In this document: positions 1-64,000 of the stretch, one piece after another
How positions within the stretch are numbered: the stretch's first letter is position 1
How the letters are laid out: the number at the start of each line of letters is the position of its first letter
Assembly (NCBI RefSeq): GCF_033472595.1
Contig: NZ_CP137642.1
Coordinates: forward strand, 1,488,001 to 1,552,000
Origin: Methanoculleus receptaculi
GTDB lineage: Archaea > Halobacteriota > Methanomicrobia > Methanomicrobiales > Methanoculleaceae
Length of the DNA stretch: 64,000 bases
Direction: 5' to 3'
Notes under the pieces: generated by a model
What the model saw: only the letters and a program-made list of their open reading frames with translations
The model's database searches: none
Told to the model about the DNA's origin: nothing
Program-made: the position numbers and the translations under genes

Positions 1-1
1 C

Positions 2-172
2 GGCACACAGACCGCCACGGAGGATGAGGTGCGGGAGGCGCTTGCCGACGCCGATAACGCCAACATCATAGGCAAAGAGGTCGTTGCCCTGGCCGTCTCC
101 ATGGGGCTCATCGCCGAGAAGGACTGTATCATGATAGACGGCGTCCCCCACGCCCAGATATTCAGGATCTAA
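2..172 (+). CDS. DUF424 family protein, C-terminal part
   Basis: The window opens inside this gene; 56 residues remain before a TAA stop. The fragment has the acidic helix TEDEVREAL and the ending MIDGVPHAQIFRI, which I recognise as the C-terminus of the small archaeal DUF424 (COG2412) family, usually about 95-100 residues. The function of the family is not established. The next gene starts three bases after the stop, so it is probably the first visible member of the NMD3-Taw2-CoA operon. The start lies outside the window. Confidence 0.75.
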   Translation, partial: GTQTATEDEVREALADADNANIIGKEVVALAVSMGLIAEKDCIMIDGVPHAQIFRI

Positions 173-175
173 GGT

Positions 176-1225
176 ATGACCACCGCCCAGACAAGCATCT
201 GCCCCCGCTGCGGGAGACCGAGCGAAGATGGAGGGGTCTGCCCCGAGTGCCGGGCGGCAGATGTGCGGCTGCTCTCCTGCAAACCCTATGTGACCGCCGT
301 CTACTGTCCGGTCTGCGGGTCGCAGAAACGCGGCAGCACCTGGTCAGACCTTGAGGTCTCGCGCGAAGACCTCATCGCTGAACTTGCCATATCGGCGGTG
401 ACCATCCATCAGGACGCAAGGGATGCCCTGGTCACCATCCAGTCTGAGGATCCAACCTCAAACAGGACAGCCTGCACCATCGAGGTGGAGGCGGTGCTCT
501 ACGGCGTCCCGGTGAGGGAGACCTGCAGAACGGAGATCCGCTGGCAGAAAGAGTCCTGCGACCGCTGCAGCCGCATCTCCGGCGGCTACTACGCCGGGAT
601 AGTCCAGGTGCGGGCAACCGACCGAAAGATCAACGCCTACGAACGTGAGGTCGCCACAAACATAGCGGAACAGGCGGAGGAGTCGCTCCAGCAGTCGGGC
701 GACCGCCTCTCGTTCATATCGGACCTCGACGACAGAAAAGACGGTCTCGATATCACCGTCGGGACACAGCACCTCGGCCAGGAGATAGCAAAACAGGTCA
801 CGGGAGCGCTCGGCGGCCGGTTCACAACCCACCCGAAACTGATCGGGGAGAAGGACGGGAAGGGGCTGTACCGGGTCACGTACTCCATCCGTCTCCCCTA
901 CTACCAGAAGGGCGACGTGGTTGTATCGAAGGGCAGATACTACGAGGTGCGTGAGATCGAGGGGCAGCGGCTCAGGGTGTTTGACCTCCAGAACGGCACG
1001 CCGCTGACGCTCAGGACCGACGATGCAGAACGCCTCATAGGCAACGTCCGTGAGGCCAGGTCGGCTCTCGTCGTCTTCACCCAGCCCGGTCTCGTGGGGC
1101 TGATGGACCCGGAGACCTACGTGACTCGCGAGGTCAACCCGGTGCCCTGGACGACGCCGGTGGAGGGGGACTACATCCGGGTGCTCCGCGACGACGAAGA
1201 CGATCGGCTGGTTATCGTGGGGTGA
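176..1225 (+). CDS. NMD3-like ribosome-associated protein
   Basis: A 349-residue homologue of the archaeal NMD3 family. In eukaryotes NMD3 is the adaptor for export of the large ribosomal subunit; in archaea a role on the 60S-type/50S subunit is presumed. The N-terminus carries the diagnostic zinc-binding cysteines: CPRCGRPSEDGGVCPEC at about residues 9-25, a second pair CPVCG near 44-48, and CDRCSRISGGYY near 128, which is the family signature. The rest has the mixed alpha/beta NMD3 core. It follows DUF424 by three bases and precedes taw2 by six, so it is surely co-transcribed with them. The length is typical of archaeal members, which lack the eukaryotic export-signal tail. Confidence 0.85.
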   Translation: MTTAQTSICPRCGRPSEDGGVCPECRAADVRLLSCKPYVTAVYCPVCGSQKRGSTWSDLEVSREDLIAELAISAVTIHQDARDALVTIQSEDPTSNRTACTIEVEAVLYGVPVRETCRTEIRWQKESCDRCSRISGGYYAGIVQVRATDRKINAYEREVATNIAEQAEESLQQSGDRLSFISDLDDRKDGLDITVGTQHLGQEIAKQVTGALGGRFTTHPKLIGEKDGKGLYRVTYSIRLPYYQKGDVVVSKGRYYEVREIEGQRLRVFDLQNGTPLTLRTDDAERLIGNVREARSALVVFTQPGLVGLMDPETYVTREVNPVPWTTPVEGDYIRVLRDDEDDRLVIVG

Positions 1226-1231
1226 TGGGTT

Positions 1232-2101
1232 GTGCGGGTGCGAAGGCTGCCGGCATCGGTTCTGCCGCGTATCGCGGGCGAGGCGTGGGTCGATCCCGAC
1301 CGCCGGGCATACCTGCGTGACGGCGTCGCCTGCGTCCCGGTCAGGGATGGCTGCCCGGCGGATGAGGATCTCCCGGAAAGGAGTGTCTACCGCGGCCGGG
1401 GCTACCACCTCATCGGCGATGTCGCGGTCGTCCACGGCGACGCGCCTACAAAAGAGGAGATCGAGTCAATCGTGGCGCACCGCCACCCCCGCGGTGTCGT
1501 ATGGGTGAAGGGCTGCACCGGTGCCATGCGGATCCCGGAGGCGGTGGTGGTCTACGGGAGCGCCGGGGAGGTGCGGCACCGGGAGCAGGGCTGCACATTC
1601 ATCCTTGACCCTACACGGGTGATGTTTGCTCAGGGAAACCGCGTGGAGAAGGCAAGGATCGCCGCTCTTGTCCGGCCGGGGGAGCGCATCGCCGATATGT
1701 TTGCCGGGATCGGCTACTTCACCATCCCGGCGGCGCGCAGCGGTGCAAGCATCCATGCGATGGAGATAAACCCCGTAGCCTTTGACTACCTGAGGCGCAG
1801 CATCGCGGCAAACAGCGTCGCTGACCGGGTCACGCCGATGATGGGCGACTGCCGCGGCCTCCTCTCGGGGGTCTACGACCGCATACTGATGGGGCATTTC
1901 GAGGCGGCATCGTTCCTCCCCGACGCCCTCGCCCATGTCCGGCCGGGAAGCGTCATCCACGTCCACAGCATCGGGGACGCGACGGCGGTGATCCGGGAAC
2001 GGCTGATGGAGGCCGGGCTATCGGCGACGATATCCTCGCGCCGGGTGAAGAAATACGGGCCGCACACATGGCATATGGTGCAGGATGTGAGGATAGAATG
2101 A
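1232..2101 (+). CDS. taw2: tRNA wyosine aminocarboxypropyltransferase (Taw2-like)
   Basis: A 289-residue Trm5/Taw2-type enzyme using S-adenosylmethionine. Taw2 transfers the 3-amino-3-carboxypropyl group to position 7 of the wyosine base at G37 of tRNA-Phe. The SAM-binding motif ADMFAGIGYFTIPAA lies near residues 153-167 and the acidic ribose loop HAMEINP near 173-179. I favour Taw2 over Trm5 because the active-site region reads GHFEAASFLPDALAHV followed by VIHVHS, as in Taw2, and lacks the NPP-type motif expected of the Trm5 methyltransferase. The start is GTG at 1232, six bases after the NMD3 stop. The 3' end overlaps coaBC by four bases (ATGA). A divergent Trm5 remains the alternative. Confidence 0.75.
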   Translation: MRVRRLPASVLPRIAGEAWVDPDRRAYLRDGVACVPVRDGCPADEDLPERSVYRGRGYHLIGDVAVVHGDAPTKEEIESIVAHRHPRGVVWVKGCTGAMRIPEAVVVYGSAGEVRHREQGCTFILDPTRVMFAQGNRVEKARIAALVRPGERIADMFAGIGYFTIPAARSGASIHAMEINPVAFDYLRRSIAANSVADRVTPMMGDCRGLLSGVYDRILMGHFEAASFLPDALAHVRPGSVIHVHSIGDATAVIRERLMEAGLSATISSRRVKKYGPHTWHMVQDVRIE

Positions 2102-3231
2102 AGACACTTTCAGGAAAGACCGTGGTGCTCGCCGTGACCGGAAGCATCGCGGCGGTCGAGACGGTGAAACTTGCCCACGCCCTGCGCCGCCGGGGGGCAG
2201 CGGTGCAGGCGGTAATGACGGAGGCCGCGAGAGGTATCATCCATCCCGACGCCCTGACCTACGCGACAGGGCGGCCGGCGATCACCCGGATCACCGGGCT
2301 GGTGGAGCATGTCCTCTACTGCGGCGAGGGCGGGGAGGCCGACCTCCTGCTGGTCGCACCCTGCACCGCAAACACGATCGGGAAGATCGCTGCCGGGGTC
2401 GATGACACCCCGGTCACAACGTTTGCCTCGACCGCGCTCGGCCGCGGGATGCCGGTGGTGGTCGTCCCGGCGATGCACGAGAGCATCTACCGCCATCCGG
2501 GGGTCGTGGAGAACCTTGAACGGCTCCGTTCATGGGGGATCGATCTCGTCGAGCCCCGGATCGAGGAGGGGAAGGCTAAGATCGCCGATACCGATACGAT
2601 CGTGCTTCACGTCGAACGTGCCGTCTCCGGGAGACCGCTTGCAGGAAAGAGGGTGCTGATCACGAGCGGGGCGTGCGCTGAACCTCTCGACGATGTCCGG
2701 GTTCTGACGACCCGGTCGACCGGGCTGATGGGACGGGCGCTCGCTCTCGAGGCGTTCCGACTGGGAGCGGATGTTGCTGTTGTCCACGCGGGGTCGTTTC
2801 CATGCGTTCGAAACATCCGGGCGGCAACGGCCGCGGAGATGCGCCAGGCCGTCCTCTCGGTCTGCCGGGACGAGGGGGTCGATGTATATATCAGCGCAGC
2901 GGCGATATCGGATTATGCTCCCGAGAGACATGAGGGGAAGATCAGGGGCGGATCTCCGATGACGATCCGGCTGAACCCGCTCCCGAAGGTCATCGATGAG
3001 GTCATGCAGACCTGCCGCCCGGCGGTGACGGTGGCCTTCAAACTGGGCTGGGACGAGGAGGAGCGGGCGAGGGCGATGCTCGACGCCGGTGTGAGGATGG
3101 TTGTTCTGAACACCCCGGCAACGATGGGAGCAGCGGAGGGGTCGTTTGTGATCATGACTGCAGGGGGGTCGCGGAACGTGACCGGGAGCAAAGAGGAGGT
3201 CGCCGGGGCTATATGGTCAGAACTGCTGTAG
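2098..3231 (+). CDS. coaBC: Bifunctional phosphopantothenoylcysteine decarboxylase / phosphopantothenate-cysteine ligase
   Basis: A 377-residue CoaBC that makes 4'-phosphopantetheine from 4'-phosphopantothenate and cysteine. The N-terminal flavoprotein half has the start GKTVVLAVTGSIAA, the FMN-contact segment VAPCTANTIGKIAAGVDD and PAMHESIY, corresponding to the PXMNXXMW region. The C-terminal ligase half starts near residue 182 (LAGKRVLITSGACAEPLDDVR, nucleotide-binding) and contains AAAISDYAP and KVIDEV. I chose ATG 2098 over an in-frame ATG at 2068, since 2098 overlaps the taw2 stop in the usual ATGA arrangement and gives the standard N-terminus. It is followed by pantoate kinase and phosphopantothenate synthetase, so three consecutive archaeal CoA steps sit in one operon. 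Confidence 0.92.
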   Translation: MKTLSGKTVVLAVTGSIAAVETVKLAHALRRRGAAVQAVMTEAARGIIHPDALTYATGRPAITRITGLVEHVLYCGEGGEADLLLVAPCTANTIGKIAAGVDDTPVTTFASTALGRGMPVVVVPAMHESIYRHPGVVENLERLRSWGIDLVEPRIEEGKAKIADTDTIVLHVERAVSGRPLAGKRVLITSGACAEPLDDVRVLTTRSTGLMGRALALEAFRLGADVAVVHAGSFPCVRNIRAATAAEMRQAVLSVCRDEGVDVYISAAAISDYAPERHEGKIRGGSPMTIRLNPLPKVIDEVMQTCRPAVTVAFKLGWDEEERARAMLDAGVRMVVLNTPATMGAAEGSFVIMTAGGSRNVTGSKEEVAGAIWSELL

Positions 3232-4055
3232 CATTCTCGCCGGGTCATATATCCGGATACTTCAGGCGCATCGAGGGGAGAGAGATCGCGACCACAGGGA
3301 GCATCGGCGCCGGCGTTGTGATCGATGAGGGTGTGCGCTCGACGGTCGAGGAGGCGGGGGAGACGAGCGTCCGGGTGCTCCGGGATGGCTGCGTGAGCAC
3401 CGGGTCGCCGCCGATCGAGTACGCCCTTGACCGGATCGGGGTGTGCGCCCGCGTCACGACAGAGTGCCGGCTTCCCATAGGCGCCGGGTTCGGGCTCTCG
3501 GCGGCGGCGCTCCTTGCGACGCTCACGGCCGCAAACAGTCTCTTTGACCTGGGGCTCTCCGCAGACGGGGTTGCGGCCGCTGCCCACGAGGCCGAGGTTG
3601 TCCAGCGCACCGGTCTTGGGGACGTTGCCGCAAGCCTCGGCGGCGGGGTCGCCTGCCGGAAAGGGCCCGGGATCACTGCAGAGGTTGCCCGTTTCTACCC
3701 GGAAGAACCCATCTACGCCATGAGTCTTGGCCCGCTCCCGACAGCCTCCGTCCTTGGATCGGCTGAGACGATGGCAAGTATCTCTGCCGCATACCCCCGG
3801 CGATGTCCGCACAACCTGATCGACTTCTACCGGCTCTCGCGGTCGTTTGCCGAGAGGAGCAGGCTCATCGCGCCGGATGTCCGCCGGGTGCTGGAGGCCT
3901 GCGACGCGGCCGGCGTCCCGGCAAGCATGACGATGCTTGGAAACGGTGTCTTTGCCAGCGGTGCTGCGGCGGAGGGGGTGCTCGCCCGGTTCGGAGAGGT
4001 CTACAAACTGGCGGTCGCACGCCGGGGCCCGTACCTGATCGAGGTGATACCGTGA
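3213..4055 (+). CDS. Pantoate kinase (GHMP family)
   Basis: A 280-residue GHMP-superfamily kinase of the archaeal pantoate kinase type (COG1829). It phosphorylates pantoate to 4-phosphopantoate, the first archaea-specific step that replaces bacterial pantothenate kinase. The N-terminus AFSPGHISGYF is the family's substrate-side motif. The GHMP ATP loop appears as LPIGAGFGLSAAALLATL near residue 89, and the third GHMP motif near the C-terminus as SMTMLGNGVFA. The start overlaps the coaBC end by 19 bases and the stop overlaps the next gene by four bases (GTGA), implying translational coupling. Together with the next gene it supplies the substrate used by CoaBC. Confidence 0.9.
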   Translation: MVRTAVAFSPGHISGYFRRIEGREIATTGSIGAGVVIDEGVRSTVEEAGETSVRVLRDGCVSTGSPPIEYALDRIGVCARVTTECRLPIGAGFGLSAAALLATLTAANSLFDLGLSADGVAAAAHEAEVVQRTGLGDVAASLGGGVACRKGPGITAEVARFYPEEPIYAMSLGPLPTASVLGSAETMASISAAYPRRCPHNLIDFYRLSRSFAERSRLIAPDVRRVLEACDAAGVPASMTMLGNGVFASGAAAEGVLARFGEVYKLAVARRGPYLIEVIP

Positions 4056-4783
4056 TACCGAAAGACCATCCACGTTACCGTTCCCTCATCGCCCGTGAAC
4101 GCCTGGCCCGCTGCGCCCGCGAGGGTGTAGTCACCCTGGAGGGGCTTGCCGCCCACGGCCGCGGGGAGGCGTTTGACTACCTTATCGGCGAGAGGACAAC
4201 CCCGAGCGCGGCCGTTGCCGCCAGGACTGCCGCGGCGATGCTCCTTTCCGCCCGGCACGCGGTTATATCGGTGAACGGGAACACCGCGGCTCTTGCAGCG
4301 GATGATATCGCGGCGCTCCAGAGGGTGAGCGGCGCCGATGTCGAGGTGAACCTCTTCCACAGGACAGAGGATCGGGTGGAACGGATCACCCGGCTCCTTG
4401 AATCCCACGGTGTCCGGGTTCTCAGGGGGACGGCTGAAAGACTCATACCGCTCTCCCACGACCGCGCCCTCTGCCTGCCGGGAGGGATAGGGGACGCCGA
4501 TCTTCTTCTTGTGCCGCTTGAGGACGGAGACCGCTGTGCGGCGCTCCGGCGTATGGGAAAGACCGTCATAACAATCGATCTAAACCCGCTGTCCCGGACG
4601 GCCCGAACCGCGAACCTGACGATCGTCGACGAGTTGACCCGTGCCCTCCCGGGGATCACCGCGGGCTGTTCAAGCCTTGAGCCCGGGGAGGCTGAACGCC
4701 TGATAGGGTCGCTGGACAATGCCTATCTTCTTCGGGCGGCAATAGATGAGATCAGAGAGAACCTGAGTCATGCTCTGGAGTGA
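4052..4783 (+). CDS. 4-phosphopantoate--beta-alanine ligase (phosphopantothenate synthetase)
   Basis: A 243-residue archaeal phosphopantothenate synthetase (COG1701). It condenses 4-phosphopantoate with beta-alanine using ATP. The N-terminus IPKDHPRYRSLIARERL is highly typical of the family. Further recognised segments are GEAFDYLIGERTTPSA near residue 35, VNGNTAAL near 73, DVEVNLFHRTEDR near 95 and IDLNPLSRTARTANLTIVDELTRA near 175. An open frame extends upstream of 4052, but the GTG at 4052 overlaps the pantoate kinase stop and gives the expected N-terminus. The end overlaps the RFC gene by 14 bases. Confidence 0.92.
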   Translation: MIPKDHPRYRSLIARERLARCAREGVVTLEGLAAHGRGEAFDYLIGERTTPSAAVAARTAAAMLLSARHAVISVNGNTAALAADDIAALQRVSGADVEVNLFHRTEDRVERITRLLESHGVRVLRGTAERLIPLSHDRALCLPGGIGDADLLLVPLEDGDRCAALRRMGKTVITIDLNPLSRTARTANLTIVDELTRALPGITAGCSSLEPGEAERLIGSLDNAYLLRAAIDEIRENLSHALE

Positions 4784-5783
4784 GGTCTACCGCCCCCGGC
4801 GGTGCGAGGATATCATAGGGCAGGATGCGGTCATCCGGCAGATGACGGCGTTTGCGGACTCCGGCAGCATACCCCACATGCTGATCTTCGGGCCGCACGG
4901 GACAGGGAAGACCACCGCCATCGGGTGTATGACAGAACGGCTCTACGGCGAGAACCGGGAGGCGAACACGACAGTTTTCAGCACGGCCGACCTCCTGGGG
5001 AAGGGGAAGAGCGTCCTTGAGTCGGATGACAGGTTCAGCCATATATACCGGAAAGACCTGAGCCTGATCGCCAACTTCAAGCGGATTGTGAAGTGGTATG
5101 CCTCGATGCGGCCGCTGGATGCCGAGTTCAAGGTGATGGTCTTTGAGGACGCCGACCACCTGACGTTTGAGGCGCAGCAGTCGCTCCGCCGGACGATGGA
5201 GCGCTACAGCGCCACATGCCGGTTTGTCTTTGTCACGGTGAGGCCGTCGGCCATCATCCCGGCAATCGCCTCGCGGTGTCTTCCGCTCTTCTTTGCCCCC
5301 CTGGATGCGGCGCTCGTCCGTGCCCGCCTTGAGGAGATACTGGCCGCGGAGGGGGCGAGCGTCCCAAAAGACGATCTCGACCTGATCGTCTATGCCGCAC
5401 GCGGCGACCTGCGGCGGGCTATAACTTACCTGCAGATTGCAGCAGGGTCGGGGGAGGAGGGGTTCGACCTTGCGGAGGTTGCGCGGTCGGAGACCGGCAA
5501 CATTGCCGCATCGGCGTTTGAGGCGCTCCGCGGCGGCAACCTGGAGGCGGCCCGCGGGATCGTTGAGTCGCTTTTGATCGACTACGGGCTCTCGGCGCAG
5601 GAGGTTGTCGTAGAACTCCGGGAGGTGATCCGGCGCGACTACAACCACCCGGCCCTTGTTATCGCCCTCGCCGATACGGATCTGCGGCTCACGCACAGCG
5701 CAAACGATTTTGTACAGTTAAATGCATTGCTTGCCCGGATCGCGCTGGAGGTGTCTGGTGAAGAAGGTACAGCAGCACTATGA
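4770..5783 (+). CDS. Replication factor C small-subunit-like AAA+ ATPase
   Basis: A 337-residue clamp-loader subunit. Replication factor C opens and loads the PCNA sliding clamp at primer-template junctions. It has the N-terminal EVYRPRRCEDIIGQD box, Walker A GPHGTGKTT near residue 43, the Walker B region VMVFEDADHL near 120, the following QQSLRRTMERYS helix and the SRC motif ASRCLPLFF near 168. Canonical RFC has LDEAD at Walker B; here the two catalytic acids read E-D instead of D-E. With this and the divergent N-terminus (LWSEVYRP rather than WxEKYRP) I suspect a second, specialised small subunit rather than the main one. Overlaps on both sides place it in the same operon as the CoA genes. 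Confidence 0.88.
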   Translation: MLWSEVYRPRRCEDIIGQDAVIRQMTAFADSGSIPHMLIFGPHGTGKTTAIGCMTERLYGENREANTTVFSTADLLGKGKSVLESDDRFSHIYRKDLSLIANFKRIVKWYASMRPLDAEFKVMVFEDADHLTFEAQQSLRRTMERYSATCRFVFVTVRPSAIIPAIASRCLPLFFAPLDAALVRARLEEILAAEGASVPKDDLDLIVYAARGDLRRAITYLQIAAGSGEEGFDLAEVARSETGNIAASAFEALRGGNLEAARGIVESLLIDYGLSAQEVVVELREVIRRDYNHPALVIALADTDLRLTHSANDFVQLNALLARIALEVSGEEGTAAL

Positions 5784-6474
5784 CGAGATTGCGGATGTAT
5801 ACGATGAGCGCTACGACGGCAGACGGGGGAGGTACTACCACGGGCACATCCGCGACCACGTGATGCGGAATCTCCCGAAGGGCGGGTTTCTGCTGGACGT
5901 CGGTTGCGGAACCGGACTCTTTGTGCAGCGCTACGTAGAGGAGGGGGGCCGTGCGGTCGGGCTCGATGTCAGCCAGGGGATGGTCCGGCACGGCCGGGGG
6001 CGCTGCCCGGACTGCGGGTTCTGTGTCGGGACGGCCGATGCGCTGCCGTTTGTGGACGGGAGTTTCGATGCCCTGGCAAGCCTGCTTGCCTTCAGTTACA
6101 TCCCCGACCCGGAGGCGGCGCTCCGGGAGTGTTACCGCGTCCTCGCACCCGGCGGCCGGATAGCCGTCTGCACGCTCTCCCGGACGGTCTTTACAAGCAT
6201 CGTCCCCCTCGTCTACAGGATAAGCGAGAGGATAGGTCTGAGGGGTGTGGGGATGGGCGATTTCGATGAGCACTACTACACCAACGCGGAGATGGCAAGA
6301 CTCTTTCGCGATGCCGGGTTTGAGGATGTCACTATCAGCCGGTGCTCGTTTGCGCACCTGACACTCGTCGAACCGATCTTTACCCTCGCGCGGAAGGTTG
6401 AGCCATTCATCGAGAAGAGACTGCCGTACCTGGCCTACAACGTCTGTGCAAGCGGGAAAAAACCGGAGAATTAG
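5758..6474 (+). CDS. Class I SAM-dependent methyltransferase (UbiE/Methyltransf_11 type)
   Basis: A 238-residue methyltransferase. Motif I is LLDVGCGTGLFVQ near residue 44, the acidic ribose-binding loop is GLDVSQGMV near 69, and motif IV follows in PFVDGSFDALASLLAFSYIPDPEAALRECYRVLAPGG. The C-terminal helical region (hydrophobic segment TSIVPLVYRI) would bind the unknown acceptor. The start GTG 5758 is chosen because a strong ribosome binding site, GGAGGTG at 5747-5753, sits just upstream; a longer frame from 5722 would ignore it. It overlaps the RFC end by 26 bases and is the last gene of the operon. The substrate cannot be told from the sequence. Confidence 0.85.
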   Translation: MKKVQQHYDEIADVYDERYDGRRGRYYHGHIRDHVMRNLPKGGFLLDVGCGTGLFVQRYVEEGGRAVGLDVSQGMVRHGRGRCPDCGFCVGTADALPFVDGSFDALASLLAFSYIPDPEAALRECYRVLAPGGRIAVCTLSRTVFTSIVPLVYRISERIGLRGVGMGDFDEHYYTNAEMARLFRDAGFEDVTISRCSFAHLTLVEPIFTLARKVEPFIEKRLPYLAYNVCASGKKPEN

Positions 6475-6708
6475 GCCACATTTATGAAGGGGGGGCGCAC
6501 TGGGTGTTTTGCCAGAGGTTAAGCCCGGAGCGGCTTTGCGTCCGCTCCCGCGGTAAACAGGCTGTTCGGCCGGCCGGCCGCCGCACCTCTCGACTGCATC
6601 GAGCCTGAGGAGCAGGCCGCCGGGATGAGATGGCGAAAGGCCCTGGTTTTTGCGTTACGGGGACGATAACGGAACGGTTATATCCTGTCTCCCTCGAACA
6701 ACTCCCCT
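6475..6708. other. Intergenic region with one stem-loop
   Basis: This gap between the methyltransferase and the HTH regulator has no credible gene. A 7-bp perfect stem with an 8-base loop (GGAGCGG 6527-6533, CCGCTCC 6542-6548) could be part of a terminator or a small RNA. The last 30 bases carry the promoter of the next gene. Confidence 0.4.
6678..6685 (+). promoter_or_regulatory. TATA box of the HTH regulator
   Basis: TTATATCC lies 24-31 bases before ATG 6709. At that spacing transcription would begin at or next to the start codon, giving a leaderless mRNA, which is common in archaea. No ribosome binding site is visible. Confidence 0.55.
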
Positions 6709-7248
6709 ATGGAGCCGGTCGATATCGTCCTGACGAAGGAGACATTCGAGGTCCTCGCGTCCGAGACCAGGCTCACTATCTTAAAGAACCTTAACGAACG
6801 CAGGATGACGGTCACGGAGCTCGCGGACGACCTCGGCCTCGCAAAGTCCACCGTCCATCACCACCTGCAGAGGCTTGCCGACGCCGGTCTTGTCGCCGCC
6901 GGGGAGGACGGGCATGCCTGGGTGTACTACGCGCTCACGCCGGAGGGGCGGGCCCTGCTGCAGCCGCACGGCAGCGCCCGGATCCGGATTATCCTGACTG
7001 CGGGGCTCGCAAGCCTCGCCGGAGGGGTTGTTGCCGTCGCGGCCTTCCTGACGGCGCCGGTCCGGGAAGGGCCGGTGCCCCCGCTCGCAGGAGGGGGAAG
7101 TCTCCCGGTCCCGGAGGGGCCTCCTTTGGAGCTGCTCGCTGCCGGGATCGTGCTCGCGGTGATCGGGGTGATTCTCATAGCGTATGCCTGTGCCCGGCGG
7201 CGGGGGGCTTCCCCGCGGACGAGGGGGTCACGGGACCTCTATAGGTAG
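6709..7248 (+). CDS. Membrane-anchored winged-helix (ArsR-like) regulator
   Basis: A 179-residue protein with an N-terminal ArsR/MarR-like winged helix: ETFEVLASETRLTILKNL, the recognition region VTELADDLGLAKSTVHHHLQRL near residues 38-60, and the wing AGEDGHAWVYYALTPEG. Two hydrophobic helices follow, IILTAGLASLAGGVVAVAAFL (near 95-115) and LLAAGIVLAVIGVILIAYAC (near 146-166), separated by a Pro/Gly-rich stretch and ending in a basic tail. The DNA-binding domain therefore stays in the cytoplasm, tethered to the membrane, so it may sense envelope state. It sits just upstream of the secreted serpin gene in the same direction, which is a plausible but unproven target. Confidence 0.8.
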   Translation: MEPVDIVLTKETFEVLASETRLTILKNLNERRMTVTELADDLGLAKSTVHHHLQRLADAGLVAAGEDGHAWVYYALTPEGRALLQPHGSARIRIILTAGLASLAGGVVAVAAFLTAPVREGPVPPLAGGGSLPVPEGPPLELLAAGIVLAVIGVILIAYACARRRGASPRTRGSRDLYR

Positions 7249-7288
7249 TTTTCGGATCCGTTCGACCGGATTCGAACGGTTTCGCCGG

Positions 7289-7296
7289 TTTTATAG
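7289..7296 (+). promoter_or_regulatory. Putative TATA box of the serpin gene
   Basis: TTTTATAG stands about 75 bases upstream of the chosen serpin start (7367). Transcription from it would give a leader of about 50 bases containing the GGGAGATAACG ribosome binding region at 7356-7366. This supports the shorter serpin start over the longer open frame from 7184. Confidence 0.4.
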
Positions 7297-7366
7297 TCTT
7301 TATTGTGAGATAGAATCCCTGTGGATGCCCCGCCTTTTCCTCCGGTGCGATCCACGGGAGATAACG

Positions 7367-8602
7367 ATGAAAAAACTGTTGATATTCTCCGGAATATGTG
7401 TCCTCGTCCTGGCGCTCATTGCTGCAGGACTGAGCGCCGCCGGCACCACCCGTCCCGATACGCCGGACGGCGCCGTCAGTGTGGCGGCCGGAAACAACCT
7501 GTTCGCGTTCGACCTCTACCGGCACCTTGCCGCCGACCCGGCGTATGCAGGAGAGAACCTCTTCTTCTCGCCCTACAGCATCGCATCAGCCCTCGCGATC
7601 ACATGCGAGGGCGCCCGCGGCACGACCGCCGACGAGATCGAATCGGTGCTGCACCTTCCAACGAACGAGACCCTCCGGCGGGAGGGGTTTGCTGACCTCA
7701 ACGCCGCCCTGAACAGCGGGAGCGGCAACTGCACCCTCCGCACCGCGAACGCCCTCTGGGCAGAGAAGACCCATTCGCTCCTCCCGGACTACATTGAGAC
7801 GGCCGCCCGCTGGTATGGCGCAAACGCCACAAACCTCAATTTCGCCGAGAACCCCGAGGGGTCGCGGGAGACGATCAACCGGTGGGTGGAGGAGAAGACC
7901 GAAGATCGGATCCGCGACCTCCTGCCGCCGGGTTCGATCGACCCGCTGACCCGGCTCGTGATCACGAACGCGATCTACTTCAAAGGCGCATGGGCGCAGC
8001 AGTTCGACCCCGCCAGGACGACGGAGGAGGAGTTCCGGGTTTCACCGAACGAGACGGTGGCCGTCCCGATGATGCACGGGAATGCCGTCTACCCGTATAC
8101 AGAGACCGGGACACTCCAGGTGCTTGAGATGCCGTATGCCAGTGGGGACGGAACGGAACTCGCGATGCTTGTCCTTCTGCCGAAGGGAGACAGCCTGACG
8201 GCTGCGGAGGAGGTCCTGGACGCGGAGAGGCTTGCCGGTCTGCGGGAGTCGCTCGCCTCGCAGAACGTCAGGGTCTTCTTCCCGAAGTTCACGCTTGATG
8301 CGAGTTACGGTCTCACCCCGGCTCTTGCGGCGATGGGGATGCCGACGGCTTTCACCGGCGGCGATGCCGACCTCTCGGGGATGGACGGGACGAGAGACCT
8401 CTTCGTCACCGGGATCTTCCATAAGGCGTTCGTCGACGTGAACGAGGAGGGCACCGAGGCCGCGGCAGCGACCGGCGTTGCGGCCGGGCTGGGTGTCACA
8501 CCCGTCTTCCGTGCGGACCACCCGTTCGTCTTCCTCATAACCGAGAAGGATTCCGGCACGATCCTCTTCGCTGGAAGGGTCGTCAACCCCGAAGGCCCGT
8601 GA
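7367..8602 (+). CDS. Secreted serpin (serine protease inhibitor)
   Basis: A 411-residue serpin with an N-terminal signal sequence (MKKLLIFSGICVLVLALIAAGLSAAG). Inhibitory serpins trap proteases by inserting their cleaved reactive loop into a beta sheet. The fold is clear: NLFFSPYSIASALAITCEGARG, the breach region VITNAIYFKGAW, and the signature FHKAFVDVNEEGTEAAAATG from residue 353. The hinge E-E-G-T-E-A-A-A-A-T (from residue 360) has the small residues needed for loop insertion, so this should be an active inhibitor. The scissile bond probably lies near GLGVT (about 374-378), suggesting small or hydrophobic P1 specificity. The start at 7367 is chosen because it follows a ribosome binding site and gives a proper signal peptide. 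Confidence 0.93.
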   Translation: MKKLLIFSGICVLVLALIAAGLSAAGTTRPDTPDGAVSVAAGNNLFAFDLYRHLAADPAYAGENLFFSPYSIASALAITCEGARGTTADEIESVLHLPTNETLRREGFADLNAALNSGSGNCTLRTANALWAEKTHSLLPDYIETAARWYGANATNLNFAENPEGSRETINRWVEEKTEDRIRDLLPPGSIDPLTRLVITNAIYFKGAWAQQFDPARTTEEEFRVSPNETVAVPMMHGNAVYPYTETGTLQVLEMPYASGDGTELAMLVLLPKGDSLTAAEEVLDAERLAGLRESLASQNVRVFFPKFTLDASYGLTPALAAMGMPTAFTGGDADLSGMDGTRDLFVTGIFHKAFVDVNEEGTEAAAATGVAAGLGVTPVFRADHPFVFLITEKDSGTILFAGRVVNPEGP

Positions 8603-8625
8603 AGGGGGGCTGTCCTCCCCCCTTC
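8601..8625 (+). terminator. Stem-loop after the serpin gene
   Basis: A perfect 9-bp inverted repeat (GAAGGGGGG 8601-8609, CCCCCCTTC 8617-8625) with a 7-base loop overlaps the serpin stop codon. It has no T-run afterwards, so it may protect the 3' end rather than end transcription by itself. The rest of the gap to 8750 shows nothing recognisable. Confidence 0.4.
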
Positions 8626-8750
8626 TGTCGGCAACGAATACTGGGGTGGCAGGGTGCCCTTCCATCCGCAGTCTCGACGCCAGCCACAGTCACCCACAGG
8701 ATTCCCTGGAGGTGCGGTCAAGCTATCCGGGCCTACCTCCAGGGAGAGTC

Positions 8751-8773
8751 TTTAACTTGCGGGGGTAGTTGAC
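8751..8773 (+). repeat. IS200/IS605 end-to-end scar
   Basis: TTTAAC (8751-8756) followed by TTGC and then GGGGGTAGTTGAC reproduces the target sequence and first bases of the left end of the intact element (26765-26775), joined directly to the right-end sequence GGGGTAGTTCAC (28483-28494) with one mismatch. It looks like an element deleted down to its outer ends. Confidence 0.45.
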
Positions 8774-8827
8774 GACAGTATTGTCATGCCCAAATGCATC
8801 TTTGATGAGAACCCGAGGAGGTAAAAC

Positions 8828-8881
8828 ATGATTCCGTCCGGATGGGGCAACCACATCACCATCAGACATATCTCTGAATAA
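8828..8881 (+). CDS. Possible 17-codon leader ORF
   Basis: A very short frame (MIPSGWGNHITIRHISE) starts four bases after an unusually strong ribosome binding site, GAGGAGGT at 8816-8823, and ends 33 bases before hicB. It could be a leader peptide of the hicB transcript or the remains of a lost gene. There is no similarity I recognise. Confidence 0.25.
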   Translation: MIPSGWGNHITIRHISE

Positions 8882-8914
8882 CCCCACATCCCGGTAACAA
8901 AGAGATGTAACGTC

Positions 8915-9190
8915 ATGCTGGTCAGATTTGAAGTAACCTATGCCGATGGATGGTGGAGCGCCAGCGCACATGCACCTGGAAATGCCATCTATACCCTGGG
9001 TAAAAGCATCGGGGAACTTATCGACAATATCCTGGAAGCAACGTCACTCCATTACGCGGAAGAACTAGGAGCGGGAGAACGGATCACCATTGTAACCAGA
9101 TACAGGTCAGAAACCCGCGAACAGGAAAGCCACATCCCACCAAGTTTCGAATACAAGGTCGATATCACTGCCGCGACACCCGGTTGTTAG
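8915..9190 (+). CDS. HicB-like antitoxin domain protein
   Basis: A 91-residue protein resembling HicB antitoxins. It opens with a beta-rich segment (VRFEVTYADGWWSASAHAPGNAIYTLGKSIGELIDNILEATSLHYAE) that matches the partly degraded RNase H fold of HicB, including the S-x-x-E-L-x-x-N-x-x-E-A helix. HicB normally neutralises the mRNA interferase HicA by direct binding. A HicA-like frame follows immediately and overlaps its stop. There is no separate DNA-binding domain visible at the C-terminus, so autoregulation is uncertain. The pair lies between two IS200/IS605 traces (8751 and 9520), which suggests acquired DNA. Confidence 0.6.
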   Translation: MLVRFEVTYADGWWSASAHAPGNAIYTLGKSIGELIDNILEATSLHYAEELGAGERITIVTRYRSETREQESHIPPSFEYKVDITAATPGC

Positions 9191-9404
9191 TGGATTCGAG
9201 GTAATCAAAGTCCTTGAAAACCCGGTTTTTCTCCGGCAGGCCGGAAGTCACGTCCAACTGCGTAAAGTTGTTGGCGATAAACGACTCCGGGTTACCGTAC
9301 CCCTTCACGACGAACTTGCCATAGCTACACTCAACACAATCGTCACCGACGTTGCTGAATTTGAAGGTATGACAAAAGAAGAGGTTTACGATCTCTTACG
9401 ATAA
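9183..9404 (+). pseudogene. HicA-like toxin, no visible start codon
   Basis: Read from 9183, the frame gives VVSGFEVIKVLEN, then FLRQAGSHVQLRK with the catalytic-type Gly-Ser-His of HicA, then LRVTVPLHDELAIATLNTIV and a normal C-terminus with TAA at 9402-9404. HicA is an mRNA interferase with a double-stranded-RNA-binding-like fold. The open frame begins after a TAA at 9093-9095 and holds no ATG, GTG or TTG before the conserved region; a few residues also seem missing between VLEN and FLRQ. It is either a decayed toxin, a gene using an unusual start such as ATA 9162, or expressed by frameshifting from hicB, whose stop lies at 9188-9190. Confidence 0.55.
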
Positions 9405-9820
9405 CCCTCTCCTCAAGACAACAAACACCCCCTCCTCCGATCTCGTGGACGAGGTTATCCCAAAACTCTTCTGCCGGGTGGTGGAGAGGCCCGGACAACG
9501 GCAGCATTCCCGATTTATCCTGCGGGGGGGTGAAGGGGGGGCAGAGCGGGAAGACCCCGGGTCCTGCCGCCGGGGTAGTTCACGCGTCCAGGATGTGTCA
9601 AAGCGTCGTTCCAGTGCTTGAGTGTGCGCCGACTCCCCGAGTTCTTCTATCGCCCAGGCAGTTTTGAGATGAGCCCGACCATTTCATGGGCGTGATCGTC
9701 CACCCCACACGGGAGTCGCCAGGGGTGACGGGGGGAGGAGATCGCGGCTTCGCGCTCAACGCGAGAGACAACACTGCACGTGAAATGTTAGATGAAATGG
9801 TCCACCAGATGGTATCCTCC
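9405..9820. other. Intergenic region holding an IS-derived fragment
   Basis: Apart from the short element at 9520-9583 I see no gene here. A short frame in the opposite direction (9598-9843) has no recognisable features and overlaps the neighbouring gene's end. The stretch 9600-9800 may contain debris of a degraded gene but none can be named. Confidence 0.5.
9520..9583 (+). mobile_element. MITE-like IS200/IS605 derivative without transposase
   Basis: Preceded by TTTATC, this 64-base unit starts like the left end of the intact element (TGCGG..GTGAAGGGGG..AGAGCGGGAAG, compare 26772-26800). It passes through a hairpin (ACCCCGG/CCGGGGT) and ends GGGGTAGTTCAC exactly as the right end at 28483-28494. 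It has both ends and no coding sequence, as expected for a non-autonomous copy mobilised by the TnpA in this window. Confidence 0.6.
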
Positions 9821-11149
9821 TCACGAAGACCGGAGCCGGGCAAGCATCCGCTCTTTCTTTGCTATCGCTGCATCAGCCGCACGCCGGACACCGGCCTTCA
9901 TCTCCTCAAAATCCCTCTTCTCCGCATCCACCACTTTTTTCACAGGGGTGTAGGCCGACTCCCTGAACTTCGGGGAGAAGTCCCGTATCCTGCCATTGAC
10001 CATGAGAACCGATTCAGCGGCTCCTTCCTCGACGAAGCCGATCTCTTTCATGGCGACCCCCGCGGACCCGACGACCTGCTTGATCTCCGCCGCGTTCTCC
10101 GGCGGCGCGACAACCAGGAGGGAGTCGAGGGAGACGCCCAGGTAATCGATCTCGAGGGCATCGAGCATGGCAAGGACGTTTGGCCGGACAAGGCTGCGGA
10201 GTTCGTCCTCGACGACGACGATCCGGCAGCCGGCGGTCTCGGCCATCTCGTAGGCGTCGCCCCGGAGCCCGCCGTTCGTGACGTCGGTCATGGCATGGAC
10301 ACCGGCGAGGGCGTCGCTTCCAATCAGAGCCTCGCATGCCCTGAGGAAGTGGAGGTTGATCGTCTCCTCGACGACCTCCGGGAAACCGGAGTAGATAGCG
10401 GCGGTGGCGATCGTCCCGCCGCCGGCGCCCTCGGTCATCAGGAGGACGTCGCCGGGGGCGATCTCCTCGCGGGCGGTGAGGTGGCTGGTGACACCGACGG
10501 CGCCGACGCAACCGGTCATCCGGGAACCAAGGACCATGTCCCCGCCGATACGCAAGGTTGAACCGGTGACCAGGGGGACGCCCATCGCCTCGCCTACAGC
10601 GGTGACGCCGGCGGTGTAGTCGAATACCTTGGCCACATCGCCGTCATCGGCGACGTGGATGTCGGAGAGGAGGGCGACGGGTTTTGCGCCCATGACATAG
10701 ACGTCACGCAGCGTCGCCCGGGTGACGTGGAAACCGGCAAGGAATGGGAAGTCTGAGAGCCGGGAGTGCATCCCGTCGACGGTGACGACGATGTAATCGC
10801 CGCCGGCGCTCACCGCCCCGGCATCGTCCATCTCCTCGACCCCGACGGCGACATCGGGTCGGCCGATGATCCGTGCAATCTGCCGGTGGGCGAAGAAGTC
10901 CCCGGCTCCGCGTGAACCGACACCGAACTCGCCCATCGTCGACCCGGAGGGCTCGAATGTGAAGAGGTCGCCGGAGAGCCCGGTCGAGTTCCGGACCTCT
11001 GTGACGACCGCCCTGGCGAACGCTTCGGTGTATTCGGGGGTGACGCGGTTTCGCTTGATCGATATGACCTCCCGGGAGAGGAGGCGCACGATCTCGTCAT
11101 CAGGGATGCCGTCGGCGAGGTGCCGGCGGGCGATCTCTTCTGCATCCAT
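9821..11149 (-). CDS. AIR synthase-related (HypE-like) protein
   Basis: A 442-residue member of the PurM/AIR-synthase superfamily, which includes HypE, ThiL and SelD. The N-terminal 110 residues are a helical extension. The ATP-binding PurM core begins near [41 protein letters not shown], the usual Asp-rich substrate loop. The second half ([32 protein letters not shown]) matches the C-terminal PurM domain. The family is found in methanogens and annotated only loosely as HypE-like; the true substrate is unknown. It lacks the C-terminal PRIC tail with cysteine that marks genuine HypE, so hydrogenase maturation is not supported by the sequence. It is divergent from thiD. Confidence 0.75.
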
Positions 11150-11229
11150 TGCAGATCTGGTCGGTTCGGATACGAGATAAATGAGATGGCGGGCAAAGAT
11201 TCAAGCGTGTACCGGGCGACAACAGAGGT

Positions 11230-12030
11230 ATGACGGCTGGAAGGATGGTCGCCGCCTGCACCATCGCCGGCTCCGACTCTGGGGGCGGGGCGGGTATCCA
11301 GGCGGACTTGAAGACGTTTGTGGAACTCGGGGTCTTCGGGCTGACGGTCGTCACGGCCGTGACCGCCCAGAACACGAGAGAGGTGCGGGCGGCCTGGCCG
11401 CTCCCGCCGGAGGCTGTTCGAACGCAGATTGAGACGGTCGCTGAGGGGTTTGCAATCGGCGCCTGGAAGACCGGGATGCTCGGGAACGCCGCAACCGTCC
11501 GGGCGGTCGCGGAGAGCCTGCCGGAGGGGGCAATCTCTGTGATAGACCCGGTGATGGTCTCGACATCGGGTCACAGGCTGCTCGAGGAGGATGCTATCAG
11601 CGACCTGGTGGAGGTCCTGATGCCGCGTGCAAGCGTCGTCACGCCGAACATCCCGGAGGCGGAGGTTCTTGCCGGGATGCGGATCGAGGGGGTGGAGGGT
11701 ATGGCCGCGGCAGGCTGGCGGATCCTGGATCTCGGCGCCGGGGCGGTGGTGGTGAAGGGGGGGCACCTTCCCGGCGGTGAGGCGGTCGATATACTGGTCG
11801 AGCGTGAGGGGGAGATGAAAGTCTCGGGTGAGCGCTACCACTACGCGGTGCACGGCTCGGGGTGCTGTTTCTCCGCGGCGCTGACGGCATGCCTGGCGAG
11901 GGGGATGGCTCTGCGGGAGAGTTTCTGCGCAGCACGGGAGTTCATAGATACGGCAATCCGGGAGGCGGTGGGTGACGCCGGTGAGGTCAGGGTGGTCAAT
12001 CCCGGTGGGAGGTTTATCTACCGTCGATGA
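11230..12030 (+). CDS. thiD: Hydroxymethylpyrimidine / phosphomethylpyrimidine kinase
   Basis: A 266-residue ribokinase-fold ThiD. It carries out both phosphorylations of 4-amino-5-hydroxymethyl-2-methylpyrimidine in thiamine biosynthesis. Typical segments are [21 protein letters not shown] (residues 9-29), [33 protein letters not shown], and the anion hole with catalytic base [18 protein letters not shown] near 217. It is a stand-alone ThiD; the ThiN domain that many archaeal ThiD proteins carry at the C-terminus is absent. The thiamine-phosphate kinase gene thiL is also in this window (32987-33853) but not linked. Confidence 0.92.
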
Positions 12031-12158
12031 AAATCTTTTCCCAGATTTTCGCTGAAACAGAGAATCGTTTCCATAATACCCACGGAAAACCGGTCTCTTC
12101 CCGGCGGGGAGAATCGGTGGGAAAACCGCTTTGGTCTTGATAATTCATCAAAAATGCG

Positions 12159-12168
12159 ATATAAATCC
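12159..12168 (+). promoter_or_regulatory. TATA box of the Lrp operon
   Basis: GATATAAATC lies about 60 bases before the Lrp-type start at 12227, predicting a leader of about 35 bases. The rest of the gap 12031-12226 is AT-rich near the gene and holds no other feature I can support. Confidence 0.5.
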
Positions 12169-12226
12169 TTCAACCCATCCAGACAAAACACAATTTTAAT
12201 ATTCAAAAACATTCAACCAGTCTACA

Positions 12227-12658
12227 ATGGATGAGATCGACGATGCGATTCTTCGCGAGCTCCAGAAAGACGGGAGGAAGTCCATGGCAGAACTTGGCTC
12301 AATGCTTGGAATCGCACCGTCGACGGTCTTTAAAAGGATCGAGAAACTTAAGAAAGCCGGCATCATCGAGCGGTTCACGATAGTCATCAACCAGAAATGC
12401 TTTGAGAATACACTGATAGTCTTTCTAAACATCAGGGTCCAGCCGGAAGCGAAGTCGGACGTTGAGGAGTTCATGCGGGATATCCCGGCCGTCCTTGACC
12501 TCTACGAGGTGCTTGAGCCCGGCGACTTCTTCGCCAGGGTGCGGGTGCAGAACATATCCGAGTTAAAGAGGGATATCCTGGTCCCGCTCTCCAGCCATCC
12601 GGGGGTGCGGGATATCCAGACTATAATCTCGGTGAGAAGGATAAAGGAGCAGACATGA
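12227..12658 (+). CDS. Lrp/AsnC family transcriptional regulator
   Basis: A 143-residue feast/famine regulator. The N-terminal helix-turn-helix is MDEIDDAILRELQKDGRKSMAELGSMLGIAPSTVFKRIEKLKKAGIIERF, and the C-terminal RAM effector-binding domain spans about residues 64-138 (FLNIRVQPEAKSDVEEFM...). Lrp proteins usually form octamers and answer to amino acids. The start codon of the following membrane protein overlaps its stop (ATGA at 12655-12658), so the three genes 12227-13396 form one operon. The targets are unknown; autoregulation at 12159-12226 would be typical of the family. Confidence 0.9.
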   Translation: MDEIDDAILRELQKDGRKSMAELGSMLGIAPSTVFKRIEKLKKAGIIERFTIVINQKCFENTLIVFLNIRVQPEAKSDVEEFMRDIPAVLDLYEVLEPGDFFARVRVQNISELKRDILVPLSSHPGVRDIQTIISVRRIKEQT

Positions 12659-12942
12659 ACATATTGCAGGTTGAGATGATTCAGCAGATCTTCGCGATCG
12701 TGACACTCCTTCTTGGAGTGCTGCTTATAGGCATCATCTACAACGCATACAGGATCGTGAAGCAGCCTACCCTGCTGCTCTTCATCTACGGGCTTTTTAC
12801 GCTGGTGGTGGGGATCACCTTCGCCGATCTTGTGAGCATATTTACGCTTGACGAGTTCATCCTTGCCTGGTCGATGGTCTTTTCCCACGTGGTTGTGATC
12901 ATCGGTCTCTGCGTGATGGCGTACGGCATACTGAGAGGGTAA
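12655..12942 (+). CDS. Small three-helix membrane protein
   Basis: A 95-residue hydrophobic protein with three predicted transmembrane segments: QIFAIVTLLLGVLLIGIIYNAY (about 10-31), LLLFIYGLFTLVVGITFADLV (about 40-60) and AWSMVFSHVVVIIGLCVMAYGI (about 71-92). There are no catalytic motifs. It is translationally coupled to the Lrp-type regulator upstream and followed after one base by an unknown soluble protein. I do not recognise a family; a membrane-sensing partner of the regulator is only one possibility. Confidence 0.7.
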   Translation: MNILQVEMIQQIFAIVTLLLGVLLIGIIYNAYRIVKQPTLLLFIYGLFTLVVGITFADLVSIFTLDEFILAWSMVFSHVVVIIGLCVMAYGILRG

Positions 12943-12943
12943 G

Positions 12944-13396
12944 ATGCGGACCGGTACATCGTTTGCCCGGGACTGGCAGCTTATCAAGGTAGCGCGGTCG
13001 CTGAGGGAACGCAACGTTACCGGGTCACTGCTGCGGCGGCTGCTGAAGGACGCCCCTCCCGGGCTTATGGAGCGGGTCGCCGCCATCGCGGAGAGGCTGG
13101 GTGAGGAGGACGGGACGGCGCTTCTCTCTCACGCCGAGGAGCGGTTCGATCCGCCGACCCTGATGGAGGGGCTCCTCCTCACCTGGGGCGTACCCTCTGA
13201 GTCGACGGAGACCGCGGAGGGGGGCGTTCTCCTCACCATCGACTGTACGGCGGCGGCGGTGAGGGATACCTTTGCGGACGCACGGGTTGCCGGGCCGTAC
13301 CTGGCCGGGTATGCGAGGGCGCTCCAGCCCGACGCGGTATTCGAGCGCGGGGGCCACGGGAGGGTGACGATCCGGTTCCCGCCGCGGGAGAGGTGA
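12944..13396 (+). CDS. Hypothetical protein, 150 residues
   Basis: Third gene of the Lrp operon, starting one base after the membrane protein's stop. The protein is soluble, with a basic helical N-terminal half (FARDWQLIKVARSLRERNVTGSLLRRLLKDAPPGLMERVAAIAERLG) and a mixed second half (GVLLTIDCTAAAVRDTFADARVAGPYLAGYARALQPDAVFERGG). I recognise no domain or catalytic motif. Its codon usage and GC-rich third positions match the surrounding genes. It is the last gene before the repeat array. Confidence 0.65.
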   Translation: MRTGTSFARDWQLIKVARSLRERNVTGSLLRRLLKDAPPGLMERVAAIAERLGEEDGTALLSHAEERFDPPTLMEGLLLTWGVPSESTETAEGGVLLTIDCTAAAVRDTFADARVAGPYLAGYARALQPDAVFERGGHGRVTIRFPPRER

Positions 13397-13401
13397 GGAG
13401 G

Positions 13402-13409
13402 TTTATATC
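13402..13409 (+). promoter_or_regulatory. TATA-like element facing the repeat array
   Basis: TTTATATC directly follows the preceding stop codon and is followed by no convincing protein gene, only by the repeat array from about 13.6 kb. If used, it would start transcription near 13435 and read through the array. Confidence 0.3.
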
Positions 13410-13599
13410 GAGAGACCGGCTCTTCGAGACGGCTGGAGTTTTTTTGCATAATCCGGGTCGAAGGCGGCCCGGAGGGTATGACCGGCTGAAATAGGAGTCC
13501 TGACGAAATCCAGACCGGCGGCGCGCCTTTCGGGGTGGGCGTGAGGATCGGCCGGGGTTTCACCGGCAGAGAACATTCCAGAGGTGGGGGTCCATCCAG

Positions 13600-14900
13600 C
13601 GAGAGAGGTTTTTCGGCTGACACAGGAGACAGGGTTTTCAGTGACACTGGAAACAGGGGAGGGGGATGTTCCACCCCCCGCCACCGGCGAGCCCCACACC
13701 CGCGGGGGCGATATCCCATCGATGCACTGCCGGGGATCTGGCAGTCTCTTCGCGGTCTCACCTGACACCCCCCCAAAGATCCTGCCTCCACTCCCCGGAC
13801 ACGGTATCCGGGCCAATCCGCCAATCAACTGCCCGCCCCCTCAGAAGGGGGCGGGAGGAGGCACGGAACGCGCCGGGAGGTGGTGGTGTTCCAGCGAAAA
13901 CCGTTCAACGGGAGACGCATGAGACAGGGGAGGGGGATGTTCCACCCCCGCCCCCACGGGGCGATATCCCATGGATGCACTGCCGGGGAAGAGCATCTCC
14001 ACGGCTTGATGTGAACACCCTGCCGAAATCCTGTCTCGTCCCCTGGCACGGCCACCGGGCCAATCCGCCAATCAACTGCCCGCCCCCTTGTAGGGGGCGG
14101 GAGGAGGCGCGGAACGCGCCGGGCGGTGGGGGTGTTCCAGCGAAAACCGTTCAACGGGAGACGCATGAGACAGGGGAGGGGGATGTTCCACCCCCTCCCC
14201 GTCAGCCCCACCCCCGCGGGGTGATATCCCATCGATGCACTGCCGGGGAAGAGCATCTCCACGGCTTGATGTGAACACCCTGCCGAAATCCTATCTCGTC
14301 CCCTGGCACGGTCTCCGGGCCAATCGCCAGACACTGCCCGCCCCCTCGGAAGGGGGCGGGAGGAGGCCGCGGAGCGCCGGGAGGTGGGGGTGTTCCAGCG
14401 AAAACCGTTCAACGGCTAAGACAGGAGACAGGGGAGGGGGATGTTCCACCCCCGCCACCGGTGAGCCCCACCCCCGCGGGGCGATATCCCATCGATGCAC
14501 TGCCGGGGATCTGGCAGTCTCTTCGCGGTCTCACCTGACACCCCCCCCAAAGATCCTGCCTCTACTCCCCGTGCACTCTATCCGGGCCAATCGCCAGACA
14601 CTGCCCGCCCCCTCGGAAGGGGGCGGGAGGAGGCCGCGGAGCGCCGGGAGGTGGGGGTGTTCCAGCGAAAACCGTTCAACGGGAGACGCATGAGACAGGG
14701 AGGGGGATGTTCCACCCCCGCCCCGGCGAGCCCCACCCCCGCGGGGCGATTCCCCATAGATACAGTCTCCGGGGATCTGGCAGTCTCTTCGCGGTCTCAC
14801 CTGACACCCCCCCAAAGATCCCGCCTCAGCCCAGGACACGGTATCCGGGCCAATCGCCAGACACTCGCCCGCCCCATGGGAAAGACGTCTTTGGTGAAAC
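13600..14900 (+). repeat. Tandem array of a 245-270 bp mosaic repeat, five units
   Basis: Five copies of one GC-rich unit follow each other. The marker GGGGGATGTT occurs at 13661, 13932, 14178, 14436 and 14702, giving periods of 271, 246, 258 and 266 bases. Each unit runs from CAGGGGAGGGGGATGTTCCACCCCC through ATCCCATCGATGCACTGCCGGGG to a variable module, then GGGCCAATC, a strong hairpin (CCCGCCCCCT/AGGGGGCGGG), GAGGAGGC, GTGGGGGTGTTCC and AGCGAAAACCGTTCAACG. The variable module is of one kind in units 1, 4 and 5 (GCAGTCTCTTCGCGGTCTCACCTGACACC) and of another in units 2 and 3 (AGCATCTCCACGGCTTGATGTGAACACC). Unit 5 is diverged at its ATCGATGCACTG site. Long open frames exist on both strands but only because GC-rich repeats lack stops. 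Confidence 0.85.
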
Positions 14901-14910
14901 AGAGTAGACG

Positions 14911-14930
14911 GGGCGGGCATCAACCCGCCC
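14911..14930. terminator. Hairpin closing the repeat array
   Basis: A perfect 7-bp stem (GGGCGGG 14911-14917, CCCGCCC 14924-14930) with a 6-base loop follows the last repeat unit. It resembles the hairpin inside the repeats but is shorter. It may act as a transcription end or be part of a degenerate sixth unit. From 14931 to 15053 nothing else is recognisable. Confidence 0.35.
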
Positions 14931-15053
14931 TTCAGCCTTCGATCCCGCACACGTCCTGCCCGCGCACCCACCCCATCATCTGCCAGGCAGGTGACCCTGG
15001 CCTCACCGCAGGGTAAGGGATCCCGCTGCTGGAGTGGGGTGGGGTGCGGGCGT

Positions 15054-15088
15054 TTAACTGCCATGGATTGTTGATCCCTGGCATTTAA
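15054..15088. repeat. Inverted repeat upstream of the pilin gene
   Basis: TTAACTGCCA (15054-15063) and TGGCATTTAA (15079-15088) form an imperfect inverted repeat, nine of ten positions matching, with a 15-base centre. It could be an operator for a dimeric regulator, but it lies about 190 bases before the pilin TATA box. Confidence 0.3.
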
Positions 15089-15277
15089 CCGGCGGGAGGC
15101 GCTGCGGTCGCGCGGTTGTTACGGAAAAACCTGCGGGATGGATTTGCACCCCGCCGCCGGGAGCGGGTTTTCCCGGTCGCATATTCCGGTCACCAGACCA
15201 CCCATGCCGGAAAGATTTTTCCACACAACCCCGGAATTCCGGAACAAATTTTTCGTGAAAGAATCACTGCGACATCG

Positions 15278-15286
15278 TTATATATC
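15278..15286 (+). promoter_or_regulatory. TATA box of the pilin gene
   Basis: TTATATATC in an AT-rich context, about 65-75 bases upstream of the pilin start. It is the strongest TATA-like element in this part of the window and implies a leader of about 40 bases with a ribosome binding site (GGAGG, 15342-15346). Confidence 0.6.
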
Positions 15287-15353
15287 TTCAAAAATTAGTT
15301 TCTCTACTGACTCCATGCCCGCGACGGTGGCGTGGGGTCACGGAGGTTGTATG

Positions 15354-15803
15354 ATGAAATTCAGAGAGAATGAAGATGCGGTATCGCCGGTCATAGGCGT
15401 TATCCTTATGGTCGCCATCACGGTGATCCTGGCCGCGGTGATAGCGGCGTTCGTATTCGGGATGGCGGGAAACATCCAGACCACAAAGAATGTTGCGGCT
15501 ACGGCAACCCAGCAGGGTAATGATATCATCGTCACGTACCAGGGCGGTGCTGATTCGAACAGTGTTGCCTATCTCAGAATAGATGTATCTCGCAATGCAC
15601 CAATGTATTACTATTGGAGGGGCGAAACAGGGGGCACATTGACATCTACAGCCGGTGTTCCCGACGAGTCTGAATGGGTTGCTGGCAAGATTCCGGTAGG
15701 ATCATACTGGACATTTACCGGCACAGCCGAGAGAGACCACGTAGTCGTTGCGGCACACTTTTCGGATGGATCAGATCAGGTTGTACTGGACACATTCGTA
15801 TAA
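15354..15803 (+). CDS. Type IV pilin-like protein
   Basis: A 149-residue archaeal type IV pilin-like protein. The N-terminus KFRENEDAVSPVIGVILMVAITVILAAVIAAFVFGMAG is the classical archaeal pilin start: a charged leader, the DAVSPVIG processing region and a single hydrophobic assembly helix. After cleavage by an archaeal prepilin peptidase, such subunits form pili. The remaining 100 residues are a beta-rich extracellular head. Two adjacent ATGs (15351, 15354) are possible; the second has better spacing from GGAGG. A longer upstream frame is ignored because the leader must be short. A large membrane protein follows ten bases later. Confidence 0.88.
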   Translation: MKFRENEDAVSPVIGVILMVAITVILAAVIAAFVFGMAGNIQTTKNVAATATQQGNDIIVTYQGGADSNSVAYLRIDVSRNAPMYYYWRGETGGTLTSTAGVPDESEWVAGKIPVGSYWTFTGTAERDHVVVAAHFSDGSDQVVLDTFV

Positions 15804-15813
15804 CCTTTTTTTT

Positions 15814-17571
15814 ATGGATACCCACTATAAGATCGGCCTTACCCTGTTTACCTTGGTTTTTCTCGTTTCATTATCCATCGGCTACCCCGCCCTCTACCTC
15901 ACCGACGAATGGATCACCGCGAACCAGTTAAACCACCTCGTCACCGGCGGCGACCCCCTCTTCGGCTACACCCCCTACGGTGACGGCGGCTACGCCGCGT
16001 CGCACCACAACACCCTCTGCTACACCCTTGCCCTGCCGGTCGTCTCGCTGCCCGCCTACCACTTCTTCTCCATGTTTGGCGACGACTTCCGCTTTGTCGT
16101 CATCCTCCTCTGGTCCGCCCTGCTGCTTGGACTCCTCCTCATGATCGAGTTCTGGTTCCCGCAGTATGCCCGCTGGCGGGGGATCCCCTGGACGTGGGCC
16201 GGGATCATCTCCTGGGGGGTGCTCTTCGTACTCAACGCCGCGCTATACCGGCAGTTCTGGTTTGTGAGGGGTGTGCACCCCTACGACGTCTCCGTCTACC
16301 CCGAGGTTGCTGCTGTAGTGTTTACAAACAGCATCGCCTTCGCCCTCCTCGGGGTCATCGCCTTCCTGATCTTTCGGGAGGTGCTGGGTTCGGATGGCTG
16401 GGGGGTCTTCGGGCTTGCCGCCACGGTCTGTTGCTCCTCCTACCTCTTCTGGTCGGGAAACGCCAAGGATCACGCGCTTGTCGCCCTCCTCTTTGCCGTC
16501 GCGATCTACTTCTTCACACTCTACATATCGCGGGATAACCCGCTCTACCTCGTTATGTCGTTCATCGCCGTCGGGTGGACGGCGTTTGCGCGGCCTGAAC
16601 TTGGACCCGCGCTCGCCGCAGGGTTCTTCATCTTCGGCATCATCCTTGCGGCAAAGAAGGGCCGCCGGGAGATCGGGCACGCCGTTCTCGCCGTCGCCGG
16701 CGTCCCCATCGGTGCCCTCCCACTCTTTGTAAACAACCTTGGGCTCTCCGGCAACCCACTCATCCTCCCCTGGACGGCAGGGTATGCCGTCTCCGGAGGA
16801 GAAGCCCTCCCCTCCGGCACGGAGAGTCTCTGGAGCACCCTTCTCGGGCACTACACCCTTCGCGGCGGGGGGGATAGCCTCTCCGGCCTCATCCGTACCT
16901 TCTTTGAGCCCTCAAACAGCATATCGGCCGGGTTCTTCCAGGTCTCCCCCATCTCGTTCTTCGCCATACTCCTTGCCGCTGCGGTCATCTACGCCCTCAT
17001 CCGCCACAGACCGACCGGGATCGGCTCACGCGACGCAAGGCTCCTTGCGTTCTTCGCCCTCGCCGCCGCCCTCGTGATGCTCTCCTACGCCCGGTCCCTC
17101 CCCTGGATCCAGGCAAGCCCCGGGATCGTCCCCGACATGCGTTACATCTCCCCGGCCTACCTCCCCATGCTCGTCATAGGGGTGTATGCGCTCAAACACG
17201 CCGGCCTCGATGCTGACGGCGTCCGGGAAGCGCTCAGAACCCTCTTCTGGCTCGTGGTCATCGACCTCCCCCTCATATTCATCGTCCTCCAGGTCATCGC
17301 CGGCAAAAGCCCGGCAGCCCAGATCACGTTCATCACGACCCTCACACTTATCTTCCTCGCCGGCGCTGCCATACTCTACATCGCCGTTCTCGCCAGACGC
17401 GCCTCCCCACGCTCCATCGCCTACACCGTCCCGGTGCTGATGCTCCTCCCCCTCGCCTGGGAACTCGTCGTCGACTTCCGGTTCGCCACATCCTGCTGGG
17501 AGGGCTACCACTTCTGGATACCGGTGGTGCAGTACATCTGGTACATCCAGTACACCATCTTCCCGCTATAG
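15814..17571 (+). CDS. Large polytopic membrane protein, GT-C glycosyltransferase-like
   Basis: A 585-residue protein with about 12 predicted transmembrane segments (first MDTHYKIGLTLFTLVFLVSLSIGY, last ones near residues 510-555). The first extracytoplasmic loop contains TDEWITANQL, an acidic motif of the kind found in GT-C glycosyltransferases that use lipid-linked sugars, and a long loop with histidines (ASHHNTLCYTLALP). No GT-C family can be named with certainty. The start is ATG 15814, after the pilin stop; an in-frame upstream start would overlap the pilin end. Placement behind a pilin gene makes glycosylation of surface structures conceivable, but this is inference. Confidence 0.65.
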   Translation: MDTHYKIGLTLFTLVFLVSLSIGYPALYLTDEWITANQLNHLVTGGDPLFGYTPYGDGGYAASHHNTLCYTLALPVVSLPAYHFFSMFGDDFRFVVILLWSALLLGLLLMIEFWFPQYARWRGIPWTWAGIISWGVLFVLNAALYRQFWFVRGVHPYDVSVYPEVAAVVFTNSIAFALLGVIAFLIFREVLGSDGWGVFGLAATVCCSSYLFWSGNAKDHALVALLFAVAIYFFTLYISRDNPLYLVMSFIAVGWTAFARPELGPALAAGFFIFGIILAAKKGRREIGHAVLAVAGVPIGALPLFVNNLGLSGNPLILPWTAGYAVSGGEALPSGTESLWSTLLGHYTLRGGGDSLSGLIRTFFEPSNSISAGFFQVSPISFFAILLAAAVIYALIRHRPTGIGSRDARLLAFFALAAALVMLSYARSLPWIQASPGIVPDMRYISPAYLPMLVIGVYALKHAGLDADGVREALRTLFWLVVIDLPLIFIVLQVIAGKSPAAQITFITTLTLIFLAGAAILYIAVLARRASPRSIAYTVPVLMLLPLAWELVVDFRFATSCWEGYHFWIPVVQYIWYIQYTIFPL

Positions 17572-17991
17572 CGGGCGGGGCTGCCGGGGGGGCATGACGC
17601 TGACAGCATTTTCAGCAGTTTTCAAGCGGAATTACAGCAGTTGCTGTCAGTGAGAAAACGTGAAATAAAGAGGCTGTACTGGAAATGCTATCATATATAT
17701 TGAGATATATTATGTACAGGTAGATGTTTTCAGCAAAATTGAAAACACCCGATAGCTGTTTCTGTGACACTTTCGGACGGTTGCATACAGCTGGGTGTTC
17801 TCCGCACTGCTGTCATTCAGGGATGAAAACCCACAAAGCGGCCTCGGAATCGGTAAAAAACCTTAATGCACGCCCTGATTGATGACAGCAACTGCTGCAT
17901 ACGTGTTGAAATATGCTGTCTTTTGAAGCGAATTGCTGAAAGCCAGAGCACCCGCCCCGGGGGTTCAGGGACGCGGCACCCGGAGATTCCA
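17572..17991. other. AT-rich gap between convergent genes with repeated TGACAGCA motif
   Basis: No protein gene is visible in these 420 bases, which are clearly more AT-rich than the surroundings. The octamer TGACAGCA occurs forward at 17601 and 17883 and reversed at 17642 and 17808, with a 7/8 match reversed at 17914. The first two copies form a 9-bp inverted repeat (17600-17608 and 17642-17650). A TATA-like stretch, CATATATATTGAGATATATT, lies near 17692-17711. As both flanking genes end here, promoter function for them is not expected; an unrecognised small RNA is possible. Confidence 0.5.
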
Positions 17992-18372
17992 TCAGACCAC
18001 CTCATCAAAGAGGACCATCGAGTTGCCGTCAGGATACGTCCCCACGATCACGATCCGGGTCGGTTCCGGCAGACGCCGGATCTCGAAATACCCCACCTTC
18101 GCCTCCAGCGGAAACTCCTCGTTCCCTGCCCCGGGGCCGCCTATCCAGCACGTGATGTTTGTGACCCGGTCAACGTCCGTCCCGCCGTGAACCATGAACG
18201 TTACGTTCTCCCCCGACCGGGTCGCCGTCGCCATCGTTATCGACGGCTCCATCGGCGGCCATATCCCGAAGACCAGCGACCCCACTATCGCCGCAAGCAG
18301 GATCACGACCACCACCATCAGGATTGTGCTCAAGACCTCCGAGACCGCATCCCCGCCATCCAGGCAAGTCAT
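17992..18372 (-). CDS. Type IV pilin-like protein, second
   Basis: A 126-residue pilin-like protein: MTCLDGGDAVSEVLSTILMVVVVILLAAIVGSLVFGIW at the N-terminus, where DAVSEV replaces the more usual DAVSPV of the processing region, followed by a beta-rich domain of about 85 residues (including NVTFMVHGGTDVDRVTNITCWIGGPG). I chose the ATG at 18372 because it leaves a short leader and because a TATA-like element (CTTTTATGG read on the minus strand, near 18400-18408) lies at leaderless spacing; the longer frame from 18444 would bury the leader. The protein points at the first pilin gene from the opposite direction, with the GT-C-like gene between them. Confidence 0.8.
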   Translation of the reverse strand: MTCLDGGDAVSEVLSTILMVVVVILLAAIVGSLVFGIWPPMEPSITMATATRSGENVTFMVHGGTDVDRVTNITCWIGGPGAGNEEFPLEAKVGYFEIRRLPEPTRIVIVGTYPDGNSMVLFDEVV

Positions 18373-18481
18373 TATGATGAATATACCAGCCAATCCCATA
18401 AAAGACTGCCTGTATCGAGTCGGGCGGCGGGATGCCGCCGGCAAAAGATCCGCTCCCGCGCCTGCCGCACGAAACCGGAAC

Positions 18482-18489
18482 GTATATCT
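18482..18489 (+). promoter_or_regulatory. TATA-like element before the TM2-domain gene
   Basis: GTATATCT lies about 50 bases before GTG 18536, predicting a leader of about 20 bases that includes ACAGGATGG, a weak ribosome binding site. Confidence 0.35.
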
Positions 18490-18535
18490 TCGGCGTTAAC
18501 GGCATAATCCTTCGTAATCACAGGATGGTGTTTTG

Positions 18536-18961
18536 GTGCCAAACTTCTGCCCCGAATGCGGAAACGAACTGATCAGCAAAAACGCGGAGATCTGCCCGAA
18601 CTGCGGGGTCAGACTCAGAGGCTCCGGGAAGAGCCCGGGTATCGCGGCGCTCTGCTCCTTCATCTTTCCGGGTCTCGGCCAGGTCTACAACGGGGATATC
18701 GGCCGGGGATTTCTCATCCTCCTCGGGACGATTGTAGGTTCCCTCTTCTTCGTCATCCCCGGCCTGGTCGTCTTCATCTACGGCATCTACGATGCCTATG
18801 CAACAGCAAAACGGATGAACACCGGGGAGATCCCGTACCGCGAGGCAAACGCCCTGCATATGGTTCTCTTCGTCGTGCTCTGGTTCGTCGGTATTGCCGC
18901 GCTCTTCGTCATGTCCGCCATCATCGCGGCGTTCGTATTTGGGATGGCCGGGGCATACTGA
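18536..18961 (+). CDS. Zinc-ribbon and TM2-domain membrane protein
   Basis: A 141-residue protein with an N-terminal zinc ribbon (FCPECGNELISKNAEICPNCG, residues 4-24) and a TM2 domain: PGIAALCSFIFPGLGQVYNGDIGRGFLILLGTIVGSLFFVIPGLVVFIYGIYDAYATAKRMN. The G-Q-x-Y-N-G-D and D-A-Y signatures of TM2 are present. A third hydrophobic helix closes the protein and ends AIIAAFVFGMAGAY, which closely resembles the AVIAAFVFGMAGN portion of the pilin at 15354. Function is unknown. The start is GTG 18536; TTG 18533 one codon earlier is possible. Confidence 0.8.
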   Translation: MPNFCPECGNELISKNAEICPNCGVRLRGSGKSPGIAALCSFIFPGLGQVYNGDIGRGFLILLGTIVGSLFFVIPGLVVFIYGIYDAYATAKRMNTGEIPYREANALHMVLFVVLWFVGIAALFVMSAIIAAFVFGMAGAY

Positions 18962-18978
18962 CGGCGGTGGGGGTCTCG

Positions 18979-20448
18979 TCAGGCGGTTGCCAAACAGTCA
19001 CCTCCGCTCCGATGCCGCCGCAGCGCCTGCCCTTCCTGCCCCCTGAGTTCCTCCCAGCAGCGGCGGTTGTTGACGCACCCCGGGTCTGGTGCATGTAGGT
19101 CACCGAAGTATGCCCATGCACGGGCGCGGCAGCCACCGCAGACGTAGCGGTTCTCGCAGGCGGCGCAGGCGCCGGAGAGATGACTCCTGTCCCGCAGATC
19201 CTTCAGCACCTCCGAGGAGTGCCAGATCTCAATAAACGGCTTCTCCCGCACGTTCCCGACCTTGATCGGCATGAACACACAGGGCTGGATATCCCCCTCA
19301 GGTTCGATGCTGCAGTAGATCCTCCCCGCACCGCAGCCGCCGATGAAGTCGGCGAGGAGGGCCGTCCGGCCCTGGATCGCATCCCCGGCGTAGAAGTGGC
19401 CGACGGGAACCCCGCCCCTCTCCTCCTCTAGCGCCACAGAAGCAAGCTGGGGCGCTGTGGAGAGAACCTCGGGGCCGCTGCCATCACGCGTCCACGCAAG
19501 GATGCGGTGCAGCAGGTCCCTCCGCTCATCGGGAGGTATGTCCTGGTCGGCCATCTCCACCCCCCTCCCCGTCGGGATGAAGTTAAAGCACATCAACCGT
19601 TTCACACCGAGTTCGATGCAAAGTCGGTATATATCCGGGACCTGATCGTAGTTTGCCCGGGTCACCGTGGTTGCAATACAGGTGTAGAGCCCCGCCTCCA
19701 CACAGTTCCGTATACCGGCGATGGTGCGGTCAAACGCCCCCGGCATCCCGCGGAAGGCATCGTGACTCGCCGCGTCCTTCCCGTCAACCGAGATCTCCAC
19801 GTACTCGATGCCGGCATCACGTATCCGCCCGGCCATCTCCGGGGTGATGAGCGTCCCGTTGGTGGCAAGCGCAACATAGAGGTCGTGTTTGCGGGCGTGG
19901 GCGGCCACCTCGAAGAAGTCCTTTCGCATCAGCGGCTCCCCGCCGGAGAAGGCAATCACAACCACACCGGCATCCGCAAGTTCCTCCACCAGACGTTTTG
20001 CCTCCTCGGTATCGAGCTCACGGGGTAGCGCCTTCTGCGCATCCTGGTAACAGTGGGTGCACCTCAGGTTGCAGCGGTGGGTGAAGTCCCAGACCACCAG
20101 GAAGGGAGCGTTCACGATCTGCGGCATCGTGATGCCGTAACGCGCGATCCCCTCGAGCACGTTCTTGAGTCCCCGCACGAAGACCGGTTCATCAAGCCCC
20201 TTCTTTATATCGTCCTCGTTCACCCCGAAGATCTGGCTGCTCTGGTGGAGTGTATACCCCACCATCCGGCCCGCCAGCCTGCACCTCCAGCACAATCCAT
20301 CACTCGAACCCTGGTAGCAGCGGATGGCGTTGGTAAGACGATCTCCGCAATCATCATCCTGCGTAACGAAGCGGAGCATGCTCCTGGAAACCGGGTTCCC
20401 GAGCAGCCGCCGGACAGCAGGAAGTGCATGAATACGATCATCTGACAT
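18979..20448 (-). CDS. Radical SAM protein with SPASM-type C-terminus
   Basis: A 489-residue radical SAM enzyme. The iron-sulfur motif CNLRCTHC (CxxxCxxC) lies near residue 130 inside VVWDFTHRCNLRCTHCYQDA. SAM-contact regions follow in IAFSGGEPLMRKDF and YVALATNGTLIT. The C-terminal part has a cysteine cluster (CSIEPEGDIQPCVFMP, then CAACENRYVCGGCRARAW) of SPASM type, so at least one auxiliary cluster is expected. The first 110 residues form a separate region with further cysteines (CYQGSSDGLCWRC). The family overlaps with heme-modifying (NirJ/Ahb) and peptide-modifying enzymes; the substrate is not evident and no small peptide substrate gene is visible nearby. ATG 20448 (MSDD) is preferred to ATG 20457. 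Confidence 0.85.
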   Translation of the reverse strand: MSDDRIHALPAVRRLLGNPVSRSMLRFVTQDDDCGDRLTNAIRCYQGSSDGLCWRCRLAGRMVGYTLHQSSQIFGVNEDDIKKGLDEPVFVRGLKNVLEGIARYGITMPQIVNAPFLVVWDFTHRCNLRCTHCYQDAQKALPRELDTEEAKRLVEELADAGVVVIAFSGGEPLMRKDFFEVAAHARKHDLYVALATNGTLITPEMAGRIRDAGIEYVEISVDGKDAASHDAFRGMPGAFDRTIAGIRNCVEAGLYTCIATTVTRANYDQVPDIYRLCIELGVKRLMCFNFIPTGRGVEMADQDIPPDERRDLLHRILAWTRDGSGPEVLSTAPQLASVALEEERGGVPVGHFYAGDAIQGRTALLADFIGGCGAGRIYCSIEPEGDIQPCVFMPIKVGNVREKPFIEIWHSSEVLKDLRDRSHLSGACAACENRYVCGGCRARAWAYFGDLHAPDPGCVNNRRCWEELRGQEGQALRRHRSGGDCLATA

Positions 20449-20639
20449 AAGTATCACTACTGCAGTGCCCTCAGGACGTTATAGTTCTGGGAGACGCTTT
20501 TGACAAACTCTCCTCGCTGAAAATACTTAAGGGTTGTTGACGCCGGAAAACCGCCAGATCAACGATTCTTTGACATTAACACGCCGCCTTTCCCCGGCAG
20601 CATGCACAAAAAAGACCCTCAAAACCAGTTAACCGGCGC

Positions 20640-21060
20640 CATCGAGTCACTCGCGTTGAAACACCTATCGCCGACCACCAAACCGTCTCTGGCGAGCAGT
20701 GCGAGATGATAGCCCCATACCGTGCACGGGAAGAGGAAACAGGATCTTGACGATTGACCCCACCGGCACGGTGGTTGATGCCCTCCCTGGCACTGTATCG
20801 ATGGAGAATCGCCCCCCTGGGGAGGGGCTGAGGGTGAGGGGGTGGAACATCCCCCGCCCCTGTCTCGACGTGTCACTGAAAACCTCTCTTGCTGGATCAC
20901 CCCCACCACCCGGCCGCTTTGCGGCCTCCTCCCGCCCCCTGCAAGGGGGCGGGCAGTTGATTGGCGATAGCACCGGAGACCGTGCACGGGGGCGGATGCA
21001 GGATCTTTCAGGAGTGTCACGTTAGGCCGCGAAGAGACTGCCAGATCTCCGTGGCACCGT
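20640..21060 (-). repeat. Dispersed copy of the mosaic repeat, reverse orientation
   Basis: Read on the minus strand this stretch has the same order of blocks as the array at 13.6-14.9 kb: the CTGGCAGTCTCTTCGCGG module (about 21028-21045), GATCCTGC, the GTGCACGGT region, the hairpin CCCGCCCCCTGCAAGGGGGCGGG near 20934-20956, GGTGGGGGTG, and GGGGGATGTTCCACCCCC near 20840. It sits in the gap between the radical SAM gene and the siroheme reductase-like gene. From 20449 to 20640 and 21061 to 21267 I see no further gene. Confidence 0.75.
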
Positions 21061-21267
21061 ATCGACAATCACACCCCCGGCAACGTCTTTTCCATGCGAA
21101 GAGGAGATCCCCCGCCGGTCTACCGCAAAAGACCCCGGCCACCCCGGCATCCCGGGGGGGCGGTCGTGTAACCTGTAGCGTGACAGCAGGTTTTTCCTTC
21201 TCCAGGGACAATGGCTGGATCGTATCCGGCGCAAGCCCCTGCACGCTGCCGGAAAGGATGGGACAAA

Positions 21268-21963
21268 ATGGAGAATCGACCCAGAGGAGGAATCCTCCAG
21301 AGAGACGGCGCCACATACGCGATCGTGCCGAGAACCCCCGCCGGGATCGTCAGCCCCGAGGACCTTGAGAGTATCATCAAGGTCGTCCGGCGCTACAGCA
21401 TCCCGATCATCAAGATGACCTCCGGGCAGCGGATGGTGCTCGTGGGTATAAAGGAAGAGGATGTCGAGAAGATCTGGAACGAACTCGGGATGACCGTGGG
21501 CCAGGCAACAGCCCCCTGCGTTCACTACGTCCAGGCATGCCCCGGGACCGAGACCTGCAGGTACGGCAAACAGGACTCACTGGGTCTCGGGCTCAAGATC
21601 GAGGAGATCTACCAGGACCTGAACATGCCGGCAAAGGTCAAGATCGGTGTCTCAGGCTGCCCACGCTCCTGCGGCGAGAGTTACCTCCGGGACATCGGGC
21701 TTCTCGGGACGGCAAAAGGCTGGAGGGTCATCTTCGGCGGCAACGCCGGCGCCCGCCCCCGGATCGGGGATCTCGTCGCAAAAGACCTCACATCGGATGA
21801 GGCGCTCGACCTTGTCCGCCGGCTCCTGGAGTACTACCGCAGCAACGCAGAACCGGGAGAGAGGACCGCACGGTTCGTCGAACGGGTCGGGTTTGATGCC
21901 ATCAGAAAGGACGTCCTGGCCTTAACCCCCTACATACCGCTGGAGTCCACCCGGCCGGATTGA
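21268..21963 (+). CDS. Small siroheme sulfite/nitrite reductase-like protein
   Basis: A 231-residue protein of the small assimilatory-type sulfite reductase group found in methanogens (Dsr-like proteins). It has a ferredoxin-like half-domain at the N-terminus (GATYAIVPRTPAGIVSPEDLESIIKVVRRY) and the paired cysteine motifs for a siroheme-bridged [4Fe-4S] cluster: ACPGTETCRYG near residue 91 and GCPRSCGES near 130. Such proteins may reduce sulfite, nitrite or another siroheme-dependent substrate with an unknown donor. The ATG at 21268 is preceded by GGAAAGGATGGG; a longer frame from 21211 is less likely. Its neighbour on the other strand is a TrmB regulator ending nine bases away. Confidence 0.85.
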   Translation: MENRPRGGILQRDGATYAIVPRTPAGIVSPEDLESIIKVVRRYSIPIIKMTSGQRMVLVGIKEEDVEKIWNELGMTVGQATAPCVHYVQACPGTETCRYGKQDSLGLGLKIEEIYQDLNMPAKVKIGVSGCPRSCGESYLRDIGLLGTAKGWRVIFGGNAGARPRIGDLVAKDLTSDEALDLVRRLLEYYRSNAEPGERTARFVERVGFDAIRKDVLALTPYIPLESTRPD

Positions 21964-21971
21964 AACCGTCT

Positions 21972-22781
21972 TCACCCACCGGACGACTTCTGGCCGCCGA
22001 TACAGTCAGCGTTTGCGATCATCCGGTTCACAAACTCTCTCTGGACGCAGGTTATGAACGGCAGGGTGACCACCACAGCGCTTCGGAGACCGTCCTGGCG
22101 GTAGACGATCATGCAGGCGCGGTCATCAGCGATGAAGATGTAGTCGAGCTGGAACGCCGAACCGTCCACCGGGATCAGCCCGCAGTAGATCCGCTCGAAG
22201 ATCTTCTCCTGGAAGAAGGGGCAGAAAGGCCTCGGGATGTAGAGAGAAGCGTTCCCAAGCGGTCTTCCTATCCCGCGCCTCCCGTTCGGGAGAAGGATGC
22301 TCACCGGGTGGTCGCGCGAGACATCTGCGATCTGGCGGGCGAACTCCCCGATCTCACGATAGTCCAGGCAGACGACCGCAAGGTCGCGGGAGAGGCCGGC
22401 AAGGAGCGACTCCAGGTGACGGCCGATCCCCCACTCCCCCTGAACGTACCGGATAGGAGAGTTCTTCGACCGGGCATCAAGCGAGAGAGCCTCGAGCCCC
22501 TGCAGCGCGGCCGTTGCCGCGGCATCGAGATCGCCCGAGAGGCGGCGGATGACAACAGCCGGGTCGGCAGGGACGTATACACGAGGGCTCCCCTGCCTGA
22601 TCGCGATGAAACCCCTGGCGGCAAGCCCTTCGGCGATGTCGTAGACCCGTGGACGCGGGACGCCGCCCGCCAGGTGGATCTGGCGGGCGGTGCCCTCCCC
22701 CATCCCAACAAGCGCAGCGTAGACCCGGGCCTCGTAATCCGTCAGCCCGAGCCTTGTGAGGTTGCGGATCAGGTCATCCAT
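21972..22781 (-). CDS. TrmB family transcriptional regulator
   Basis: A 269-residue TrmB-type regulator. The N-terminal winged helix (LGLTDYEARVYAALVGMGEGTARQIHLAGGVPRPRVYDIAEGLAARGFIAIRQGSPRVY) has the characteristic R-x-R-V-Y-D recognition helix. A coiled linker and a C-terminal effector-like domain follow (YVQGEWGIGRHLESLLAG...). TrmB proteins usually control sugar or metabolic genes and bind sugars through the C-terminal domain; the ligand here is unknown. The start at 22781 (MDDLIRNL) is favoured over 22823, because it gives the standard N-terminus. It is divergent from the DUF2115 gene. Confidence 0.87.
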   Translation of the reverse strand: MDDLIRNLTRLGLTDYEARVYAALVGMGEGTARQIHLAGGVPRPRVYDIAEGLAARGFIAIRQGSPRVYVPADPAVVIRRLSGDLDAAATAALQGLEALSLDARSKNSPIRYVQGEWGIGRHLESLLAGLSRDLAVVCLDYREIGEFARQIADVSRDHPVSILLPNGRRGIGRPLGNASLYIPRPFCPFFQEKIFERIYCGLIPVDGSAFQLDYIFIADDRACMIVYRQDGLRSAVVVTLPFITCVQREFVNRMIANADCIGGQKSSGG

Positions 22782-23006
22782 TGTTGTTACTACGAGAGTT
22801 ACACGAGCCTTAAACCCTCGCACGGATCATACTCCTCCAGGGAGGACCGAATCCGAAGGTTCTTCCACCGGGACCGCCACACCAACCAGAGAACTCATGA
22901 TGAGGCCATACACCTGCTGACCGACCCATTCGGCGAGGACGGCGAAGAGGCTGCAGACCGCCGGGGGGTGGTGACCCTGGAGGGCATCCGGGCGGCCTGC
23001 CGCCGT

Positions 23007-23524
23007 ATGCAGGGCGCAAAGACAAAACGCGATCTTCTCCAGATCATCGCCGGGGAGGTGTCGAAGTTTGACCTCCACGACCTCGAGACGATCTACGCCA
23101 GGTTCGAGCGCAGGGTAGACAGTCTCCCGGCAGGCTACCGCGACCGCCTGCTCGCAAGCGTCCGGGACGAGATCTTGGCTCACCACCGCCTCATCCTCCT
23201 CTCCCGCAACGGCAGCAGCGAAGACTGGCTGGATGAACCGCCGGGCCCCCTGCTTGACGCGCCTGCACGGCGAAGGCGCAGGAGAAGGACGCCGGCCGCC
23301 TCTACCTGAACTACCTCCTCTCCGCGTTCACCATGTTTGTCATGGAAGAGCCCGCCCACCCCGTCGGCACACCCTTTCCCGGCGGACAGATCGTCGACGA
23401 GTGGGAGATGACCTATCTCTGCCCTTCCTGCCCGGCAGTCCAGAGCACGGAACCAACCTTCCCGGAGATGCGGGCCCGGCGGCTGGAGAGCCTCGCAAAC
23501 TACTGGACAAATTATAAAGGTTGA
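23007..23524 (+). pseudogene. DUF2115 family protein interrupted by a frameshift
   Basis: From ATG 23007 the frame gives MQGAKTKRDLLQIIAGEVSKFDLHDLETIYARFERRVDSLPAGYRDRLLASVRDEILAHH, which I recognise as the N-terminal part of the methanogen DUF2115 (UPF0305) family. This frame runs into an Arg-rich, unnatural tail. Starting near 23258, another frame (codons shifted by minus one) continues as [34 protein letters not shown] and ends with the family's cysteine pair in [10 protein letters not shown] single base lost somewhere in 23255-23300 would explain both. It is either a real disruption or a sequencing error. Function of the family is unknown. The region 22782-23006 holds only its presumed promoter. 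Confidence 0.65.
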
Positions 23525-23537
23525 ACACCATCAGGAG

Positions 23538-23885
23538 ATGATGAAGATGAAGATTGTTGACGTATCAAAAGAGCCTGTAAACGAAAACCCCCACCATGTC
23601 GACGCCAGGAAGGTCTATGACACCGAGCACGCGACAGCGGTGGTGATAACCCTTGCGCCCGGCGAGGCGTTAAAGAAGCACATAACCCCGGTGGATGTCT
23701 TCTTCTACGTCCTCGAAGGGACAGGAGTCGTCGAGATAGGCGACGAGCGAGCAGCCGTCGGCCGCGACCACCTTGTCGAGAGCCCGGCAAAGATCCCGCA
23801 CCGCTGGATCAACGAGAGCGACCGTCCATTCCGGGTGCTCGTCGTAAAGGCCCCTCGGCCGGCGAGCGAAACCAGGCTCCTGTGA
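23538..23885 (+). CDS. Cupin domain protein
   Basis: A 115-residue single-domain cupin. Motif 1 appears as PGEALKKHITPVDVFFYVLEGTGVVEIG, in which one of the usual metal-binding histidines is present (KKH) and the second is replaced by VD. Motif 2 is SPAKIPHRWINESDRPFRVLVV with its histidine. Cupins of this size often bind metals or small molecules. Three ATG codons cluster at the start; AGGAG at 23532-23536 best fits ATG 23541 or 23547, so the first residues are uncertain. It is followed by a 4Fe-4S membrane protein and another cupin in one cluster. Confidence 0.8.
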   Translation: MMKMKIVDVSKEPVNENPHHVDARKVYDTEHATAVVITLAPGEALKKHITPVDVFFYVLEGTGVVEIGDERAAVGRDHLVESPAKIPHRWINESDRPFRVLVVKAPRPASETRLL

Positions 23886-23895
23886 GGCAGCGGGT

Positions 23896-24654
23896 ATGCC
23901 TTCCGGATCAATCCCGATGATCACAGGAGTGGTCTACGCCTACCTTGCCTTCGCCGTCCTCGCCCTGCTCTGGTACTCCAGGCGGTTCACAAGGCGGCGA
24001 GCGCTGGTCTTCCTGGCAGCATCGGCGCTTCTCGGGTTCCTGGTCTTTGCACCGGTCTTCCCATTCATGGTGCAGGAGGTCGTCCTCGGGAACCTGCCGG
24101 TGCTCATAGGGCTGGTTGTATTCATCGTCCTTGTCTTCCTCGCGGGCCGGATAATCTGCGGCCAGGTCTGCGCTGTGGGTGCCGTCCAGGAACTCGTCTA
24201 CCTGATCCCGGTTAAGAAACACCGCCGCACCGCAAACCGGAGGCAGGTGGCGATAAGGGCGGGGGTCTTTATCGTCATCCTGGTCGCCGGAGCGGGGTTC
24301 TCGGTGAACCTCCTCGCACGCCTTGGTCTCCGGGCCTTCTTCAACCTCCGGGTCGCAAGCGTTCCCTTCGTCATCTTCCTTGCCATCCTGCTCGTCTCGG
24401 TATTCTTCTACCGGCCGTTCTGCCGCTACATCTGCCCCTACGGCGCCCTGCTCGCCCCGGTCTCGTCACGGGCGGTCTACCGGCTGCGGCGGACGGATGC
24501 CTGCATCAATTGCGGGAAGTGCGAACGGGCGTGCCCCACAGGGGCGGCCGACCCGGACGCCAGACTTGGCGAGTGCTACCTCTGCGGCAGGTGCACCGAG
24601 GCCTGCCCGGTGGAGGGGGCGCTTGTCTACGCCCGGGGAGGCGGCAAAGATTAA
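23896..24654 (+). CDS. Polytopic 4Fe-4S membrane protein (NapH/MauN-like)
   Basis: A 252-residue protein with about five transmembrane segments and cytoplasmic iron-sulfur clusters, resembling NapH/CcoG-like electron-transfer proteins. The motif RIICGQVCAVGAVQEL follows the third helix and FCRYICPYGALLAP follows the fifth, both typical of the family. Two ferredoxin motifs close the protein: CINCGKCERACP near residue 203 and CYLCGRCTEACP near 228. It probably passes electrons between the membrane and a soluble partner; the partner is not visible here. It starts 10 bases after the first cupin gene. ATG 23917 (MITGVV) is an alternative start. Confidence 0.88.
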   Translation: MPSGSIPMITGVVYAYLAFAVLALLWYSRRFTRRRALVFLAASALLGFLVFAPVFPFMVQEVVLGNLPVLIGLVVFIVLVFLAGRIICGQVCAVGAVQELVYLIPVKKHRRTANRRQVAIRAGVFIVILVAGAGFSVNLLARLGLRAFFNLRVASVPFVIFLAILLVSVFFYRPFCRYICPYGALLAPVSSRAVYRLRRTDACINCGKCERACPTGAADPDARLGECYLCGRCTEACPVEGALVYARGGGKD

Positions 24655-24673
24655 GATCTCGAGGTGAAAAAGA

Positions 24674-25009
24674 GTGCCAGATACTAAACGTGCAGAGTTG
24701 CGGGGCAAGGTCATCCGCCTGGCGGACCTTGTCGCATACCAGGAAGGAACCGTTGCAAGCAGGATGATCATCAACAAACCGGCAGGGAGCATCACCATAT
24801 TCTCGTTCGACGAGAACGAAGGGCTCTCGGAGCACACCGCACCGTATGACGCGGTGGTGACAATCCTTGACGGCGAGTGCGAGGTCTGGGTCGCGGGCGA
24901 GACGCACCAGATGCAGGAGGGCGATACGATCATCTTCCCGGCAAACGTCCCTCATGCGCTCTCGGCCATAACCCGGTTCAAGATGTCGCTCACGATGATC
25001 AGGGAGTGA
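24674..25009 (+). CDS. Cupin domain protein, second
   Basis: A 111-residue cupin with both motifs: LSEHTAPYDAVVTILDGECEVWVAG (motif 1, one His) and IIFPANVPHALSAITRFKMSLTMIRE (motif 2, His). It differs strongly from the first cupin, so they are not a recent duplication. The start is GTG 24674, seven bases after the ribosome binding site GAGGTG (24661-24666). It lies between the 4Fe-4S membrane protein and a small CxxC protein, in the same direction and with short gaps. Confidence 0.83.
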   Translation: MPDTKRAELRGKVIRLADLVAYQEGTVASRMIINKPAGSITIFSFDENEGLSEHTAPYDAVVTILDGECEVWVAGETHQMQEGDTIIFPANVPHALSAITRFKMSLTMIRE

Positions 25010-25016
25010 ACAGGAG

Positions 25017-25292
25017 ATGACAAACGAGAAAGAGGGTGATTACTGCACCATCTGCGGTGGGATCCGGCCCGACGCCATAAAGATCAGGACGATCCCGGTG
25101 GACGGCAAGGATACTGGCATAAACCAGCTGGACTTCATCATGGATGGCGTGCGAAAACTCGACCTGAAGGACGACGCCGCGATCCGCGCTGAACTCCTCC
25201 GGTGGGCGGGTGAGTTCAACTACATCCCGACAAAGAAGCGCGAGGCATACGGCGACGCGCTGCTGGCGGAGTACAGGAAAACAAAGGAGTGA
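25017..25292 (+). CDS. Small conserved-looking CxxC protein
   Basis: A 91-residue protein with one CTICGG motif near the N-terminus followed by PDAIKIRTIPVDGKDTGINQLDFIMDGVRKLDLKDD, then a helical, charged end (AIRAELLRWAGEFNYIPTKKREAYGDALLAEYRK). I do not recognise the family; the Ile-rich strand with a GIN-LD pattern suggests a thioredoxin-size alpha/beta fold. It starts seven bases after the second cupin and is the last gene of the 23.5-25.3 kb cluster, so a link to the 4Fe-4S membrane protein is plausible. Confidence 0.7.
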   Translation: MTNEKEGDYCTICGGIRPDAIKIRTIPVDGKDTGINQLDFIMDGVRKLDLKDDAAIRAELLRWAGEFNYIPTKKREAYGDALLAEYRKTKE

Positions 25293-25310
25293 TGCGGAGA
25301 GACCGGCCGG

Positions 25311-25778
25311 CTACCGCTTCTTTGCAACCGACTTCTCCAGGGCGGGCAGTTTGTCCTCAAACCGCACCCTGTACCTCTTCGCGACTATGACCACCGCCGC
25401 CTCAAGGCGGAGGTTGCCGTCAAAGCCGCTGTCGATGACCTGGTTGATCTCGGCGGCGATCTCCCGGACCGGCTTACCGGTCGCGGAAGCGATCCGGGCT
25501 ATCAGTTCGTCGCAGGGGGTCGCCGCCCCTGTCAGGAGATCGGATGTGGGTTTGAACCCGAGCGGTATCTCGACCGCAGCGAGATCGAAGAGCGGCCGGA
25601 TGGTTCCCCCTTCCATCTCGACCAGCCCTTCTTCCATCGCCCGCTCAAGGAGCAGGTTCGCCTGCTCCTTGTTCATCCATTTCCGGTCGATGGCAACGTA
25701 GAAGATAAACTCGCTCTTCTGCAGCCGCTCCTTGCGCATATGCTTGAACGGTGCGGCAACGGCAATCTCAAGACTCAC
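25311..25778 (-). CDS. DUF2240 family protein
   Basis: A 155-residue archaeal protein of the DUF2240 family, recognised from LEIAVAAPFKHMRKERLQKSEFIFYVAIDRKWMNKEQANLLLERAMEEGLVEMEGGTIRPLFD followed by AAVEIPLGFKPT. It looks like a helix-rich, possibly nucleic-acid-binding protein with a winged-helix-like first half. The function is not known. Its start overlaps the stop of the upstream gene (25775-25778), so the two are co-transcribed, and rps8e lies upstream on the same strand, which favours a translation- or RNA-related role. Confidence 0.8.
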   Translation of the reverse strand: MSLEIAVAAPFKHMRKERLQKSEFIFYVAIDRKWMNKEQANLLLERAMEEGLVEMEGGTIRPLFDLAAVEIPLGFKPTSDLLTGAATPCDELIARIASATGKPVREIAAEINQVIDSGFDGNLRLEAAVVIVAKRYRVRFEDKLPALEKSVAKKR

Positions 25779-26197
25779 TCGCAGGCACCCTTGAGTATCG
25801 TTCGCAGATCGATTGCATCAAGGTCGCCGTGCGAACCCTCCTTCGCAACGTAGCACTCGGTCACCGCCCCTTTATCGACGATCCTGAGGTAGAAGACGTT
25901 CTCTGAGACCGGAAGCCGTTTATCCGGCGTTAGCAGGGTCTTCTGAAGGTCGACCCTGAAGTCCGCGGTCTCGGCGACCGTCTCTTCAAGCGGCGATAGG
26001 TTATCGAGATCCCCAAACCGCGTCCGCTCTTCCGCGATCTGGATGACGACCCGCTCCTTGATGAGACCCCCGGGGCCGCGCCGGGTGGCATGGGTGTTGT
26101 TCAACCGCGCTATGCAGGCCAGGACATCCCGGAACGGCCGGGCGATCTCAAAGTCCAGGTCAATTGATTGGGGAAACCGGTAATATATCCTGCGCAT
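25775..26197 (-). CDS. Hypothetical protein, translationally coupled to DUF2240
   Basis: A 140-residue soluble protein (MRRIYYRFPQSIDLDFEIARPFRDVLACIARLNNTHATRRG...). I do not recognise a named family. The start ATG 26197 is chosen because a TATA-like CTTTTTACG (26220-26228, minus strand) lies at leaderless spacing and the upstream extension looks non-coding. The end overlaps the DUF2240 start by four bases. Confidence 0.65.
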   Translation of the reverse strand: MRRIYYRFPQSIDLDFEIARPFRDVLACIARLNNTHATRRGPGGLIKERVVIQIAEERTRFGDLDNLSPLEETVAETADFRVDLQKTLLTPDKRLPVSENVFYLRIVDKGAVTECYVAKEGSHGDLDAIDLRTILKGACE

Positions 26198-26291
26198 CAC
26201 TAGAACTGACGCCCGCGGAACGTAAAAAGGATCTGATCCCTTGCAGAGCACCCCCTGGGGGAGACGGAGCGGGACGTGGTGAAAAAGTATA

Positions 26292-26669
26292 TTATGAGAG
26301 CAGGACGGCGTTGACGACGCCGTCCTGGCTTGGCCTGCTGACGATCCGCGCGCGCCCTGCCTCTGTCCTGATGATTGCACCCCTGGTCAGGAGGTTCCGG
26401 CGGACGTAGTTGGGGTTGGCGGGGTTCTCCTCGACCGTCTCGATCTTGGCTTTTCTGATCTCGCCGGTTGCCGGGTCTGCCACGCTCGCGTATTCCACCC
26501 GGAGCGCCCGGACTTTCCGGTTGCCACCGTAGGTGCGGATGATCCTCCTGCGGTCTTCACCTATGTGCGTCTCTGCCGGAGATCTCCCGATCTCCACTCT
26601 CTTCTTGCCCCGGCAGGTGTGGTAACGCCCGCCAGACGGCTTTCTTACTGATCTTCCCTGCCACAACAT
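26292..26669 (-). CDS. rps8e: 30S ribosomal protein S8e
   Basis: A 125-residue archaeal S8e. Recognisable parts are the N-terminus [34 protein letters not shown], the basic [35 protein letters not shown] and the end VVNAVLLS. Archaeal S8e is about this size, much shorter than the eukaryotic one. A TATA-like element, ATTTATAGTAC read on the minus strand, stands near 26737-26747. The IS200/IS605 element has inserted just upstream of this promoter region (left end 26771). Confidence 0.96.
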
Positions 26670-26893
26670 GTGACCACCGAAATACTTCTGTTGAGGACGC
26701 GATTCCCCGACTCCGGGGGCAGCAGTCTCTCGCTAAAGTACTATAAATGTACGAGAGCAGGATATTTAACTTGCGTGGGTGAAGGGGGCGGAGCGGGAAG
26801 TCCCCACCGTTCACGATGGGGATGAAAGCGGAGCCGCCCTTCCTTCCTGCGATAGATATATCATCGTGGGTATCATAATGCGATATACCCAAC

Positions 26894-27301
26894 GTGAAGC
26901 ATAAACTTGATAGGTCAGCGCATTCGGTCTTTGCTCTCTACTATCATCTGGTGATAGTAGTGAAGTATCGCCGGAAAGCGTTATATTCTGACGATATTCG
27001 GGAGCGTCTGAAAGATATCGTGTGGAACCTATCGGACGAATTGGGTATAGACGTTGTTGCTCACGAACCTGCGGAAGATCACTATCATCTTCTCTTCAAG
27101 GCGACTCCGAAAACCAACCTCGTCAATGTTGTCAACGTGATCAAGGGAGTATCGGCACGGAGACTACGGCAGGAGTTCCCTGCAACAAAGAATTTGCTGT
27201 GTGGGGACTCTTTTTGGTCTCCGTCATATTTCCTTGCAACATCAGGACAGGTAAGCCTCGATGCGCTGAAAGAGTATGTTGACTCGCAGATGGAGAAGTA
27301 A
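26894..27301 (+). CDS. tnpA: IS200/IS605 Y1 transposase TnpA
   Basis: A 135-residue HUH/Y1 single-strand transposase. The metal-binding motif is His63-Tyr-His65 in DHYHLLF, and the nucleophile is Tyr128 in LKEYVDSQ. The start TYYHLVIVVKYRR-like segment (ALYYHLVIVVKYRRK) is typical. It cuts and rejoins the hairpin ends on the lagging strand without a double-strand break. The start is GTG 26894. The stop directly abuts the tnpB start. All catalytic residues are present, so it may be active. Confidence 0.95.
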   Translation: MKHKLDRSAHSVFALYYHLVIVVKYRRKALYSDDIRERLKDIVWNLSDELGIDVVAHEPAEDHYHLLFKATPKTNLVNVVNVIKGVSARRLRQEFPATKNLLCGDSFWSPSYFLATSGQVSLDALKEYVDSQMEK

Positions 27302-28489
27302 ATGATCGTTTCCTACAAGTACCGAGCGTATCCAGACGCAACCGTGGAAACACGTCTGAACACTGCACTTGATACCTGTAGGTGGCTCTACAACAAACTT
27401 CTCGAAGAATGCAACACGGCACGAGAGAATGGAATCTCTCCGACGATGCGGGGAACGCAGGCGCGGATCGTCACGCTGAAAGAGGAGAATCCTGCACTCA
27501 AGGACGTGTACTCTAAAGTGCTCCAGATGGTCAACTACACCCTCTGGAGCAACATCGCTGCACTCTCGCAGACAAAGAAGAGAGGACGGAAGATCGGCAA
27601 ACTCCGATTCAAGAGTGCAGCCCGGTACCGGACGCTCAATTATAATCAGTCGGGTTTCAAGATCGATCGCGAGCATAGTTCGATTACGTTCTCGAAGATC
27701 GGAACGATTCCGTTCAACATGCACCGACCCTACACCGGGAAGGTGAAGGGTGTCCTGATCACCCGTTCCGGCGATAGATGGTATGTGATCATTCAGACAG
27801 AGCAGACAGTGTCTTCATCAAAGCGTGAAGGGCAGTCTGTCGGTATCGATCTCGGTCTGAACTCGTTTGCGGTCGATAGTGACGGTGCGGTGATCGAGAA
27901 CCCCAGGTTCTATGAACATTCTCTGGGCAGGATCAAGAAGATCCAGCGGAGTCTTGCCCGGAAACAACGGTTCTCGAAAAACTGGAAGAAGGCAAAAAGG
28001 AAACTGGAGAAGGTCTATGATCATGTCGCCAACCAGAAGAACGATTTCCTGCACAAACTCTCCCGTCAGTACGTTGACACCTATGCGACGATCTGTGTTG
28101 AAGACCTGAATATCAAGTATTTGAAAGAGAACGGCAAATCTCGCGGGCTCCGGAGAAGTATCCACAGTGCGTCGTGGGGACGATTTTATTCTTACCTCTC
28201 GTACAAGGCTGAAAGTGCTGGTACGGAACTCGTCAAAGTCGATCCCCGCGACACGACACAGATGTGTTCGAACTGCGGAAGCATCGTGAAAAAGACGCTC
28301 TCCGAGAGAGTCCACGAATGCCCGTATTGTGGGTTTGTTGCCGATAGAGATTACAATGCTGCGGTAAATATCCACCGCGTGGGGATGGAACAGCCCTTTG
28401 AGCCTGTGGAGCCAAGACCTCTACATCACATCTCTGTGGCGCAAGTGTTGGCCATGAAGCAGGAAGCCCCGCCCGAGAGGGCGGGGTAG
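27302..28489 (+). CDS. tnpB: RNA-guided nuclease TnpB
   Basis: A 395-residue TnpB, the ancestor type of Cas12. The N-terminal OrfB helix-turn-helix (YKYRAYPDATVETRLNTALDTCRWLYN) is complete. The RuvC acidic triad is Asp183 (GIDLG), Glu267 (CVEDLN) and Asp350 (RDYNAA), with a zinc finger CSNCG...CPYCG between the last two. All key residues are kept, so the nuclease could be functional. TnpB proteins cut the donor site left by transposition, guided by an RNA read from the element's right end. The last codons and stop overlap that right end (hairpin 28467-28486). Confidence 0.95.
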   Translation: MIVSYKYRAYPDATVETRLNTALDTCRWLYNKLLEECNTARENGISPTMRGTQARIVTLKEENPALKDVYSKVLQMVNYTLWSNIAALSQTKKRGRKIGKLRFKSAARYRTLNYNQSGFKIDREHSSITFSKIGTIPFNMHRPYTGKVKGVLITRSGDRWYVIIQTEQTVSSSKREGQSVGIDLGLNSFAVDSDGAVIENPRFYEHSLGRIKKIQRSLARKQRFSKNWKKAKRKLEKVYDHVANQKNDFLHKLSRQYVDTYATICVEDLNIKYLKENGKSRGLRRSIHSASWGRFYSYLSYKAESAGTELVKVDPRDTTQMCSNCGSIVKKTLSERVHECPYCGFVADRDYNAAVNIHRVGMEQPFEPVEPRPLHHISVAQVLAMKQEAPPERAG

Positions 28490-28494
28490 TTCAC
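28467..28494 (+). ncRNA. Right-end hairpin, predicted end of the TnpB guide-RNA scaffold
   Basis: The perfect 8-bp hairpin CCCCGCCC/GGGCGGGG followed by TAGTTCAC is the right end of the element. In related IS200/IS605 elements the 3' end of tnpB together with this end is transcribed as the omegaRNA scaffold, with the guide read from flanking DNA right after the element, here from 28495. The 5' limit of the RNA cannot be placed from the sequence. Confidence 0.55.
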
Positions 28495-28503
28495 CTCTGC
28501 TGC

Positions 28504-29151
28504 CTACTCCAGGATCGTGTCCAGCAGCCCCTCCAACCCGTCCCCCGTCTTCAGGTTCGTCCGGAAGACCTTCATCCCCGGGTTGTAGCGGCGGATATCC
28601 GACTCCATCCGGTCAAGGTTGGCGCCGACGAGCGGTGCGAGATCGATCTTGTTGATGACACCTATGTCTCCGCCGCGAAACATCATGGGATGTTTGTTCA
28701 CCACGTCGTCGCCCTCGGTCGAACTGACAACAACGATCCTCTTCTCAGCGCCAAGCCGGAAATCGGTCGGGCAGACCATGTTGCCGACATTCTCTATGAA
28801 GAGTATATCGATCTCGTCAAGCGGCATGTGTTCGAGGGCGTGTTCGACCAGGTGGGCATCAAGATGGCACTCTTTCCCGGTGTTTGCGTTGTAGGCCGGG
28901 ATCCCGAGGGCGACGACCCGCTGGAAATCGTCGTCACCATAGACATCACCGGCGATCGCCCCGGGGCGAAGACCGCGTTTGCGGATCAGCGGCACCAGCC
29001 GTTCGATGAGGGCAGTCTTCCCCGATCCTATGGCGCCGAGAAGGTCAAACGCCCGAACCCCGTGTTCCCGGAGGTGAGCGGCGTTGGCATCTGCCAGACG
29101 GTTGTTGGCCTCGTATATATCCTTCTCCAGGTGGATGTCGATCTGATGCAT
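28504..29151 (-). CDS. hypB: Hydrogenase nickel incorporation protein HypB
   Basis: A 215-residue SIMIBI-class GTPase that delivers nickel during [NiFe]-hydrogenase maturation. The P-loop LGAIGSGKT lies near residue 38, the family metal site appears in TGKECHLDAH near 90, ENVGNMVCP near 117 carries the switch and second Cys, and the GTP-specificity motif NKID near 168. The His-rich N-terminal tail of bacterial HypB is absent, as usual in archaea. hypA is not adjacent. The IS element ends nine bases downstream of the stop. It is divergent from SRP19 with a very short shared promoter region. Confidence 0.95.
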   Translation of the reverse strand: MHQIDIHLEKDIYEANNRLADANAAHLREHGVRAFDLLGAIGSGKTALIERLVPLIRKRGLRPGAIAGDVYGDDDFQRVVALGIPAYNANTGKECHLDAHLVEHALEHMPLDEIDILFIENVGNMVCPTDFRLGAEKRIVVVSSTEGDDVVNKHPMMFRGGDIGVINKIDLAPLVGANLDRMESDIRRYNPGMKVFRTNLKTGDGLEGLLDTILE

Positions 29152-29175
29152 GGTACATTACTGTGATCAGGATCT

Positions 29176-29184
29176 GTTTATAGG
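29176..29184. promoter_or_regulatory. Shared TATA-like element between hypB and SRP19
   Basis: GTTTATAGG reads as TTTATAGG on the plus strand and CCTATAAA on the minus strand. It lies about 28 bases from both start codons (29151 and 29208), the ideal distance for leaderless transcription in each direction. No other TATA candidate fits in the 56-base gap. Confidence 0.5.
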
Positions 29185-29207
29185 TTAACCGCGAAGATCA
29201 TAGAGCA

Positions 29208-29486
29208 ATGAGCGCTGAACGCATCCTCTACCCATGCTACTTTGACGCGGCACTCAGGCGGCGGCAGGGGCGCCGCGTCGCCAGAAACCTCGCAGTGAAG
29301 TCACCCGATACCTCTGCCATCGCGACCGTTCTGCGAAAGATGAACCTGCCGCACCGACTGGAGGAGCACCACCACCCCGCCCGCTGGGTGGAGCGTGAAG
29401 GCCGGGTCGTTGTGGAATGGAAAGGGAGCAAAGAGGACCTGATACGGAAGGTTGCCACCGGTCTATCCGGGCGGAGGGGTGCATGA
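29208..29486 (+). CDS. Signal recognition particle protein SRP19
   Basis: A 92-residue archaeal SRP19 subunit, which binds the tips of helices 6 and 8 of 7S RNA and prepares the site for SRP54. It has the diagnostic N-terminus ILYPCYFDAALRRRQGRRVARNLAVKSPD followed by IATVLRKMNLPHRLEEHHHPARW and the C-terminal VEWKGSKEDLIRKVA. The end overlaps the PHP-domain gene by four bases (ATGA), so the two are translated together. Confidence 0.95.
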   Translation: MSAERILYPCYFDAALRRRQGRRVARNLAVKSPDTSAIATVLRKMNLPHRLEEHHHPARWVEREGRVVVEWKGSKEDLIRKVATGLSGRRGA

Positions 29487-30130
29487 TGTACGACCTTCAT
29501 ACCCATACCATCCTCTCTGACGGCGAACTCCTGCCCATAGAACTCGTCCGCCGCGCCGCCGTCCTCGGCTATAAGACCATCGCCATCACCGACCACGCGG
29601 ACACCTCCAACCTGGCATACCTGGTGAAGGCGGTGAGCAGGTGCCGGGAACCGGCGGAGTGTTACGGCGTGAACCTTCTTGTGGGGGTGGAGATCACGCA
29701 CCTCCCGCCATCCATGATCGCGGCGGCCGCACGAGAAGCAAAACGGCTTGACGCCGATATAGTTGTCGTCCACGGCGAGTCTGTCCTGGAGCCGGTCGCC
29801 CCGGGGACGAACCGCACCGCCTGCAACTGCGATGATGTCGACGTGCTCGCCCACCCCGGGCTTGTGACGCTCGACGATGCGCGCGCGGCCGCGGAGCACG
29901 GGGTGGCGCTCGAGATAACCGCACGCGCCGGGCACAACCGCACCAACGGCCACGTGGTGAGGGTGGCGCAGAAGGCAGGGTGCCGGCTTGTGGTAAATTC
30001 TGATGCGCATAATCCGTCCGATCTGATGTCAATGGAGGTGAGGTGGGCGCTTACGGTTGGTGCGGGGTTGACGGAAGAGGAATCCCGGCAGATTCTCTCC
30101 CTGGACGTGCTTGAGTTCCTTCGAAAATAA
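29483..30130 (+). CDS. PHP-domain phosphoesterase
   Basis: A 215-residue PHP-superfamily hydrolase. The four conserved metal-binding motifs can be seen: DLHTHT at residues 4-9, ITDHADTSN near 38, VEITHLPP near 70 with VVHGES near 97, and the C-terminal NSDAHNP near 172. Histidinol phosphatase and several nucleotide phosphoesterases belong here; the archaeal group next to SRP19 is usually called a histidinol phosphatase-like protein without proof. The start at 29483 or 29486 follows GGAGGGG; an upstream in-frame start would bury it in SRP19. Confidence 0.85.
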   Translation: MMYDLHTHTILSDGELLPIELVRRAAVLGYKTIAITDHADTSNLAYLVKAVSRCREPAECYGVNLLVGVEITHLPPSMIAAAAREAKRLDADIVVVHGESVLEPVAPGTNRTACNCDDVDVLAHPGLVTLDDARAAAEHGVALEITARAGHNRTNGHVVRVAQKAGCRLVVNSDAHNPSDLMSMEVRWALTVGAGLTEEESRQILSLDVLEFLRK

Positions 30131-30176
30131 GATATTGTATTTATAATTTAGCGAAACTTTTTTATAGATCTATGAT

Positions 30177-30187
30177 AAATATATATC
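30177..30187 (+). promoter_or_regulatory. TATA region of the gar1-tfb operon
   Basis: AAATATATATC lies about 50 bases upstream of the gar1 start; a second AT-rich stretch (TTTTTTATAG, near 30158-30167) may be an alternative. The 100-base gap after the PHP gene is strongly AT-rich and matches a promoter for essential genes. Confidence 0.5.
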
Positions 30188-30232
30188 CGTTACTAAATAT
30201 TTCTAGCAATACTACTGTCCAGAGGTAGCAGG

Positions 30233-30457
30233 TTGCGGTTAATCGGTCGCTCTGTAAGTGTTTGCAGCAATCGTTTGTTAATCTTGCGATGTGATGCTGC
30301 ACAACTGCCCCGCCTCTACGGTGAGGTTGTGGATCGCCGGTTAAAACCCCTGGGAAAGGTAGTCGAGATATTCGGGAATATATCATCGCCATATGCTGTA
30401 GTCCTCTGCTACAATGGCTGCCCTGTGCAGACTGGCGAGAAAGTCTTTGCGAAATAG
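30233..30457 (+). CDS. H/ACA ribonucleoprotein subunit Gar1-like
   Basis: A 74-residue Gar1/Naf1-type protein. Gar1 works in the H/ACA complex that makes pseudouridine in rRNA and helps release the product. The beta-barrel pattern is present: LYGEVVDRRLKPLGKVVEIFGNISSPYAVVLC and the C-terminal TGEKVFAK. The start is TTG 30233, chosen because AGAGGT (30221-30226) is well spaced and there is no ATG in frame. The gene precedes tfb by 11 bases, an arrangement common in euryarchaea. Confidence 0.85.
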   Translation: MRLIGRSVSVCSNRLLILRCDAAQLPRLYGEVVDRRLKPLGKVVEIFGNISSPYAVVLCYNGCPVQTGEKVFAK

Positions 30458-30468
30458 GTGTATAATCA

Positions 30469-31482
30469 ATGGCTGAAGTGGAAAAGTTAAAACAACTGCA
30501 GTTGCAGCGCGAGGCCCTTAAAAAAAGGGAGGAGCAGAAAGTCAAGGAGACCGAGAAGACGCGCCCCGAAGAGAGTGTGGAGTCCGTCTGCCCGGAGTGC
30601 GGCAGCCACCAGCTTGTCCATGACTATGAGCGTGCTGAACTTGTATGTCAGAGTTGTGGTCTTGTCCTCGACGGGGAGTTCATCGACCGCGGTCCTGAGT
30701 GGCGGGCGTTCGACCACGACCAACGCATGAAGAGGTCACGTGTCGGTGCGCCGATGACCTTCACCATCCACGACAAGGGTCTCTCGACGATGATCGACTG
30801 GAGGAACCGGGATTCATATGGCCGCGCTATCTCAAGCAAGAACCGGGCGCAGCTCTACCGCCTCAGGAAGTGGCAGCGGCGTATCCGGGTCTCAAACGCC
30901 ACAGAGCGGAACCTGGCGTTCGCCCTCTCGGAACTGGATCGGATGGCCTCGGCTCTTGGTCTGCCGAGGAACGTGCGCGAGACCGCCGCGGTCGTCTACC
31001 GTGACGCCGTGGAGAAGAACCTGATCCGCGGCCGGAGTATAGAGGGCGTAGCGGCGGCGTCGCTGTACGCGGCGTGCCGCCAGTGCAGCGTTCCTAGGAC
31101 ACTCGATGAGATCGCCGAGGTCTCCCGTGTCTCGAGGAAGGAGATAGGGCGTACCTACAGGTTCATCTCACGCGAGCTCGGCCTTAAACTCCTGCCGACG
31201 TCGCCGATCGACTACGTACCGCGCTTCTGCTCGGGGCTGAACCTGAATGGCGAGGTCCAGAGCCGGGCGGTCGAGATCCTCCGGCAGGCAGGCGAACGCG
31301 AACTTACGAGCGGCAGGGGCCCGACGGGTGTTGCAGCGGCCGCAATTTACATCTCCTCGATCCTGGGCGGCGAGAGGCGCACCCAGCGCGAGGTGGCCGA
31401 GGTGGCCGGCGTGACCGAGGTCACGATCAGGAACAGATATAAGGAACTGGCAGAGAAGTTAGATATCGAGATCATACTCTGA
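30469..31482 (+). CDS. tfb: Transcription initiation factor IIB (TFB)
   Basis: A 337-residue archaeal TFB, which bridges TBP-bound promoter DNA and RNA polymerase. The N-terminal zinc ribbon is [23 protein letters not shown] (near residues 41-63), followed by the B-reader/linker region ([19 protein letters not shown]) and two cyclin-like repeats, the second ending [24 protein letters not shown], which contains the BRE-recognition helix. A charged 35-residue N-terminal extension precedes the ribbon. Length and motifs are standard, so this is likely the housekeeping TFB. Confidence 0.97.
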
Positions 31483-31493
31483 TCTCATATCAC

Positions 31494-31565
31494 GGGCCCG
31501 TAGATCAGGGGTAGATCGTTGCGTTCGCAACGCAAAGGCCGCGGGTTCAAATCCCGCCGGGTCCA
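31494..31565 (+). tRNA. tRNA-Ala (CGC)
   Basis: A full cloverleaf can be folded: acceptor GGGCCCG/CGGGTCC with one G-U pair, D arm GATC-AGGGGTA-GATC, anticodon stem TTGCG/CGCAA with loop TTCGCAA (anticodon CGC, reading GCG), variable AGGCC, and T arm GCGGG-TTCAAAT-CCCGC, with discriminator A. The CCA end is not encoded. It is followed by CATTATTTTTAC, a likely oligo-T terminator. No intron is present. Confidence 0.95.
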
Positions 31566-31745
31566 TCAAAACAGGCCATTATTTTTACTTCTTGTGAGAC
31601 GTGATGTCAATCGAGGCGACCGAAGGTCGCCGGGGGTTTCGAAAGGGGCAGAGCCCCTTCGGTTGGGACACCAAAGGCCGCGGGTTCAAATCCCGCCGGG
31701 TCCATCAAAACAGGCCATTATTCTTACTTCCTGTGAGACGTGATG
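31533..31745 (+). repeat. Direct repeat of the tRNA-Ala 3' half, possible attachment-site scar
   Basis: The 74 bases 31533-31606 (anticodon-stem end, T arm and 3' flank of the tRNA) recur at 31672-31745 with only two mismatches. The 65 bases in between hold GC-rich sequence with GGGGCAGAGCCCC, and a similar GGGGGCAGAGCCC follows the second copy. The second copy lacks the 5' half of the tRNA and cannot be a tRNA gene. This is what an integrase attachment site leaves after the inserted DNA is lost, although a simple tandem duplication is also possible. Confidence 0.7.
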
Positions 31746-31774
31746 CCATAAAGGGGGCAGAGCCCTACCCTCCC

Positions 31775-32851
31775 TCACCGGCCAAGCGGTTCCAGCCGGG
31801 GAGATAACCCGAGCGCACGCCGCAGGTCAGAAACCCTGAGGTTCTTTGCCGCCAGCGCCCGTCTCTCGATGGCATGCCAGGAGAGATACGCACACGCAAA
31901 CGCCGCTGCAAACGATAGCCCGAAGAGCGCCGGGATGGCAACGGTGTTTGCCGTGACCTGGATGATCGTCTGCTGCAGCGGATAGTGGTAGAGGTAGATC
32001 CCGTACGAGAAGTCCCCGTGTCTCCCGAACGTGTTTAGGAGGGGGAGAGGGATGTGCGCGGCGTAGATGGTGAGGTAGGGTATGGCAACCACCCCGGCGA
32101 TGGTCGCAAGCGGCGTCATGGCCGATGCCACAAGGAGTATGAGCAGCCCACCCGCGATTGCCGGCCTTAACGTGACCCGTTCACGGCGAAGGTAGAGAAG
32201 CGCCCCGAAAAGGAAGTAGAGCGAGAACCGGACCTTTGCCATCCGGACGTCATCGAACCAGCAGAACCAGACCAGAACGTTAAGAGCGATGAGGGCGGGG
32301 AGCGCACCCCGGCGGTGCAGGAGCCCGGCAACCCCCAGCGCCGCAACAACCCCATACAGCGCAGCCTCCAGCGGTATCGTCCAGAGCGACCCGTTGACGT
32401 AGGTTACAGGGTTGTCCTGGAAGAGACCCAGAACCCCGCCGTTCTCAAAGAACGGCACGGCGGTAAACCCCTCCGGCGAGAAGAGGGTCGCAAAGTAGTC
32501 ATCCTGCGGGAGGGACGTCACCAGCGGGCCCAGGATAAAGAGGGTGACCAGTATAACCGGGATAAGACCCGGGACGACCCGGAGAAACCGTTTCCAGGCG
32601 AACCTTAGTGGAGATGCAGTCGACTCCCAGCTCGCCGCGATCAGGTAGCCGCTGGTGGCAAGGAGGACGGCAAGCGCTGCCCGTCCAGCGAGCATGACCG
32701 GGTCATGCAGCCCTATCTGCGAATACCCGGTATGGAGCGCGTATGCGTGCGCAACGACAACCAGCGTTGCCGCGGCAAACCGCATGAAATCGAAGTTGTT
32801 CGAGAACCGGCCGCCGCCCTGCGGAACCGGTTCCACCTCTCTCTGATTCAT
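31775..32851 (-). CDS. Acyltransferase 3 family membrane protein
   Basis: A 358-residue integral membrane acyltransferase (OatA/NodX-type) with about ten predicted helices. The N-terminal motif NNFDFMRFAAATLVVVAHAYALH carries the conserved Arg and His of the family, and the second conserved part is FFVLSGYL-like, here AVLLATSGYLIAASWE, followed by RFAWKRFLRVVPGL. The C-terminal YGIYLYHYPLQQ is also typical. Such proteins acetylate or otherwise acylate sugars of surface polymers. It is a single gene; a TATA-like element read on the minus strand (GTTATAAAG, 32918-32926) lies about 70 bases upstream. Confidence 0.9.
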   Translation of the reverse strand: MNQREVEPVPQGGGRFSNNFDFMRFAAATLVVVAHAYALHTGYSQIGLHDPVMLAGRAALAVLLATSGYLIAASWESTASPLRFAWKRFLRVVPGLIPVILVTLFILGPLVTSLPQDDYFATLFSPEGFTAVPFFENGGVLGLFQDNPVTYVNGSLWTIPLEAALYGVVAALGVAGLLHRRGALPALIALNVLVWFCWFDDVRMAKVRFSLYFLFGALLYLRRERVTLRPAIAGGLLILLVASAMTPLATIAGVVAIPYLTIYAAHIPLPLLNTFGRHGDFSYGIYLYHYPLQQTIIQVTANTVAIPALFGLSFAAAFACAYLSWHAIERRALAAKNLRVSDLRRALGLSPRLEPLGR

Positions 32852-32986
32852 GCCTCGAGTTGATGATCAAACGTAAAAGTTAGCCAGCCGTCTATCGAGA
32901 CTACCTGGATCAGCAGGCTTTATAACTTCTCCTGATCACCGCCGGCGCCCCCCCCCCCAGTGACCTGGAGATCCAGAAGAGGAGAC

Positions 32987-33853
32987 CTACCCGCTCCACT
33001 CATGCAGGTAACCGCGGGGTTCAAGCGGTTCCCCGTCTGCAAGGACGACCCGCTCGTCTATGACCTCGCCTATGACGTGCGCCTCAACACCGGCGACTGG
33101 AACTACACCCTGCGGGGCGCAGAAGAGGAGTTCAAAATCCCCGCCACCATATAGCGCGAGGAGACGCCCCTCCTCCACCGGCACCCCGGCGGGGAGGGGG
33201 AGCCTTGCGGTATCGATGGCAAACCCGCAATCGTTCACGGCGAGGAGATCATAAAGCGAGAGAGCCAGCCCATCGGATATATCCATCATCGCCGAGACCC
33301 CCGCACGGGCGAGCGCCTGCCCCTCGCGGACACGCGGCTGCGGTTCCAGGAGTTCCCTGCGGTGCTGCTCCCAACCGTTCAGGGCGGCCTGCGCCTCCCC
33401 GAGCCGCCCGGTCACCGCGACGGCGTCCCCCGGCCGCGCCCCCCGCCGCCGGACAAGATATCCGGGCTCAACCCACCCGATCCCCGTGCTGACGAGCGTC
33501 AGCTCGCTGTGGGCGTCAAGGTCGCCGCCCACAAGTTCGGCGCCGAATGCGGCGCAGCAGTCCCTGGCGCCCTCCATGATCCCGCGGAGACGCTCCGGCC
33601 GGTCGAGACCTACCGCCAGGAGCACCTGCCCCGGCGCCGCGCCCATGCTTGCAACATCAGAGAGCGTGACCGCCACCGCCATCCAGCCCGCCTGCCAGTC
33701 GGTCATCCCGGCGGGAAAATCGGTCGTCTCATGGAGCATATCGGTGCTCACGACCATGAGGCGGTCAGCGCAGGGAACGACCGCACAGTCGTCCTCCAGG
33801 TGTTCCGGGGCGATTATCGTCCCGATCAGCCGATGCAACCCCCGTTCATCCAC
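32987..33853 (-). CDS. thiL: Thiamine-monophosphate kinase
   Basis: A 288-residue ThiL, which phosphorylates thiamine monophosphate to the active diphosphate. It belongs to the PurM/AIR-synthase fold: EDDCAVVPCADRLMVVSTDMLHETTDFPAGMTDWQAGWMAVAVTLSDVASMGAAP holds the Mg- and ATP-binding Asp residues, and AMMDISDGLALSLYDL and GGGDFELLF are the C-terminal signatures. I chose GTG 33853 (VDERGLHRLIG), which overlaps the upstream gene's stop by eight bases; a longer frame to 33898 would run through that gene. It is the last of a three-gene minus-strand operon (rio2, DUF460, thiL). Confidence 0.93.
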   Translation of the reverse strand: MDERGLHRLIGTIIAPEHLEDDCAVVPCADRLMVVSTDMLHETTDFPAGMTDWQAGWMAVAVTLSDVASMGAAPGQVLLAVGLDRPERLRGIMEGARDCCAAFGAELVGGDLDAHSELTLVSTGIGWVEPGYLVRRRGARPGDAVAVTGRLGEAQAALNGWEQHRRELLEPQPRVREGQALARAGVSAMMDISDGLALSLYDLLAVNDCGFAIDTARLPLPAGVPVEEGRLLALYGGGDFELLFCAPQGVVPVAGVEAHVIGEVIDERVVLADGEPLEPRGYLHEWSG

Positions 33854-35795
33854 CGCGGCGCACCTCCTTCTCCCGTTCGCTCCGGTACTCCCTGACAAGA
33901 TACTCCACGCGTTCAGCCTCCCGCTCCCGCAGGAACTCCTTCTGCTCCTCTTTCCATGCCGCTATCGCCTCATCGAGCGCCAGTGACCCCACAACACCGG
34001 TCTTCCCCCGGATAACCGGGCTGAGGGGCTCTGCCGGGATGAGGGGGAGACCCGCCTCCCGGGCAACCCTGACCAGGTTGGGGTCGGGCGGCTCGCCGCC
34101 GACGAGGAGCGCTCGCACCCCACCCGCAGCCAGGTCTTTTATCACGCCCCGGCCCCAGCCATGCGCCCGTGGAACGTAGAGGACGTCACCTCCAGCGATG
34201 CCCATGTCCTCCTGAAGACCCCGCACCCCCTCCCGCGTGAGCGAGTCAAGCACCTTTAGGGGTGTTGAATCTTCAGCTGACTCAAGCCTCTCGACCGCCT
34301 GCATCCGTTCCAGCCGTTTCTTCAGCCGCCGCGACCGCCGCCGTTCGCCCCGCAGCTGTTCCCGCAGGCTCTCGATGGCCGCGTCCTTTGCCGCCAGTTC
34401 CGCATCCCGGCGGATCCTGCGCTCCGTCGCAGAGCGTGCGCGGCGCAGGCTCTGGCGCAGGTGCTCCACCTCACGGTCACGCTCCCGGAGAGTGTCCTGC
34501 AACTCCTGCACATAACTGCGGAGCCGCTTCACCATCCCGTCAAGCGCCATCACCCGCTCATCCTCGACCGACCGTTCCTGGGCAGGGGCCGCCGGTTCGG
34601 CCTCGGTTATAGGCGCAGGCGCGCCCTGCATATCCTCAATGACGGTATCGAGCGGCTGACCCCGCAGAACCCTGGCCCTCACCTCGTCAAGGTCAAACCC
34701 CGGCCCCACCCGTTTTGTTATGTTCCGAAACTTGCTCTGCAGACTGCGGTAGGCGTCCAGCGCCGCAGAGAGAGCGTCACGCTCGTGATCGTTTGTGTAT
34801 GTAAACAGTGCGGTCAGTTCATACTTCGTCTCCACCGGGAGCGACTGTTTCGGGGTGTAGGCGATGGCGTTGAACGCCCGTCGAACCTTCTCGACCGAGT
34901 ACGGCATCGGCTGGACGTCGGATGCAACGATGAGCGGTTTTCCAGCACGGTAAATCTCTTCGACTATCTCCGACATCGTCATCTGCCGGGAACTCGTGAG
35001 GAGGACAAGGTTGCCGTCGAGGTCAACGGCAGCTATCCCGGTCGTCGTCCCGGGATCGAGCCCCACGATCAGGTAACGCGGCCGGCCGGAGAGCGGTTCA
35101 AACCGGATCCGGTCAAGGCGCCTCCCCGTCACCCGGACCTGGACATCGGCGCCGCGTGAGGGGTGGACGGGGACCATCTCCCTGGGAGCGGCGACCCTGA
35201 ACGCGACACGGGAGCAGCCGCCAAAGGCCTTCGTCTCCTTCTTCTCGTAATCGAGCCCGGCACCACGGAGTCTGGCCTCGATCTCTCTCCCCTTCTGCAT
35301 CACCGCACCGTGAATCTTCCTTGCGTAGCGGTTCTGGCTCCAGCCGCCGGGGCCTGGCGAGCGGTGCCTGCTCACAACGATATCGGTGGTGTTCTCAAAC
35401 GCGATCACCTGGACGCCTGCACCGAGAGAGGCCACACGGGCGATCGTCCGGGCCTCGGCGTAGGGGTCGAACCGGTTGAAATTGATGTTGTAGCGGGCGG
35501 CAACCTTCCCGAGACTCTCCGTGCGTTCGCCGCCGGTCACCTGGACGAGTTTTGTTGAGGGCGGGAGCGACTGGAGGAACGCGTAGAGTTCGTGCTGATC
35601 GGCAGCGATCTCCTGGAGACTGTCCACCGCCAGGATCTCGGGCTGCTCGGCGGTAAGGAGACGCTGGAGCCGGAACGCCGTGACCTCCTGGACGTCCAGC
35701 ATCTCGCCATCCTCCATACGGCAGAGGGCGTAGACCGGTCGGCGGCTGCGCGAGCGTACCGAGCCCTTGATTATATCTATCCCGAAGACCTTCAC
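33846..35795 (-). CDS. DUF460 (COG2433) nuclease-like coiled-coil protein
   Basis: A 649-residue archaeal protein of the DUF460 family. The first 380 residues hold an RNase H/RuvC-like region; YLIVGLDPGTTTGIAAVDLDGNLVLL near residue 242 is the best-preserved strand pair with its Asp. Then comes a long coiled coil (about 420-540, rich in Arg/Glu heptads such as VKRLRSYVQELQDTLRERDREVEHLRQSLRRA), and a C-terminal alpha/beta domain. The molecular role of the family is unknown; a nucleic-acid transaction is the best guess. The start overlaps the rio2 stop (35792-35795). Confidence 0.9.
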   Translation of the reverse strand: MKVFGIDIIKGSVRSRSRRPVYALCRMEDGEMLDVQEVTAFRLQRLLTAEQPEILAVDSLQEIAADQHELYAFLQSLPPSTKLVQVTGGERTESLGKVAARYNINFNRFDPYAEARTIARVASLGAGVQVIAFENTTDIVVSRHRSPGPGGWSQNRYARKIHGAVMQKGREIEARLRGAGLDYEKKETKAFGGCSRVAFRVAAPREMVPVHPSRGADVQVRVTGRRLDRIRFEPLSGRPRYLIVGLDPGTTTGIAAVDLDGNLVLLTSSRQMTMSEIVEEIYRAGKPLIVASDVQPMPYSVEKVRRAFNAIAYTPKQSLPVETKYELTALFTYTNDHERDALSAALDAYRSLQSKFRNITKRVGPGFDLDEVRARVLRGQPLDTVIEDMQGAPAPITEAEPAAPAQERSVEDERVMALDGMVKRLRSYVQELQDTLRERDREVEHLRQSLRRARSATERRIRRDAELAAKDAAIESLREQLRGERRRSRRLKKRLERMQAVERLESAEDSTPLKVLDSLTREGVRGLQEDMGIAGGDVLYVPRAHGWGRGVIKDLAAGGVRALLVGGEPPDPNLVRVAREAGLPLIPAEPLSPVIRGKTGVVGSLALDEAIAAWKEEQKEFLREREAERVEYLVREYRSEREKEVRRGG

Positions 35796-36652
35796 TCCAC
35801 CACCCGTGCCAGTGCTTCGTCGAAGGCGTAGTCGATGCCGTATTTTCGTTTGAAGTACTGGAGGATGTTTCTGATGTCCCGTGCCAGGATCTCGTCAGCG
35901 TTCGGGTGGGCGGTCTCAACCCACTGCGGCCAGTCGATCAGCCAGCACTGCCCCTCCTGATCGACCATGACGTTGAACTCGCTCAGGTCGCCGTGGATGA
36001 TCCCGAGACCGTAGGCCTCACTGATGTTATCCAGGATCGCGTCCAGGATCGGCCCGGGCTCGGTGAGGGTTGCCTGCGTGAGGTTGACACCGGGGATGAA
36101 AGACATCACGACCACGTGCCGGTTCTGGTCGATGGGGAGCGGGACGGAGACGGCGGGGTGGAGGGCCGTTAAGGCTTCATACTCCATCTTTGCTGAGTTG
36201 CTCGAGGCAAATATCCAGGGGCAGTGTCCGGTATCCGGCATATACCCTCTCTTGAGCCGTACCGCCTGGAAAGACCGCTGGCCGACGCGGTGGAACTTCA
36301 GAACCACGACCCCGAGACCCATCGCCTCGTAGACCTCCGACTCTTTCCCGACGCCGATCCGCGTTCCGAGAGCCTGGATGGTGCCGCGTTTTGTCAGGGT
36401 ATGGAGGGCGAGGGTGTCGTAGCCATCAAAGATCAGGGCGTAGCCGTCGTAAGGGGTCTTTTCGTAACGGACCATGTCCATGTTTATCAGCCTGCCCAGA
36501 CGATAGGTGAGTTCTGACTCCGAGAACCCTGTAGCAGATTTGAGTATCTCAAACGGCACCCAGGTGTAGCGCCGCATGAGACGCTCGAGGGCAAGCAGGA
36601 TCCGGAGTTCGTAGGGGTGCAGGGATTGCACGTATTCTGCAGGAACAGGCAT
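35792..36652 (-). CDS. rio2: RIO-type atypical protein kinase Rio2
   Basis: A 286-residue Rio2. In archaea and eukaryotes Rio2 acts late in small ribosomal subunit maturation. It has the Rio2-specific N-terminal winged helix (LHPYELRILLALERLMRRYTWVPFEILKSATGFSESELTYRLGRL), then the kinase core: the P-loop-like IGVGKESEVYEA near residue 101, the Lys in VVLKFHRVG, the catalytic loop GIIHGDLSEFNVMV with its Asp near 227, and the metal-binding IDWPQW near 243. All catalytic residues are kept. First gene of the rio2-DUF460-thiL operon. Confidence 0.96.
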   Translation of the reverse strand: MPVPAEYVQSLHPYELRILLALERLMRRYTWVPFEILKSATGFSESELTYRLGRLINMDMVRYEKTPYDGYALIFDGYDTLALHTLTKRGTIQALGTRIGVGKESEVYEAMGLGVVVLKFHRVGQRSFQAVRLKRGYMPDTGHCPWIFASSNSAKMEYEALTALHPAVSVPLPIDQNRHVVVMSFIPGVNLTQATLTEPGPILDAILDNISEAYGLGIIHGDLSEFNVMVDQEGQCWLIDWPQWVETAHPNADEILARDIRNILQYFKRKYGIDYAFDEALARVVE

Positions 36653-36701
36653 CGTCTACAGAATTTATGTGGTAAGGTGATAAAAGTATGATCGAGAGAG
36701 G

Positions 36702-37607
36702 ATGCAGTGCAGCAAATGCCGGCGTGAGGCGATCGTCTACCAGCGCTACTCGGGGCTGCACCTCTGCGAACAGCATTTCAACCGCGATTTTGAGGCGAAA
36801 GCGAAACGGGCGATCAGGGAGCACCACTGGATCGAGTCCGGGGACACGGTGGCTGTGGCGCTCTCGGGCGGCAAGGATTCGAGCGCCGTTCTCTTCTTTC
36901 TCCACGGGCTCCTTGGCGAGCGGCGGGACGTCCGGTTGATGGCGATAACGGTGGATGAGGGGATCGCCGGTTACCGCGACCCGGACCGGGCCAGGAGGCT
37001 ATCTGAGGGTATGGGTGTTCCCTGGGTTACGGCCTCGTTTCGCGACGCCTACGGGATAACACTTGACGAGATCGTGGCCAGGAAGGGCACCGGGCTATCC
37101 TGCACCTACTGCGGCGTGCTCCGGCGGGCGCTGATGAACAGGGTTGCCAGGGAGGAGGGGGTCACGAAGTTTGCATACGGGTTTAACCTGGACGACGGGG
37201 CCCAGTCCGTGCTGATGAACGTCCTGCGGGGGGATGCGGCGCACCTCACCCGACCGGTGCGGGAGGTCGAGGGGCTGGTCCCGCGGATCCGGCCGTTTCT
37301 CTACATTCCGGAACGGGAGGTGGCGCTCTACGCCTTCCTCCACGTCGAGGGGTTCGACCTCGCGGGCTGCCCCTACGCGGTCGGCGCCCTCAGGCGCGAT
37401 GTGCGGGGGATCCTGGACGAGTATACCTACCGCCACCCTGCAACGAAGTACTCGCTGGTGAGGCTGGGTGAGGCCCTCCGGAGGACTGACGCAGCCGCAG
37501 GAAGCGGGTTTGGCGTCTGTGAACGCTGCGGCGAACCGATGCCGGTAAAAGAGGGTAAAGGGATCTGCCGGGCGTGCCAGGTTCTTGATGAACTGAGAGG
37601 GGCCTGA
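36702..37607 (+). CDS. tRNA 2-thiouridine synthesis protein, NcsA/Ctu1-like
   Basis: A 301-residue PP-loop ATPase of the TtuA/NcsA/Ctu1 group, which activates the wobble uridine of tRNAs for thiolation. The N-terminal zinc site is CSKCRREAIVYQRYSGLHLCEQHF, the ATP loop is ALSGGKDSSA near residue 53, the iron-sulfur or catalytic cysteine region is SCTYCGVLRR near 133, and the C-terminal zinc site is CERCGEPMPVKEGKGICRAC near 275. The family is normally about 300 residues, so it is complete. Divergent from rio2 with a 49-base gap. Confidence 0.92.
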   Translation: MQCSKCRREAIVYQRYSGLHLCEQHFNRDFEAKAKRAIREHHWIESGDTVAVALSGGKDSSAVLFFLHGLLGERRDVRLMAITVDEGIAGYRDPDRARRLSEGMGVPWVTASFRDAYGITLDEIVARKGTGLSCTYCGVLRRALMNRVAREEGVTKFAYGFNLDDGAQSVLMNVLRGDAAHLTRPVREVEGLVPRIRPFLYIPEREVALYAFLHVEGFDLAGCPYAVGALRRDVRGILDEYTYRHPATKYSLVRLGEALRRTDAAAGSGFGVCERCGEPMPVKEGKGICRACQVLDELRGA

Positions 37608-37640
37608 TGAGCAGGGGGGTCGCTCTCCGTCCGGCGGTGG

Positions 37641-37650
37641 GTATAAATAA
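37641..37650 (+). promoter_or_regulatory. TATA box of the ferritin-like gene
   Basis: GTATAAATAA lies 36-45 bases upstream of ATG 37686, with the ribosome binding site GGAGGT (37672-37677) between, so a short leader of about 15 bases is predicted. Confidence 0.55.
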
Positions 37651-37685
37651 TCACCTCTCCCATGAACCACTGGAGGTAATTGATT

Positions 37686-38000
37686 ATGCCTGATTTTGGA
37701 CAACCGTTCTCCGGGAACCACATGGAGCGCAAACTTGACCAGGGCGAGATCGTCAGGACGATCAGGTTTGTGATCGCCGCCGAGTATGAGGCGATCCAGC
37801 TCTACACCCAGATCGCTGAATCGACCGACAACCAGCTTGTAAAGATGGTCATGCTCGATATCGCAGACGAGGAGAAGGTTCACGCAGGTGAGTTCCTGCG
37901 CCTTCTGCGGGAGATTGAGCCGTCTGAGGAGGAGTTCTATCAGGATGGCTACAGAGAGGTCGAGGAACTGATAGAGGATCTGAAGAAGGCGGGGAAGTGA
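37686..38000 (+). CDS. Small ferritin-like (rubrerythrin-type) protein
   Basis: A 104-residue ferritin-like protein. Two helices carry iron-ligand patterns: IRFVIAAEYEAIQLYTQIAEST (with Glu-x-x-x-x-x-Tyr) and MVMLDIADEEKVHAGEFLRLL (with Glu-x-x-His). It is about half the length of classical ferritins, so it would have to dimerise to form a four-helix bundle, like the ferritin domains that accompany encapsulins. No encapsulin shell gene is seen nearby. The C-terminal acidic helix (EEEFYQDGYREVEELIEDLKK) might be a targeting or packing helix. It probably handles iron or peroxide. The start follows GGAGGT by eight bases. Confidence 0.8.
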   Translation: MPDFGQPFSGNHMERKLDQGEIVRTIRFVIAAEYEAIQLYTQIAESTDNQLVKMVMLDIADEEKVHAGEFLRLLREIEPSEEEFYQDGYREVEELIEDLKKAGK

Positions 38001-38149
38001 TCGATCTCTCCACCCACTCTCATCCCCGTTGTTGAACCCCCGGCCTTCGCAATCTTTTACCGGAACGATCCTTCAGAGAAAGTGAGGGCGATCTTTTTTG
38101 AAAGGCCAATACTACCGTTCTTCTACCGCCAGCGCCTCAGCCCGCGGGA

Positions 38150-38520
38150 GACCCCGGGGTATCTGACCAGGGAGCACCGTGCCGTTGTGGCGGGGGGGGG
38201 GAACCGCCACCATCTCCAGGGTGCGGTGCGGACGCGATGGGTCGTTTCGGGGAGGGTTTTGCCCGTAAGGCCTCCTGGAGAGAGTGTTCCTCCTCTGGCA
38301 CTGAATGGTGGCGGGGGGATCCCGTTCATAGGTCTCCTGCATCCCGGGCGGCAGGCGGTGCGAGGCGATTGGCCCGGTGGCCGTGTCCGGGGAGGAGAGA
38401 GGATCTTCGGGGAGTTTCAGGTGAGGCCGCGAAGAGACTGTATCTATGGGGGAATCGCCCCCGTTGGGGGTGGGGCTCGCCGGGGATGAGGACGGGACGC
38501 CGGTGCGTCCTTTGACCATA
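38150..38520 (-). repeat. Dispersed copy of the mosaic repeat, reverse orientation, partial
   Basis: The clearest part, 38360-38490, matches the array on the minus strand: GGCGATTGGCCCGGTGGCCGTG, GATCTTCGGGG, GGTGAGGCCGCGAAGAGACTG and the GGGGGTGGGGCTCGCCGG block. The hairpin and GTGTTCC parts have diverged. It fills the gap between the ferritin-like gene and the acyl-CoA synthetase; the remainder of 38001-38616 shows nothing else. Confidence 0.6.
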
Positions 38521-38616
38521 CCCCCACCGTGCTGCACCATGGAATGCCCGGATTTGCAAACAGAGGTGCACCAGAGATCAAAAAGGTGATATGCCGCACC
38601 AGAAAACCTGTATGGT

Positions 38617-40455
38617 ATGGTGCGATACTCGGTCACGATGGATGACGACCTCGTGCAGGCAATCGACAGCGTACGCGAATACCATGGCATGTCCAGATCT
38701 GAATGGCTCAACAACCTCTGCAGGAAGTACCTCAGCAGCACCCCGGCAAACGGCGTGAAAACCGACGTCCCCACAGGTGTCCCGTCCGGGAACACCAGGG
38801 AACCGAACATGACCGATTACGAGGCGGCCTGCGCCAACTTCAGGATCGATGTCCCCGAGTACTTTAACTTCGGCTACGACGTGATCGACCGGTGGGCCGA
38901 GATCGACCGGAACAAACTCGCCATGATCTGGGTGAACCATGCAGGAGAAGAGAAGAAGTACACCTTCCGCGACCTCAAACACCTCTCCAACGGCGCCGCA
39001 AACATCCTGCTGAAGTACGGGATCAAGAAGGGAGACAGGGTCATGCTGATGCTCCCCCGGATCCCTGAGTGGTGGATCTTCGTTCTCTCGCTCATCAAAC
39101 TCGGCGTCGTCTTCTGCCCCTGCCCCACGATGCTGACGCCAAAAGACATCAAGTACAGGGTGCAGGCCGGGAAGTTCAGGATGATCATCACCGACAGCGA
39201 GAATGCCGATAAGGTCGACCAGGTCGCCGACGCATGCCACATGCTCGACACCCTCTTCCTTGTGGACGGCGAACGCGAGGGCTGGGCAAGTTACCCCCAC
39301 GAACTCGAGTATCCTGCACCGGTATCGCACCACACCGTCAGCATGCCGGTCAAGAAGAAAACGAGATCGACCGACCCGATGATGATCTACTTCACCTCCG
39401 GCACCACCGGCGAGCCCAAGATGGTGCTTCACAACCACGCCTACCCCCTCGGGCACATCGTCACCGCCTCGCTCTGGCATGATGTCACGGCAAACGATCT
39501 CCACTTCACATTCTCCGATACCGGGTGGGCAAAGTGCGCATGGGGCAAGATCTTCGGGCAGTGGATCGCCGGCGCCTGTATATTTGTTTATGATGCCCGG
39601 GGGAAGTTCTCGGCGACAGAACTCCTCCCGATGATCGAGAAGTACGAGGTGACAACCTTCTGCGCACCGCCGACGGTCTACCGGATGCTGATCCTGGCAG
39701 ACCTTGACAGGTTTGACTTCCGCGAACTGCGGCACTGCTGCAGCGCCGGAGAACCCCTCAACCCCGAGGTTATCCGGGTCTGGAAAGACGGCACAGACCG
39801 GTTAATCTACGAGGGTTACGGCCAGACGGAGACCGTCTGCTGCATCGCCACCTATCCCTGCATGGAGCACAGGCCCGGTTCTATGGGGAAACCGGCGCCG
39901 GGCTGGCATATCGAACTCCACGACGACGACGGCAACCCTGTCGGAGTCAGGGAGGAGGGGCGGATCGCGGTCAGGCTCGACCCGCGGCCGGTAGGGCTCT
40001 TCGTCGAGTACCTCGACAACCCGGAGGCAAACCGTGAGTCGTTCAAGAACGGGTTCTACTACACCGGCGACAAGGCCTACATGGACGAAGACGGCTACTT
40101 CTGGTTCGTCGGGCGTGACGACGACGTCATCAAGTCGTCCGGCTACAGGATCGGGCCGTTCGAGGTCGAGAGCGCCCTTATGGAGCACCCCGCCGTCCAG
40201 GAGGCGGCGGTTGTCGGGTCACCCGACCTCATCCGCGGGATGGTGGTAAAGGCGTTCGTCATACTGAAACCCGGTTATCAGCCATCAGAGTCGCTGGTCA
40301 GGGAACTCCAGGCCCATGTCCGGAAGACCACCGCCCCCTACAAGTACCCCCGGTTGATCGAGTTCGTTGACTCGCTCCCAAAGACCATATCAGGAAAGAT
40401 CCAGAGGAACGTCCTGCGCGAACAGGAACTGCGCAGGCACATGAACGGGAGTTAA
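38617..40455 (+). CDS. AMP-forming acyl-CoA synthetase with N-terminal ribbon-helix-helix domain
   Basis: A 612-residue protein. Residues 1-40 (MVRYSVTMDDDLVQAIDSVREYHGMSRSEWLNN...) are a ribbon-helix-helix DNA-binding domain of the CopG/NikR type, followed by a 24-residue Thr/Gly/Pro-rich linker. From Met65 (MTDYEAACANF) onwards it is a medium-chain acyl-CoA or acetyl-CoA synthetase-like enzyme. The ATP loop is TSGTTGEPK, the hinge and A8 motif is YRIGPFEVES, and the catalytic Lys is in TISGKIQRN. The enzyme activates a carboxylic acid as acyl-AMP and transfers it to CoA. ATG 38809 is the usual start of unfused relatives, so either the fusion is real or translation starts internally. There is no stop anywhere in between. 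Confidence 0.85.
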   Translation: MVRYSVTMDDDLVQAIDSVREYHGMSRSEWLNNLCRKYLSSTPANGVKTDVPTGVPSGNTREPNMTDYEAACANFRIDVPEYFNFGYDVIDRWAEIDRNKLAMIWVNHAGEEKKYTFRDLKHLSNGAANILLKYGIKKGDRVMLMLPRIPEWWIFVLSLIKLGVVFCPCPTMLTPKDIKYRVQAGKFRMIITDSENADKVDQVADACHMLDTLFLVDGEREGWASYPHELEYPAPVSHHTVSMPVKKKTRSTDPMMIYFTSGTTGEPKMVLHNHAYPLGHIVTASLWHDVTANDLHFTFSDTGWAKCAWGKIFGQWIAGACIFVYDARGKFSATELLPMIEKYEVTTFCAPPTVYRMLILADLDRFDFRELRHCCSAGEPLNPEVIRVWKDGTDRLIYEGYGQTETVCCIATYPCMEHRPGSMGKPAPGWHIELHDDDGNPVGVREEGRIAVRLDPRPVGLFVEYLDNPEANRESFKNGFYYTGDKAYMDEDGYFWFVGRDDDVIKSSGYRIGPFEVESALMEHPAVQEAAVVGSPDLIRGMVVKAFVILKPGYQPSESLVRELQAHVRKTTAPYKYPRLIEFVDSLPKTISGKIQRNVLREQELRRHMNGS

Positions 40456-40539
40456 GGTTCAATCTCATTTTTACCACGGGGCGGGCGGCAGGCCTCATAC
40501 CCCTTGAATTGCGGGGCTGCTCAGAACGAAAATAGCCCA

Positions 40540-40880
40540 GCCGGGAGGTTCGCTATTTTGTCTCCCGGCGGCGGCGATCGGTCGGGGCCATCAGACCGAT
40601 GCTTCGCCGGCCCGATAAACCTCTCCGTGGGCGGATTGCGGCATCGCCGACCACCCACTTCCATCCGGATCCGGTTATTGCGGAGAGCGAGGAGAGAGGG
40701 GCGGAGGATCTTCCAGCCCCCCGCGTGTTGATACTCCATTCGATACACTGCCACAGGGAGGATGAACAGATCCGCCGGGCTTCGATGTGAACACCCTGCC
40801 GAGATCCCGTTCCTGCTCCCCGTGCACGGCCACCGGGAGGTGGGGGTGTTTTGGCGAAGGACGTTCAGCGCGGTGGTGAT
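40540..40880 (+). repeat. Dispersed copy of the mosaic repeat, forward orientation, hairpin deleted
   Basis: Two blocks are seen. From 40583 to 40649 the sequence (GGGGCCATCAGACC...GGGCGGATTGCGGCATCGCC) matches 63628-63700. From about 40745 to 40875 it matches array units 2 and 3: ACACTGCC, CTTCGATGTGAACACCCTGCCG, CCGTGCACGGCCACCGGG, GAGGTGGGGGTGTT and GCGAAGGACGTTCA. The central hairpin between CACCGGG and GAGGTGGG is missing. It occupies the gap 40456-40986, in which no gene is visible. Confidence 0.65.
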
Positions 40881-40986
40881 TCGAGGGTATCGTACCAGAA
40901 GAGAACTGGTTCGATGGGCTCTCGTCTCCCGGCCATGCTAACTCAAAAAGGCTTATCGTTTCTGCTACTGAGTCATTGTTTAACTT

Positions 40987-43782
40987 ATGCTCAAGATACT
41001 TGCAGTCGATGACGAACCGGCGTTTCTCGAACTGACCCGCGCATACCTGGAGCGGGATGGAGATATAGTGGTCGAGACAACGCCATCGCCGCGGCAGGCT
41101 CTCGATATGCTCGCAGAGACCCCATACGATGTCATCGTCGCCGACTACGAGATGCCGGAGATGAACGGCATCGCGCTCCTCCAGGAGGTTCGGCGCAGAG
41201 GACTCTCGATACCGTTCATCATCTTCTCCGGGCGCGGGCGTGAGGAGGCAATCATCGAGGCGCTCAACAGCGGCGCAGATTTCTACCTCCAGAAAGGCGG
41301 CAGTCCTTCCGCCAGGTTTGCCGAACTCCGCAACTTCATCCTGCAGGCGGCCAGGCGACGGCGCGCCGAGGTGGAGGCGCAGCGTGCCGGCGACCTCTAC
41401 CGGAGCATCTTTGAGTACACCGGCTCTGCCACCATCATAATTGAAGGAGATATGACGATCTCGCTTGCAAACAGTGAGTGCGAACGGCTCACCGGCTACT
41501 CCCGTAAGGATATCGAGGGGAAGATGCCCTTTACGGCCTTCGTCGCGCCTGAAGACCGCGAACGCATGGAGAACTTCCACCGCCAGCGAAGGATAGACCC
41601 GAGATCGGCGCCGCGGACATACGAGTTCAGGTTGATCGACCGCGAGGGGCGGCGGAGAGAGATCCGCCTGACGGTCGGGATCATCCCGGGAACCGATCGC
41701 TCCGTTGTATCTCTGATCGATATCACCGACCGGAAACGGTTCGAGGAAGAACTGAGCGCGGCGCACGAAGAGATGACCGCGGCGTTCGAGGAGGCGACGG
41801 CAAGCCAGGAGGCGCTTGAGGCGCAGTGCCGCGAGATGGAAGACTACCAGGCAACCCTCCGCGGCATCATCGACTTTCTCCCCGACCCCACGTTTGCACT
41901 TGACCGTAACGGCAGGATCATCATCTGGAACCGGGCGATGCAGGAACTGACCGGTGTCAGAATGGAGCAGATAATCGGTTCCGGGGCGGATGCCATATCA
42001 CGTGTGATCCCGGGGCTGGCACCGCCGTCGCTTGCGGAGAGGATCCTCAGAGGTGAGGTTGCAGAGACTCCCGGCCGCGAGGTCTACATCACCTCCCCCA
42101 GGACAGGAAAAGAGGTCTGCCTCTGGGCGAAGGCATCGCCGCTCTACGACGCAGCAGGGGAACTCGCCGGCGCGATCGAGTCGATGCGCGACATCACAAA
42201 GTCAAAAGAGATGGCAGACCAGATCCGGCGGCGTATCGCCCTCGAGCAACTGGTGAGGTCGATCTCCACCCGGTTCATCGGCCTCGACCCCTCTGACCTC
42301 GATGACGCCCTCCAGGAGACGCTGGAGTTGCTCGGGTCGTTCCTCGGCGTCGACCGGAGTTACATCCTCCGCTTCTCAACAGACCTCACCCATGCCGAGA
42401 ACACCAACGAGTGGTGCGCCGAAGGGGTCGAACCGCAGATCGACGTCCTTTTTAACCTCCCGGAGGACGTGATCACCTGGGGGCTCGAGAACGTGAGGGC
42501 GCGCCAGACGATCTGCATCCCGGATCTTGCCGCGCTCCCCGATGACGAGGCGGAGATACGCGACTTCCTGCTGGATTACGGGATCTCCTCGATCATCCTT
42601 GTGCCGATCGCAAGCGCTGCGGAGCCCCTCGGCATCATCGGGTTTGAGACCGCCGGGAGAAAACGAAGATGGTCTGATGACGACATAACGCTGCTTGAGA
42701 TCGCCGGCAACCTCTTTGCCGACCTCTTCTCCAGGGTCCGTGCACAGGAGCAACTCCTTGAGAATGAGGAGCGGTTCAGGACGCTTATAGAGAGTTCGCA
42801 TGACTGTTACATCCGGGTGACCGGGACACCGCCGGTGATCGACTACATCAGCCCCTCAATCGAGAGACTGAGCGGCTACACCCCGGAAGAGATCCTGGGC
42901 GACCCGGACTTCTTCGAGCGGTGGGTCCACCCGGATGACCGGGAGACGCTCGGGGCGCTGCTTGGAGGCCTGGGCGGTTGCACCTCCAGGGAGTGCACGC
43001 TCCGGGTTCGACGGAAAGACGGCCGCTACATATGGATAGAGGTCTCAGCGGTCCCCGTCTACGGTAACGACGGCCGGCCGGTTGCGTTTCATTACGCGAT
43101 CCACGACATCGACGCCTGGAAACAGGCCGAGGCAGCGCTCATGCGGGCCAACAAGAAACTCAACCTGATGAACAACATCGTCCGCCACGACATCTTGAAC
43201 CAGGTCACGGTGGTGCTGGGGCATCTTGCCCTCCTGCGCGAACAGCCGCTCGATCCCGCCGTCACAGGTGCTCTCGACCGTATGGAGGTTGCCGCGGAGA
43301 TCATCAAGTCGCAGATCGGGTTCACCCGGGATTACCAGGAACTCGGCGTCCGCGCACCACAATGGTTCTCCGTCAGGGCGGCGGTCGAGGAGGCGGTAAA
43401 AACGCTCCGGCCGAAGGGGGTCAGCGTCTCAACCGATCTCGATGACCTCCGCATCTACGCCGACCCGCTCCTCAACTCGGTCTTTTATATCCTCTTCGAC
43501 AACAGCGTGCGGCACGGCAGGACCGTGACCGCGATCCGGATCACGGCCGCACCGGACGACGGCGGTGCGCGGATCACCTGGGAGGATGACGGCATCGGCA
43601 TCCCCGCCGAGGAGAAGCCGCGGATATTCGATCGCGGTTTCGGGAGGAACACCGGGCTCGGGCTCTTCCTGGCAAAAGAGGTGCTTGCGATCACAGGGAT
43701 CACGATCCAGGAGACCGGGGTTCCAGGAAAAGGGGCGCGGTTCGAGATCCTGGTCCCGGCCGGCGCCGCACGGTTTGGGTGA
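40987..43782 (+). CDS. Hybrid sensor histidine kinase: REC-PAS-PAS-GAF-PAS-kinase
   Basis: A 931-residue soluble signalling protein. It starts with a response-regulator receiver domain (phosphoacceptor Asp53 in IVADYEMPEMNG), then PAS near 137-255, a short coiled coil, PAS near 290-405, a GAF domain near 410-590, PAS near 598-715 and a C-terminal kinase. The dimerisation helix reads NNIVRHDILNQ with the phosphorylated His, and the ATP lid is seen in DNSVRHG, WEDDGIGIP and GLGLFLAKEV. No membrane helix is visible, so it senses an internal signal, possibly redox or small molecules. A receiver at the N-terminus is typical for methanogen kinases. No separate output regulator lies nearby. Confidence 0.93.
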   Translation: MLKILAVDDEPAFLELTRAYLERDGDIVVETTPSPRQALDMLAETPYDVIVADYEMPEMNGIALLQEVRRRGLSIPFIIFSGRGREEAIIEALNSGADFYLQKGGSPSARFAELRNFILQAARRRRAEVEAQRAGDLYRSIFEYTGSATIIIEGDMTISLANSECERLTGYSRKDIEGKMPFTAFVAPEDRERMENFHRQRRIDPRSAPRTYEFRLIDREGRRREIRLTVGIIPGTDRSVVSLIDITDRKRFEEELSAAHEEMTAAFEEATASQEALEAQCREMEDYQATLRGIIDFLPDPTFALDRNGRIIIWNRAMQELTGVRMEQIIGSGADAISRVIPGLAPPSLAERILRGEVAETPGREVYITSPRTGKEVCLWAKASPLYDAAGELAGAIESMRDITKSKEMADQIRRRIALEQLVRSISTRFIGLDPSDLDDALQETLELLGSFLGVDRSYILRFSTDLTHAENTNEWCAEGVEPQIDVLFNLPEDVITWGLENVRARQTICIPDLAALPDDEAEIRDFLLDYGISSIILVPIASAAEPLGIIGFETAGRKRRWSDDDITLLEIAGNLFADLFSRVRAQEQLLENEERFRTLIESSHDCYIRVTGTPPVIDYISPSIERLSGYTPEEILGDPDFFERWVHPDDRETLGALLGGLGGCTSRECTLRVRRKDGRYIWIEVSAVPVYGNDGRPVAFHYAIHDIDAWKQAEAALMRANKKLNLMNNIVRHDILNQVTVVLGHLALLREQPLDPAVTGALDRMEVAAEIIKSQIGFTRDYQELGVRAPQWFSVRAAVEEAVKTLRPKGVSVSTDLDDLRIYADPLLNSVFYILFDNSVRHGRTVTAIRITAAPDDGGARITWEDDGIGIPAEEKPRIFDRGFGRNTGLGLFLAKEVLAITGITIQETGVPGKGARFEILVPAGAARFG

Positions 43783-43796
43783 AGACCGCACGGATC

Positions 43797-45215
43797 TCAC
43801 CGCCGCCCGTACTTCCTGAAGATGTACCAGAGCCCGCCGGCAACCCCCACCATCACCAGCAGACCCAGCAGGGCAACGTAAGACCGTTCGTTCACCACGA
43901 CCCGGAACTCGTCCTCCTGCTCGTCCTGGTCGCTCCTGACAAGGGCTATGAACCTGTACTCCCCGGCGACTATATCCGCCGGCGGGACCACGGCAACCTG
44001 CACCGTCGCCCGTTCTCCGGGCTCAAGGCTCGCGACCGTTGCCGGATCGACGCTTGCGCGCCAGCCTTCCGGCGCGCTCATGTTGACGCCGATGTTTGTC
44101 AGGCTGCCGCCAACACCTGCGTTTGTGATCGTGATATCGAAGTTGAGGGTCTCGCCGCGGTTGATCTCGTGGCGGTAGGTCTTTGTGTAGGTCCGAAGGT
44201 CGTAGGAGCCGCGGAGCCGGAGGCTCAGGTTCTCCTCGTACTCGCGGGCCGACGAACCTGCCACGAGCGTGAAGTTGTAGTCGCCCACATCCACCGAGTA
44301 GGGCGGGATTATCTCAAGGTAGATGGTCTTCTCCTCGCCGGCGGGGATGTAGATCTCCGGGACCTCCTCGGTGGTGCTGCTGCTCTCCGTGAACCGGGCA
44401 TACCACTGCTCCGGGAGGTCGGGGACGGCAAGGGTGTAGGTATCGTCGTTCCTCCCGATGTTCCTTACGGTTATCTCATACTGCGGGTTTGTGCCGACCG
44501 TCGCCACACGTGAGGGGGTCTTCACCAGGACCTCGGCAAAGTAGTTCTCCTTATCGAGCGGGACTATCCCGAGGTCGACCGTCTGGCCGATCCGGATCTC
44601 GACGTCATCCTTCTCCCAGGAGCGGTAGCCGGGTTTGCTGACCCTGACGGTGTATGTGCCCATGGGTGCGCCGATGCTCACCTTCCCCTCGGCGGTCGTG
44701 AGCATCCCTTCGACCCTGGTATTGCCGTCGTATACGCCGACGTCAGCACCCTTGACGACGTTTCCATCTTTATCGACCACAGTCGCCTCCAGGGTGCCGG
44801 TCTCGCCGCTGTGGGTCTTTGTGATCCTGACGTAGACCCAGATCGTGCCTTCGCCGATACCTACCCGGAGGGGGTACTCCCCGACCGCTGCACGCCCGGA
44901 GGTCTCAACAACCAGGCGGACGGTCTTCGTCTCGCCGGCGGGGATGAGCATCCGGTAGACCTCGCGGTCACCGTCCTCGAACCGGATCTTCCAGTCGTCG
45001 GTCCCCCGGTATGTCCAGTAGTTGAGGAGGCACGTCCCGGTATCCCCGCGGTTCGTGATCTCGAGATCGAAGACCGCGGTCTCACCGGCCTCGACCACCT
45101 CGCCGGGGAAGTCGCACCGGATATCTGTCTGGACGGCTGCGCCCGCCGCAACCGTGACCAGGGCGAGGGAGAGGAGGAAGACAGGTATGATCTCTCGGAT
45201 GGTCAATTGTATCAC
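43797..45215 (-). CDS. Exported beta-sandwich protein with NEW3-like domains, ABC partner
   Basis: A 472-residue exported protein with an N-terminal signal (IIPVFLLSLALVTVAAGAA), a C-terminal transmembrane anchor (YVALLGLLVMVGVAGGLWYIF) and basic tail. Between them: a NEW3-like segment (AGETAVFDLEITNRGDTGTC...), a carboxypeptidase-regulatory-like segment (LEATVVDKDGNVVKGADVGVYDG), and two further NEW3-type sandwiches (PQYEITVRNIGRNDDTYTL, FDITITNAGVGGSLTNIGVNM). It would stand on the outer face of the membrane. Its start overlaps the permease stop (45212-45215), so it works with the ABC transporter, perhaps as an extracellular subunit. Confidence 0.85.
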   Translation of the reverse strand: MIQLTIREIIPVFLLSLALVTVAAGAAVQTDIRCDFPGEVVEAGETAVFDLEITNRGDTGTCLLNYWTYRGTDDWKIRFEDGDREVYRMLIPAGETKTVRLVVETSGRAAVGEYPLRVGIGEGTIWVYVRITKTHSGETGTLEATVVDKDGNVVKGADVGVYDGNTRVEGMLTTAEGKVSIGAPMGTYTVRVSKPGYRSWEKDDVEIRIGQTVDLGIVPLDKENYFAEVLVKTPSRVATVGTNPQYEITVRNIGRNDDTYTLAVPDLPEQWYARFTESSSTTEEVPEIYIPAGEEKTIYLEIIPPYSVDVGDYNFTLVAGSSAREYEENLSLRLRGSYDLRTYTKTYRHEINRGETLNFDITITNAGVGGSLTNIGVNMSAPEGWRASVDPATVASLEPGERATVQVAVVPPADIVAGEYRFIALVRSDQDEQEDEFRVVVNERSYVALLGLLVMVGVAGGLWYIFRKYGRR

Positions 45216-46312
45216 CGTATATCCATCCTCATGAACTTCACATAGGCCGCGGCGAAGAAGACCGATGGGAAGACTATGAGGGCGGCGAGGTTCTTCCAGA
45301 CCTGGGCAAGGGCATCGGCAAGGCCCGGGGTCTCCGCGGTGGAGACCTGGGTGTAGTCGTAGGTGTAGGGAGAGGAGATCATCGGAGCGACCCTCGGGTT
45401 TGTGACCGCCATGGAAACCACGGCGTAGTTCATCTGCGGCGAGAGTATGTATGATATGTCGTATACGAGGGCCTGCCGTTGGACATACCGTTTCCTGTCC
45501 TCTTCATACTGCTGCCAGGCGGGGTCATCGGCCCCAACATGGACCACACTCTGGGAGGACGTGCTGGTGAAGTATCCACCCCCGCCGTCGCTCCTGACCA
45601 CCATCGGTGTTGACTGCGGCGGTTGGGGCGGGTCGCCCACAAAGACGTTCCCGATCGCCATCCCGAGGATGGGGATGAGCGAGGAGACCAACACAAAGAT
45701 CACAAGGGTATAGATCAGAGCGCTCCCGCTCTCCGGGGCGACCGTCGACATCGTGAGCGCGACGGCGAAGTAGCCAAGCAGGAATAGAAGCGAGACGGCT
45801 CCAAAGACCAGGATGGCGAGAGACTCCTCAACCGTCGGGACGATCGAGAATATGAGGAGCATCGCAAACGATATGGCGAGCGCGAGCACCATCGCAAACC
45901 CGAGCGCGGCGATGCCGCCGAGCGCCTTGCCGTTGATGATCTCGTCGCGGTAGACCGGGTGTGAGAGGAGTGTCTTTAGCGATCGGGTCTCCTTCTCTCT
46001 TGATACCAGGTCAAACCCGGTTGCGATGGCAAGGACGCTGCCAAGCGAGACCATGTAACTCATCATGGCGCTGAAGACGAGCATGATCGAGGGTTTCTCG
46101 GGCATCCAGCCGGCGTATGGCGCTTCAGAGTCCTGCATGTACTGGAGCTGCTGGTTGTAGGAGTCGAGGAGGGTGTTGTAGTTCTCGATCCCGGTGTGGA
46201 TGCCGATCGCCGATATCGCCAGGAAGAGCGCCAGGATGATGATGAACCGTCTGCTGGTGATCTGGTCGGAGAACTCTTTTCGTGCGACGTTGAGCAGTCG
46301 ATCGAGTGCCAT
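45212..46312 (-). CDS. ABC-2 type transporter permease
   Basis: A 366-residue ABC-2 permease of the NosY/CcmB-like type with about six transmembrane helices. It begins with the cytoplasmic LLNVARKEFSDQITSRRFIIILALFLAISAIG, typical of the family, and carries a large extracytoplasmic loop between helices 1 and 2 and another before the last helix (residues about 235-320). The conserved SREKETRSLKTLLSHPVYRDEI cytoplasmic motif of ABC-2 exporters is present. Substrate unknown; it follows the ATPase gene by six bases. Confidence 0.92.
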   Translation of the reverse strand: MALDRLLNVARKEFSDQITSRRFIIILALFLAISAIGIHTGIENYNTLLDSYNQQLQYMQDSEAPYAGWMPEKPSIMLVFSAMMSYMVSLGSVLAIATGFDLVSREKETRSLKTLLSHPVYRDEIINGKALGGIAALGFAMVLALAISFAMLLIFSIVPTVEESLAILVFGAVSLLFLLGYFAVALTMSTVAPESGSALIYTLVIFVLVSSLIPILGMAIGNVFVGDPPQPPQSTPMVVRSDGGGGYFTSTSSQSVVHVGADDPAWQQYEEDRKRYVQRQALVYDISYILSPQMNYAVVSMAVTNPRVAPMISSPYTYDYTQVSTAETPGLADALAQVWKNLAALIVFPSVFFAAAYVKFMRMDIR

Positions 46313-46318
46313 GCTGTA

Positions 46319-47224
46319 TCACCCCCGGTAGAGCGCCATGAAGGCGTCCTCGATGCTAGGTTCTTCGAGCCGTATCTCCCGGATATGCAGCCCCTCTTCG
46401 GCGATGGCCGCGGCAAGCCTCTCCCGGATATCGCTCTTTGCCTGGATGACCGCGCGGTTCCCGTCCCGCTCGAACTCGATGATATCGGGGTCGCTGAGGT
46501 CAGGCAGGTCTTCTGCGGTCTCGACGACGATCCGGAACGTCTCGCCGCCGGGGGAGGCAAGCGTCCGGGCGACTTCGTCGATGGTTCCCTGCGCAACAAG
46601 CCTTCCTGCCGCAAGCAGCCCTACCGTCCGGCAGACCGCCCGGACCTCAGAGAGGATGTGGGAGGAGACAAAGACCGTCTTTCCCTCTCCGGCAAGCCGC
46701 GTGACGAGGTCGCGGTACTCCCTGACGCCCTCGGGATCGAGGTTTGCCGTGGGTTCGTCGAGGAAGAGCACTTTCGGATCGTTGATCAGCGCCTGGGCAA
46801 GTCCGAGCCGCTGTTTCATCCCGCGGGAGTACTCCCCTGCCTTCTGGGTGACGCCGTCGAGGTGGACGAGTCTGAGGATCTCGGCGATCCGTTCCTTCCG
46901 GTCTGCTGCGTTCATGTCGTAGAACCGGGCGAAGTAGTCCAGGTTCTGCTCGCCGGTCAGGTTCCCGTAGAACCCGACATCTTCGGGGAGGTAGCCTATG
47001 ATCCTCTTCACGGCGAGCGGGTCGTTTGCGACCTCGATCCCGTCGACAAAACACCGGCCGGCGGTTGGCTCGATCATGCCGGTGAGCATCAGGATCGTTG
47101 TGCTCTTCCCGGCACCGTTCGGGCCGAGGAAACCGAAGATCTCGCCTTCCCCGACCTCCAGGTTCAGGCCGTCTACGGCCGGTTTTCCGTTATACACCTT
47201 TGTAAGGTTCTCTGTTCTTATCAT
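46319..47224 (-). CDS. ABC transporter ATP-binding protein
   Basis: A 301-residue ABC ATPase. Walker A is GPNGAGKST near residue 34, the Q-loop follows at LPEDVGFYGNLT, the signature motif is YSRGMKQRLGLAQALI near 131, Walker B is KVLFLDEPTANLDP and the H-loop is FVSSHI. A C-terminal extension of about 80 residues (REIRLEEPSIEDAFMALYRG) is typical of ABC-2-type ATPases such as NatA. I prefer ATG 47224 to 47239, because GGAG lies six to ten bases upstream of it. It heads the operon with the permease and the NEW3 protein; whether it exports or anchors a surface component is unknown. Confidence 0.95.
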   Translation of the reverse strand: MIRTENLTKVYNGKPAVDGLNLEVGEGEIFGFLGPNGAGKSTTILMLTGMIEPTAGRCFVDGIEVANDPLAVKRIIGYLPEDVGFYGNLTGEQNLDYFARFYDMNAADRKERIAEILRLVHLDGVTQKAGEYSRGMKQRLGLAQALINDPKVLFLDEPTANLDPEGVREYRDLVTRLAGEGKTVFVSSHILSEVRAVCRTVGLLAAGRLVAQGTIDEVARTLASPGGETFRIVVETAEDLPDLSDPDIIEFERDGNRAVIQAKSDIRERLAAAIAEEGLHIREIRLEEPSIEDAFMALYRG

Positions 47225-47389
47225 TTCACACTCCGCCATGGCCGTTTCCTGCGGCGTCTTGAGGCAAGCTTCGACCTCAGTCTATTAACGTTTTCTGTGT
47301 CAATCATCTACACGTCGTGCGGCCAATCAAGATCAGCGAACCTGGAATATGGACTTTCCATCATTTTGGGGCATGGGGATGTGTGGGGG

Positions 47390-47760
47390 GAGCCTCGAAT
47401 CGCCCCCACTCCAGGTGAACGTCTTTCTATGCGAGGAGTCGATCAGCCACTCCGCCCGGCCGCTATAAGGGGGCGGGCAAGTGGTTGGAGATTGACCCGG
47501 ATAGCCGTGCACGGGGCAGAAACAGGATCTGCGAGGAGTCTCGCGCCTGAAACCGGCTTAGGTGGATGACCGGGGGGACATCCCCCGCCCCTGTCTCCTG
47601 CATCTCTGGTTGAACGGTATTCATGGATCACCCCCACCTCCCGGCGCGCTCACGCGGCCTCCTCCCGCCCCCTATAAGGGGGGGGCAGTGGTTGGAGATT
47701 GGCCCGATGGCCGTGCCATGGAGGGCATGAGATGGAGGGTTCTTGCTTTCGAACCCGGGT
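47390..47760 (-). repeat. Dispersed copies of the mosaic repeat, reverse orientation
   Basis: Two partial units follow each other. The first has AGGGGGCGGGCAAGTGG, GCCGTGCACGGGG and GATCTGCGAGGAGT near 47466-47540; the second has GGGGGGACATCCCCCGCCCCTGTCTCC, GTTGAACGGT, CACCCCCACCTCCCGGCGCG, the hairpin CCCGCCCCCTATAAGGGGGGGG (47665-47687) and GATTGGCCCGATGGCCGTG near 47698-47715. The remaining gap, 47225-47389 and 47761-47892, contains only the ABC promoter region and unrecognised sequence. Confidence 0.7.
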
Positions 47761-47892
47761 GAGGTGGAACTGGGGGGAAGGCAGCGGCCGGGCCTCGGGT
47801 GAGGGGTTGAGAGGCTTGTTGCTCCACAAAACCCGGGTTCTGGAGATTGCGAACCCGCCGTAAAATTAGTGTGACCGGGCGTGCTGCCCGGT

Positions 47893-49101
47893 TCAGGGTC
47901 TTTGCCTGCGTAGGGCGACCGCGACCACAAGGGCGCCTATGACGCCGGCGGTTCCCCAGGCCGTTGCCGGGGTGGTGGTGGCCGCAGCCTCAGTTGTGGT
48001 CATTGGAGCGGTTTCTGTCTCCACGGGCGTGGTATCATCCCCTGCCCCGACTGCCGCGTAGGCCATAAGGGCATACTGACCGCCGCTTGAGACCGTGGCG
48101 GCGAGGCGCGTCTCCCCCTCATACCGGGAGGGCACCACCGTCCACGCCCCGTCCCGGTATACCGCGATGAACGGCGTGGTTGCGTTCACGCCCGAGAGGT
48201 TGAACGATAGGGCGGCGGCCGGGTCAAATGTGGCGGCTGACGGGGAGATGATGTATGATCCGGCAAGAACCTGCCACTCATCTGGAACCCCTGAGGGTGT
48301 GCTCCTGATGATCCGCAGGTCAGCAGGCGCCGCACCATCTATCGCATCATCCACGGTCTCAAGGGTGACAATCCCATCAAGCGAGGAGACCGTCACGGTT
48401 TCAGGCGCGGCGGTCGGTGTCTCCGTTGCGCCGCCACCGGAACTGCCGCCGGAACCACCGCTGGGCGGAGGGGTGGTGGGAGATGTTGTCGGTGTGGTGA
48501 TTGTGGGGTTGCCGACAAGGATCGTCTGGTCGGTCACGATGTTTCCATCCACAAGGGCAATGACATGTGCGGAGCCGTCGGTGATACCGGTGAGGCTGAA
48601 GGTGATCGCCCCCGAATCCGGGCCCATCTTGACCCCGGAGAACTCAAGAACAACGTTCACGGCATCGACACCTTCTTCCGGTGTCCCGAACGCCTTGATG
48701 AGTTCCATCGTGCCGGCGGGGAGGTTGCCAAGGCTCTGGCTGATCGATACGGTACCTGTCCTGCTGATCTGGGTTATTCGTTTGATGGTCTCCCCCTCGG
48801 AGGCCTCGATCCCGGCTTCCGTGACCGGGGAAGCACTGAGAACAACCTGAGGACTGTTCAGGCCAAAGGGCATGCTGACCTGGTTTGCCTGGTAGGTAAA
48901 CGAGGTCTCCCCTGCGACATCCACCAGCGACTCCATCCGGAGGGCAAAGACGCTCCCGTTGGAGAGACCGCTGTAGGAGACGGTGATGGTATCCCCCTCC
49001 TGGATCTGGGACGGGCTGATGGAGATGGAGACGGCAGAGGCGCCCGGAACCAGGCAACAGAGGAGAGAGAGAACTATGAGGCACAACACGTTAAATCGCA
49101 T
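47893..49101 (-). CDS. Surface protein with C-terminal membrane anchor, cohesin-system member
   Basis: A 402-residue exported protein. After a signal peptide (MRFNVLCLIVLSLLCCLVPGASA) come a beta-rich domain of about 190 residues (SISPSQIQEGDTITVSYSGLSNGSVFALRM...), a Thr/Pro/Gly-rich linker near residue 210, a second beta domain (residues about 240-360) and the anchor WGTAGVIGALVVAVALRRQRP. The second domain resembles the corresponding part of the neighbouring 1049-residue protein: both have S-P-S-A-x-F-D-P-A, then W-x-V-x-P and a closing strand. It is the last gene of the minus-strand surface cluster. Start at 49101 rather than 49164, since it gives a signal peptide. Cohesin identity of domain 1 is uncertain. 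Confidence 0.75.
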   Translation of the reverse strand: MRFNVLCLIVLSLLCCLVPGASAVSISISPSQIQEGDTITVSYSGLSNGSVFALRMESLVDVAGETSFTYQANQVSMPFGLNSPQVVLSASPVTEAGIEASEGETIKRITQISRTGTVSISQSLGNLPAGTMELIKAFGTPEEGVDAVNVVLEFSGVKMGPDSGAITFSLTGITDGSAHVIALVDGNIVTDQTILVGNPTITTPTTSPTTPPPSGGSGGSSGGGATETPTAAPETVTVSSLDGIVTLETVDDAIDGAAPADLRIIRSTPSGVPDEWQVLAGSYIISPSAATFDPAAALSFNLSGVNATTPFIAVYRDGAWTVVPSRYEGETRLAATVSSGGQYALMAYAAVGAGDDTTPVETETAPMTTTEAAATTTPATAWGTAGVIGALVVAVALRRQRP

Positions 49102-49221
49102 ATTCTCACATCGGATAATTCTCTCTCCAAGATACCTAAAAGTTACCGATACAGAAATCTGCAAACGGCAGACTCATGAGGAACTGCAAATGGTTGAGAC
49201 GCCACGAAAAAAAGTTGGTTT

Positions 49222-52200
49222 TCAGGGTTTTCTGGTGTAGTAGTAGACACCGACGGCGATCACCAGGATGATCACCACGGCGATGACCACGTATGTCCAG
49301 GGGAATCCTTCCGCTGGCGGCGTCACCGGGGTCGTCGTGGTGGGTGTGGTCGGTGTCACAATCGGCGTTGTGGGTGTTACGACGGGCGTCACCGCACCGG
49401 GCTCAACAAAGAGACCGAATACGGTGAAGTGCTCAACGCTTGCGGTGACAGTCCGGGTGGCCGGATCGACAACCGTCGGGACGGTCTCCCACTCCCCGGC
49501 CTCTTCGTCGTACCACTTCACCACGAGCGATGATGCGTCATACTCCGCCGCCTGCATTATCTCGCTCCACTGGTCCGCATTGAACGTGAAGATGAGGCTG
49601 ATGGCTGGATCAAACCTCGCTCCCGACGGCGAACAGACTACCGCATGGCCTGCGAAGGTGTAAGCGGCGCCGGCCGGGACAGCGGGGAGATCGGCGGGGT
49701 CAAGGTCATCGATGCTGACCTCGGAGAGCGGGTTGCCGTCAGCATCCACAGCGTAGGTTCCAAGCGGCAGGTTAAGTTCGGTGATGCCGGATGGGCTGCG
49801 GATGGTGTAGGGCCTGAGGAGTTTCCCCTCACTGCCGATCAACAGCGAGGAGGAGCCTGTCTCGGGTGCAAATCCGCCACGGCCGCCGCCACCGCCGCCG
49901 CTCGGGGGGGTGGTGGGCTGCGGCGTTGGGGTCGGAACTGGGCCGGCAAAGAGCTGCACCGAAGTGGAGCCGTAGGCGGTCAGATTCCCGCCGTTCTCAG
50001 CCAGCATGTGAACTCTGTAGGTGCCGCTGAGGAGATCGGATGTGGGGATGTTCAGCGTCGCCGCATTGGCGGCCCTGGCCGCGTTCCCGTAACCTTCCGA
50101 TATCCAGACGTTTGCACCGCTGTAGAGTATCTTCACCGTCTCGTTCCCGTCACCGAGCAGGTACATGCTCTGGAGGGACCCGGTTCCAAGCGTGGTCAGG
50201 TCGAGGGTCACATTACCGGTGTAGGTCGAGCCTTCACGGATCAGCACCGCGGCAACGTTCTGCGGAGCAGCACCGCCCCAGTTCACCACCACTGGGTCGC
50301 CAAGCGAGTACATGCCCGCCGACGTGGAGAACTGCGATGCCTCTTCAGTCACGACAAACGGCATCGCGGTGATGGCTGCGACCCGGTCGTTGTCAAGCGT
50401 GATGGCCATGATGACATACTCACCGGGGCCAAGCTCGGTCTGGTCGTAGCCGATTGGAAGACCCAGTCCATGTGTGGCGGTATTGAATCCCGCGGAGAGG
50501 TCGTAGGAGTTTGCCCTGATCATGGTGGGGAGATCCGTATTGAAGGTGAAGCCTCCACTGCCGCCGAGATCGGTGGCAGTGCTGCCAGTGATCCTGACAA
50601 ACTTGTATCCGTAACTCCCGCCGCCCTTGCCGTAGATGACGATCTTCTCCTTCGAGAGAGCCTGTTCAAGGGAACTCGTCGAGACCGATGAACTTCCGCC
50701 ACGGAGCACCTGATCGACAAAGGAACTGTTCGCCATCCCGATGATGATGGTGGCGTTGTCGATGTTCGGCACGTTGATAGCAAAGTTCAGCGTCCCGCCG
50801 GATGGTGCAACAAAGTAGGGCGCTCCGGTTGGGAAGGTGCCAGCGGTTATGTCGTCGTTTGCCCGGTTATCGACCACAACACCGGAACCTGCGGTCACCC
50901 GCTTCTGGAAGGTTCCAAGCGTCGGGAGGTTCATCTCGCCGGCGCCGCCGGAGATGCTGATCGCCTGAGCGACCTCGCTTGTAAAGACGTTATACGCCGC
51001 TGTCTTTGTCAGGTCCAACCCGGCGAACGTCCCCGCGGAAGACTCATCGATGTAGGCCAGGTAGTTGTTGTAGATGTGGAAGGGGGAACTGGTATTGCTG
51101 TTGCCCGCTTTATCAACGGCCGTCAGGGTTGCGTTCCGGTTGCCGAGGGTATTGCCCTGCGCGGAACCATACACGAGTGTACCGGGGGAGGACGTGTTTG
51201 ATGCCGAACCAATCCAGACCACGTCGGGGTTTGCATCGGTCACGGTATAGGCGATGGTCAGATCCTCGTTTGCCTCGGGGTAGCCGTCACCATCGGAATC
51301 GCTGATCCCTGTAACAACCACCACTGGCAGAACCGTATCCTTGGTGAATGTCTCTGTGGCGCTGAGTACAGAGGAGTCGATCGTGCTCGTCCCGTTGACC
51401 ACCACGGTGTGAACACCATCGGCAAGCGGTCCATAGGAACTGTAATCAAGCGTGATCACACCAGATGATGGTGTCGTGGTGTTGGCGGTAACATTGGTTC
51501 CGTCAAGGAACATCCGCACCCCTGTCACCTCGACATAGCGCGCGGATATCACCGGTTGTGTTTTATTGGTGAATGTGCCGTCCAGGTTCGGGTCGAAGGT
51601 GATACCGGATTCGGCAACTGTGATGTTACGGGTGGCAGACGCATGATTGCCGCTCGTGTCTGAGGCGCTGACCACCACTGTCCTGGCTCCAAGAGGAACG
51701 TTCGTTGCGGTGCCGCTAACAGTGCAGCCGCCGGTAATGGGTGTGATGGTCGGTGACGTGATCGCTACCCCGCCGACAGTGATACTGATGCTGGATTGGT
51801 CGACACCGCCCACATCGGTGATGGTCGCGGTGACCGCCACATCCTGCGGCACGGTCGCCCCGTCAGCGGGCGAGGTGATGATTATGTTGGGGGCGACTTC
51901 ATCAAGTGTGGTGAAGGTGCCGTTGACGGTGGTATAGGTGTATACCGGAACCCGGGACTCCTCGATATCGATGATTGTCAGGTTTAGAGTGGTCGAAGAC
52001 CCGTCGTTCTTAAGCGCGGTACAATCCAATCCGAAAAGTGGGCTGTCACCTGTGATATTGGAAGCACGCATATTGGCATACCCAACGACTTTTGCAAGGC
52101 CGGGCGTACTGAAACCATAGGTAATAGACCAATCATCCGGATCGAAAGTTCCGTTTCGACTTACGGACATCACTGATGCATCATATGCCACTCTTATATC

Positions 52201-52371
52201 AAATGCATCGAGACTCGAGGCACCACGTACATATACTCCAACAGGCGCACTTGTTCCTTGTTCCACATCATTTGCACTATCGATCACAATCTCCTGTGCA
52301 GAGACCGGACCGGTGCAGGCCATAAGAAGGACGAGTATAAGACCCGTCCATAACAAGCATCTGAAATTCAT
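49222..52371 (-). CDS. Large membrane-anchored surface protein with N-terminal cohesin-like domain
   Basis: A 1049-residue exported protein. After the signal (MNFRCLLWTGLILVLLMACTGPVSA) a cohesin-like domain of about 140 residues opens with IVIDSANDVEQGTSAPVGVYVRGASSLDAFDIRVAYDASVMSV, the typical strand order of cohesins. Several Ig-like repeats follow (PNIIITSPADGATVP..., SISITVGGVAI...), then a central part of about 400 residues that I do not recognise (from LAYIDESSAGTFAGLDL to LFAGPVPTP) and that resembles archaeal S-layer-type DUF3821-like proteins. A Thr/Pro linker leads into a C-terminal domain, and an anchor FPWTYVVIAVVIILVIAVGVYYYTRKP ends the protein. ATG 52371 is preceded by GGAGGATTGT. 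Confidence 0.8.
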   Translation of the reverse strand: MNFRCLLWTGLILVLLMACTGPVSAQEIVIDSANDVEQGTSAPVGVYVRGASSLDAFDIRVAYDASVMSVSRNGTFDPDDWSITYGFSTPGLAKVVGYANMRASNITGDSPLFGLDCTALKNDGSSTTLNLTIIDIEESRVPVYTYTTVNGTFTTLDEVAPNIIITSPADGATVPQDVAVTATITDVGGVDQSSISITVGGVAITSPTITPITGGCTVSGTATNVPLGARTVVVSASDTSGNHASATRNITVAESGITFDPNLDGTFTNKTQPVISARYVEVTGVRMFLDGTNVTANTTTPSSGVITLDYSSYGPLADGVHTVVVNGTSTIDSSVLSATETFTKDTVLPVVVVTGISDSDGDGYPEANEDLTIAYTVTDANPDVVWIGSASNTSSPGTLVYGSAQGNTLGNRNATLTAVDKAGNSNTSSPFHIYNNYLAYIDESSAGTFAGLDLTKTAAYNVFTSEVAQAISISGGAGEMNLPTLGTFQKRVTAGSGVVVDNRANDDITAGTFPTGAPYFVAPSGGTLNFAINVPNIDNATIIIGMANSSFVDQVLRGGSSSVSTSSLEQALSKEKIVIYGKGGGSYGYKFVRITGSTATDLGGSGGFTFNTDLPTMIRANSYDLSAGFNTATHGLGLPIGYDQTELGPGEYVIMAITLDNDRVAAITAMPFVVTEEASQFSTSAGMYSLGDPVVVNWGGAAPQNVAAVLIREGSTYTGNVTLDLTTLGTGSLQSMYLLGDGNETVKILYSGANVWISEGYGNAARAANAATLNIPTSDLLSGTYRVHMLAENGGNLTAYGSTSVQLFAGPVPTPTPQPTTPPSGGGGGGRGGFAPETGSSSLLIGSEGKLLRPYTIRSPSGITELNLPLGTYAVDADGNPLSEVSIDDLDPADLPAVPAGAAYTFAGHAVVCSPSGARFDPAISLIFTFNADQWSEIMQAAEYDASSLVVKWYDEEAGEWETVPTVVDPATRTVTASVEHFTVFGLFVEPGAVTPVVTPTTPIVTPTTPTTTTPVTPPAEGFPWTYVVIAVVIILVIAVGVYYYTRKP

Positions 52372-52396
52372 ACAATCCTCCACTAAATCTATGTTG

Positions 52397-53170
52397 CTAT
52401 CTTCTTTTTACTGCTATAAAGATTGCGATTAGCATCCCACCCAGAACCGGGATTGATGAGAGCGGCGTGGTCTGTGTGGATGCCGGGGGAGACGCCGACT
52501 GAGTCGGGGTCTCTCCCGTAACCACGGCCTCCCCGGTTGCTGGCGGAGGCGTCGTCGCGGTCACGGTGGGACTCCCGGTTGCAGGGGTTGTCACCGTCAG
52601 CGTCACGCTCACCGGCGGCGCCGTCCCGGTCACCTCTATGGGTGTGGGTGGCGCCCAGGGGACGTCGACCTCCGGTGGGACGGTGGCAGCGGGTGAGGGG
52701 GCGGGCGTCACAATCCCCTCCTGCGTCAACGGCGGGAGAGGTGTGGTTGGTTCCGATGTGGCCACCCGTCCCTCGACCGGGATCGGGTTACGGTCACCGT
52801 CATCCAGGTATTCCACCGAGATCCCGGTGACAGTGAAACCCGGCCCGGCCTGAATCCGTGCGATGGGAACTTGTATCGCCCTGTCGGACTCCGATGGTGG
52901 TGCCGGTATAAATCCAACTATCCGCATGGTCCCCGCGGAATTGTTTATGCTGGAGAATACCTCGAAAGGATCAACCGCCTCGACGGATGTCACCGGTGTT
53001 CCGGGGTCATAATTCACCTGAACCGTGAAAGCACTGACTGTATAAGGTTGATCGCCGGTGAAAACCAGGAGATACATCCCATCTTCCGGTTCAACGGTGA
53101 TTACTGATGCCCCCGCAGAAATGACCAGGAGGAACAGCCCTATTGCCGCGATGAACCAGTTTCGCTCCAT
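52397..53170 (-). CDS. Short cohesin-like membrane-anchored protein
   Basis: A 257-residue exported protein: a signal segment (NWFIAAIGLFLLVISAGASV), one cohesin-like beta domain of about 120 residues (VEPEDGMYLLVFTGDQPYTVSAFTVQVNYDPGTPVTSVEAVDPFEV..., later RIVGFIPAPPSESDRAIQVPIARIQAGPGFTVTGISVEYL), a 100-residue Thr/Pro/Ser linker and a C-terminal anchor (TPLSSIPVLGGMLIAIFIAVKRR). It stands between the thioester protein (16 bases upstream) and the 1049-residue protein (25 bases downstream), so these are co-transcribed. The N-terminal ligand-binding half would present a dockerin partner near the membrane. Confidence 0.78.
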   Translation of the reverse strand: MERNWFIAAIGLFLLVISAGASVITVEPEDGMYLLVFTGDQPYTVSAFTVQVNYDPGTPVTSVEAVDPFEVFSSINNSAGTMRIVGFIPAPPSESDRAIQVPIARIQAGPGFTVTGISVEYLDDGDRNPIPVEGRVATSEPTTPLPPLTQEGIVTPAPSPAATVPPEVDVPWAPPTPIEVTGTAPPVSVTLTVTTPATGSPTVTATTPPPATGEAVVTGETPTQSASPPASTQTTPLSSIPVLGGMLIAIFIAVKRR

Positions 53171-53185
53171 GCATCCCTCAAAAAA

Positions 53186-56100
53186 TTACTGGTAGTGGGT
53201 GTCAATATCACCTACAAGGTACCACGCCACATCCCTTGCATCACCGCTGGAAACAGATCCATCGTCACCAACGTCCGCATAGAACCGATCATTGTAGGTG
53301 AAGGTTATCTCATCCACCAGATACCACGCGATGTCACGCGCATCCCCTGCGGTCACCCCCCCACCGTTGACATCACCAAGTGCACGCCCAATGAACTCAA
53401 CAACGATCTGGTCGATGCTTCCGGTATCAACGTCCGGAACGCTCAGGACGCCACCCGAGATGTAACCGCTGGCATCGAACGGACCCTGCCATCCAGACGT
53501 GTTGTGGTAGGAGTATGCAACTGTGTCGTTGGCATACGCAGTCCCGATGGCCCGTGTGATTGTCGGCACCTCCACCGATATGGTGGCAGTCCCGCCGCTG
53601 CTGGTGATGGTCGAGTTGAAGGTCTTCTTCGCCGGGGTCACCGCGCTCCAGTAGTTCGTGCTGTCTTCGCTGATGGTGTCCTCGATTACTGGCGGCATGA
53701 CCCTGAAATCACCGGCATCGCCGACAACCATGGAGATGTGCGGGATAGTGGGATCGGTCGCAATCTGGGCGGAATACTCTGTGGACTCACCTGTTCTGAC
53801 GTAGAGGGTGGTGTTCACCGTGCCGGGGGTATGCATGATAGAGACGTTGTGGTCGCCCTCAAGCACCTCCCTGGTGATGTTGCTTGTTCCGCTTGCCACC
53901 GGCACGCCGTCGATATAGAAATCGGCCTCTAGCGGTGCCAGGTTCTCATCGACCACAGAGAGGGTCAGGTTGCCGTATCCCTTCACAGAGGCAGTGGCGT
54001 CTCCAAGCGCCATGTTCTCGTCATCGTACATCGGATAGATGCGCGCCTCCACGGTCACTTCACCGGCCTTCGTGAAATTCAGCGGGACATAGAAGTTCTT
54101 CACTTCGCCTCTGACCACGCTCGGCTTTGATTCGTCATCGGAACCCGGGTAGACGTAAAGCGTCTTCGCCGTAGCGTTGTACATGTGAGATATGTAGACC
54201 CTTGATCCGCCGCCATCCATGTAGTAGGCCATATCGGCGGCCATCTCACCTCCATCGAACGCTACGCCATCCCGGGTCGGGATCTCAAGGATCAGCATCG
54301 TCCGGTCATCCCCGGTGTTGTTGACCGTGAAGGCCACATCGACCGTGTCATTGACGACAATCCCGTCCTCAGGTGCCGGCACCGTCACGTCCAGGAAGAG
54401 GTCGGTCGCTATGGGGTCGATGAACTCATCGGGGATTGTTGCAAAGGCAACGGACTTTGGCACCTTCTGCCGGCTCTGGACAGCGACAACGAGCTCGGCC
54501 GCATCCATCGCTGCATCGCTCTTCCCGGTTATGGTGACCTTACCCGTGTGGTTTGCTCCAGGGGTGCTGCCGTAGAGAGCGGCGATCTCGCTGCCGTTGA
54601 GGTTGAATGATACCCTGGGGTTGGTGCTGTTGAACGTGTAGGTCTGCGGCGCACGGATCACCGCCCCGCTGCTGTCCTCAACACCGATCTGAACATTGAA
54701 ATTGACGGTTGAAGGTATCTGGACCTGGGTCAGCGCTTCGATCACCGCTGCGGTTCCGCGGGTGTTGCCCCAGCGGCCGTTCGTGTCATAAACGCTCACC
54801 AGGTAACGGATACCCCCGCGAACGGTCTCGTTCTCGGCCGGGAGGCCTGTCCTGTTCAGGGCCAGCACCGCGTTTGCGGTGTCTTCGTAGGCCCAGGAAG
54901 AGCCCCAGTGGTAGCCGTTGGCGGCATCGCCCTGCCGGAGTTCAAGGAGCCTATCCTGGAGTTCACCAAGTTTCGCATCCGCCTGGGCATCGAGGGTAGC
55001 GTTATCAGCGTAGTGGTCGCGGATGGCGTCTATACCGAATACGGCGTAGGCAATCGGCGTTGCTGACTGGGAGGTGTAGTCTCCACGAACCAGATAGTCA
55101 AACGACCTGTTCAGCGACTCGTTCACCCTCCGCTGGCCTTCAGGGGTCAGGTAGCCGAACTCACCGACAAACTTCTCGGATATGAACCCGGTCCACTCGT
55201 AAGAGTTGCTGATGTAGCCCCAGTCAGACCAGCCGCCGTTGGTCCCCTGCCTCTTCAACAGCCAGACGGTGCTTGCCGTCAGGTTGATCTCACTTTCGTT
55301 TGTAAGGTCGAAACCCCAATATGTGGGATCATTATCCATGTCCTGCCTTAACTCGCTGAAGACATAATTAGGATAGAGTGTGTAGAACATCGATGGAGCC
55401 GAGTTCTGACCCCACGCCCAGCCACCGGACTGGTCACCGTAGTTAGTGTATATCGGCAGCTGCTGAGCGTTGTAGCCGTCCGGCGCCTTCATCTGGTTGT
55501 AGGCCTGTTGCATCTTGGCCTGGTAGGTGGCGTTGCGCTCATCGTTCAGCTGGCCGCGTGACTCGTAGTACTGCTTCACCCGCAGCACCGCAAGCGCCGG
55601 GCTCATCGTCTGCTCCGGGCAGCCATGCGGATAGCCGATCAGGTAGTCAAGCCCCTCAAGGGTGCGCCCCTCCGCTCCTGCAGCGGCGGTGATGACAACC
55701 TCGCGCCCCTCAAACGGCTCGCGGTTGAAGACATCAAACAGGATCTCGCCGTTGGCCTCATTATCCAGTATGGTCGAGTTGAGCACCTTGATGTCCACAT
55801 TCTGTTCACGGACAACGATCGTGCCGTTCACATGGGTCTGCTCCCCCCGGGACTCAAGATTGATGGAGTAGTTGTAGGTTCCAAGCTCCCTCGGCCGTAT
55901 ATAATACCACCCGACACTGTTCCAGGACGATGAGTAGGAGTAGATCGACATCTCTGCAGGGTAGTAGTAGTAAAGATCGAACGGCGTGTCCTTGCTCAGG
56001 TCAACGGCGGTGCCGTTTGCATACCAGATCGATAGGCTGGCGTTGACGTAGCCGGGCTGGTTGGCAGTGAAGTAGGTGCCAAGCCAGAAGTACTGGTCCT

Positions 56101-58285
56101 GAACTGCGGTGACGTTGTAGCCATACCACCTCTCCCAGTTCTGCCTGTTATCCGTCGTGATGTTCAGATCGTAAGGGTCGATCCTGACCTGAGTGCTGGC
56201 AGTGTTACCATCCTGGACATCATCGCCGGCGATCCCTGCCGCCAGGGTGTGGATGCCTGTGTCAGCAGGTTTCCAGGTGTCCACAGTGAAGTAGCGGCTC
56301 TGGTATGCCCCGAGAGCAACTTCATCCTGGCTCCAGATAACCGTCCCGCCGAGAGTGACGTTTGCCGAGACGTTCACCGGGGTTGCCTTCGGGTTGTTGA
56401 CGTAGACGGTGGAGGTGACGTTGCTGCCCACGGCTGATGCCGTCGGCGCCCAGATATAGACACGGGCATCGGTTAAACGATCCTGAATGAGGGTGCCCTT
56501 CGTGATATCAAGTTCAAGGTATCTGTTGTTGTTGGTTTTGACGTAAGCAGCCGTTGTCGAACCGATCTCTGATACCCGTCCTGAATCGGACTGGGCTATG
56601 AACCGGAGATCCACCACTTTTGTATCGTCCGAGAGGGAGAGACCGCTACCCTCTACCAGAAGACGCCCATAGCCTGTGCTCCGGACGCTCACGCCCGACT
56701 GCGCCCCCTCATACCCGTCGTAACGGGCAACCGATGGATCGTAGGTCACAGGGATGCTGAAGGAGACAACCGGTGCATCGCTTGAGATGTTTGAGAGCTC
56801 GATGGGAAACAGACTGCCCCCTTCGCTGATCACATTCAGCCGGGGGAAGATAACCGTCACCGGCTTAAAGGAGGCATACTCCTTCTCGATGGTCTTTGAG
56901 ACCGTCCCGCTATCCGGGTATTTGATCCGCTCTTTAGGCTTCTCTCCGTTCGGTCCGGCGGCGTTTGCCTCCACGGTGTAGGTCACGCTCCCGGCATACC
57001 GATCGAGATTGATGGTCTCTGTCATTGTCCAGTTATCACCGGGCAAAAGAGCAGGGACATCATAGGTTTCGTTCACGCCGTTCTTTGAAACGCGGAGCCA
57101 TGTTGGCTCAGAGTCTACGCCAGGGGCTATGTTCTCAACACCGTAGGTCACACGGTATGTGCCCGGCACCACATCCTCCTGGATGGTGGTATTGCTGCTG
57201 GAAAGCCCGGAGACCAGCGTGATATCCAGGACCGGCCGGAGGTCGGTGTAGGTGACGGTTGTCTGCGCCTCGATGAAGTTGTTGTAGTAACGAATCTCCT
57301 CGATCGTGTGGTCAGGATTGATATCGATTGAGACCTGCTTCGTCCCGGGCGAGATATCGGCTCCGGCGGTTATTATCAGGGTCACGGAACCGGTCTCCTT
57401 CACCTCAACGACCTCGGTGCCCGAGTAGTTGGGATCGATCGTTATATCGGTAAAGATTGTGTAATTGGCGCCGGCTGCGATATCATCCGTAATTGTGTAG
57501 TTCTCACTTTCACCTACAAACGTGACCTGCGTCACGATCTCATCGGTCACACCGGCCCCGCCGATGTTTCCAATCACGAAGGTCGGGTTCATGTAGATGG
57601 TGCCGTTGCTGTACTTCTTGACATACTGCGGCGGTGCAGGGTCGAGGTATCCGACCAGATCAGGCAGCGGCGGTGGGGTGGTATTCAGCCATCCCTCTGT
57701 AACATGTTCAAAATGTGACTCGTTAAACTCAGTGCTGTAGGTTGCTTCCGGGTAGAGAGAGTAGTTGCCGGGAGTCTCTCTATAGGTGTCGAAATGGATC
57801 TCGGCTATCTGCACCGGTGCCGCCCCCACGGTAAAAGGTGCCGTGGTGGTGATTGCAAACTGCAGGTGTCCGGGATGATCCGCCATGTATGTGAGGTTGG
57901 CACCCGCAAGCGGCCCGGTGAGGTTGACGGACTTCACCGTACCGGCGCCCTGACCATAGAACACCCATACACCGATCCCCTCGATCTCGTCAATGTTCGC
58001 CACCGATACCGGGATCACGGCGGGTTCGCCCGCTTCAACCGTCGCCGATCCGAAGATTATCGTTGATGCCGGGTTTGGCGGCGCTGCAACCGTCTCCTCT
58101 GCGGCTGCAGGGAGATCTTCATCGAGAGACGCTTCCGTCTCCGTGGGTTCAACATCAAGCCCTGGAGCAACCGTCATGCTCCCGTTCTCAGGAGCGGTCG
58201 CCCCCTCCGTCCCCGCGGCGGCAACACCGCCGATGAGACAGATTGAGAGGATACACATTATCAGAATCTGCACATAATGTTTCAT
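53186..58285 (-). CDS. Giant surface protein: cohesin-like domains, thioester domain and dockerin
   Basis: A 1699-residue exported protein with a signal sequence (VQILIMCILSICLIGGVAAAGTEG). Near residues 73-195 lies a cohesin-like domain (STIIFGSATVEAGEPAVIPVSVANIDEIEGIGVWVFYGQG...), then CARDB-type sandwiches near 207-440, a second cohesin-like region near 470-590 (LFPIELSNISSDAPVVSFSIPVTYDPSVARYDG), more sandwiches, and near 880-1150 an alpha-helical region with the motif YPHGCPEQTM (Cys889 and Gln892). That is the alpha-2-macroglobulin/complement thioester signature with the surrounding toroid helices. The end has two dockerin-like loops, DVNGGGVTAGD (one residue short) and DVGDDGSVSSGD, each followed by AWYLV. 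It has no transmembrane anchor. Confidence 0.82.
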   Translation of the reverse strand: MKHYVQILIMCILSICLIGGVAAAGTEGATAPENGSMTVAPGLDVEPTETEASLDEDLPAAAEETVAAPPNPASTIIFGSATVEAGEPAVIPVSVANIDEIEGIGVWVFYGQGAGTVKSVNLTGPLAGANLTYMADHPGHLQFAITTTAPFTVGAAPVQIAEIHFDTYRETPGNYSLYPEATYSTEFNESHFEHVTEGWLNTTPPPLPDLVGYLDPAPPQYVKKYSNGTIYMNPTFVIGNIGGAGVTDEIVTQVTFVGESENYTITDDIAAGANYTIFTDITIDPNYSGTEVVEVKETGSVTLIITAGADISPGTKQVSIDINPDHTIEEIRYYNNFIEAQTTVTYTDLRPVLDITLVSGLSSSNTTIQEDVVPGTYRVTYGVENIAPGVDSEPTWLRVSKNGVNETYDVPALLPGDNWTMTETINLDRYAGSVTYTVEANAAGPNGEKPKERIKYPDSGTVSKTIEKEYASFKPVTVIFPRLNVISEGGSLFPIELSNISSDAPVVSFSIPVTYDPSVARYDGYEGAQSGVSVRSTGYGRLLVEGSGLSLSDDTKVVDLRFIAQSDSGRVSEIGSTTAAYVKTNNNRYLELDITKGTLIQDRLTDARVYIWAPTASAVGSNVTSTVYVNNPKATPVNVSANVTLGGTVIWSQDEVALGAYQSRYFTVDTWKPADTGIHTLAAGIAGDDVQDGNTASTQVRIDPYDLNITTDNRQNWERWYGYNVTAVQDQYFWLGTYFTANQPGYVNASLSIWYANGTAVDLSKDTPFDLYYYYPAEMSIYSYSSSWNSVGWYYIRPRELGTYNYSINLESRGEQTHVNGTIVVREQNVDIKVLNSTILDNEANGEILFDVFNREPFEGREVVITAAAGAEGRTLEGLDYLIGYPHGCPEQTMSPALAVLRVKQYYESRGQLNDERNATYQAKMQQAYNQMKAPDGYNAQQLPIYTNYGDQSGGWAWGQNSAPSMFYTLYPNYVFSELRQDMDNDPTYWGFDLTNESEINLTASTVWLLKRQGTNGGWSDWGYISNSYEWTGFISEKFVGEFGYLTPEGQRRVNESLNRSFDYLVRGDYTSQSATPIAYAVFGIDAIRDHYADNATLDAQADAKLGELQDRLLELRQGDAANGYHWGSSWAYEDTANAVLALNRTGLPAENETVRGGIRYLVSVYDTNGRWGNTRGTAAVIEALTQVQIPSTVNFNVQIGVEDSSGAVIRAPQTYTFNSTNPRVSFNLNGSEIAALYGSTPGANHTGKVTITGKSDAAMDAAELVVAVQSRQKVPKSVAFATIPDEFIDPIATDLFLDVTVPAPEDGIVVNDTVDVAFTVNNTGDDRTMLILEIPTRDGVAFDGGEMAADMAYYMDGGGSRVYISHMYNATAKTLYVYPGSDDESKPSVVRGEVKNFYVPLNFTKAGEVTVEARIYPMYDDENMALGDATASVKGYGNLTLSVVDENLAPLEADFYIDGVPVASGTSNITREVLEGDHNVSIMHTPGTVNTTLYVRTGESTEYSAQIATDPTIPHISMVVGDAGDFRVMPPVIEDTISEDSTNYWSAVTPAKKTFNSTITSSGGTATISVEVPTITRAIGTAYANDTVAYSYHNTSGWQGPFDASGYISGGVLSVPDVDTGSIDQIVVEFIGRALGDVNGGGVTAGDARDIAWYLVDEITFTYNDRFYADVGDDGSVSSGDARDVAWYLVGDIDTHYQ

Positions 58286-58307
58286 ACATCATCACATCCA
58301 TGGCTGG

Positions 58308-58316
58308 CTATAAAAC
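58308..58316 (-). promoter_or_regulatory. TATA box of the thioester-protein gene
   Basis: Read on the minus strand, GGTTTTATAGCC lies 25-35 bases upstream of ATG 58285, matching leaderless or short-leader transcription. The neighbouring subtilase gene ends at 58375, so this is a second promoter inside the surface cluster. Confidence 0.5.
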
Positions 58317-58374
58317 CCTTCCTGCGGCATGTGCCACAGAAGAGCATACACCTGTTCATCAGTCACTCCTGAAA

Positions 58375-61300
58375 TTAAAGTGAGGTGATCTTCCCCACAT
58401 AGTAGTAGGCGATCTTCGCTGCATCGGCGGCGTCCACCTTCCCGTCGCCGTTGAAGTCCGCCTCCATGTTCACGTCTGTTAGCCCGAGGGCCATCCAGGC
58501 CACCCGTGCAACATCCCCTATATCAACGCGCCCGTTCCCATTGAAGTCGCCCTTCACGTGGGGCGCCGTCATCTGGAGAGAGTAGCCCGAACGGGTGGTA
58601 AAGACAAGGTCAGGCGTGCCGCCGCCGATCTCCCAGTAGACTTCCGCGTTCTCCGGCACATTCAACGTAAGAGTTGCACGCCCGTTTGCATCGGTCTCCT
58701 GAATACTTGAACCTCCGGAGTGCCCATAAATGGAGCCTCCACCATAGATCGGGTAGATCTCCCAGGCCAGGTAGACAGGTATACCCGCCTCACCGTTCTC
58801 CATCCGAACCTCGATGCTCTTTGACCCGGGGGTATCGTAATACTGCTCCGGCGGTGTCACTATGGAGAGGGGGGTTGCTGCGGTATAGATCGATATCCAT
58901 GTCCAGGATCCCTGTGAGGCTAACTCCTTCATGTAATGGGTGATGGCGTATGATCCGTAGGTAACCGCACCTGCATATGAACCACCGCCGGTCGTATACT
59001 GTGAGGCAAGTGTCGTCGCGCCTGTACTGTAATAATGATGCATTCCCCCTATCTGCCGGTTAACCTCGAAGATCCCGGGCATCGGGACGATCTCACCATC
59101 GGCGTTCGTGACGGTGGACGAGGCCACAAGGCTCCAGCCTACGTACTCCCCGATCAGCAGGACGATCGGCCCCTCGGGAGAGAGACTGGTCCATCCATAC
59201 GCATCGCCGGATAGGCCGACCACCTGGACCTGGTTGTAATATTCAAAGTCTCCCGGGAACCGGGCCGCTACAGGGATGGTGACCGAACCGTAACCGTCGG
59301 TCCCGGTGGTCACCACCGTGCAGCCATCAGATGTGTAGAGGTAGACCGTCCCGGCCAGCGGTGCACCCGTATCACCGTCCTCAAGGTAACAATCGACGTC
59401 GATCGCATCTCCCGGATCAAACCGCTTTGTGGTCTCATTGTAGGTGCTGTTCCATGACCCCCCGATTGAGAGCCACCGGTCATGGGTCGCCTCTGGGACG
59501 GAGGCGTGGTGCATGAACGGATCCAGGTTGACCAGGATTATTGCAACGGTCTCATAATACCCAGACCCATATTCCTGTACCTCCTGTACCACCATCCCCA
59601 CGTATGCATCCTCTGGAACAGGGATGCTCAGTTTCCCTATACCGTTTGTGGTCGTGAAGGTGACCTGCTCCATCGACTCCTGCAGGTTGCTGATCTCCTC
59701 CATAAACTCCGGACTGAAACCTCCGGCCTCGCCTCCGCGAAGTCTTGCGGTCTCTTCGGGGAATTGAGCAGCAAGCGACTTCACTTCAGCCTCACGGAGC
59801 CAGACAACAGACACCGAATGGGTGCTGTCTGCCACAGGGGCACCGCCAAGAGATTCATACATCTTGACCACGAATGTCGCGTTGCCGCCAGGTTTTGCCG
59901 ATATCATGTATGGCGCGACCTCGGTGACCGTCTCAGCGTAATCGATAAAATCGATCCAGCCCGCGCCGACCTCCGCCTCTTCGCTCATGTTATCCGCGGG
60001 ATAGAGGTAGACAGGACTCCCGTACCGATCCTCTCCAAGCATCTCCCGTGTTATATCCGCGGATATCGTCCCGTTCACCGGGATGAATGTCTGACTGTAG
60101 GAACCGATCTGCATCACCACATCACCGGTGTAGGGCGCCATGGTGGCGGGGTTCACAAGCGTGTAACTGACTGTGGCGGTCGCGTTGACTGGCACCCGAT
60201 ATTCTTTGTCTGGTGTGTCAAAAGCCTTTAACGGACTCCTGTAGCCATCGTAGGTGTATATATCAGCCGAAACCACATTACCATGTGTATCGCTCACGTT
60301 GTACTGGTAAGAGATGTAACCCCCTCCCACAGGCACGAACGAGGCGATGGCCAGCCCGTTCTCATCCGTCATCACGGTGATGTTCAGCACGGTGGCGGTG
60401 GAATTTGTTACTCTAAACCAGATCTCCTCATCGGCAACGGGCCCATCATCCCAGGCGATCGCGGTGATGTTGTTCTCAACGCCGGGCTTGAGGTATGTGT
60501 ATGCGCATCCGGCGTACAGCCCGGGCTGATCATACACCGGAGGCTGGAGCGGGGTGATGTTGTCCACCGCCGCCCAGGCGCTCACCCGGCCGGCACCGTA
60601 GTCGGTGTCAGGACCGGTCCGGCCGAGGTCGATCGCCGTCCGCTGGAGAACTGATCTGATCTCGGCGGGGGTAAGCGAACTGTTCACATCGAGCATCAGG
60701 GCAACCACCCCCGAGACATGGGGACAGGCCATGGAGGTGCCGGACATCGTCGCGTAACCGCCCCTACGGTCTGTCGATACAACATACGATCCAGGAGCGA
60801 CCAGATCCGGCTTTATCCTCTGGTTTTCGCCCCATCCCACAGGGCCGCGGCTGCTGTACGCCGCTATATAGTCAATAGACTCATCAATCGCTCCGACGGC
60901 GATTGCCTTCTCCGCGGCGGCGGGAGCGCCGATGGTGCGAAGCCCGTAATCTCCATCATTCCCGGCTGAGGTTACCACCACTGTGCCGTTCAGATCGACT
61001 ATCCGGTTCACAGCCTGCGACTGAAGAGACGTTCCGTTATCCGCATAACAGGTGGTGACGCTGAAATAGACTGGGTACTCCTCGGGGATGCAGCTCCAGC
61101 CGTAGGAAATCCACTCACCCTCATCCTCTTCACCCTCATCCTCTGCATCGTCGTAATACCCGATCTCGGGGATCGCCATCTCGTCGACATACCAGCCATA
61201 CCAGGCAACGCTATAATCAGTCTCGTAGCGGAGGCGTAACTCGATCACCCCGCCGCAGTATGGTGTCAGATCGGCGGTCGAAACGCCCTGCCCCACACCT

Positions 61301-62637
61301 GTAAAGGTGAGGAGAGTATCCCACTCTTCAGTCTGTGGGTTGCAAACCTCAACATAACCGTTATCCCAGCCCTCCTCGATGTCATACCAGGAGGTGATCT
61401 GGAAGGTGGCCGATTCCACCCCCGTCAGGTTGAACTCCCGCGTCAGGGTGTTATTAAGGTAATCAACGGATCCCGACCACCATACATGGTCGCTTGCGTT
61501 GAGCGAAGGGTTCTCTATGCGGAGCGTCCAGTTGCCCGGCTCGAGGGGTTCATCCCCGATGTACTTCACCATCCCCACATAATCGGGCACCGGAGTAGTC
61601 CACCAGTCGCAGTCCACACCCGGGTAGACCGTTCCACCGGGCGTCTCCAGGGTGACATTCAGCGCGGAATAAAGCGGCGCCTCCACCTCAAGGCAGATGA
61701 AGCCGGGGTCGAAACCATCATTCCAATTTTCAACAGGGATCTCAATCTCGAGGCCGGAGTCGATGGCCAGGTAATCCCCATCCACATAAAACCCGATGCT
61801 CCCACCGCTGTAGGATATAACATCCGCCCCAAGTTCCACGGCGCGCTCAAAACCGCGGATGACGGTAGAGGAGTTCGCACGCCCATTCGAGTCGAAGACC
61901 TTGATACCGATCAGGCGAGCTCCTGGTGCAACCCCGGTCTTTGTCCCGGATGCACCCGTCCCGGCGATCGTCCCGGCACAGTGGGTGCCATGGCCGTGAT
62001 CGTCGTAGGGCTCTGTAAGGTCGTTTACAAGGTCATCCCAGTCGACAACCTTGCCGGCGAGGTCGGGGTGATCGGCATAGATCCCGGTGTCCACAACGGC
62101 CACGGTCACCCCTGTGCCGTTAAACCCGTTCTCCCAGACCTCGGGCGCCTCGATCCAGTCCACGCCCCAGGCGATATCCTCTGAGTCCATCGGCGGAGGG
62201 TTGATGTAATCGATCGTCTCGCCCGCCGGTTTGTAGAAGTTAATGCCACGCTCACCCTTCTCCGAAGGGGTGTCGGCATCGATGGTGACAATCCGGTCCG
62301 GCACCACCATGGCAACATCGCTTCGGGCAGCGATCTTCTGCACCTCCTCGGGACTGAGGGTGGCGGCAACAGCGTTAACCGACCATAGCGGTGTCACATC
62401 AGCAGCGCCCATCTTATCCAGGGTCGCTATCACGTCTCCCTGGGACTGATCGGCAAACGCCGCAAGTTCAGCAGGCCCCGCGCTTGCAGGAGCCTGCTCT
62501 TTCATCACGATTATCACATGCTGCGCCTCACCGGTGAGCGGTGCAGCAGACGCAGCCCCTACCAGAAGCAGGGAAAGCAGAATGAGGTGTAGTATAACAC
62601 GCACGGCAACCACATCAGGATAAATGAAATACCTCAT
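58375..62637 (-). CDS. Large subtilisin-like protease with inserted domains and C-terminal dockerin
   Basis: A 1420-residue exported S8 peptidase. A signal peptide (VRVILHLILLSLLLVGAASA) and an I9-type propeptide (HVIIVMKEQAPAS...VAMVVPDRIVTID) precede the catalytic domain. Catalytic residues are Asp183 (AVVDTGI), His216 (GHGTHCAG), oxyanion Asn560 (SAGNDG) and Ser635 (GTSMACPHVSG). The distance from His to Asn is over 340 residues, owing to an inserted region that resembles a proprotein-convertase P-domain (NWTLRIENPS) and a MAM-like sandwich (WDNGYVEVCNPQTEEWDTLLTF). Beta domains follow (700-1350), and the end has two clear dockerin loops, DFNGNGRVDIGD and DFNGDGKVDAAD. Substrate unknown. 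Confidence 0.93.
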   Translation of the reverse strand: MRYFIYPDVVAVRVILHLILLSLLLVGAASAAPLTGEAQHVIIVMKEQAPASAGPAELAAFADQSQGDVIATLDKMGAADVTPLWSVNAVAATLSPEEVQKIAARSDVAMVVPDRIVTIDADTPSEKGERGINFYKPAGETIDYINPPPMDSEDIAWGVDWIEAPEVWENGFNGTGVTVAVVDTGIYADHPDLAGKVVDWDDLVNDLTEPYDDHGHGTHCAGTIAGTGASGTKTGVAPGARLIGIKVFDSNGRANSSTVIRGFERAVELGADVISYSGGSIGFYVDGDYLAIDSGLEIEIPVENWNDGFDPGFICLEVEAPLYSALNVTLETPGGTVYPGVDCDWWTTPVPDYVGMVKYIGDEPLEPGNWTLRIENPSLNASDHVWWSGSVDYLNNTLTREFNLTGVESATFQITSWYDIEEGWDNGYVEVCNPQTEEWDTLLTFTGVGQGVSTADLTPYCGGVIELRLRYETDYSVAWYGWYVDEMAIPEIGYYDDAEDEGEEDEGEWISYGWSCIPEEYPVYFSVTTCYADNGTSLQSQAVNRIVDLNGTVVVTSAGNDGDYGLRTIGAPAAAEKAIAVGAIDESIDYIAAYSSRGPVGWGENQRIKPDLVAPGSYVVSTDRRGGYATMSGTSMACPHVSGVVALMLDVNSSLTPAEIRSVLQRTAIDLGRTGPDTDYGAGRVSAWAAVDNITPLQPPVYDQPGLYAGCAYTYLKPGVENNITAIAWDDGPVADEEIWFRVTNSTATVLNITVMTDENGLAIASFVPVGGGYISYQYNVSDTHGNVVSADIYTYDGYRSPLKAFDTPDKEYRVPVNATATVSYTLVNPATMAPYTGDVVMQIGSYSQTFIPVNGTISADITREMLGEDRYGSPVYLYPADNMSEEAEVGAGWIDFIDYAETVTEVAPYMISAKPGGNATFVVKMYESLGGAPVADSTHSVSVVWLREAEVKSLAAQFPEETARLRGGEAGGFSPEFMEEISNLQESMEQVTFTTTNGIGKLSIPVPEDAYVGMVVQEVQEYGSGYYETVAIILVNLDPFMHHASVPEATHDRWLSIGGSWNSTYNETTKRFDPGDAIDVDCYLEDGDTGAPLAGTVYLYTSDGCTVVTTGTDGYGSVTIPVAARFPGDFEYYNQVQVVGLSGDAYGWTSLSPEGPIVLLIGEYVGWSLVASSTVTNADGEIVPMPGIFEVNRQIGGMHHYYSTGATTLASQYTTGGGSYAGAVTYGSYAITHYMKELASQGSWTWISIYTAATPLSIVTPPEQYYDTPGSKSIEVRMENGEAGIPVYLAWEIYPIYGGGSIYGHSGGSSIQETDANGRATLTLNVPENAEVYWEIGGGTPDLVFTTRSGYSLQMTAPHVKGDFNGNGRVDIGDVARVAWMALGLTDVNMEADFNGDGKVDAADAAKIAYYYVGKITSL

Positions 62638-62813
62638 TGGTATTAAATCATTTCATTCACCGGGGCTGATCATCCCCGCGTCATGTCAACAATCCTCCCC
62701 CGGCCAAAATCCATTCATTCACCGGAGATGGGAGAGACGCCTCGGCCCCTGCCGGATCACCGCGGCATTTTAGCATGCGCCGCCCCAGCATTACGTCATA
62801 TAAAAAGTTATGG
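62638..62813. other. Short gap between subtilase and cohesin genes
   Basis: No gene is seen. A direct repeat of the motif TTCATTCACCGG (62652-62663 and 62712-62723) lies here, and ATTTAATACC read on the minus strand (62640-62649) could be the subtilase TATA box, very close to the start. Confidence 0.4.
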
Positions 62814-63572
62814 TTACCGTCTCTGAAAGATACATAGAGCAGCCGCGATAGTAAGGGCAAGAACGGCTGCAACCGTGGAGAGCGGTGCTGGTGCCGGGGT
62901 CGTCGGTGTTTCATCACCAGCATGAGTTGGAGGGGCGGTCGCCGCGGTTTCAGGGGTCACGGTTTCATCACCTCCGGTTTGCGGGGTGGTCATCACCGGT
63001 GCAGGTGTCTCACCGGTTCCAGCGGTCATGGTGGCCGCCGCAGGTGCCGGCGTAGATGTCTCGCCGCCCCCTGCGGCAGACCCGGTTCCACCTTCACCTC
63101 CGCTGCCCGCCGCCGCTGTGCCGGCGGTAACCTCGCCTGCGGCAACGCTCTCAAACGCGATCGAGGAGAACGCCGGGAAGTCGCTCCAGCGGGCATCCTC
63201 AAGTGTCAGAGAACTCGAACCGCCTCCCGCCGCCGAGAAGGCCGCCTCCACCAGCGGTGCCGGGGACGGTATATCGACGGGGTCGGGAAAGATCACCAGC
63301 ACCCTGGCCCGCCCCGCTTCGTTCGTGTTCAGGGTCATGGATGCATCGGCATACGCTGACGCCAGTTGTATCCCATCAAGGGTCACCACACCCGGATCAT
63401 ACCGGAGATCGAACTGGACGCTTGTGGCCTGAGATATGCCCGAGACCATCACAGGCAACCATCTCCCGTCCGCCGACCCGGAAGGCGCCTCAAGCAGGGA
63501 TGCAGCCTGCACACCACCACCCGCAAGCGAGGTGCAGAGTATCAGAAGGATTGCAAGGCTTCGTGTTTGCAT
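62814..63572 (-). CDS. Membrane-anchored cohesin-like protein, first gene of the surface cluster
   Basis: A 252-residue exported protein. The signal peptide (TRSLAILLILCTSLAGGGVQA) is followed by a cohesin-like beta domain of about 120 residues (LPVMVSGISQATSVQFDLRYDPGVVTLDGIQLASAYADASMTLNTNEAGRARVLVIFPDPVDIPSPAPLVEAAFSAAGGGSSSLTLEDARWSDF), with the YDP and closing hydrophobic strand patterns of cohesins. A Gly/Thr/Ala/Pro-rich linker leads to the anchor PLSTVAAVLALTIAAALCIFQRR. It lies 176 bases upstream of the subtilase gene and is the obvious candidate to hold the subtilase dockerin. The start at 63572 is chosen over 63638 because it gives a proper signal peptide. Confidence 0.78.
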   Translation of the reverse strand: MQTRSLAILLILCTSLAGGGVQAASLLEAPSGSADGRWLPVMVSGISQATSVQFDLRYDPGVVTLDGIQLASAYADASMTLNTNEAGRARVLVIFPDPVDIPSPAPLVEAAFSAAGGGSSSLTLEDARWSDFPAFSSIAFESVAAGEVTAGTAAAGSGGEGGTGSAAGGGETSTPAPAAATMTAGTGETPAPVMTTPQTGGDETVTPETAATAPPTHAGDETPTTPAPAPLSTVAAVLALTIAAALCIFQRR

Positions 63573-63627
63573 GATATAACTCCATTCCGAGAGCATATAA
63601 AAATCTGCTGCTATGACCGGATGCCTC

Positions 63628-64000
63628 GGGGCCATCAAACCAGTACCCCCACGGCTTTATAAACATCTCCTTGGGCGGATTCGGGGCGGCATCGCCGCGC
63701 ACCCTCCACAAACCGGAGCCGGGGGGGCCGGGGTTTCTGCGAGACGCCATTACGGCGAGATGCGGAGAGGGGAGACCGACGAAAGGGGTATCCGGGTGAG
63801 ATGGTGGGGAGGAGACCGTCAGTTCGCGACCTCACCTGACACTCGATGAGATCGTGTTTCACCCCTGGCACGGCTATCCAGGGCCAATCGCCATTCACTC
63901 GCCCGCCCCCTCGAGCGGCCGGGCGGTGGGGGTGGCTCGACTCGCTGTATGGAAAACCGTTCCTGGTTGAAACGCAGGAGACAGGGGAAGGGGCGTCTCC
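63628..64000 (+). repeat. Dispersed copy of the mosaic repeat, forward orientation, cut by the window end
   Basis: Block 63628-63700 matches 40583-40649, as described there. Further on, CGCGACCTCACCTGACAC near 63827-63842, TCCAGGGCCAATCGCC, CCCGCCCCCTCGAGCGG (63900-63916), CGGTGGGGGTGG, GGAAAACCGTTC and GAGACAGGGGAAGGGG follow the order of the array. The hairpin is damaged (one arm is CGGCCGGGCG). No gene is visible in 63573-64000. Confidence 0.65.

What the first reader, a model, noticed from the sequence alone, without database searches (positions are those of the whole stretch)
47893..63572. Putative cell-surface cohesin-dockerin assembly built around a protease, not a cellulosome
Six consecutive minus-strand genes encode exported proteins. 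The subtilase and the thioester protein end in paired dockerin-like calcium loops and lack anchors. Three neighbours start with cohesin-like beta domains and end in Thr/Pro linkers plus a membrane anchor, and the sixth shares that anchor architecture. Dockerin and cohesin modules are known in a few archaea (Archaeoglobus fulgidus), but a cluster combining protease, thioester protein and anchors as one unit is not something I know to be described. Cohesin identity rests on pattern, not on alignment.
Basis: partly seen in the sequence, partly recalled or inferred. Interest (0 to 1): 0.88.

Follow-up and report, generated by a model that had tools for sequence, protein, structure and literature searches.

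The report
Archaeal cohesin-dockerin protease-thioester surface assembly
A methane-producing archaeon and many of its relatives carry a gene cluster for a snap-together surface complex that links a protein-cutting enzyme to a complement-like protein able to bond permanently to targets, a combination not described in the literature I could search.

Summary
Six consecutive minus-strand genes (window 47893-63572) encode exported proteins. They hold every cohesin (five, in four proteins) and every dockerin (two) detected in this 1.98 Mb archaeal genome. Four of the six end in a transmembrane anchor. The two without an anchor end in dockerins: a subtilase with an intact triad, and a 1699-aa protein that also holds two cohesins and an alpha-2-macroglobulin/complement-type thioester domain with an intact Cys-Pro-Glu-Gln.

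The unit is conserved. Of 28 genomes in one archaeal phylum with this thioester domain, all 28 keep CxEQ, all 28 have an anchored cohesin nearby, and 25 have a subtilase nearby; in one genome protease and thioester domain are fused. Thioester-protein dockerins have two near-identical halves that change together between lineages, as expected for dual-mode cohesin binding. In one variant (n=14) they co-vary with the anchor cohesins.

Best reading: a membrane-tethered protease plus thioester-protein complex held by cohesin-dockerin contacts, possibly capturing targets covalently as complement does. Assembly is well supported but not shown biochemically; function is inferred. The parts are known separately: archaeal macroglobulin loci with endoproteases, and non-cellulosomal archaeal cohesins. 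I found no description of them as one unit.

The parts
62814..63572 (-). Gene 6: signal peptide, cohesin (about 63165-63509), Thr/Pro-rich linker, C-terminal transmembrane anchor
   Evidence: PF00963 over cut-off in the genome search; non-self profile E 9e-23; anchor; dN/dS 0.37 against G002
58375..62637 (-). Gene 5: secreted S8 subtilase (I9-like prodomain, triad D183/H216/S635, MAM-like insert) ending in a type I dockerin; no anchor
   Evidence: Pfam S8 1.2e-57, InhA-like MAM 5.8e-16, Inhibitor_I9, Dockerin_1 1.6e-7; triad motifs; dN/dS 0.21 over 445 codons against G002
58411..58554 (-). Dockerin of the subtilase (two Ca-binding loops, DFNGNGRVDIGD and DFNGDGKVDAAD)
   Evidence: PF00404 E 2.1e-8 genome-wide, over cut-off
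53186..58285 (-). Gene 4: thioester protein: signal peptide, cohesin 1, CARDB/Ig-like region, cohesin 2, CUB-TED-CUB-like complement core, C-terminal dockerin; no anchor
   Evidence: Pfam TED_complement 5.3e-8; two cohesins; dockerin; fold match to CD109/TEP1/C3
57686..58072 (-). Cohesin 1 of the thioester protein
   Evidence: E 5.8e-38, alignment holds this row; non-self profile 2.3e-11
56498..56854 (-). Cohesin 2 of the thioester protein
   Evidence: PF00963 E 6.9e-4; non-self profile 8.6e-8
54509..55723 (-). Thioester (TED) domain, alpha/alpha toroid
55610..55621 (-). Thioester motif Cys889-Pro-Glu-Gln892
   Evidence: GC(P/V)EQ in 12 of 12 aligned homologs; CxEQ in 28 of 28 genomes
53225..53380 (-). 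Dockerin of the thioester protein; first Ca loop one residue short (DVNGGGVTAGD)
   Evidence: PF00404 E 3.1e-5 genome-wide, over cut-off; repeat symmetry
52397..53170 (-). Gene 3: small anchored cohesin protein (cohesin about 52766-53113)
   Evidence: non-self profile 1.1e-4; AlphaFold pLDDT 88-98 over most of the domain and cohesin-only fold hits down to rank 47
49222..52383 (-). Gene 2: large anchored cohesin protein (cohesin about 51934-52302, Ig-like repeats, Thr/Pro linker, transmembrane anchor)
   Evidence: PF00963 E 2.9e-6, over cut-off; Big_7/Big_13 weak; anchor
47893..49164 (-). Gene 1: conserved unknown N-terminal domain, beta domain, Thr-rich linker, transmembrane anchor; no cohesin (likely start 49101)
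   Evidence: not cohesin: hhalign probability 7%, no PDB match; homologs beside other TED operons end in an anchor or in a dockerin

Best explanation
The six genes encode a cell-surface assembly held together by cohesin-dockerin pairs. Genes 2, 3 and 6 are membrane-anchored cohesins. The thioester protein (gene 4) works as an adaptor: its dockerin plugs into anchor cohesins, and its own cohesins, and/or gene 6, take up the dockerin of the subtilase (gene 5). Protease and complement-like thioester protein are thus held side by side on the outer surface. Proteolysis by the partner subtilase, or by a foreign protease, most likely triggers the thioester, which then bonds covalently to a nearby target: a surface-tethered covalent capture device working like a minimal complement or macroglobulin system. 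Shown: the domains, intact catalytic residues, anchors, conservation as a unit. Supported by co-variation: thioester-protein dockerin to anchor cohesins, subtilase dockerin to thioester-protein cohesin (one variant only). Inferred: protease triggering, covalent capture, biological target.
For: Cohesins and dockerins occur in this genome only in the cluster. TED with CxEQ intact in 28 of 28 genomes; anchored cohesin near TED in 28 of 28 and subtilase in 25 of 28. A single 2668-aa protein fuses subtilase and TED in G437, next to a dockerin protein and an anchored cohesin. Structure match to CD109, TEP1 and C3 over about 650 residues, E 1e-18. The two halves of each TED dockerin are 70% identical within a protein and 23% between lineages, 0 of 100,000 permutations, while subtilase dockerins are asymmetric (9% within, 73-77% across) and conserved. 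In variant B (n=14) the TED dockerin co-varies with gene 3 and gene 2 cohesins (partial r 0.61, 0.64, none of 3000 permutations) and not with the TED or subtilase cohesins; the subtilase dockerin co-varies with the TED cohesin (r 0.35, p 0.004). Purifying selection, dN/dS 0.21 and 0.37.
Against: No binding, thioester reactivity or protease activity was measured. In variant A, to which the window belongs, co-variation does not discriminate (n=8; the Ig control region also gives r 0.70). In variant B the region after the TED domain also correlates (0.44), so linkage contributes, and the subtilase dockerin also shows a weaker correlation with the gene 2 cohesin (0.27) in the larger-background test. 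In three genomes no subtilase was found near TED (G029, G037, G125); other dockerin or cohesin-dockerin proteins lie there in G029 and G125. No N-terminal MG domains by Pfam in the window protein, so a macroglobulin trap or bait region is not recognisable. The first Ca loop of the TED dockerin is one residue short.
Confidence: 0.6

Rival explanations
1. Protease plus inhibitor: the thioester protein is a macroglobulin-type inhibitor that restrains the subtilase or foreign proteases, and cohesin-dockerin contacts keep both on the surface, as serpins and dockerin-bearing subtilisin-like proteases are found together in clostridial cellulosomes.
For: TED protein belongs to the macroglobulin superfamily by profile and fold. 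Cellulosomes contain S8 peptidases and serpins proposed to inhibit subtilisin-like proteases (PMC12484212). TED and S8 are neighbours in most genomes.
Against: Covalent fusion of S8 and TED in one chain suggests cooperation more than restraint, though an intramolecular inhibitor is possible. No MG cage or bait region recognisable in the window protein.
Confidence: 0.2
2. Adhesion or syntrophy device: the thioester covalently fixes the archaeon to a bacterial partner, a surface or a matrix, and the protease trims surfaces or matures the adhesin.
For: Anchored Ig-, PKD- and CARDB-rich surface proteins and cohesins. ANME archaea with many cohesin/dockerin proteins live in consortia, and adhesion has been proposed there (PMC5244752, PMC9012536).
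Against: Cargo in most genomes is a protease rather than a sugar-binding module; the system is absent from most genomes of the same genus.
Confidence: 0.15
3. Nutrient proteolysis: an archaeal proteolytic counterpart of the cellulosome that digests proteins for amino acids.
For: Subtilase cargo with dockerin in many loci; in one genome a 4-cohesin scaffoldin-like protein with a dockerin.
Against: Does not explain the strictly conserved thioester motif (28 of 28).
Confidence: 0.05

Closest known systems
Archaeal alpha-2-macroglobulin homolog neighbourhoods (Makarova et al. 2021, PMC8416519)
   Same: TED with CxEQ, secreted, in Halobacteria and Methanomicrobia, in loci with Ig-domain surface proteins and endoproteases; proposed role in biological conflict
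   Different: That paper's main text does not contain the words cohesin or dockerin and does not describe subtilase-dockerin cargo, cohesin anchors, dockerin symmetry or the S8-TED fusion; supplements were not readable here
Non-cellulosomal archaeal cohesin-dockerin systems (Archaeoglobus fulgidus; ANME archaea, PMC9012536, PMC5244752)
   Same: Cohesin and dockerin modules in exported archaeal proteins; A. fulgidus cohesin 2xdh is the best PDB sequence match
   Different: ANME dockerins are reported mainly on ABC-transporter binding proteins and scaffoldin-like proteins; no protease plus thioester unit is mentioned there
Complement C3 / TEP1 / CD109 / A2ML1 thioester proteins of animals
   Same: CUB-TED-CUB order, alpha/alpha toroid, internal Cys-Gln thioester motif; fold match E 1e-18; CD109 is also surface-bound (general knowledge)
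   Different: Anchored non-covalently by dockerin; N-terminal part is cohesin and CARDB-like, not a recognisable MG1-6 ring; protease partner is a subtilase
Clostridial cellulosome
   Same: Anchoring cohesins, adaptor with cohesins plus dockerin, dockerin-bearing enzyme
   Different: No glycoside hydrolase or convincing carbohydrate-binding module; archaeal transmembrane anchors; protease and thioester cargo

Membership tests
Type I cohesin (PF00963) | Profile match and cohesin jelly-roll fold | tested here: met
   gene 3 met only by family profile and structure, not by Pfam
Type I dockerin (PF00404) | Two Ca-binding loop-helix repeats, score over gathering cut-off | tested here: met
   both over cut-off in the genome search; the 53186 copy is under cut-off when the whole protein is scanned, and its first loop is one residue short
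Dual-binding-mode dockerin | Near-identical recognition residues in the two halves | tested here: met
   for the thioester-protein dockerin; not met for the variant B subtilase dockerin
Cohesin-dockerin complex | Physical high-affinity binding of these modules | not testable with these tools
   Only co-variation; the AlphaFold single-chain trial left the dockerin unfolded
Alpha-2-macroglobulin / complement superfamily | TED alpha/alpha toroid with Cys-x-Glu-Gln | tested here: met
Alpha-2-macroglobulin / complement superfamily | N-terminal MG1-MG6 ring and bait region | tested here: not met
   No MG match in the window protein by Pfam; MG4 only in the L174 homolog
Alpha-2-macroglobulin / complement superfamily | Functional thioester | not testable with these tools
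   Needs biochemistry
S8 subtilase | Asp/His/Ser triad | tested here: met
   intact also in the variant B orthologs inspected
Cellulosome | Glycoside hydrolases and carbohydrate-binding modules on a scaffoldin | tested here: not met
   None above cut-off among the six genes

The most novel reading that the evidence does not exclude
An archaeal counterpart of the complement convertase-C3 pair: a subtilase activates a complement-like thioester protein on the cell surface so that it covalently tags attackers or competitors, the whole machine being assembled by cohesin-dockerin contacts.
Probability: 0.3. Interest if true: 0.93.

Novelty: new variant of a known kind. Interest (0 to 1): 0.8.

Why it matters
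The role of cohesin-dockerin modules in archaea has been open since the Archaeoglobus modules were called an enigmatic vestige (title of the 1999 paper, cited in PMC9012536). Here a conserved operon gives them a specific cargo and likely partners, so the question becomes testable with five cohesins and two dockerins. It also places a complement-type thioester protein together with a protease in archaea, bearing on how old the protease-thioester partnership is and on how archaea deal with other cells. The rapidly diversifying, internally symmetric dockerins offer natural orthogonal binding pairs for protein engineering.

Tried and rejected
Naming organisms by the genome-contig scan: it reached mostly bacterial macroglobulins and only two cohesin/dockerin-linked archaeal loci, L053 and L055 (Methanogenium marinum). 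Docking by AlphaFold on a read-through stretch joining the gene 4 dockerin to the gene 3 cohesin (a modelling device, not a claim of read-through): the cohesin folded well, the dockerin did not (pLDDT below 50), so nothing is learned about the interface. Two mixed alignments with dockerin-only rows were discarded because MAFFT put cohesins on dockerins. Gene 47893 as a cohesin: rejected. An early idea that the L041 subtilase had swapped its dockerin for a cohesin: rejected, it has both. The neighbouring ABC transporter and NEW3 protein (43797-47239) as part of the system: not supported; only weak ABC-ATPase matches near three loci. Thioester protein in the closest relative G002: not found; its contig ends inside the subtilase. 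Rfam and promoter/terminator scans gave nothing above chance. Mirror-tree in variant A: not discriminating.

Full report
WHAT IS THERE. The window lies at 1488001-1552000 of a single-contig, 1.98 Mb archaeal genome. One genome of the same order (G112) has a contig of the same length as Methanogenium marinum NZ_JAKELO010000002, so the host is very probably a member of the Methanomicrobiales; the species is not known to me. Six minus-strand genes with gaps of 176, 89, 15, 13 and 57 bases run from 63572 to 47893. All have a hydrophobic N-terminus; genes 1, 2, 3 and 6 end in a transmembrane segment and basic residues, and genes 4 and 5 do not.

COHESINS AND DOCKERINS ARE REAL. Pfam cohesin hits in the whole genome fall only in genes 2, 4 and 6. 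A profile built from cohesins of other genomes finds five: gene 6 (9e-23), gene 4 twice (2e-11 and 9e-8), gene 2 (2e-8) and gene 3 (1e-4), against a best shuffled score of 5e-3. A cohesin alignment finds only these five places in the genome, with the reservation that they are rows of it. Searched against PDB sequences, the same alignment has the Archaeoglobus fulgidus cohesin 2xdh as best hit, and nearly all of the 26 matches are cohesins or scaffoldins. For gene 3, the weakest, AlphaFold gives pLDDT 88-98 over most of the domain and the 47 best PDB fold matches are all cohesins. Dockerin type I occurs twice in the genome, at the ends of genes 4 and 5, both over cut-off in the genome search. 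Gene 1 has no cohesin.

THE TWO CARGO PROTEINS. Gene 5 is an S8 subtilase (1.2e-57) with an I9-like prodomain, a MAM-like insert and Asp183/His216/Ser635 in place. Gene 4 carries a TED domain (5e-8). The alignment profile matches squalene-hopene cyclase (same toroid fold), CD109, C3 and TEP1. A model of residues 739-1390 (pLDDT 73, pTM 0.71) matches CD109, TEP1 and C3 at E about 1e-18 over the CUB-TED-CUB region. The thioester residues are GC(P/V)EQ in all 12 first homologs and CxEQ in 28 of 28 genomes.

CONSERVATION. TED homologs of this kind occur in 25 of 232 genomes of the class, 7 of 40 genera, all of them in the same order, and in three more genomes outside the order in an even sample of the phylum. 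In all 28 an anchored cohesin protein lies within the same 20 kb. A subtilase does so in 22 by strict motif. Three more are added: G112, which has GHGSHC; G017, whose subtilase is cut off in the stretch used but whole in L033 (S8 3e-60); and G104, an ortholog cut by the contig end. That makes 25 of 28. The usual order is subtilase with dockerin, thioester protein, small anchored cohesin, large anchored cohesin, with a gene 1 homolog close by. Variant A (the window, G017, G029, G037, G041, G067, G071, G097) has thioester proteins of 1700-1990 aa with two to four cohesins. Variant B has proteins of about 1270-1300 aa with one cohesin, and its subtilase carries both a cohesin and a dockerin. In G437 subtilase and TED are one 2668-aa protein, beside a dockerin protein and an anchored cohesin. 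In G041, G067 and G071 a gene 1 homolog ends in a dockerin instead of an anchor, which suggests that a dockerin can do the job of an anchor. In three genomes no subtilase was found near TED: other dockerin proteins (beta-propeller/PKD) lie there in G029, and a 920-aa protein with four cohesins and a dockerin in G125. Of the 78 macroglobulin-type loci found in other genomes, only the two archaeal ones, L053 and L055, have cohesins or dockerins next to the TED. Between the window and its relative G002 dN/dS is 0.21 (gene 5, 445 codons) and 0.37 (gene 6).

HOW IT IS PROBABLY WIRED. In cellulosomes, dockerins with two equal halves bind cohesins in two orientations (PMC12484212). The thioester-protein dockerins show this in an extreme form: over 12 variable recognition positions the halves are 70% identical inside a protein but 23% between lineages (24 loci; none of 100,000 permutations reaches this; 69% against 18% after removing close relatives; one locus, L153, was mis-anchored, which works against the effect). 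Subtilase dockerins of variant B behave the other way: 9% between halves, 73-77% between lineages. Gene conversion between the halves could also make them alike, so this is a signature and not a proof. In variant B (14 genomes), after removing the signal of TED, S8 and four other regions, the TED dockerin co-varies with the gene 3 and gene 2 cohesins (partial r 0.61 and 0.64, none of 3000 permutations) but not with the TED cohesin or the subtilase cohesin. The subtilase dockerin co-varies with the TED cohesin (0.35, p 0.004). Two things weaken this: the region after TED also correlates with the TED dockerin (0.44), and the subtilase dockerin also correlates with the gene 2 cohesin (0.27, p 0.005). 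In variant A (8 genomes) the test does not discriminate because a non-cohesin control region correlates as strongly. So for the window itself the wiring anchor - thioester protein - subtilase is an inference carried over from variant B. Gene 6 is a second possible seat for the subtilase.

WHAT IT PROBABLY DOES. Thioester proteins of this superfamily are sprung by proteolysis and then bond covalently to near targets (general knowledge of C3, A2M and CD109). A protease that is almost always encoded beside the thioester protein, fused to it in one lineage and built to sit on the same scaffold, is therefore most simply its trigger or its partner in processing captured proteins. An inhibitor relationship, as proposed for cellulosomal serpins and subtilisins (PMC12484212), an adhesive role and nutrient proteolysis remain open; I rank them in that order. 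No activity has been shown.

NOVELTY. Archaeal macroglobulin homologs near Ig-domain surface proteins and endoproteases were reported by Makarova et al. 2021 (PMC8416519, section 14). Its main text does not contain cohesin or dockerin. Archaeal cohesins and dockerins outside cellulosomes are known from A. fulgidus and ANME (PMC9012536, PMC5244752). A full-text search for macroglobulin with archaea, cohesin and protease gave one unrelated paper. Subscription papers, among them the 2009 survey by Peer et al., and supplements could not be read, so a mention there cannot be excluded. I therefore call it a new variant of known kinds: known modules combined into a conserved unit that I could not find described.

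Noticed in passing
L174:9401-17407 (genome G437, same phylum): Subtilase, MG4-like, PKD and TED domains in one 2668-aa protein, followed by a dockerin protein and an anchored cohesin.
   Followed up: partly
L164:11892-14654 (genome G125): 920-aa scaffoldin-like protein with four cohesins and a dockerin standing where the subtilase normally is; large multi-cohesin proteins were once said to be lacking in archaea.
   Followed up: no
window 47893-49164 and homologs in A6: Gene 1 family: conserved N-terminal domain of about 180 residues with no Pfam match above cut-off and no PDB match, ending in a membrane anchor in most genomes and in a dockerin in G041, G067 and G071.
   Followed up: partly
window 43797-47239: NEW3/carboxypeptidase-regulatory-like protein, ABC permease and ABC ATPase genes downstream of the cluster on the same strand; not kept beside the other TED operons.
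   Followed up: partly
L047:8335-18881, L050:954-6717, L048:8567-13757: Further dockerin and cohesin clusters without TED in the same genus (subtilase, matrixin-like, NHL and PKD cargo), sharing dockerin classes with the TED operons.
   Followed up: no
L053:3-4980 (MAG named Candidatus Nanohaloarchaea): TED-dockerin protein followed by cohesin-dockerin and cohesin proteins on a 5 kb contig; binning of such a short contig may be wrong.
   Followed up: no

What the first reader, a model, noticed from the sequence alone, without database searches (positions are those of the whole stretch)
53186..58285. Thioester (alpha-2-macroglobulin-type) protein that also carries cohesin-like domains and a dockerin
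Residues around 889 read YPHGCPEQTM, matching the Cys-x-x-Gln thioester motif of alpha-2-macroglobulin-like proteins, inside a long alpha-helical region as in the thioester domain. The same chain has at least two cohesin-like regions and a terminal dockerin-like pair, giving it scaffold potential. A protease-trap domain in the same operon as a subtilase suggests controlled proteolysis or defence against foreign proteases.
Basis: partly seen in the sequence, partly recalled or inferred. Interest (0 to 1): 0.72.

Follow-up and report, generated by a model that had tools for sequence, protein, structure and literature searches.

The report
Dockerin-carried thioester capture protein in methanogens
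A methanogen appears to mount a complement-like protein, built to grab targets with a covalent thioester bond, on its cell surface next to a protein-cutting enzyme, using the snap-together cohesin-dockerin parts known from cellulose-digesting bacteria; the gene group is shared by related methanogens but its docking parts change from species to species.

Summary
The minus-strand ORF 53186-58285 (1699 aa) has a true alpha-2-macroglobulin/complement thioester domain: its predicted MG7-CUB-TED-CUB-MG8 half matches TEP1, C3 and A2ML1 (Z about 29-31), Cys889 is the only cysteine of the mature chain, and CxEQ is intact in every homologue examined. One cohesin (474-596) and the terminal dockerin are firm; the other cohesin (70-207) rests on orthologues.

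The 'protease trap' reading is weak: Pfam finds no MG1-6 ring or bait region; cohesin and CARDB-like domains stand there.

New here: a conserved Methanomicrobiales module of subtilase-dockerin, TED-dockerin, an anchored cohesin that Pfam misses, and a second anchored cohesin protein. The last three are adjacent in all 18 loci compared. In the window genome every Pfam dockerin (2) and cohesin (3) hit lies in this module. The TED dockerin recognition pair repeats within each protein but differs between species, and its divergence tracks the neighbouring cohesins.

Best reading: a surface-anchored, cohesin-dockerin-assembled covalent capture device with a tethered subtilase. Archaeal TED proteins were known (PMC8416519); their dockerin/cohesin wiring I did not find in the papers searched. 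Thioester chemistry, binding and target are untested.

The parts
53186..58285 (-). P0001, secreted thioester protein with cohesins and dockerin, 1699 aa
58214..58285 (-). signal peptide, about residues 1-24 (by eye)
57665..58078 (-). cohesin 1, residues 70-207 (by orthologues; window copy diverged)
56876..57664 (-). two CARDB/Ig-like regions, residues 208-470 (tentative, read from the sequence)
56498..56866 (-). cohesin 2, residues 474-596
56186..56473 (-). CARDB-like, residues 605-700 (weak)
55781..56185 (-). MG7-like domain, residues about 701-835
55676..55780 (-). CUB, first half, residues about 836-870
54722..55675 (-). thioester domain (TED), residues about 871-1188
55604..55633 (-). YPHGCPEQTM, residues 885-894 (Cys889, Gln892)
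54431..54706 (-). CUB, second half, residues about 1194-1285
53966..54418 (-). MG8/receptor-binding-type domain, residues about 1290-1440
53189..53386 (-). dockerin with symmetric repeats, residues 1634-1699
58375..62637 (-). P0004, S8 subtilase with I9 propeptide, MAM domain and dockerin; Asp/His/Ser motifs present
52397..53170 (-). P0003 (coh3), single cohesin, linker and C-terminal hydrophobic tail; not recognised by Pfam
49222..52383 (-). P0002 (big2), N-terminal cohesin, Ig-like repeats, C-terminal membrane helix
62814..63638 (-). P0005 (anchor5), single cohesin with C-terminal membrane helix
47893..49164 (-). P0007 (p7), C-terminal membrane helix; accessory, often near the module

Best explanation
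P0001 is a secreted, complement/TEP-like thioester protein that acts as the covalent capture arm of a cell-surface complex. Shown by sequence and model: it keeps the MG7-CUB-TED-CUB-MG8 half of the alpha-macroglobulin fold with an intact CxEQ; recognisable MG1-6 ring and bait domains are lacking; it carries cohesins and a dockerin; its operon encodes a dockerin-bearing subtilase and three cohesin proteins with C-terminal hydrophobic tails. Inferred: Cys889 and Gln892 form a thioester kept quiet by the MG8 contact; the TED dockerin plugs into the neighbouring anchored cohesins (coh3 and/or big2), the subtilase docks by its own differently coded dockerin, and the two are held side by side; when the thioester is exposed (by cleavage, perhaps by the tethered subtilase, or by contact) it bonds covalently to a protein or glycan of a foreign protein, virus or neighbouring cell, which is held for cleavage or adhesion. 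Fast change of the docking code and of the TED version suggests selection for diversity or for private, species-specific assembly.
For: Fold and motif. Cohesins and dockerins. Module conserved: TED-coh3-big2 adjacent in 18 of 18 loci, subtilase adjacent in 13 and one gene away in one more. In the window genome the only Pfam dockerins (2) and cohesins (3) are in this operon; among 61 genomes, cohesins occur in 13 of 13 with the TED protein against 5 of 48 without, Fisher 1.3e-9, and 27 of 34 cohesin hits in the TED genomes lie within 15 kb of the TED gene. TED dockerin repeats share their recognition pair within a protein (0.81) but not between proteins (0.08), reached by 0 of 20000 shuffles, 17 first-repeat codes in 18 species; subtilase dockerins use other, conserved codes. 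Dockerin divergence tracks coh3 (partial r 0.40, p 0.0005) and the big2 cohesin end (0.50, p 0.0001) after removing TED-body divergence; the big2 C-terminal control gives 0.19, p 0.035. One locus holds a long TED in one species and a short TED in a congeneric one, with flanks 82-93% identical.
Against: No experiment. Thioester formation is not shown; the bond may not form or may be hydrolysed in the mature protein. Dockerin, coh3 and the big2 N-terminus are physically contiguous, so co-divergence may reflect one recombining block rather than binding; the MG8 region also tracks the dockerin (0.36, p 0.003). The subtilase is not found in the stretch examined, or is reduced, at some loci (L148, L149, L156), so it is not obligatory. 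Gene neighbourhood does not show a shared complex. The association is not corrected for phylogeny. Region 208-470 is only weakly assigned, so degenerate MG-like domains there are not excluded.
Confidence: 0.55

Rival explanations
1. Surface protease inhibitor: the protein protects the archaeal envelope by covalently conjugating attacking proteases, and by being docked guards or regulates the neighbouring subtilase.
For: TED, CUB and MG8 as in A2M inhibitors; [quoted passage not shown] a dockerin would hold inhibitor and protease together.
Against: No MG1-6 ring or bait domain recognised; the TED core persists where the adjacent subtilase is absent or reduced.
Confidence: 0.2
2. Covalent adhesin: the thioester fastens the methanogen to a partner cell, a host or a particle; the subtilase is only a neighbour or a maturation protease.
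For: Anchored, long multidomain surface protein; species-specific versions at one locus; the short family has a conserved His where the profile aligns near the C3-type loop, which could favour hydroxyls of glycans (PMC7864068).
Against: Frequent subtilase linkage in both families and in a further archaeal family; the long family, to which the window belongs, lacks that His.
Confidence: 0.17
3. No thioester chemistry: the TED is a structural or binding domain, and the finding is only a scaffold protein.
For: Thioester formation untested; the alpha/alpha toroid also occurs in enzymes without thioesters (squalene cyclases).
Against: Cys and Gln intact in every homologue while other cysteines are nearly absent.
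Confidence: 0.08

Closest known systems
Archaeal alpha-2-macroglobulin homologues with TED and CxEQ (Makarova et al. 2021, PMC8416519)
   Same: TED with CxEQ, signal peptide, variable domains, neighbourhoods with surface proteins and endoproteases; Methanomicrobia and Halobacteria named
   Different: That main text does not mention dockerin, cohesin, subtilisin or subtilase (supplements not read); the conserved module, the dockerin code and the allele replacement are not described there
Complement C3/C4, insect TEP1, CD109, A2ML1
   Same: MG7-CUB-TED-CUB-MG8 order and fold; CxEQ position
   Different: No MG1-6 ring or bait/anaphylatoxin region recognised; cohesins and a dockerin added
Bacterial type I alpha-2-macroglobulins (E. 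coli ECAM, PMC4498604)
   Same: YPYGCxEQ-type motif in the bacterial relatives, TED between CUB halves
   Different: ECAM has a full MG keyring and bait domain; none is recognised here
Cellulosomes
   Same: Dockerin-bearing enzyme and cohesin-bearing anchors; symmetric dockerin repeats, as in dockerins with a dual binding mode (title of 2vn5)
   Different: The module enzyme is a subtilase, with no glycoside hydrolase; one cohesin per anchor instead of a long scaffoldin
ANME archaeal cohesin/dockerin proteins (PMC9012536)
   Same: Archaeal non-cellulosomal cohesin/dockerin surface wiring
   Different: Described there: substrate-binding proteins, S-layer domains and multi-cohesin scaffolds; that section names no TED protein
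Gram-positive thioester adhesins (own knowledge; another TED family)
   Same: Covalent surface attachment through an internal thioester
   Different: No such Pfam match; the fold here is the complement toroid

Membership tests
TED-containing alpha-macroglobulin/complement superfamily | alpha/alpha toroid TED | tested here: met
   AF2 model against C4dg Z 25.8, 3.3 A over 279 residues; PF07678 5e-8
TED-containing alpha-macroglobulin/complement superfamily | CxEQ motif at the thioester position | tested here: met
   Aligned with the CD109 motif and with bacterial TED proteins; intact in all homologues
TED-containing alpha-macroglobulin/complement superfamily | TED inserted in a CUB domain and followed by MG8 | tested here: met
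   Flanking strands align; model about 101-820 aligns along the C-terminal half of TEP1 and A2ML1
TED-containing alpha-macroglobulin/complement superfamily | thioester bond actually formed | not testable with these tools
   needs protein chemistry
alpha-2-macroglobulin protease-trap inhibitors | MG1-6 keyring with bait region | tested here: not met
   No MG or bait-domain Pfam match in the whole protein; cohesin and CARDB-like regions there, and only about three domains precede the CUB in the short family; region 208-470 is weakly assigned
alpha-2-macroglobulin protease-trap inhibitors | covalent inhibition of proteases after bait cleavage | not testable with these tools
   needs an assay
Dockerin type I | two calcium-loop repeats matching the dockerin profile | tested here: met
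   PF00404 25.6 bits over cut-off in the genome scan, 19.8 in the whole-protein scan; profile against solved dockerins 4e-10
Cohesin (P0001 474-596) | cohesin profile match | tested here: met
   18 of 18 homologues hit PF00963, profile against solved cohesins 5.6e-9; the window copy alone is below the curated cut-off
Cohesin (P0001 70-207) | cohesin profile match | tested here: inconclusive
   3 of 4 orthologues hit, the window copy does not
Cohesin (coh3, P0003) | cohesin fold | tested here: met
   Z 11.5; the top 46 rows are cohesins; Foldseek best matches are cohesins, E 2.5e-4; model pLDDT 74 from 2 sequences
Cellulosome-like assembly | dockerin-cohesin binding among the module proteins | not testable with these tools
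   co-divergence only

The most novel reading that the evidence does not exclude
Archaea possess an anchored, complement-like immune or conflict device: a thioester opsonin and an activating or digesting subtilase, assembled on the surface by a species-specific cohesin-dockerin code that diversifies by cassette replacement, with related versions in other archaeal families.
Probability: 0.3. Interest if true: 0.88.

Novelty: new variant of a known kind. Interest (0 to 1): 0.66.

Why it matters
Thioester proteins of the complement/alpha-macroglobulin type are studied mostly in animals and bacteria, and cohesin-dockerin pairs mostly in cellulose digestion. Here the two are joined in one conserved archaeal gene module, with a protease. 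If the wiring is right, it gives a concrete function to archaeal non-cellulosomal cohesins and dockerins, an open question in the field (PMC9012536), and makes it testable which dockerin binds which cohesin. If the thioester is active, it would be a covalent capture system on the surface of a methanogen, pointing to archaeal cell-surface conflict or adhesion chemistry that is barely explored.

Tried and rejected
The reverse strand of the locus is broken by stops. NCBIfam gave nothing for P0001. The coh3 profile found no solved structure by sequence and no Pfam family; only its model showed the cohesin fold. A named survey in genome contigs returned mainly distant bacterial TED proteins; only Methanogenium marinum carries the short type by name. 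Considered and set aside: Gram-positive-type thioester adhesin (no Pfam match), squalene-cyclase-like enzyme (toroid similarity only; CxEQ and the CUB/MG8 frame point to the complement family), cellulosome (no glycoside hydrolase in the module), and a 'subtilase plus inhibitor pair' as the core (subtilase absent or reduced at some loci).

Full report
The observation. The finding's coordinates are an ORF on the minus strand, 1699 aa, with an evident signal peptide. YPHGCPEQTM is at residues 885-894. Pfam finds TED_complement above its cut-off, a dockerin just below, and a weak CARDB. In the mature chain Cys889 is the only cysteine; in 18 loci the Cys and Gln of CxEQ never change. The gene is single-copy in a 1.98 Mb one-contig genome of 99.8% completeness.

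Fold. I predicted residues 601-1440 from an alignment of 34 sequences taken from the window and from the search for related loci: mean pLDDT 71.9, pTM 0.65; the TED blocks mostly 72-93, with one loop at 45 and residues 601-730 unreliable. Foldseek's best matches are CD109, C5, TEP1 and C3. The second look gives TEP1 Z 30.8, A2ML1 29.4, C3 29.0, and for the TED alone C4dg Z 25.8 at 3.3 A over 279 residues. The profile of the family also finds cobra venom factor, CD109 and C3 by sequence, with the CxEQ aligned to that of CD109. So residues about 701-1440 are an MG7-CUB-TED-CUB-MG8 unit, the C-terminal half of an alpha-macroglobulin.

What is missing. Alpha-2-macroglobulin traps need a ring of MG domains and a bait region (PMC4498604, PMC7864068). 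No such domain was found by Pfam. In the long family a cohesin, CARDB-like regions, a second cohesin and another CARDB-like region stand in front; in the short family (about 1275 aa) only a cohesin, one CARDB-like region and the MG7-like domain do. I therefore do not file it as a protease-trap inhibitor; it could still conjugate proteases.

Cohesins and dockerin. Residues 474-596: all 18 homologues match PF00963, and the profile finds solved cohesins at 5.6e-9. Residues 70-207: orthologues match, the window copy does not. The dockerin profile finds solved dockerins at 4e-10.

The module. In 18 loci from the order, the TED gene is followed by a roughly 250-aa protein (coh3) and a 1030-1410-aa protein (big2), both with C-terminal hydrophobic tails (in L155 coh3 was seen by tblastn over its first 131 residues only). 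Upstream lies an S8 subtilase with a dockerin: adjacent in 13 loci, one gene away in L147, beyond big2 and p7 in L146, without its protease domain in L156, and not found in the stretch fetched for L148 and L149. In the window the gaps are 89 bp (subtilase-TED), 15 bp (TED-coh3) and 13 bp (coh3-big2). The subtilase carries the Asp, His and Ser motifs. coh3 has no Pfam match, but its predicted fold is a cohesin: the 46 highest-ranked rows are cohesins, best Z 11.5, among them the Archaeoglobus cohesin. big2 and anchor5 have cohesins above the Pfam cut-off in the genome scan.

A closed system. In the window genome the only two dockerin hits and three cohesin hits are in this operon; since Pfam misses coh3, other undetected cohesins are possible. 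In 61 genomes, 13 of 13 with the TED protein have cohesins, against 5 of 48 without (Fisher 1.3e-9, not corrected for phylogeny); 27 of 34 cohesin hits in the former lie within 15 kb of the TED gene. In a sample of 199 genomes of the order 25 carry the TED protein, 8 long and 17 short, so it is patchy.

A species-specific docking code. In cellulosomal dockerins the residues just before the conserved Asp of each repeat decide partner choice (own knowledge). In the TED dockerins this pair is the same in both repeats of a protein (0.81) but not between proteins (0.08); 17 different first-repeat pairs in 18 species; 0 of 20000 shuffles reach the observed value. Subtilase dockerins have different repeats and conserved codes. 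This pattern suggests symmetric, dual-mode docking with a private partner. Dockerin divergence follows coh3 and the big2 N-terminus after removal of TED-body divergence (partial r 0.40 and 0.50), much more than the big2 C-terminus (0.19) or the internal cohesin (0.18, p 0.09). MG8 also follows (0.36), and the dockerin, coh3 and the big2 start are contiguous, so a recombining cassette is an alternative cause.

Replacement at one locus. L148 and L156 come from two species of one genus and share flanks (82-93% identity), anchor5 (77%) and p7 (88%), but hold a long and a short TED protein respectively, with coh3 at 22% and only 228 residues of big2 alike (82%). In other pairs coh3 is usually the least conserved gene of the module (27-37% while TED is 56-72%), except L150/L157 (78%), where the dockerin codes are also similar.

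Reach. In haloarchaeal-type genomes (L165, L166; taxon judged from sequence character only) the TED gene is followed by a separate dockerin protein, and in L165 then a PGF-CTERM protein; in a further family (L167) the neighbours are a subtilase with MAM domain and dockerin-like end and a PGF-CTERM protein.

Mechanism. Best supported: an anchored covalent capture device. Shown: fold, motif, domains, gene order, code pattern. Inferred: thioester formation, docking pairs, activation by the tethered subtilase, target. Reactivity: the short family has an invariant Cys-His loop where one profile alignment places it at the C3-type position, which in animal proteins favours hydroxyls (PMC7864068); the window's long family lacks it and may prefer amines. 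This is tentative.

Known and new. Makarova et al. (PMC8416519) described archaeal TED proteins with CxEQ and proposed roles in immunity or conflict; their main text has no dockerin, cohesin or subtilase. Archaeal cohesin/dockerin proteins were described for ANME (PMC9012536). No paper of the held library has macroglobulin, dockerin and cohesin together; the library is not complete. I rate it a new variant of a known kind.

Noticed in passing
L165:4706-6034, L166:5142-6407, L167:4847-14398: TED genes outside Methanomicrobiales also neighbour dockerin proteins: separate dockerin ORFs in L165 and L166, and in L167 an S8-MAM protein with a dockerin-like end. The uncharacterised arCOG14565 neighbour of Makarova 2021 might be such a dockerin protein; the mapping is untested.
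   Followed up: partly
L148 against L156: Long and short TED versions occupy the same chromosomal place in two congeneric species, as if whole cassettes were exchanged.
   Followed up: partly
L150-L159, loop W-S/T-W-S-A-x-V-C-H: Cys-His loop found in nine of the ten short-family TEDs by the pattern used (L156 did not match it); absent from the long family. A possible reactivity switch or disulfide.
   Followed up: partly
L156:11392-14154: The gene upstream of TED keeps the C-terminal part of the subtilase and its dockerin but not the protease domain.
   Followed up: no
L142:9504-14097: DUF58, MoxR AAA, DUF4350 and DUF4129 gene cluster upstream of the module; similar DUF58-type genes and a DUF1616 gene lie near it in other loci.
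   Followed up: partly
43797-47239: ABC-2 exporter (ATPase, permease) plus an NPCBM-associated/CARDB membrane protein, same strand, downstream of the module; a possible export or repair link.
   Followed up: no
L062: Contig labelled Nanohaloarchaea MAG with a long-type TED followed by two cohesin-like proteins, the first with a dockerin-like end; the bin label may be wrong.
   Followed up: no
relatives: Many Methanomicrobiales genomes without detected cohesins carry a single dockerin in a roughly 860-910-aa protein; its partner is unknown.
   Followed up: no
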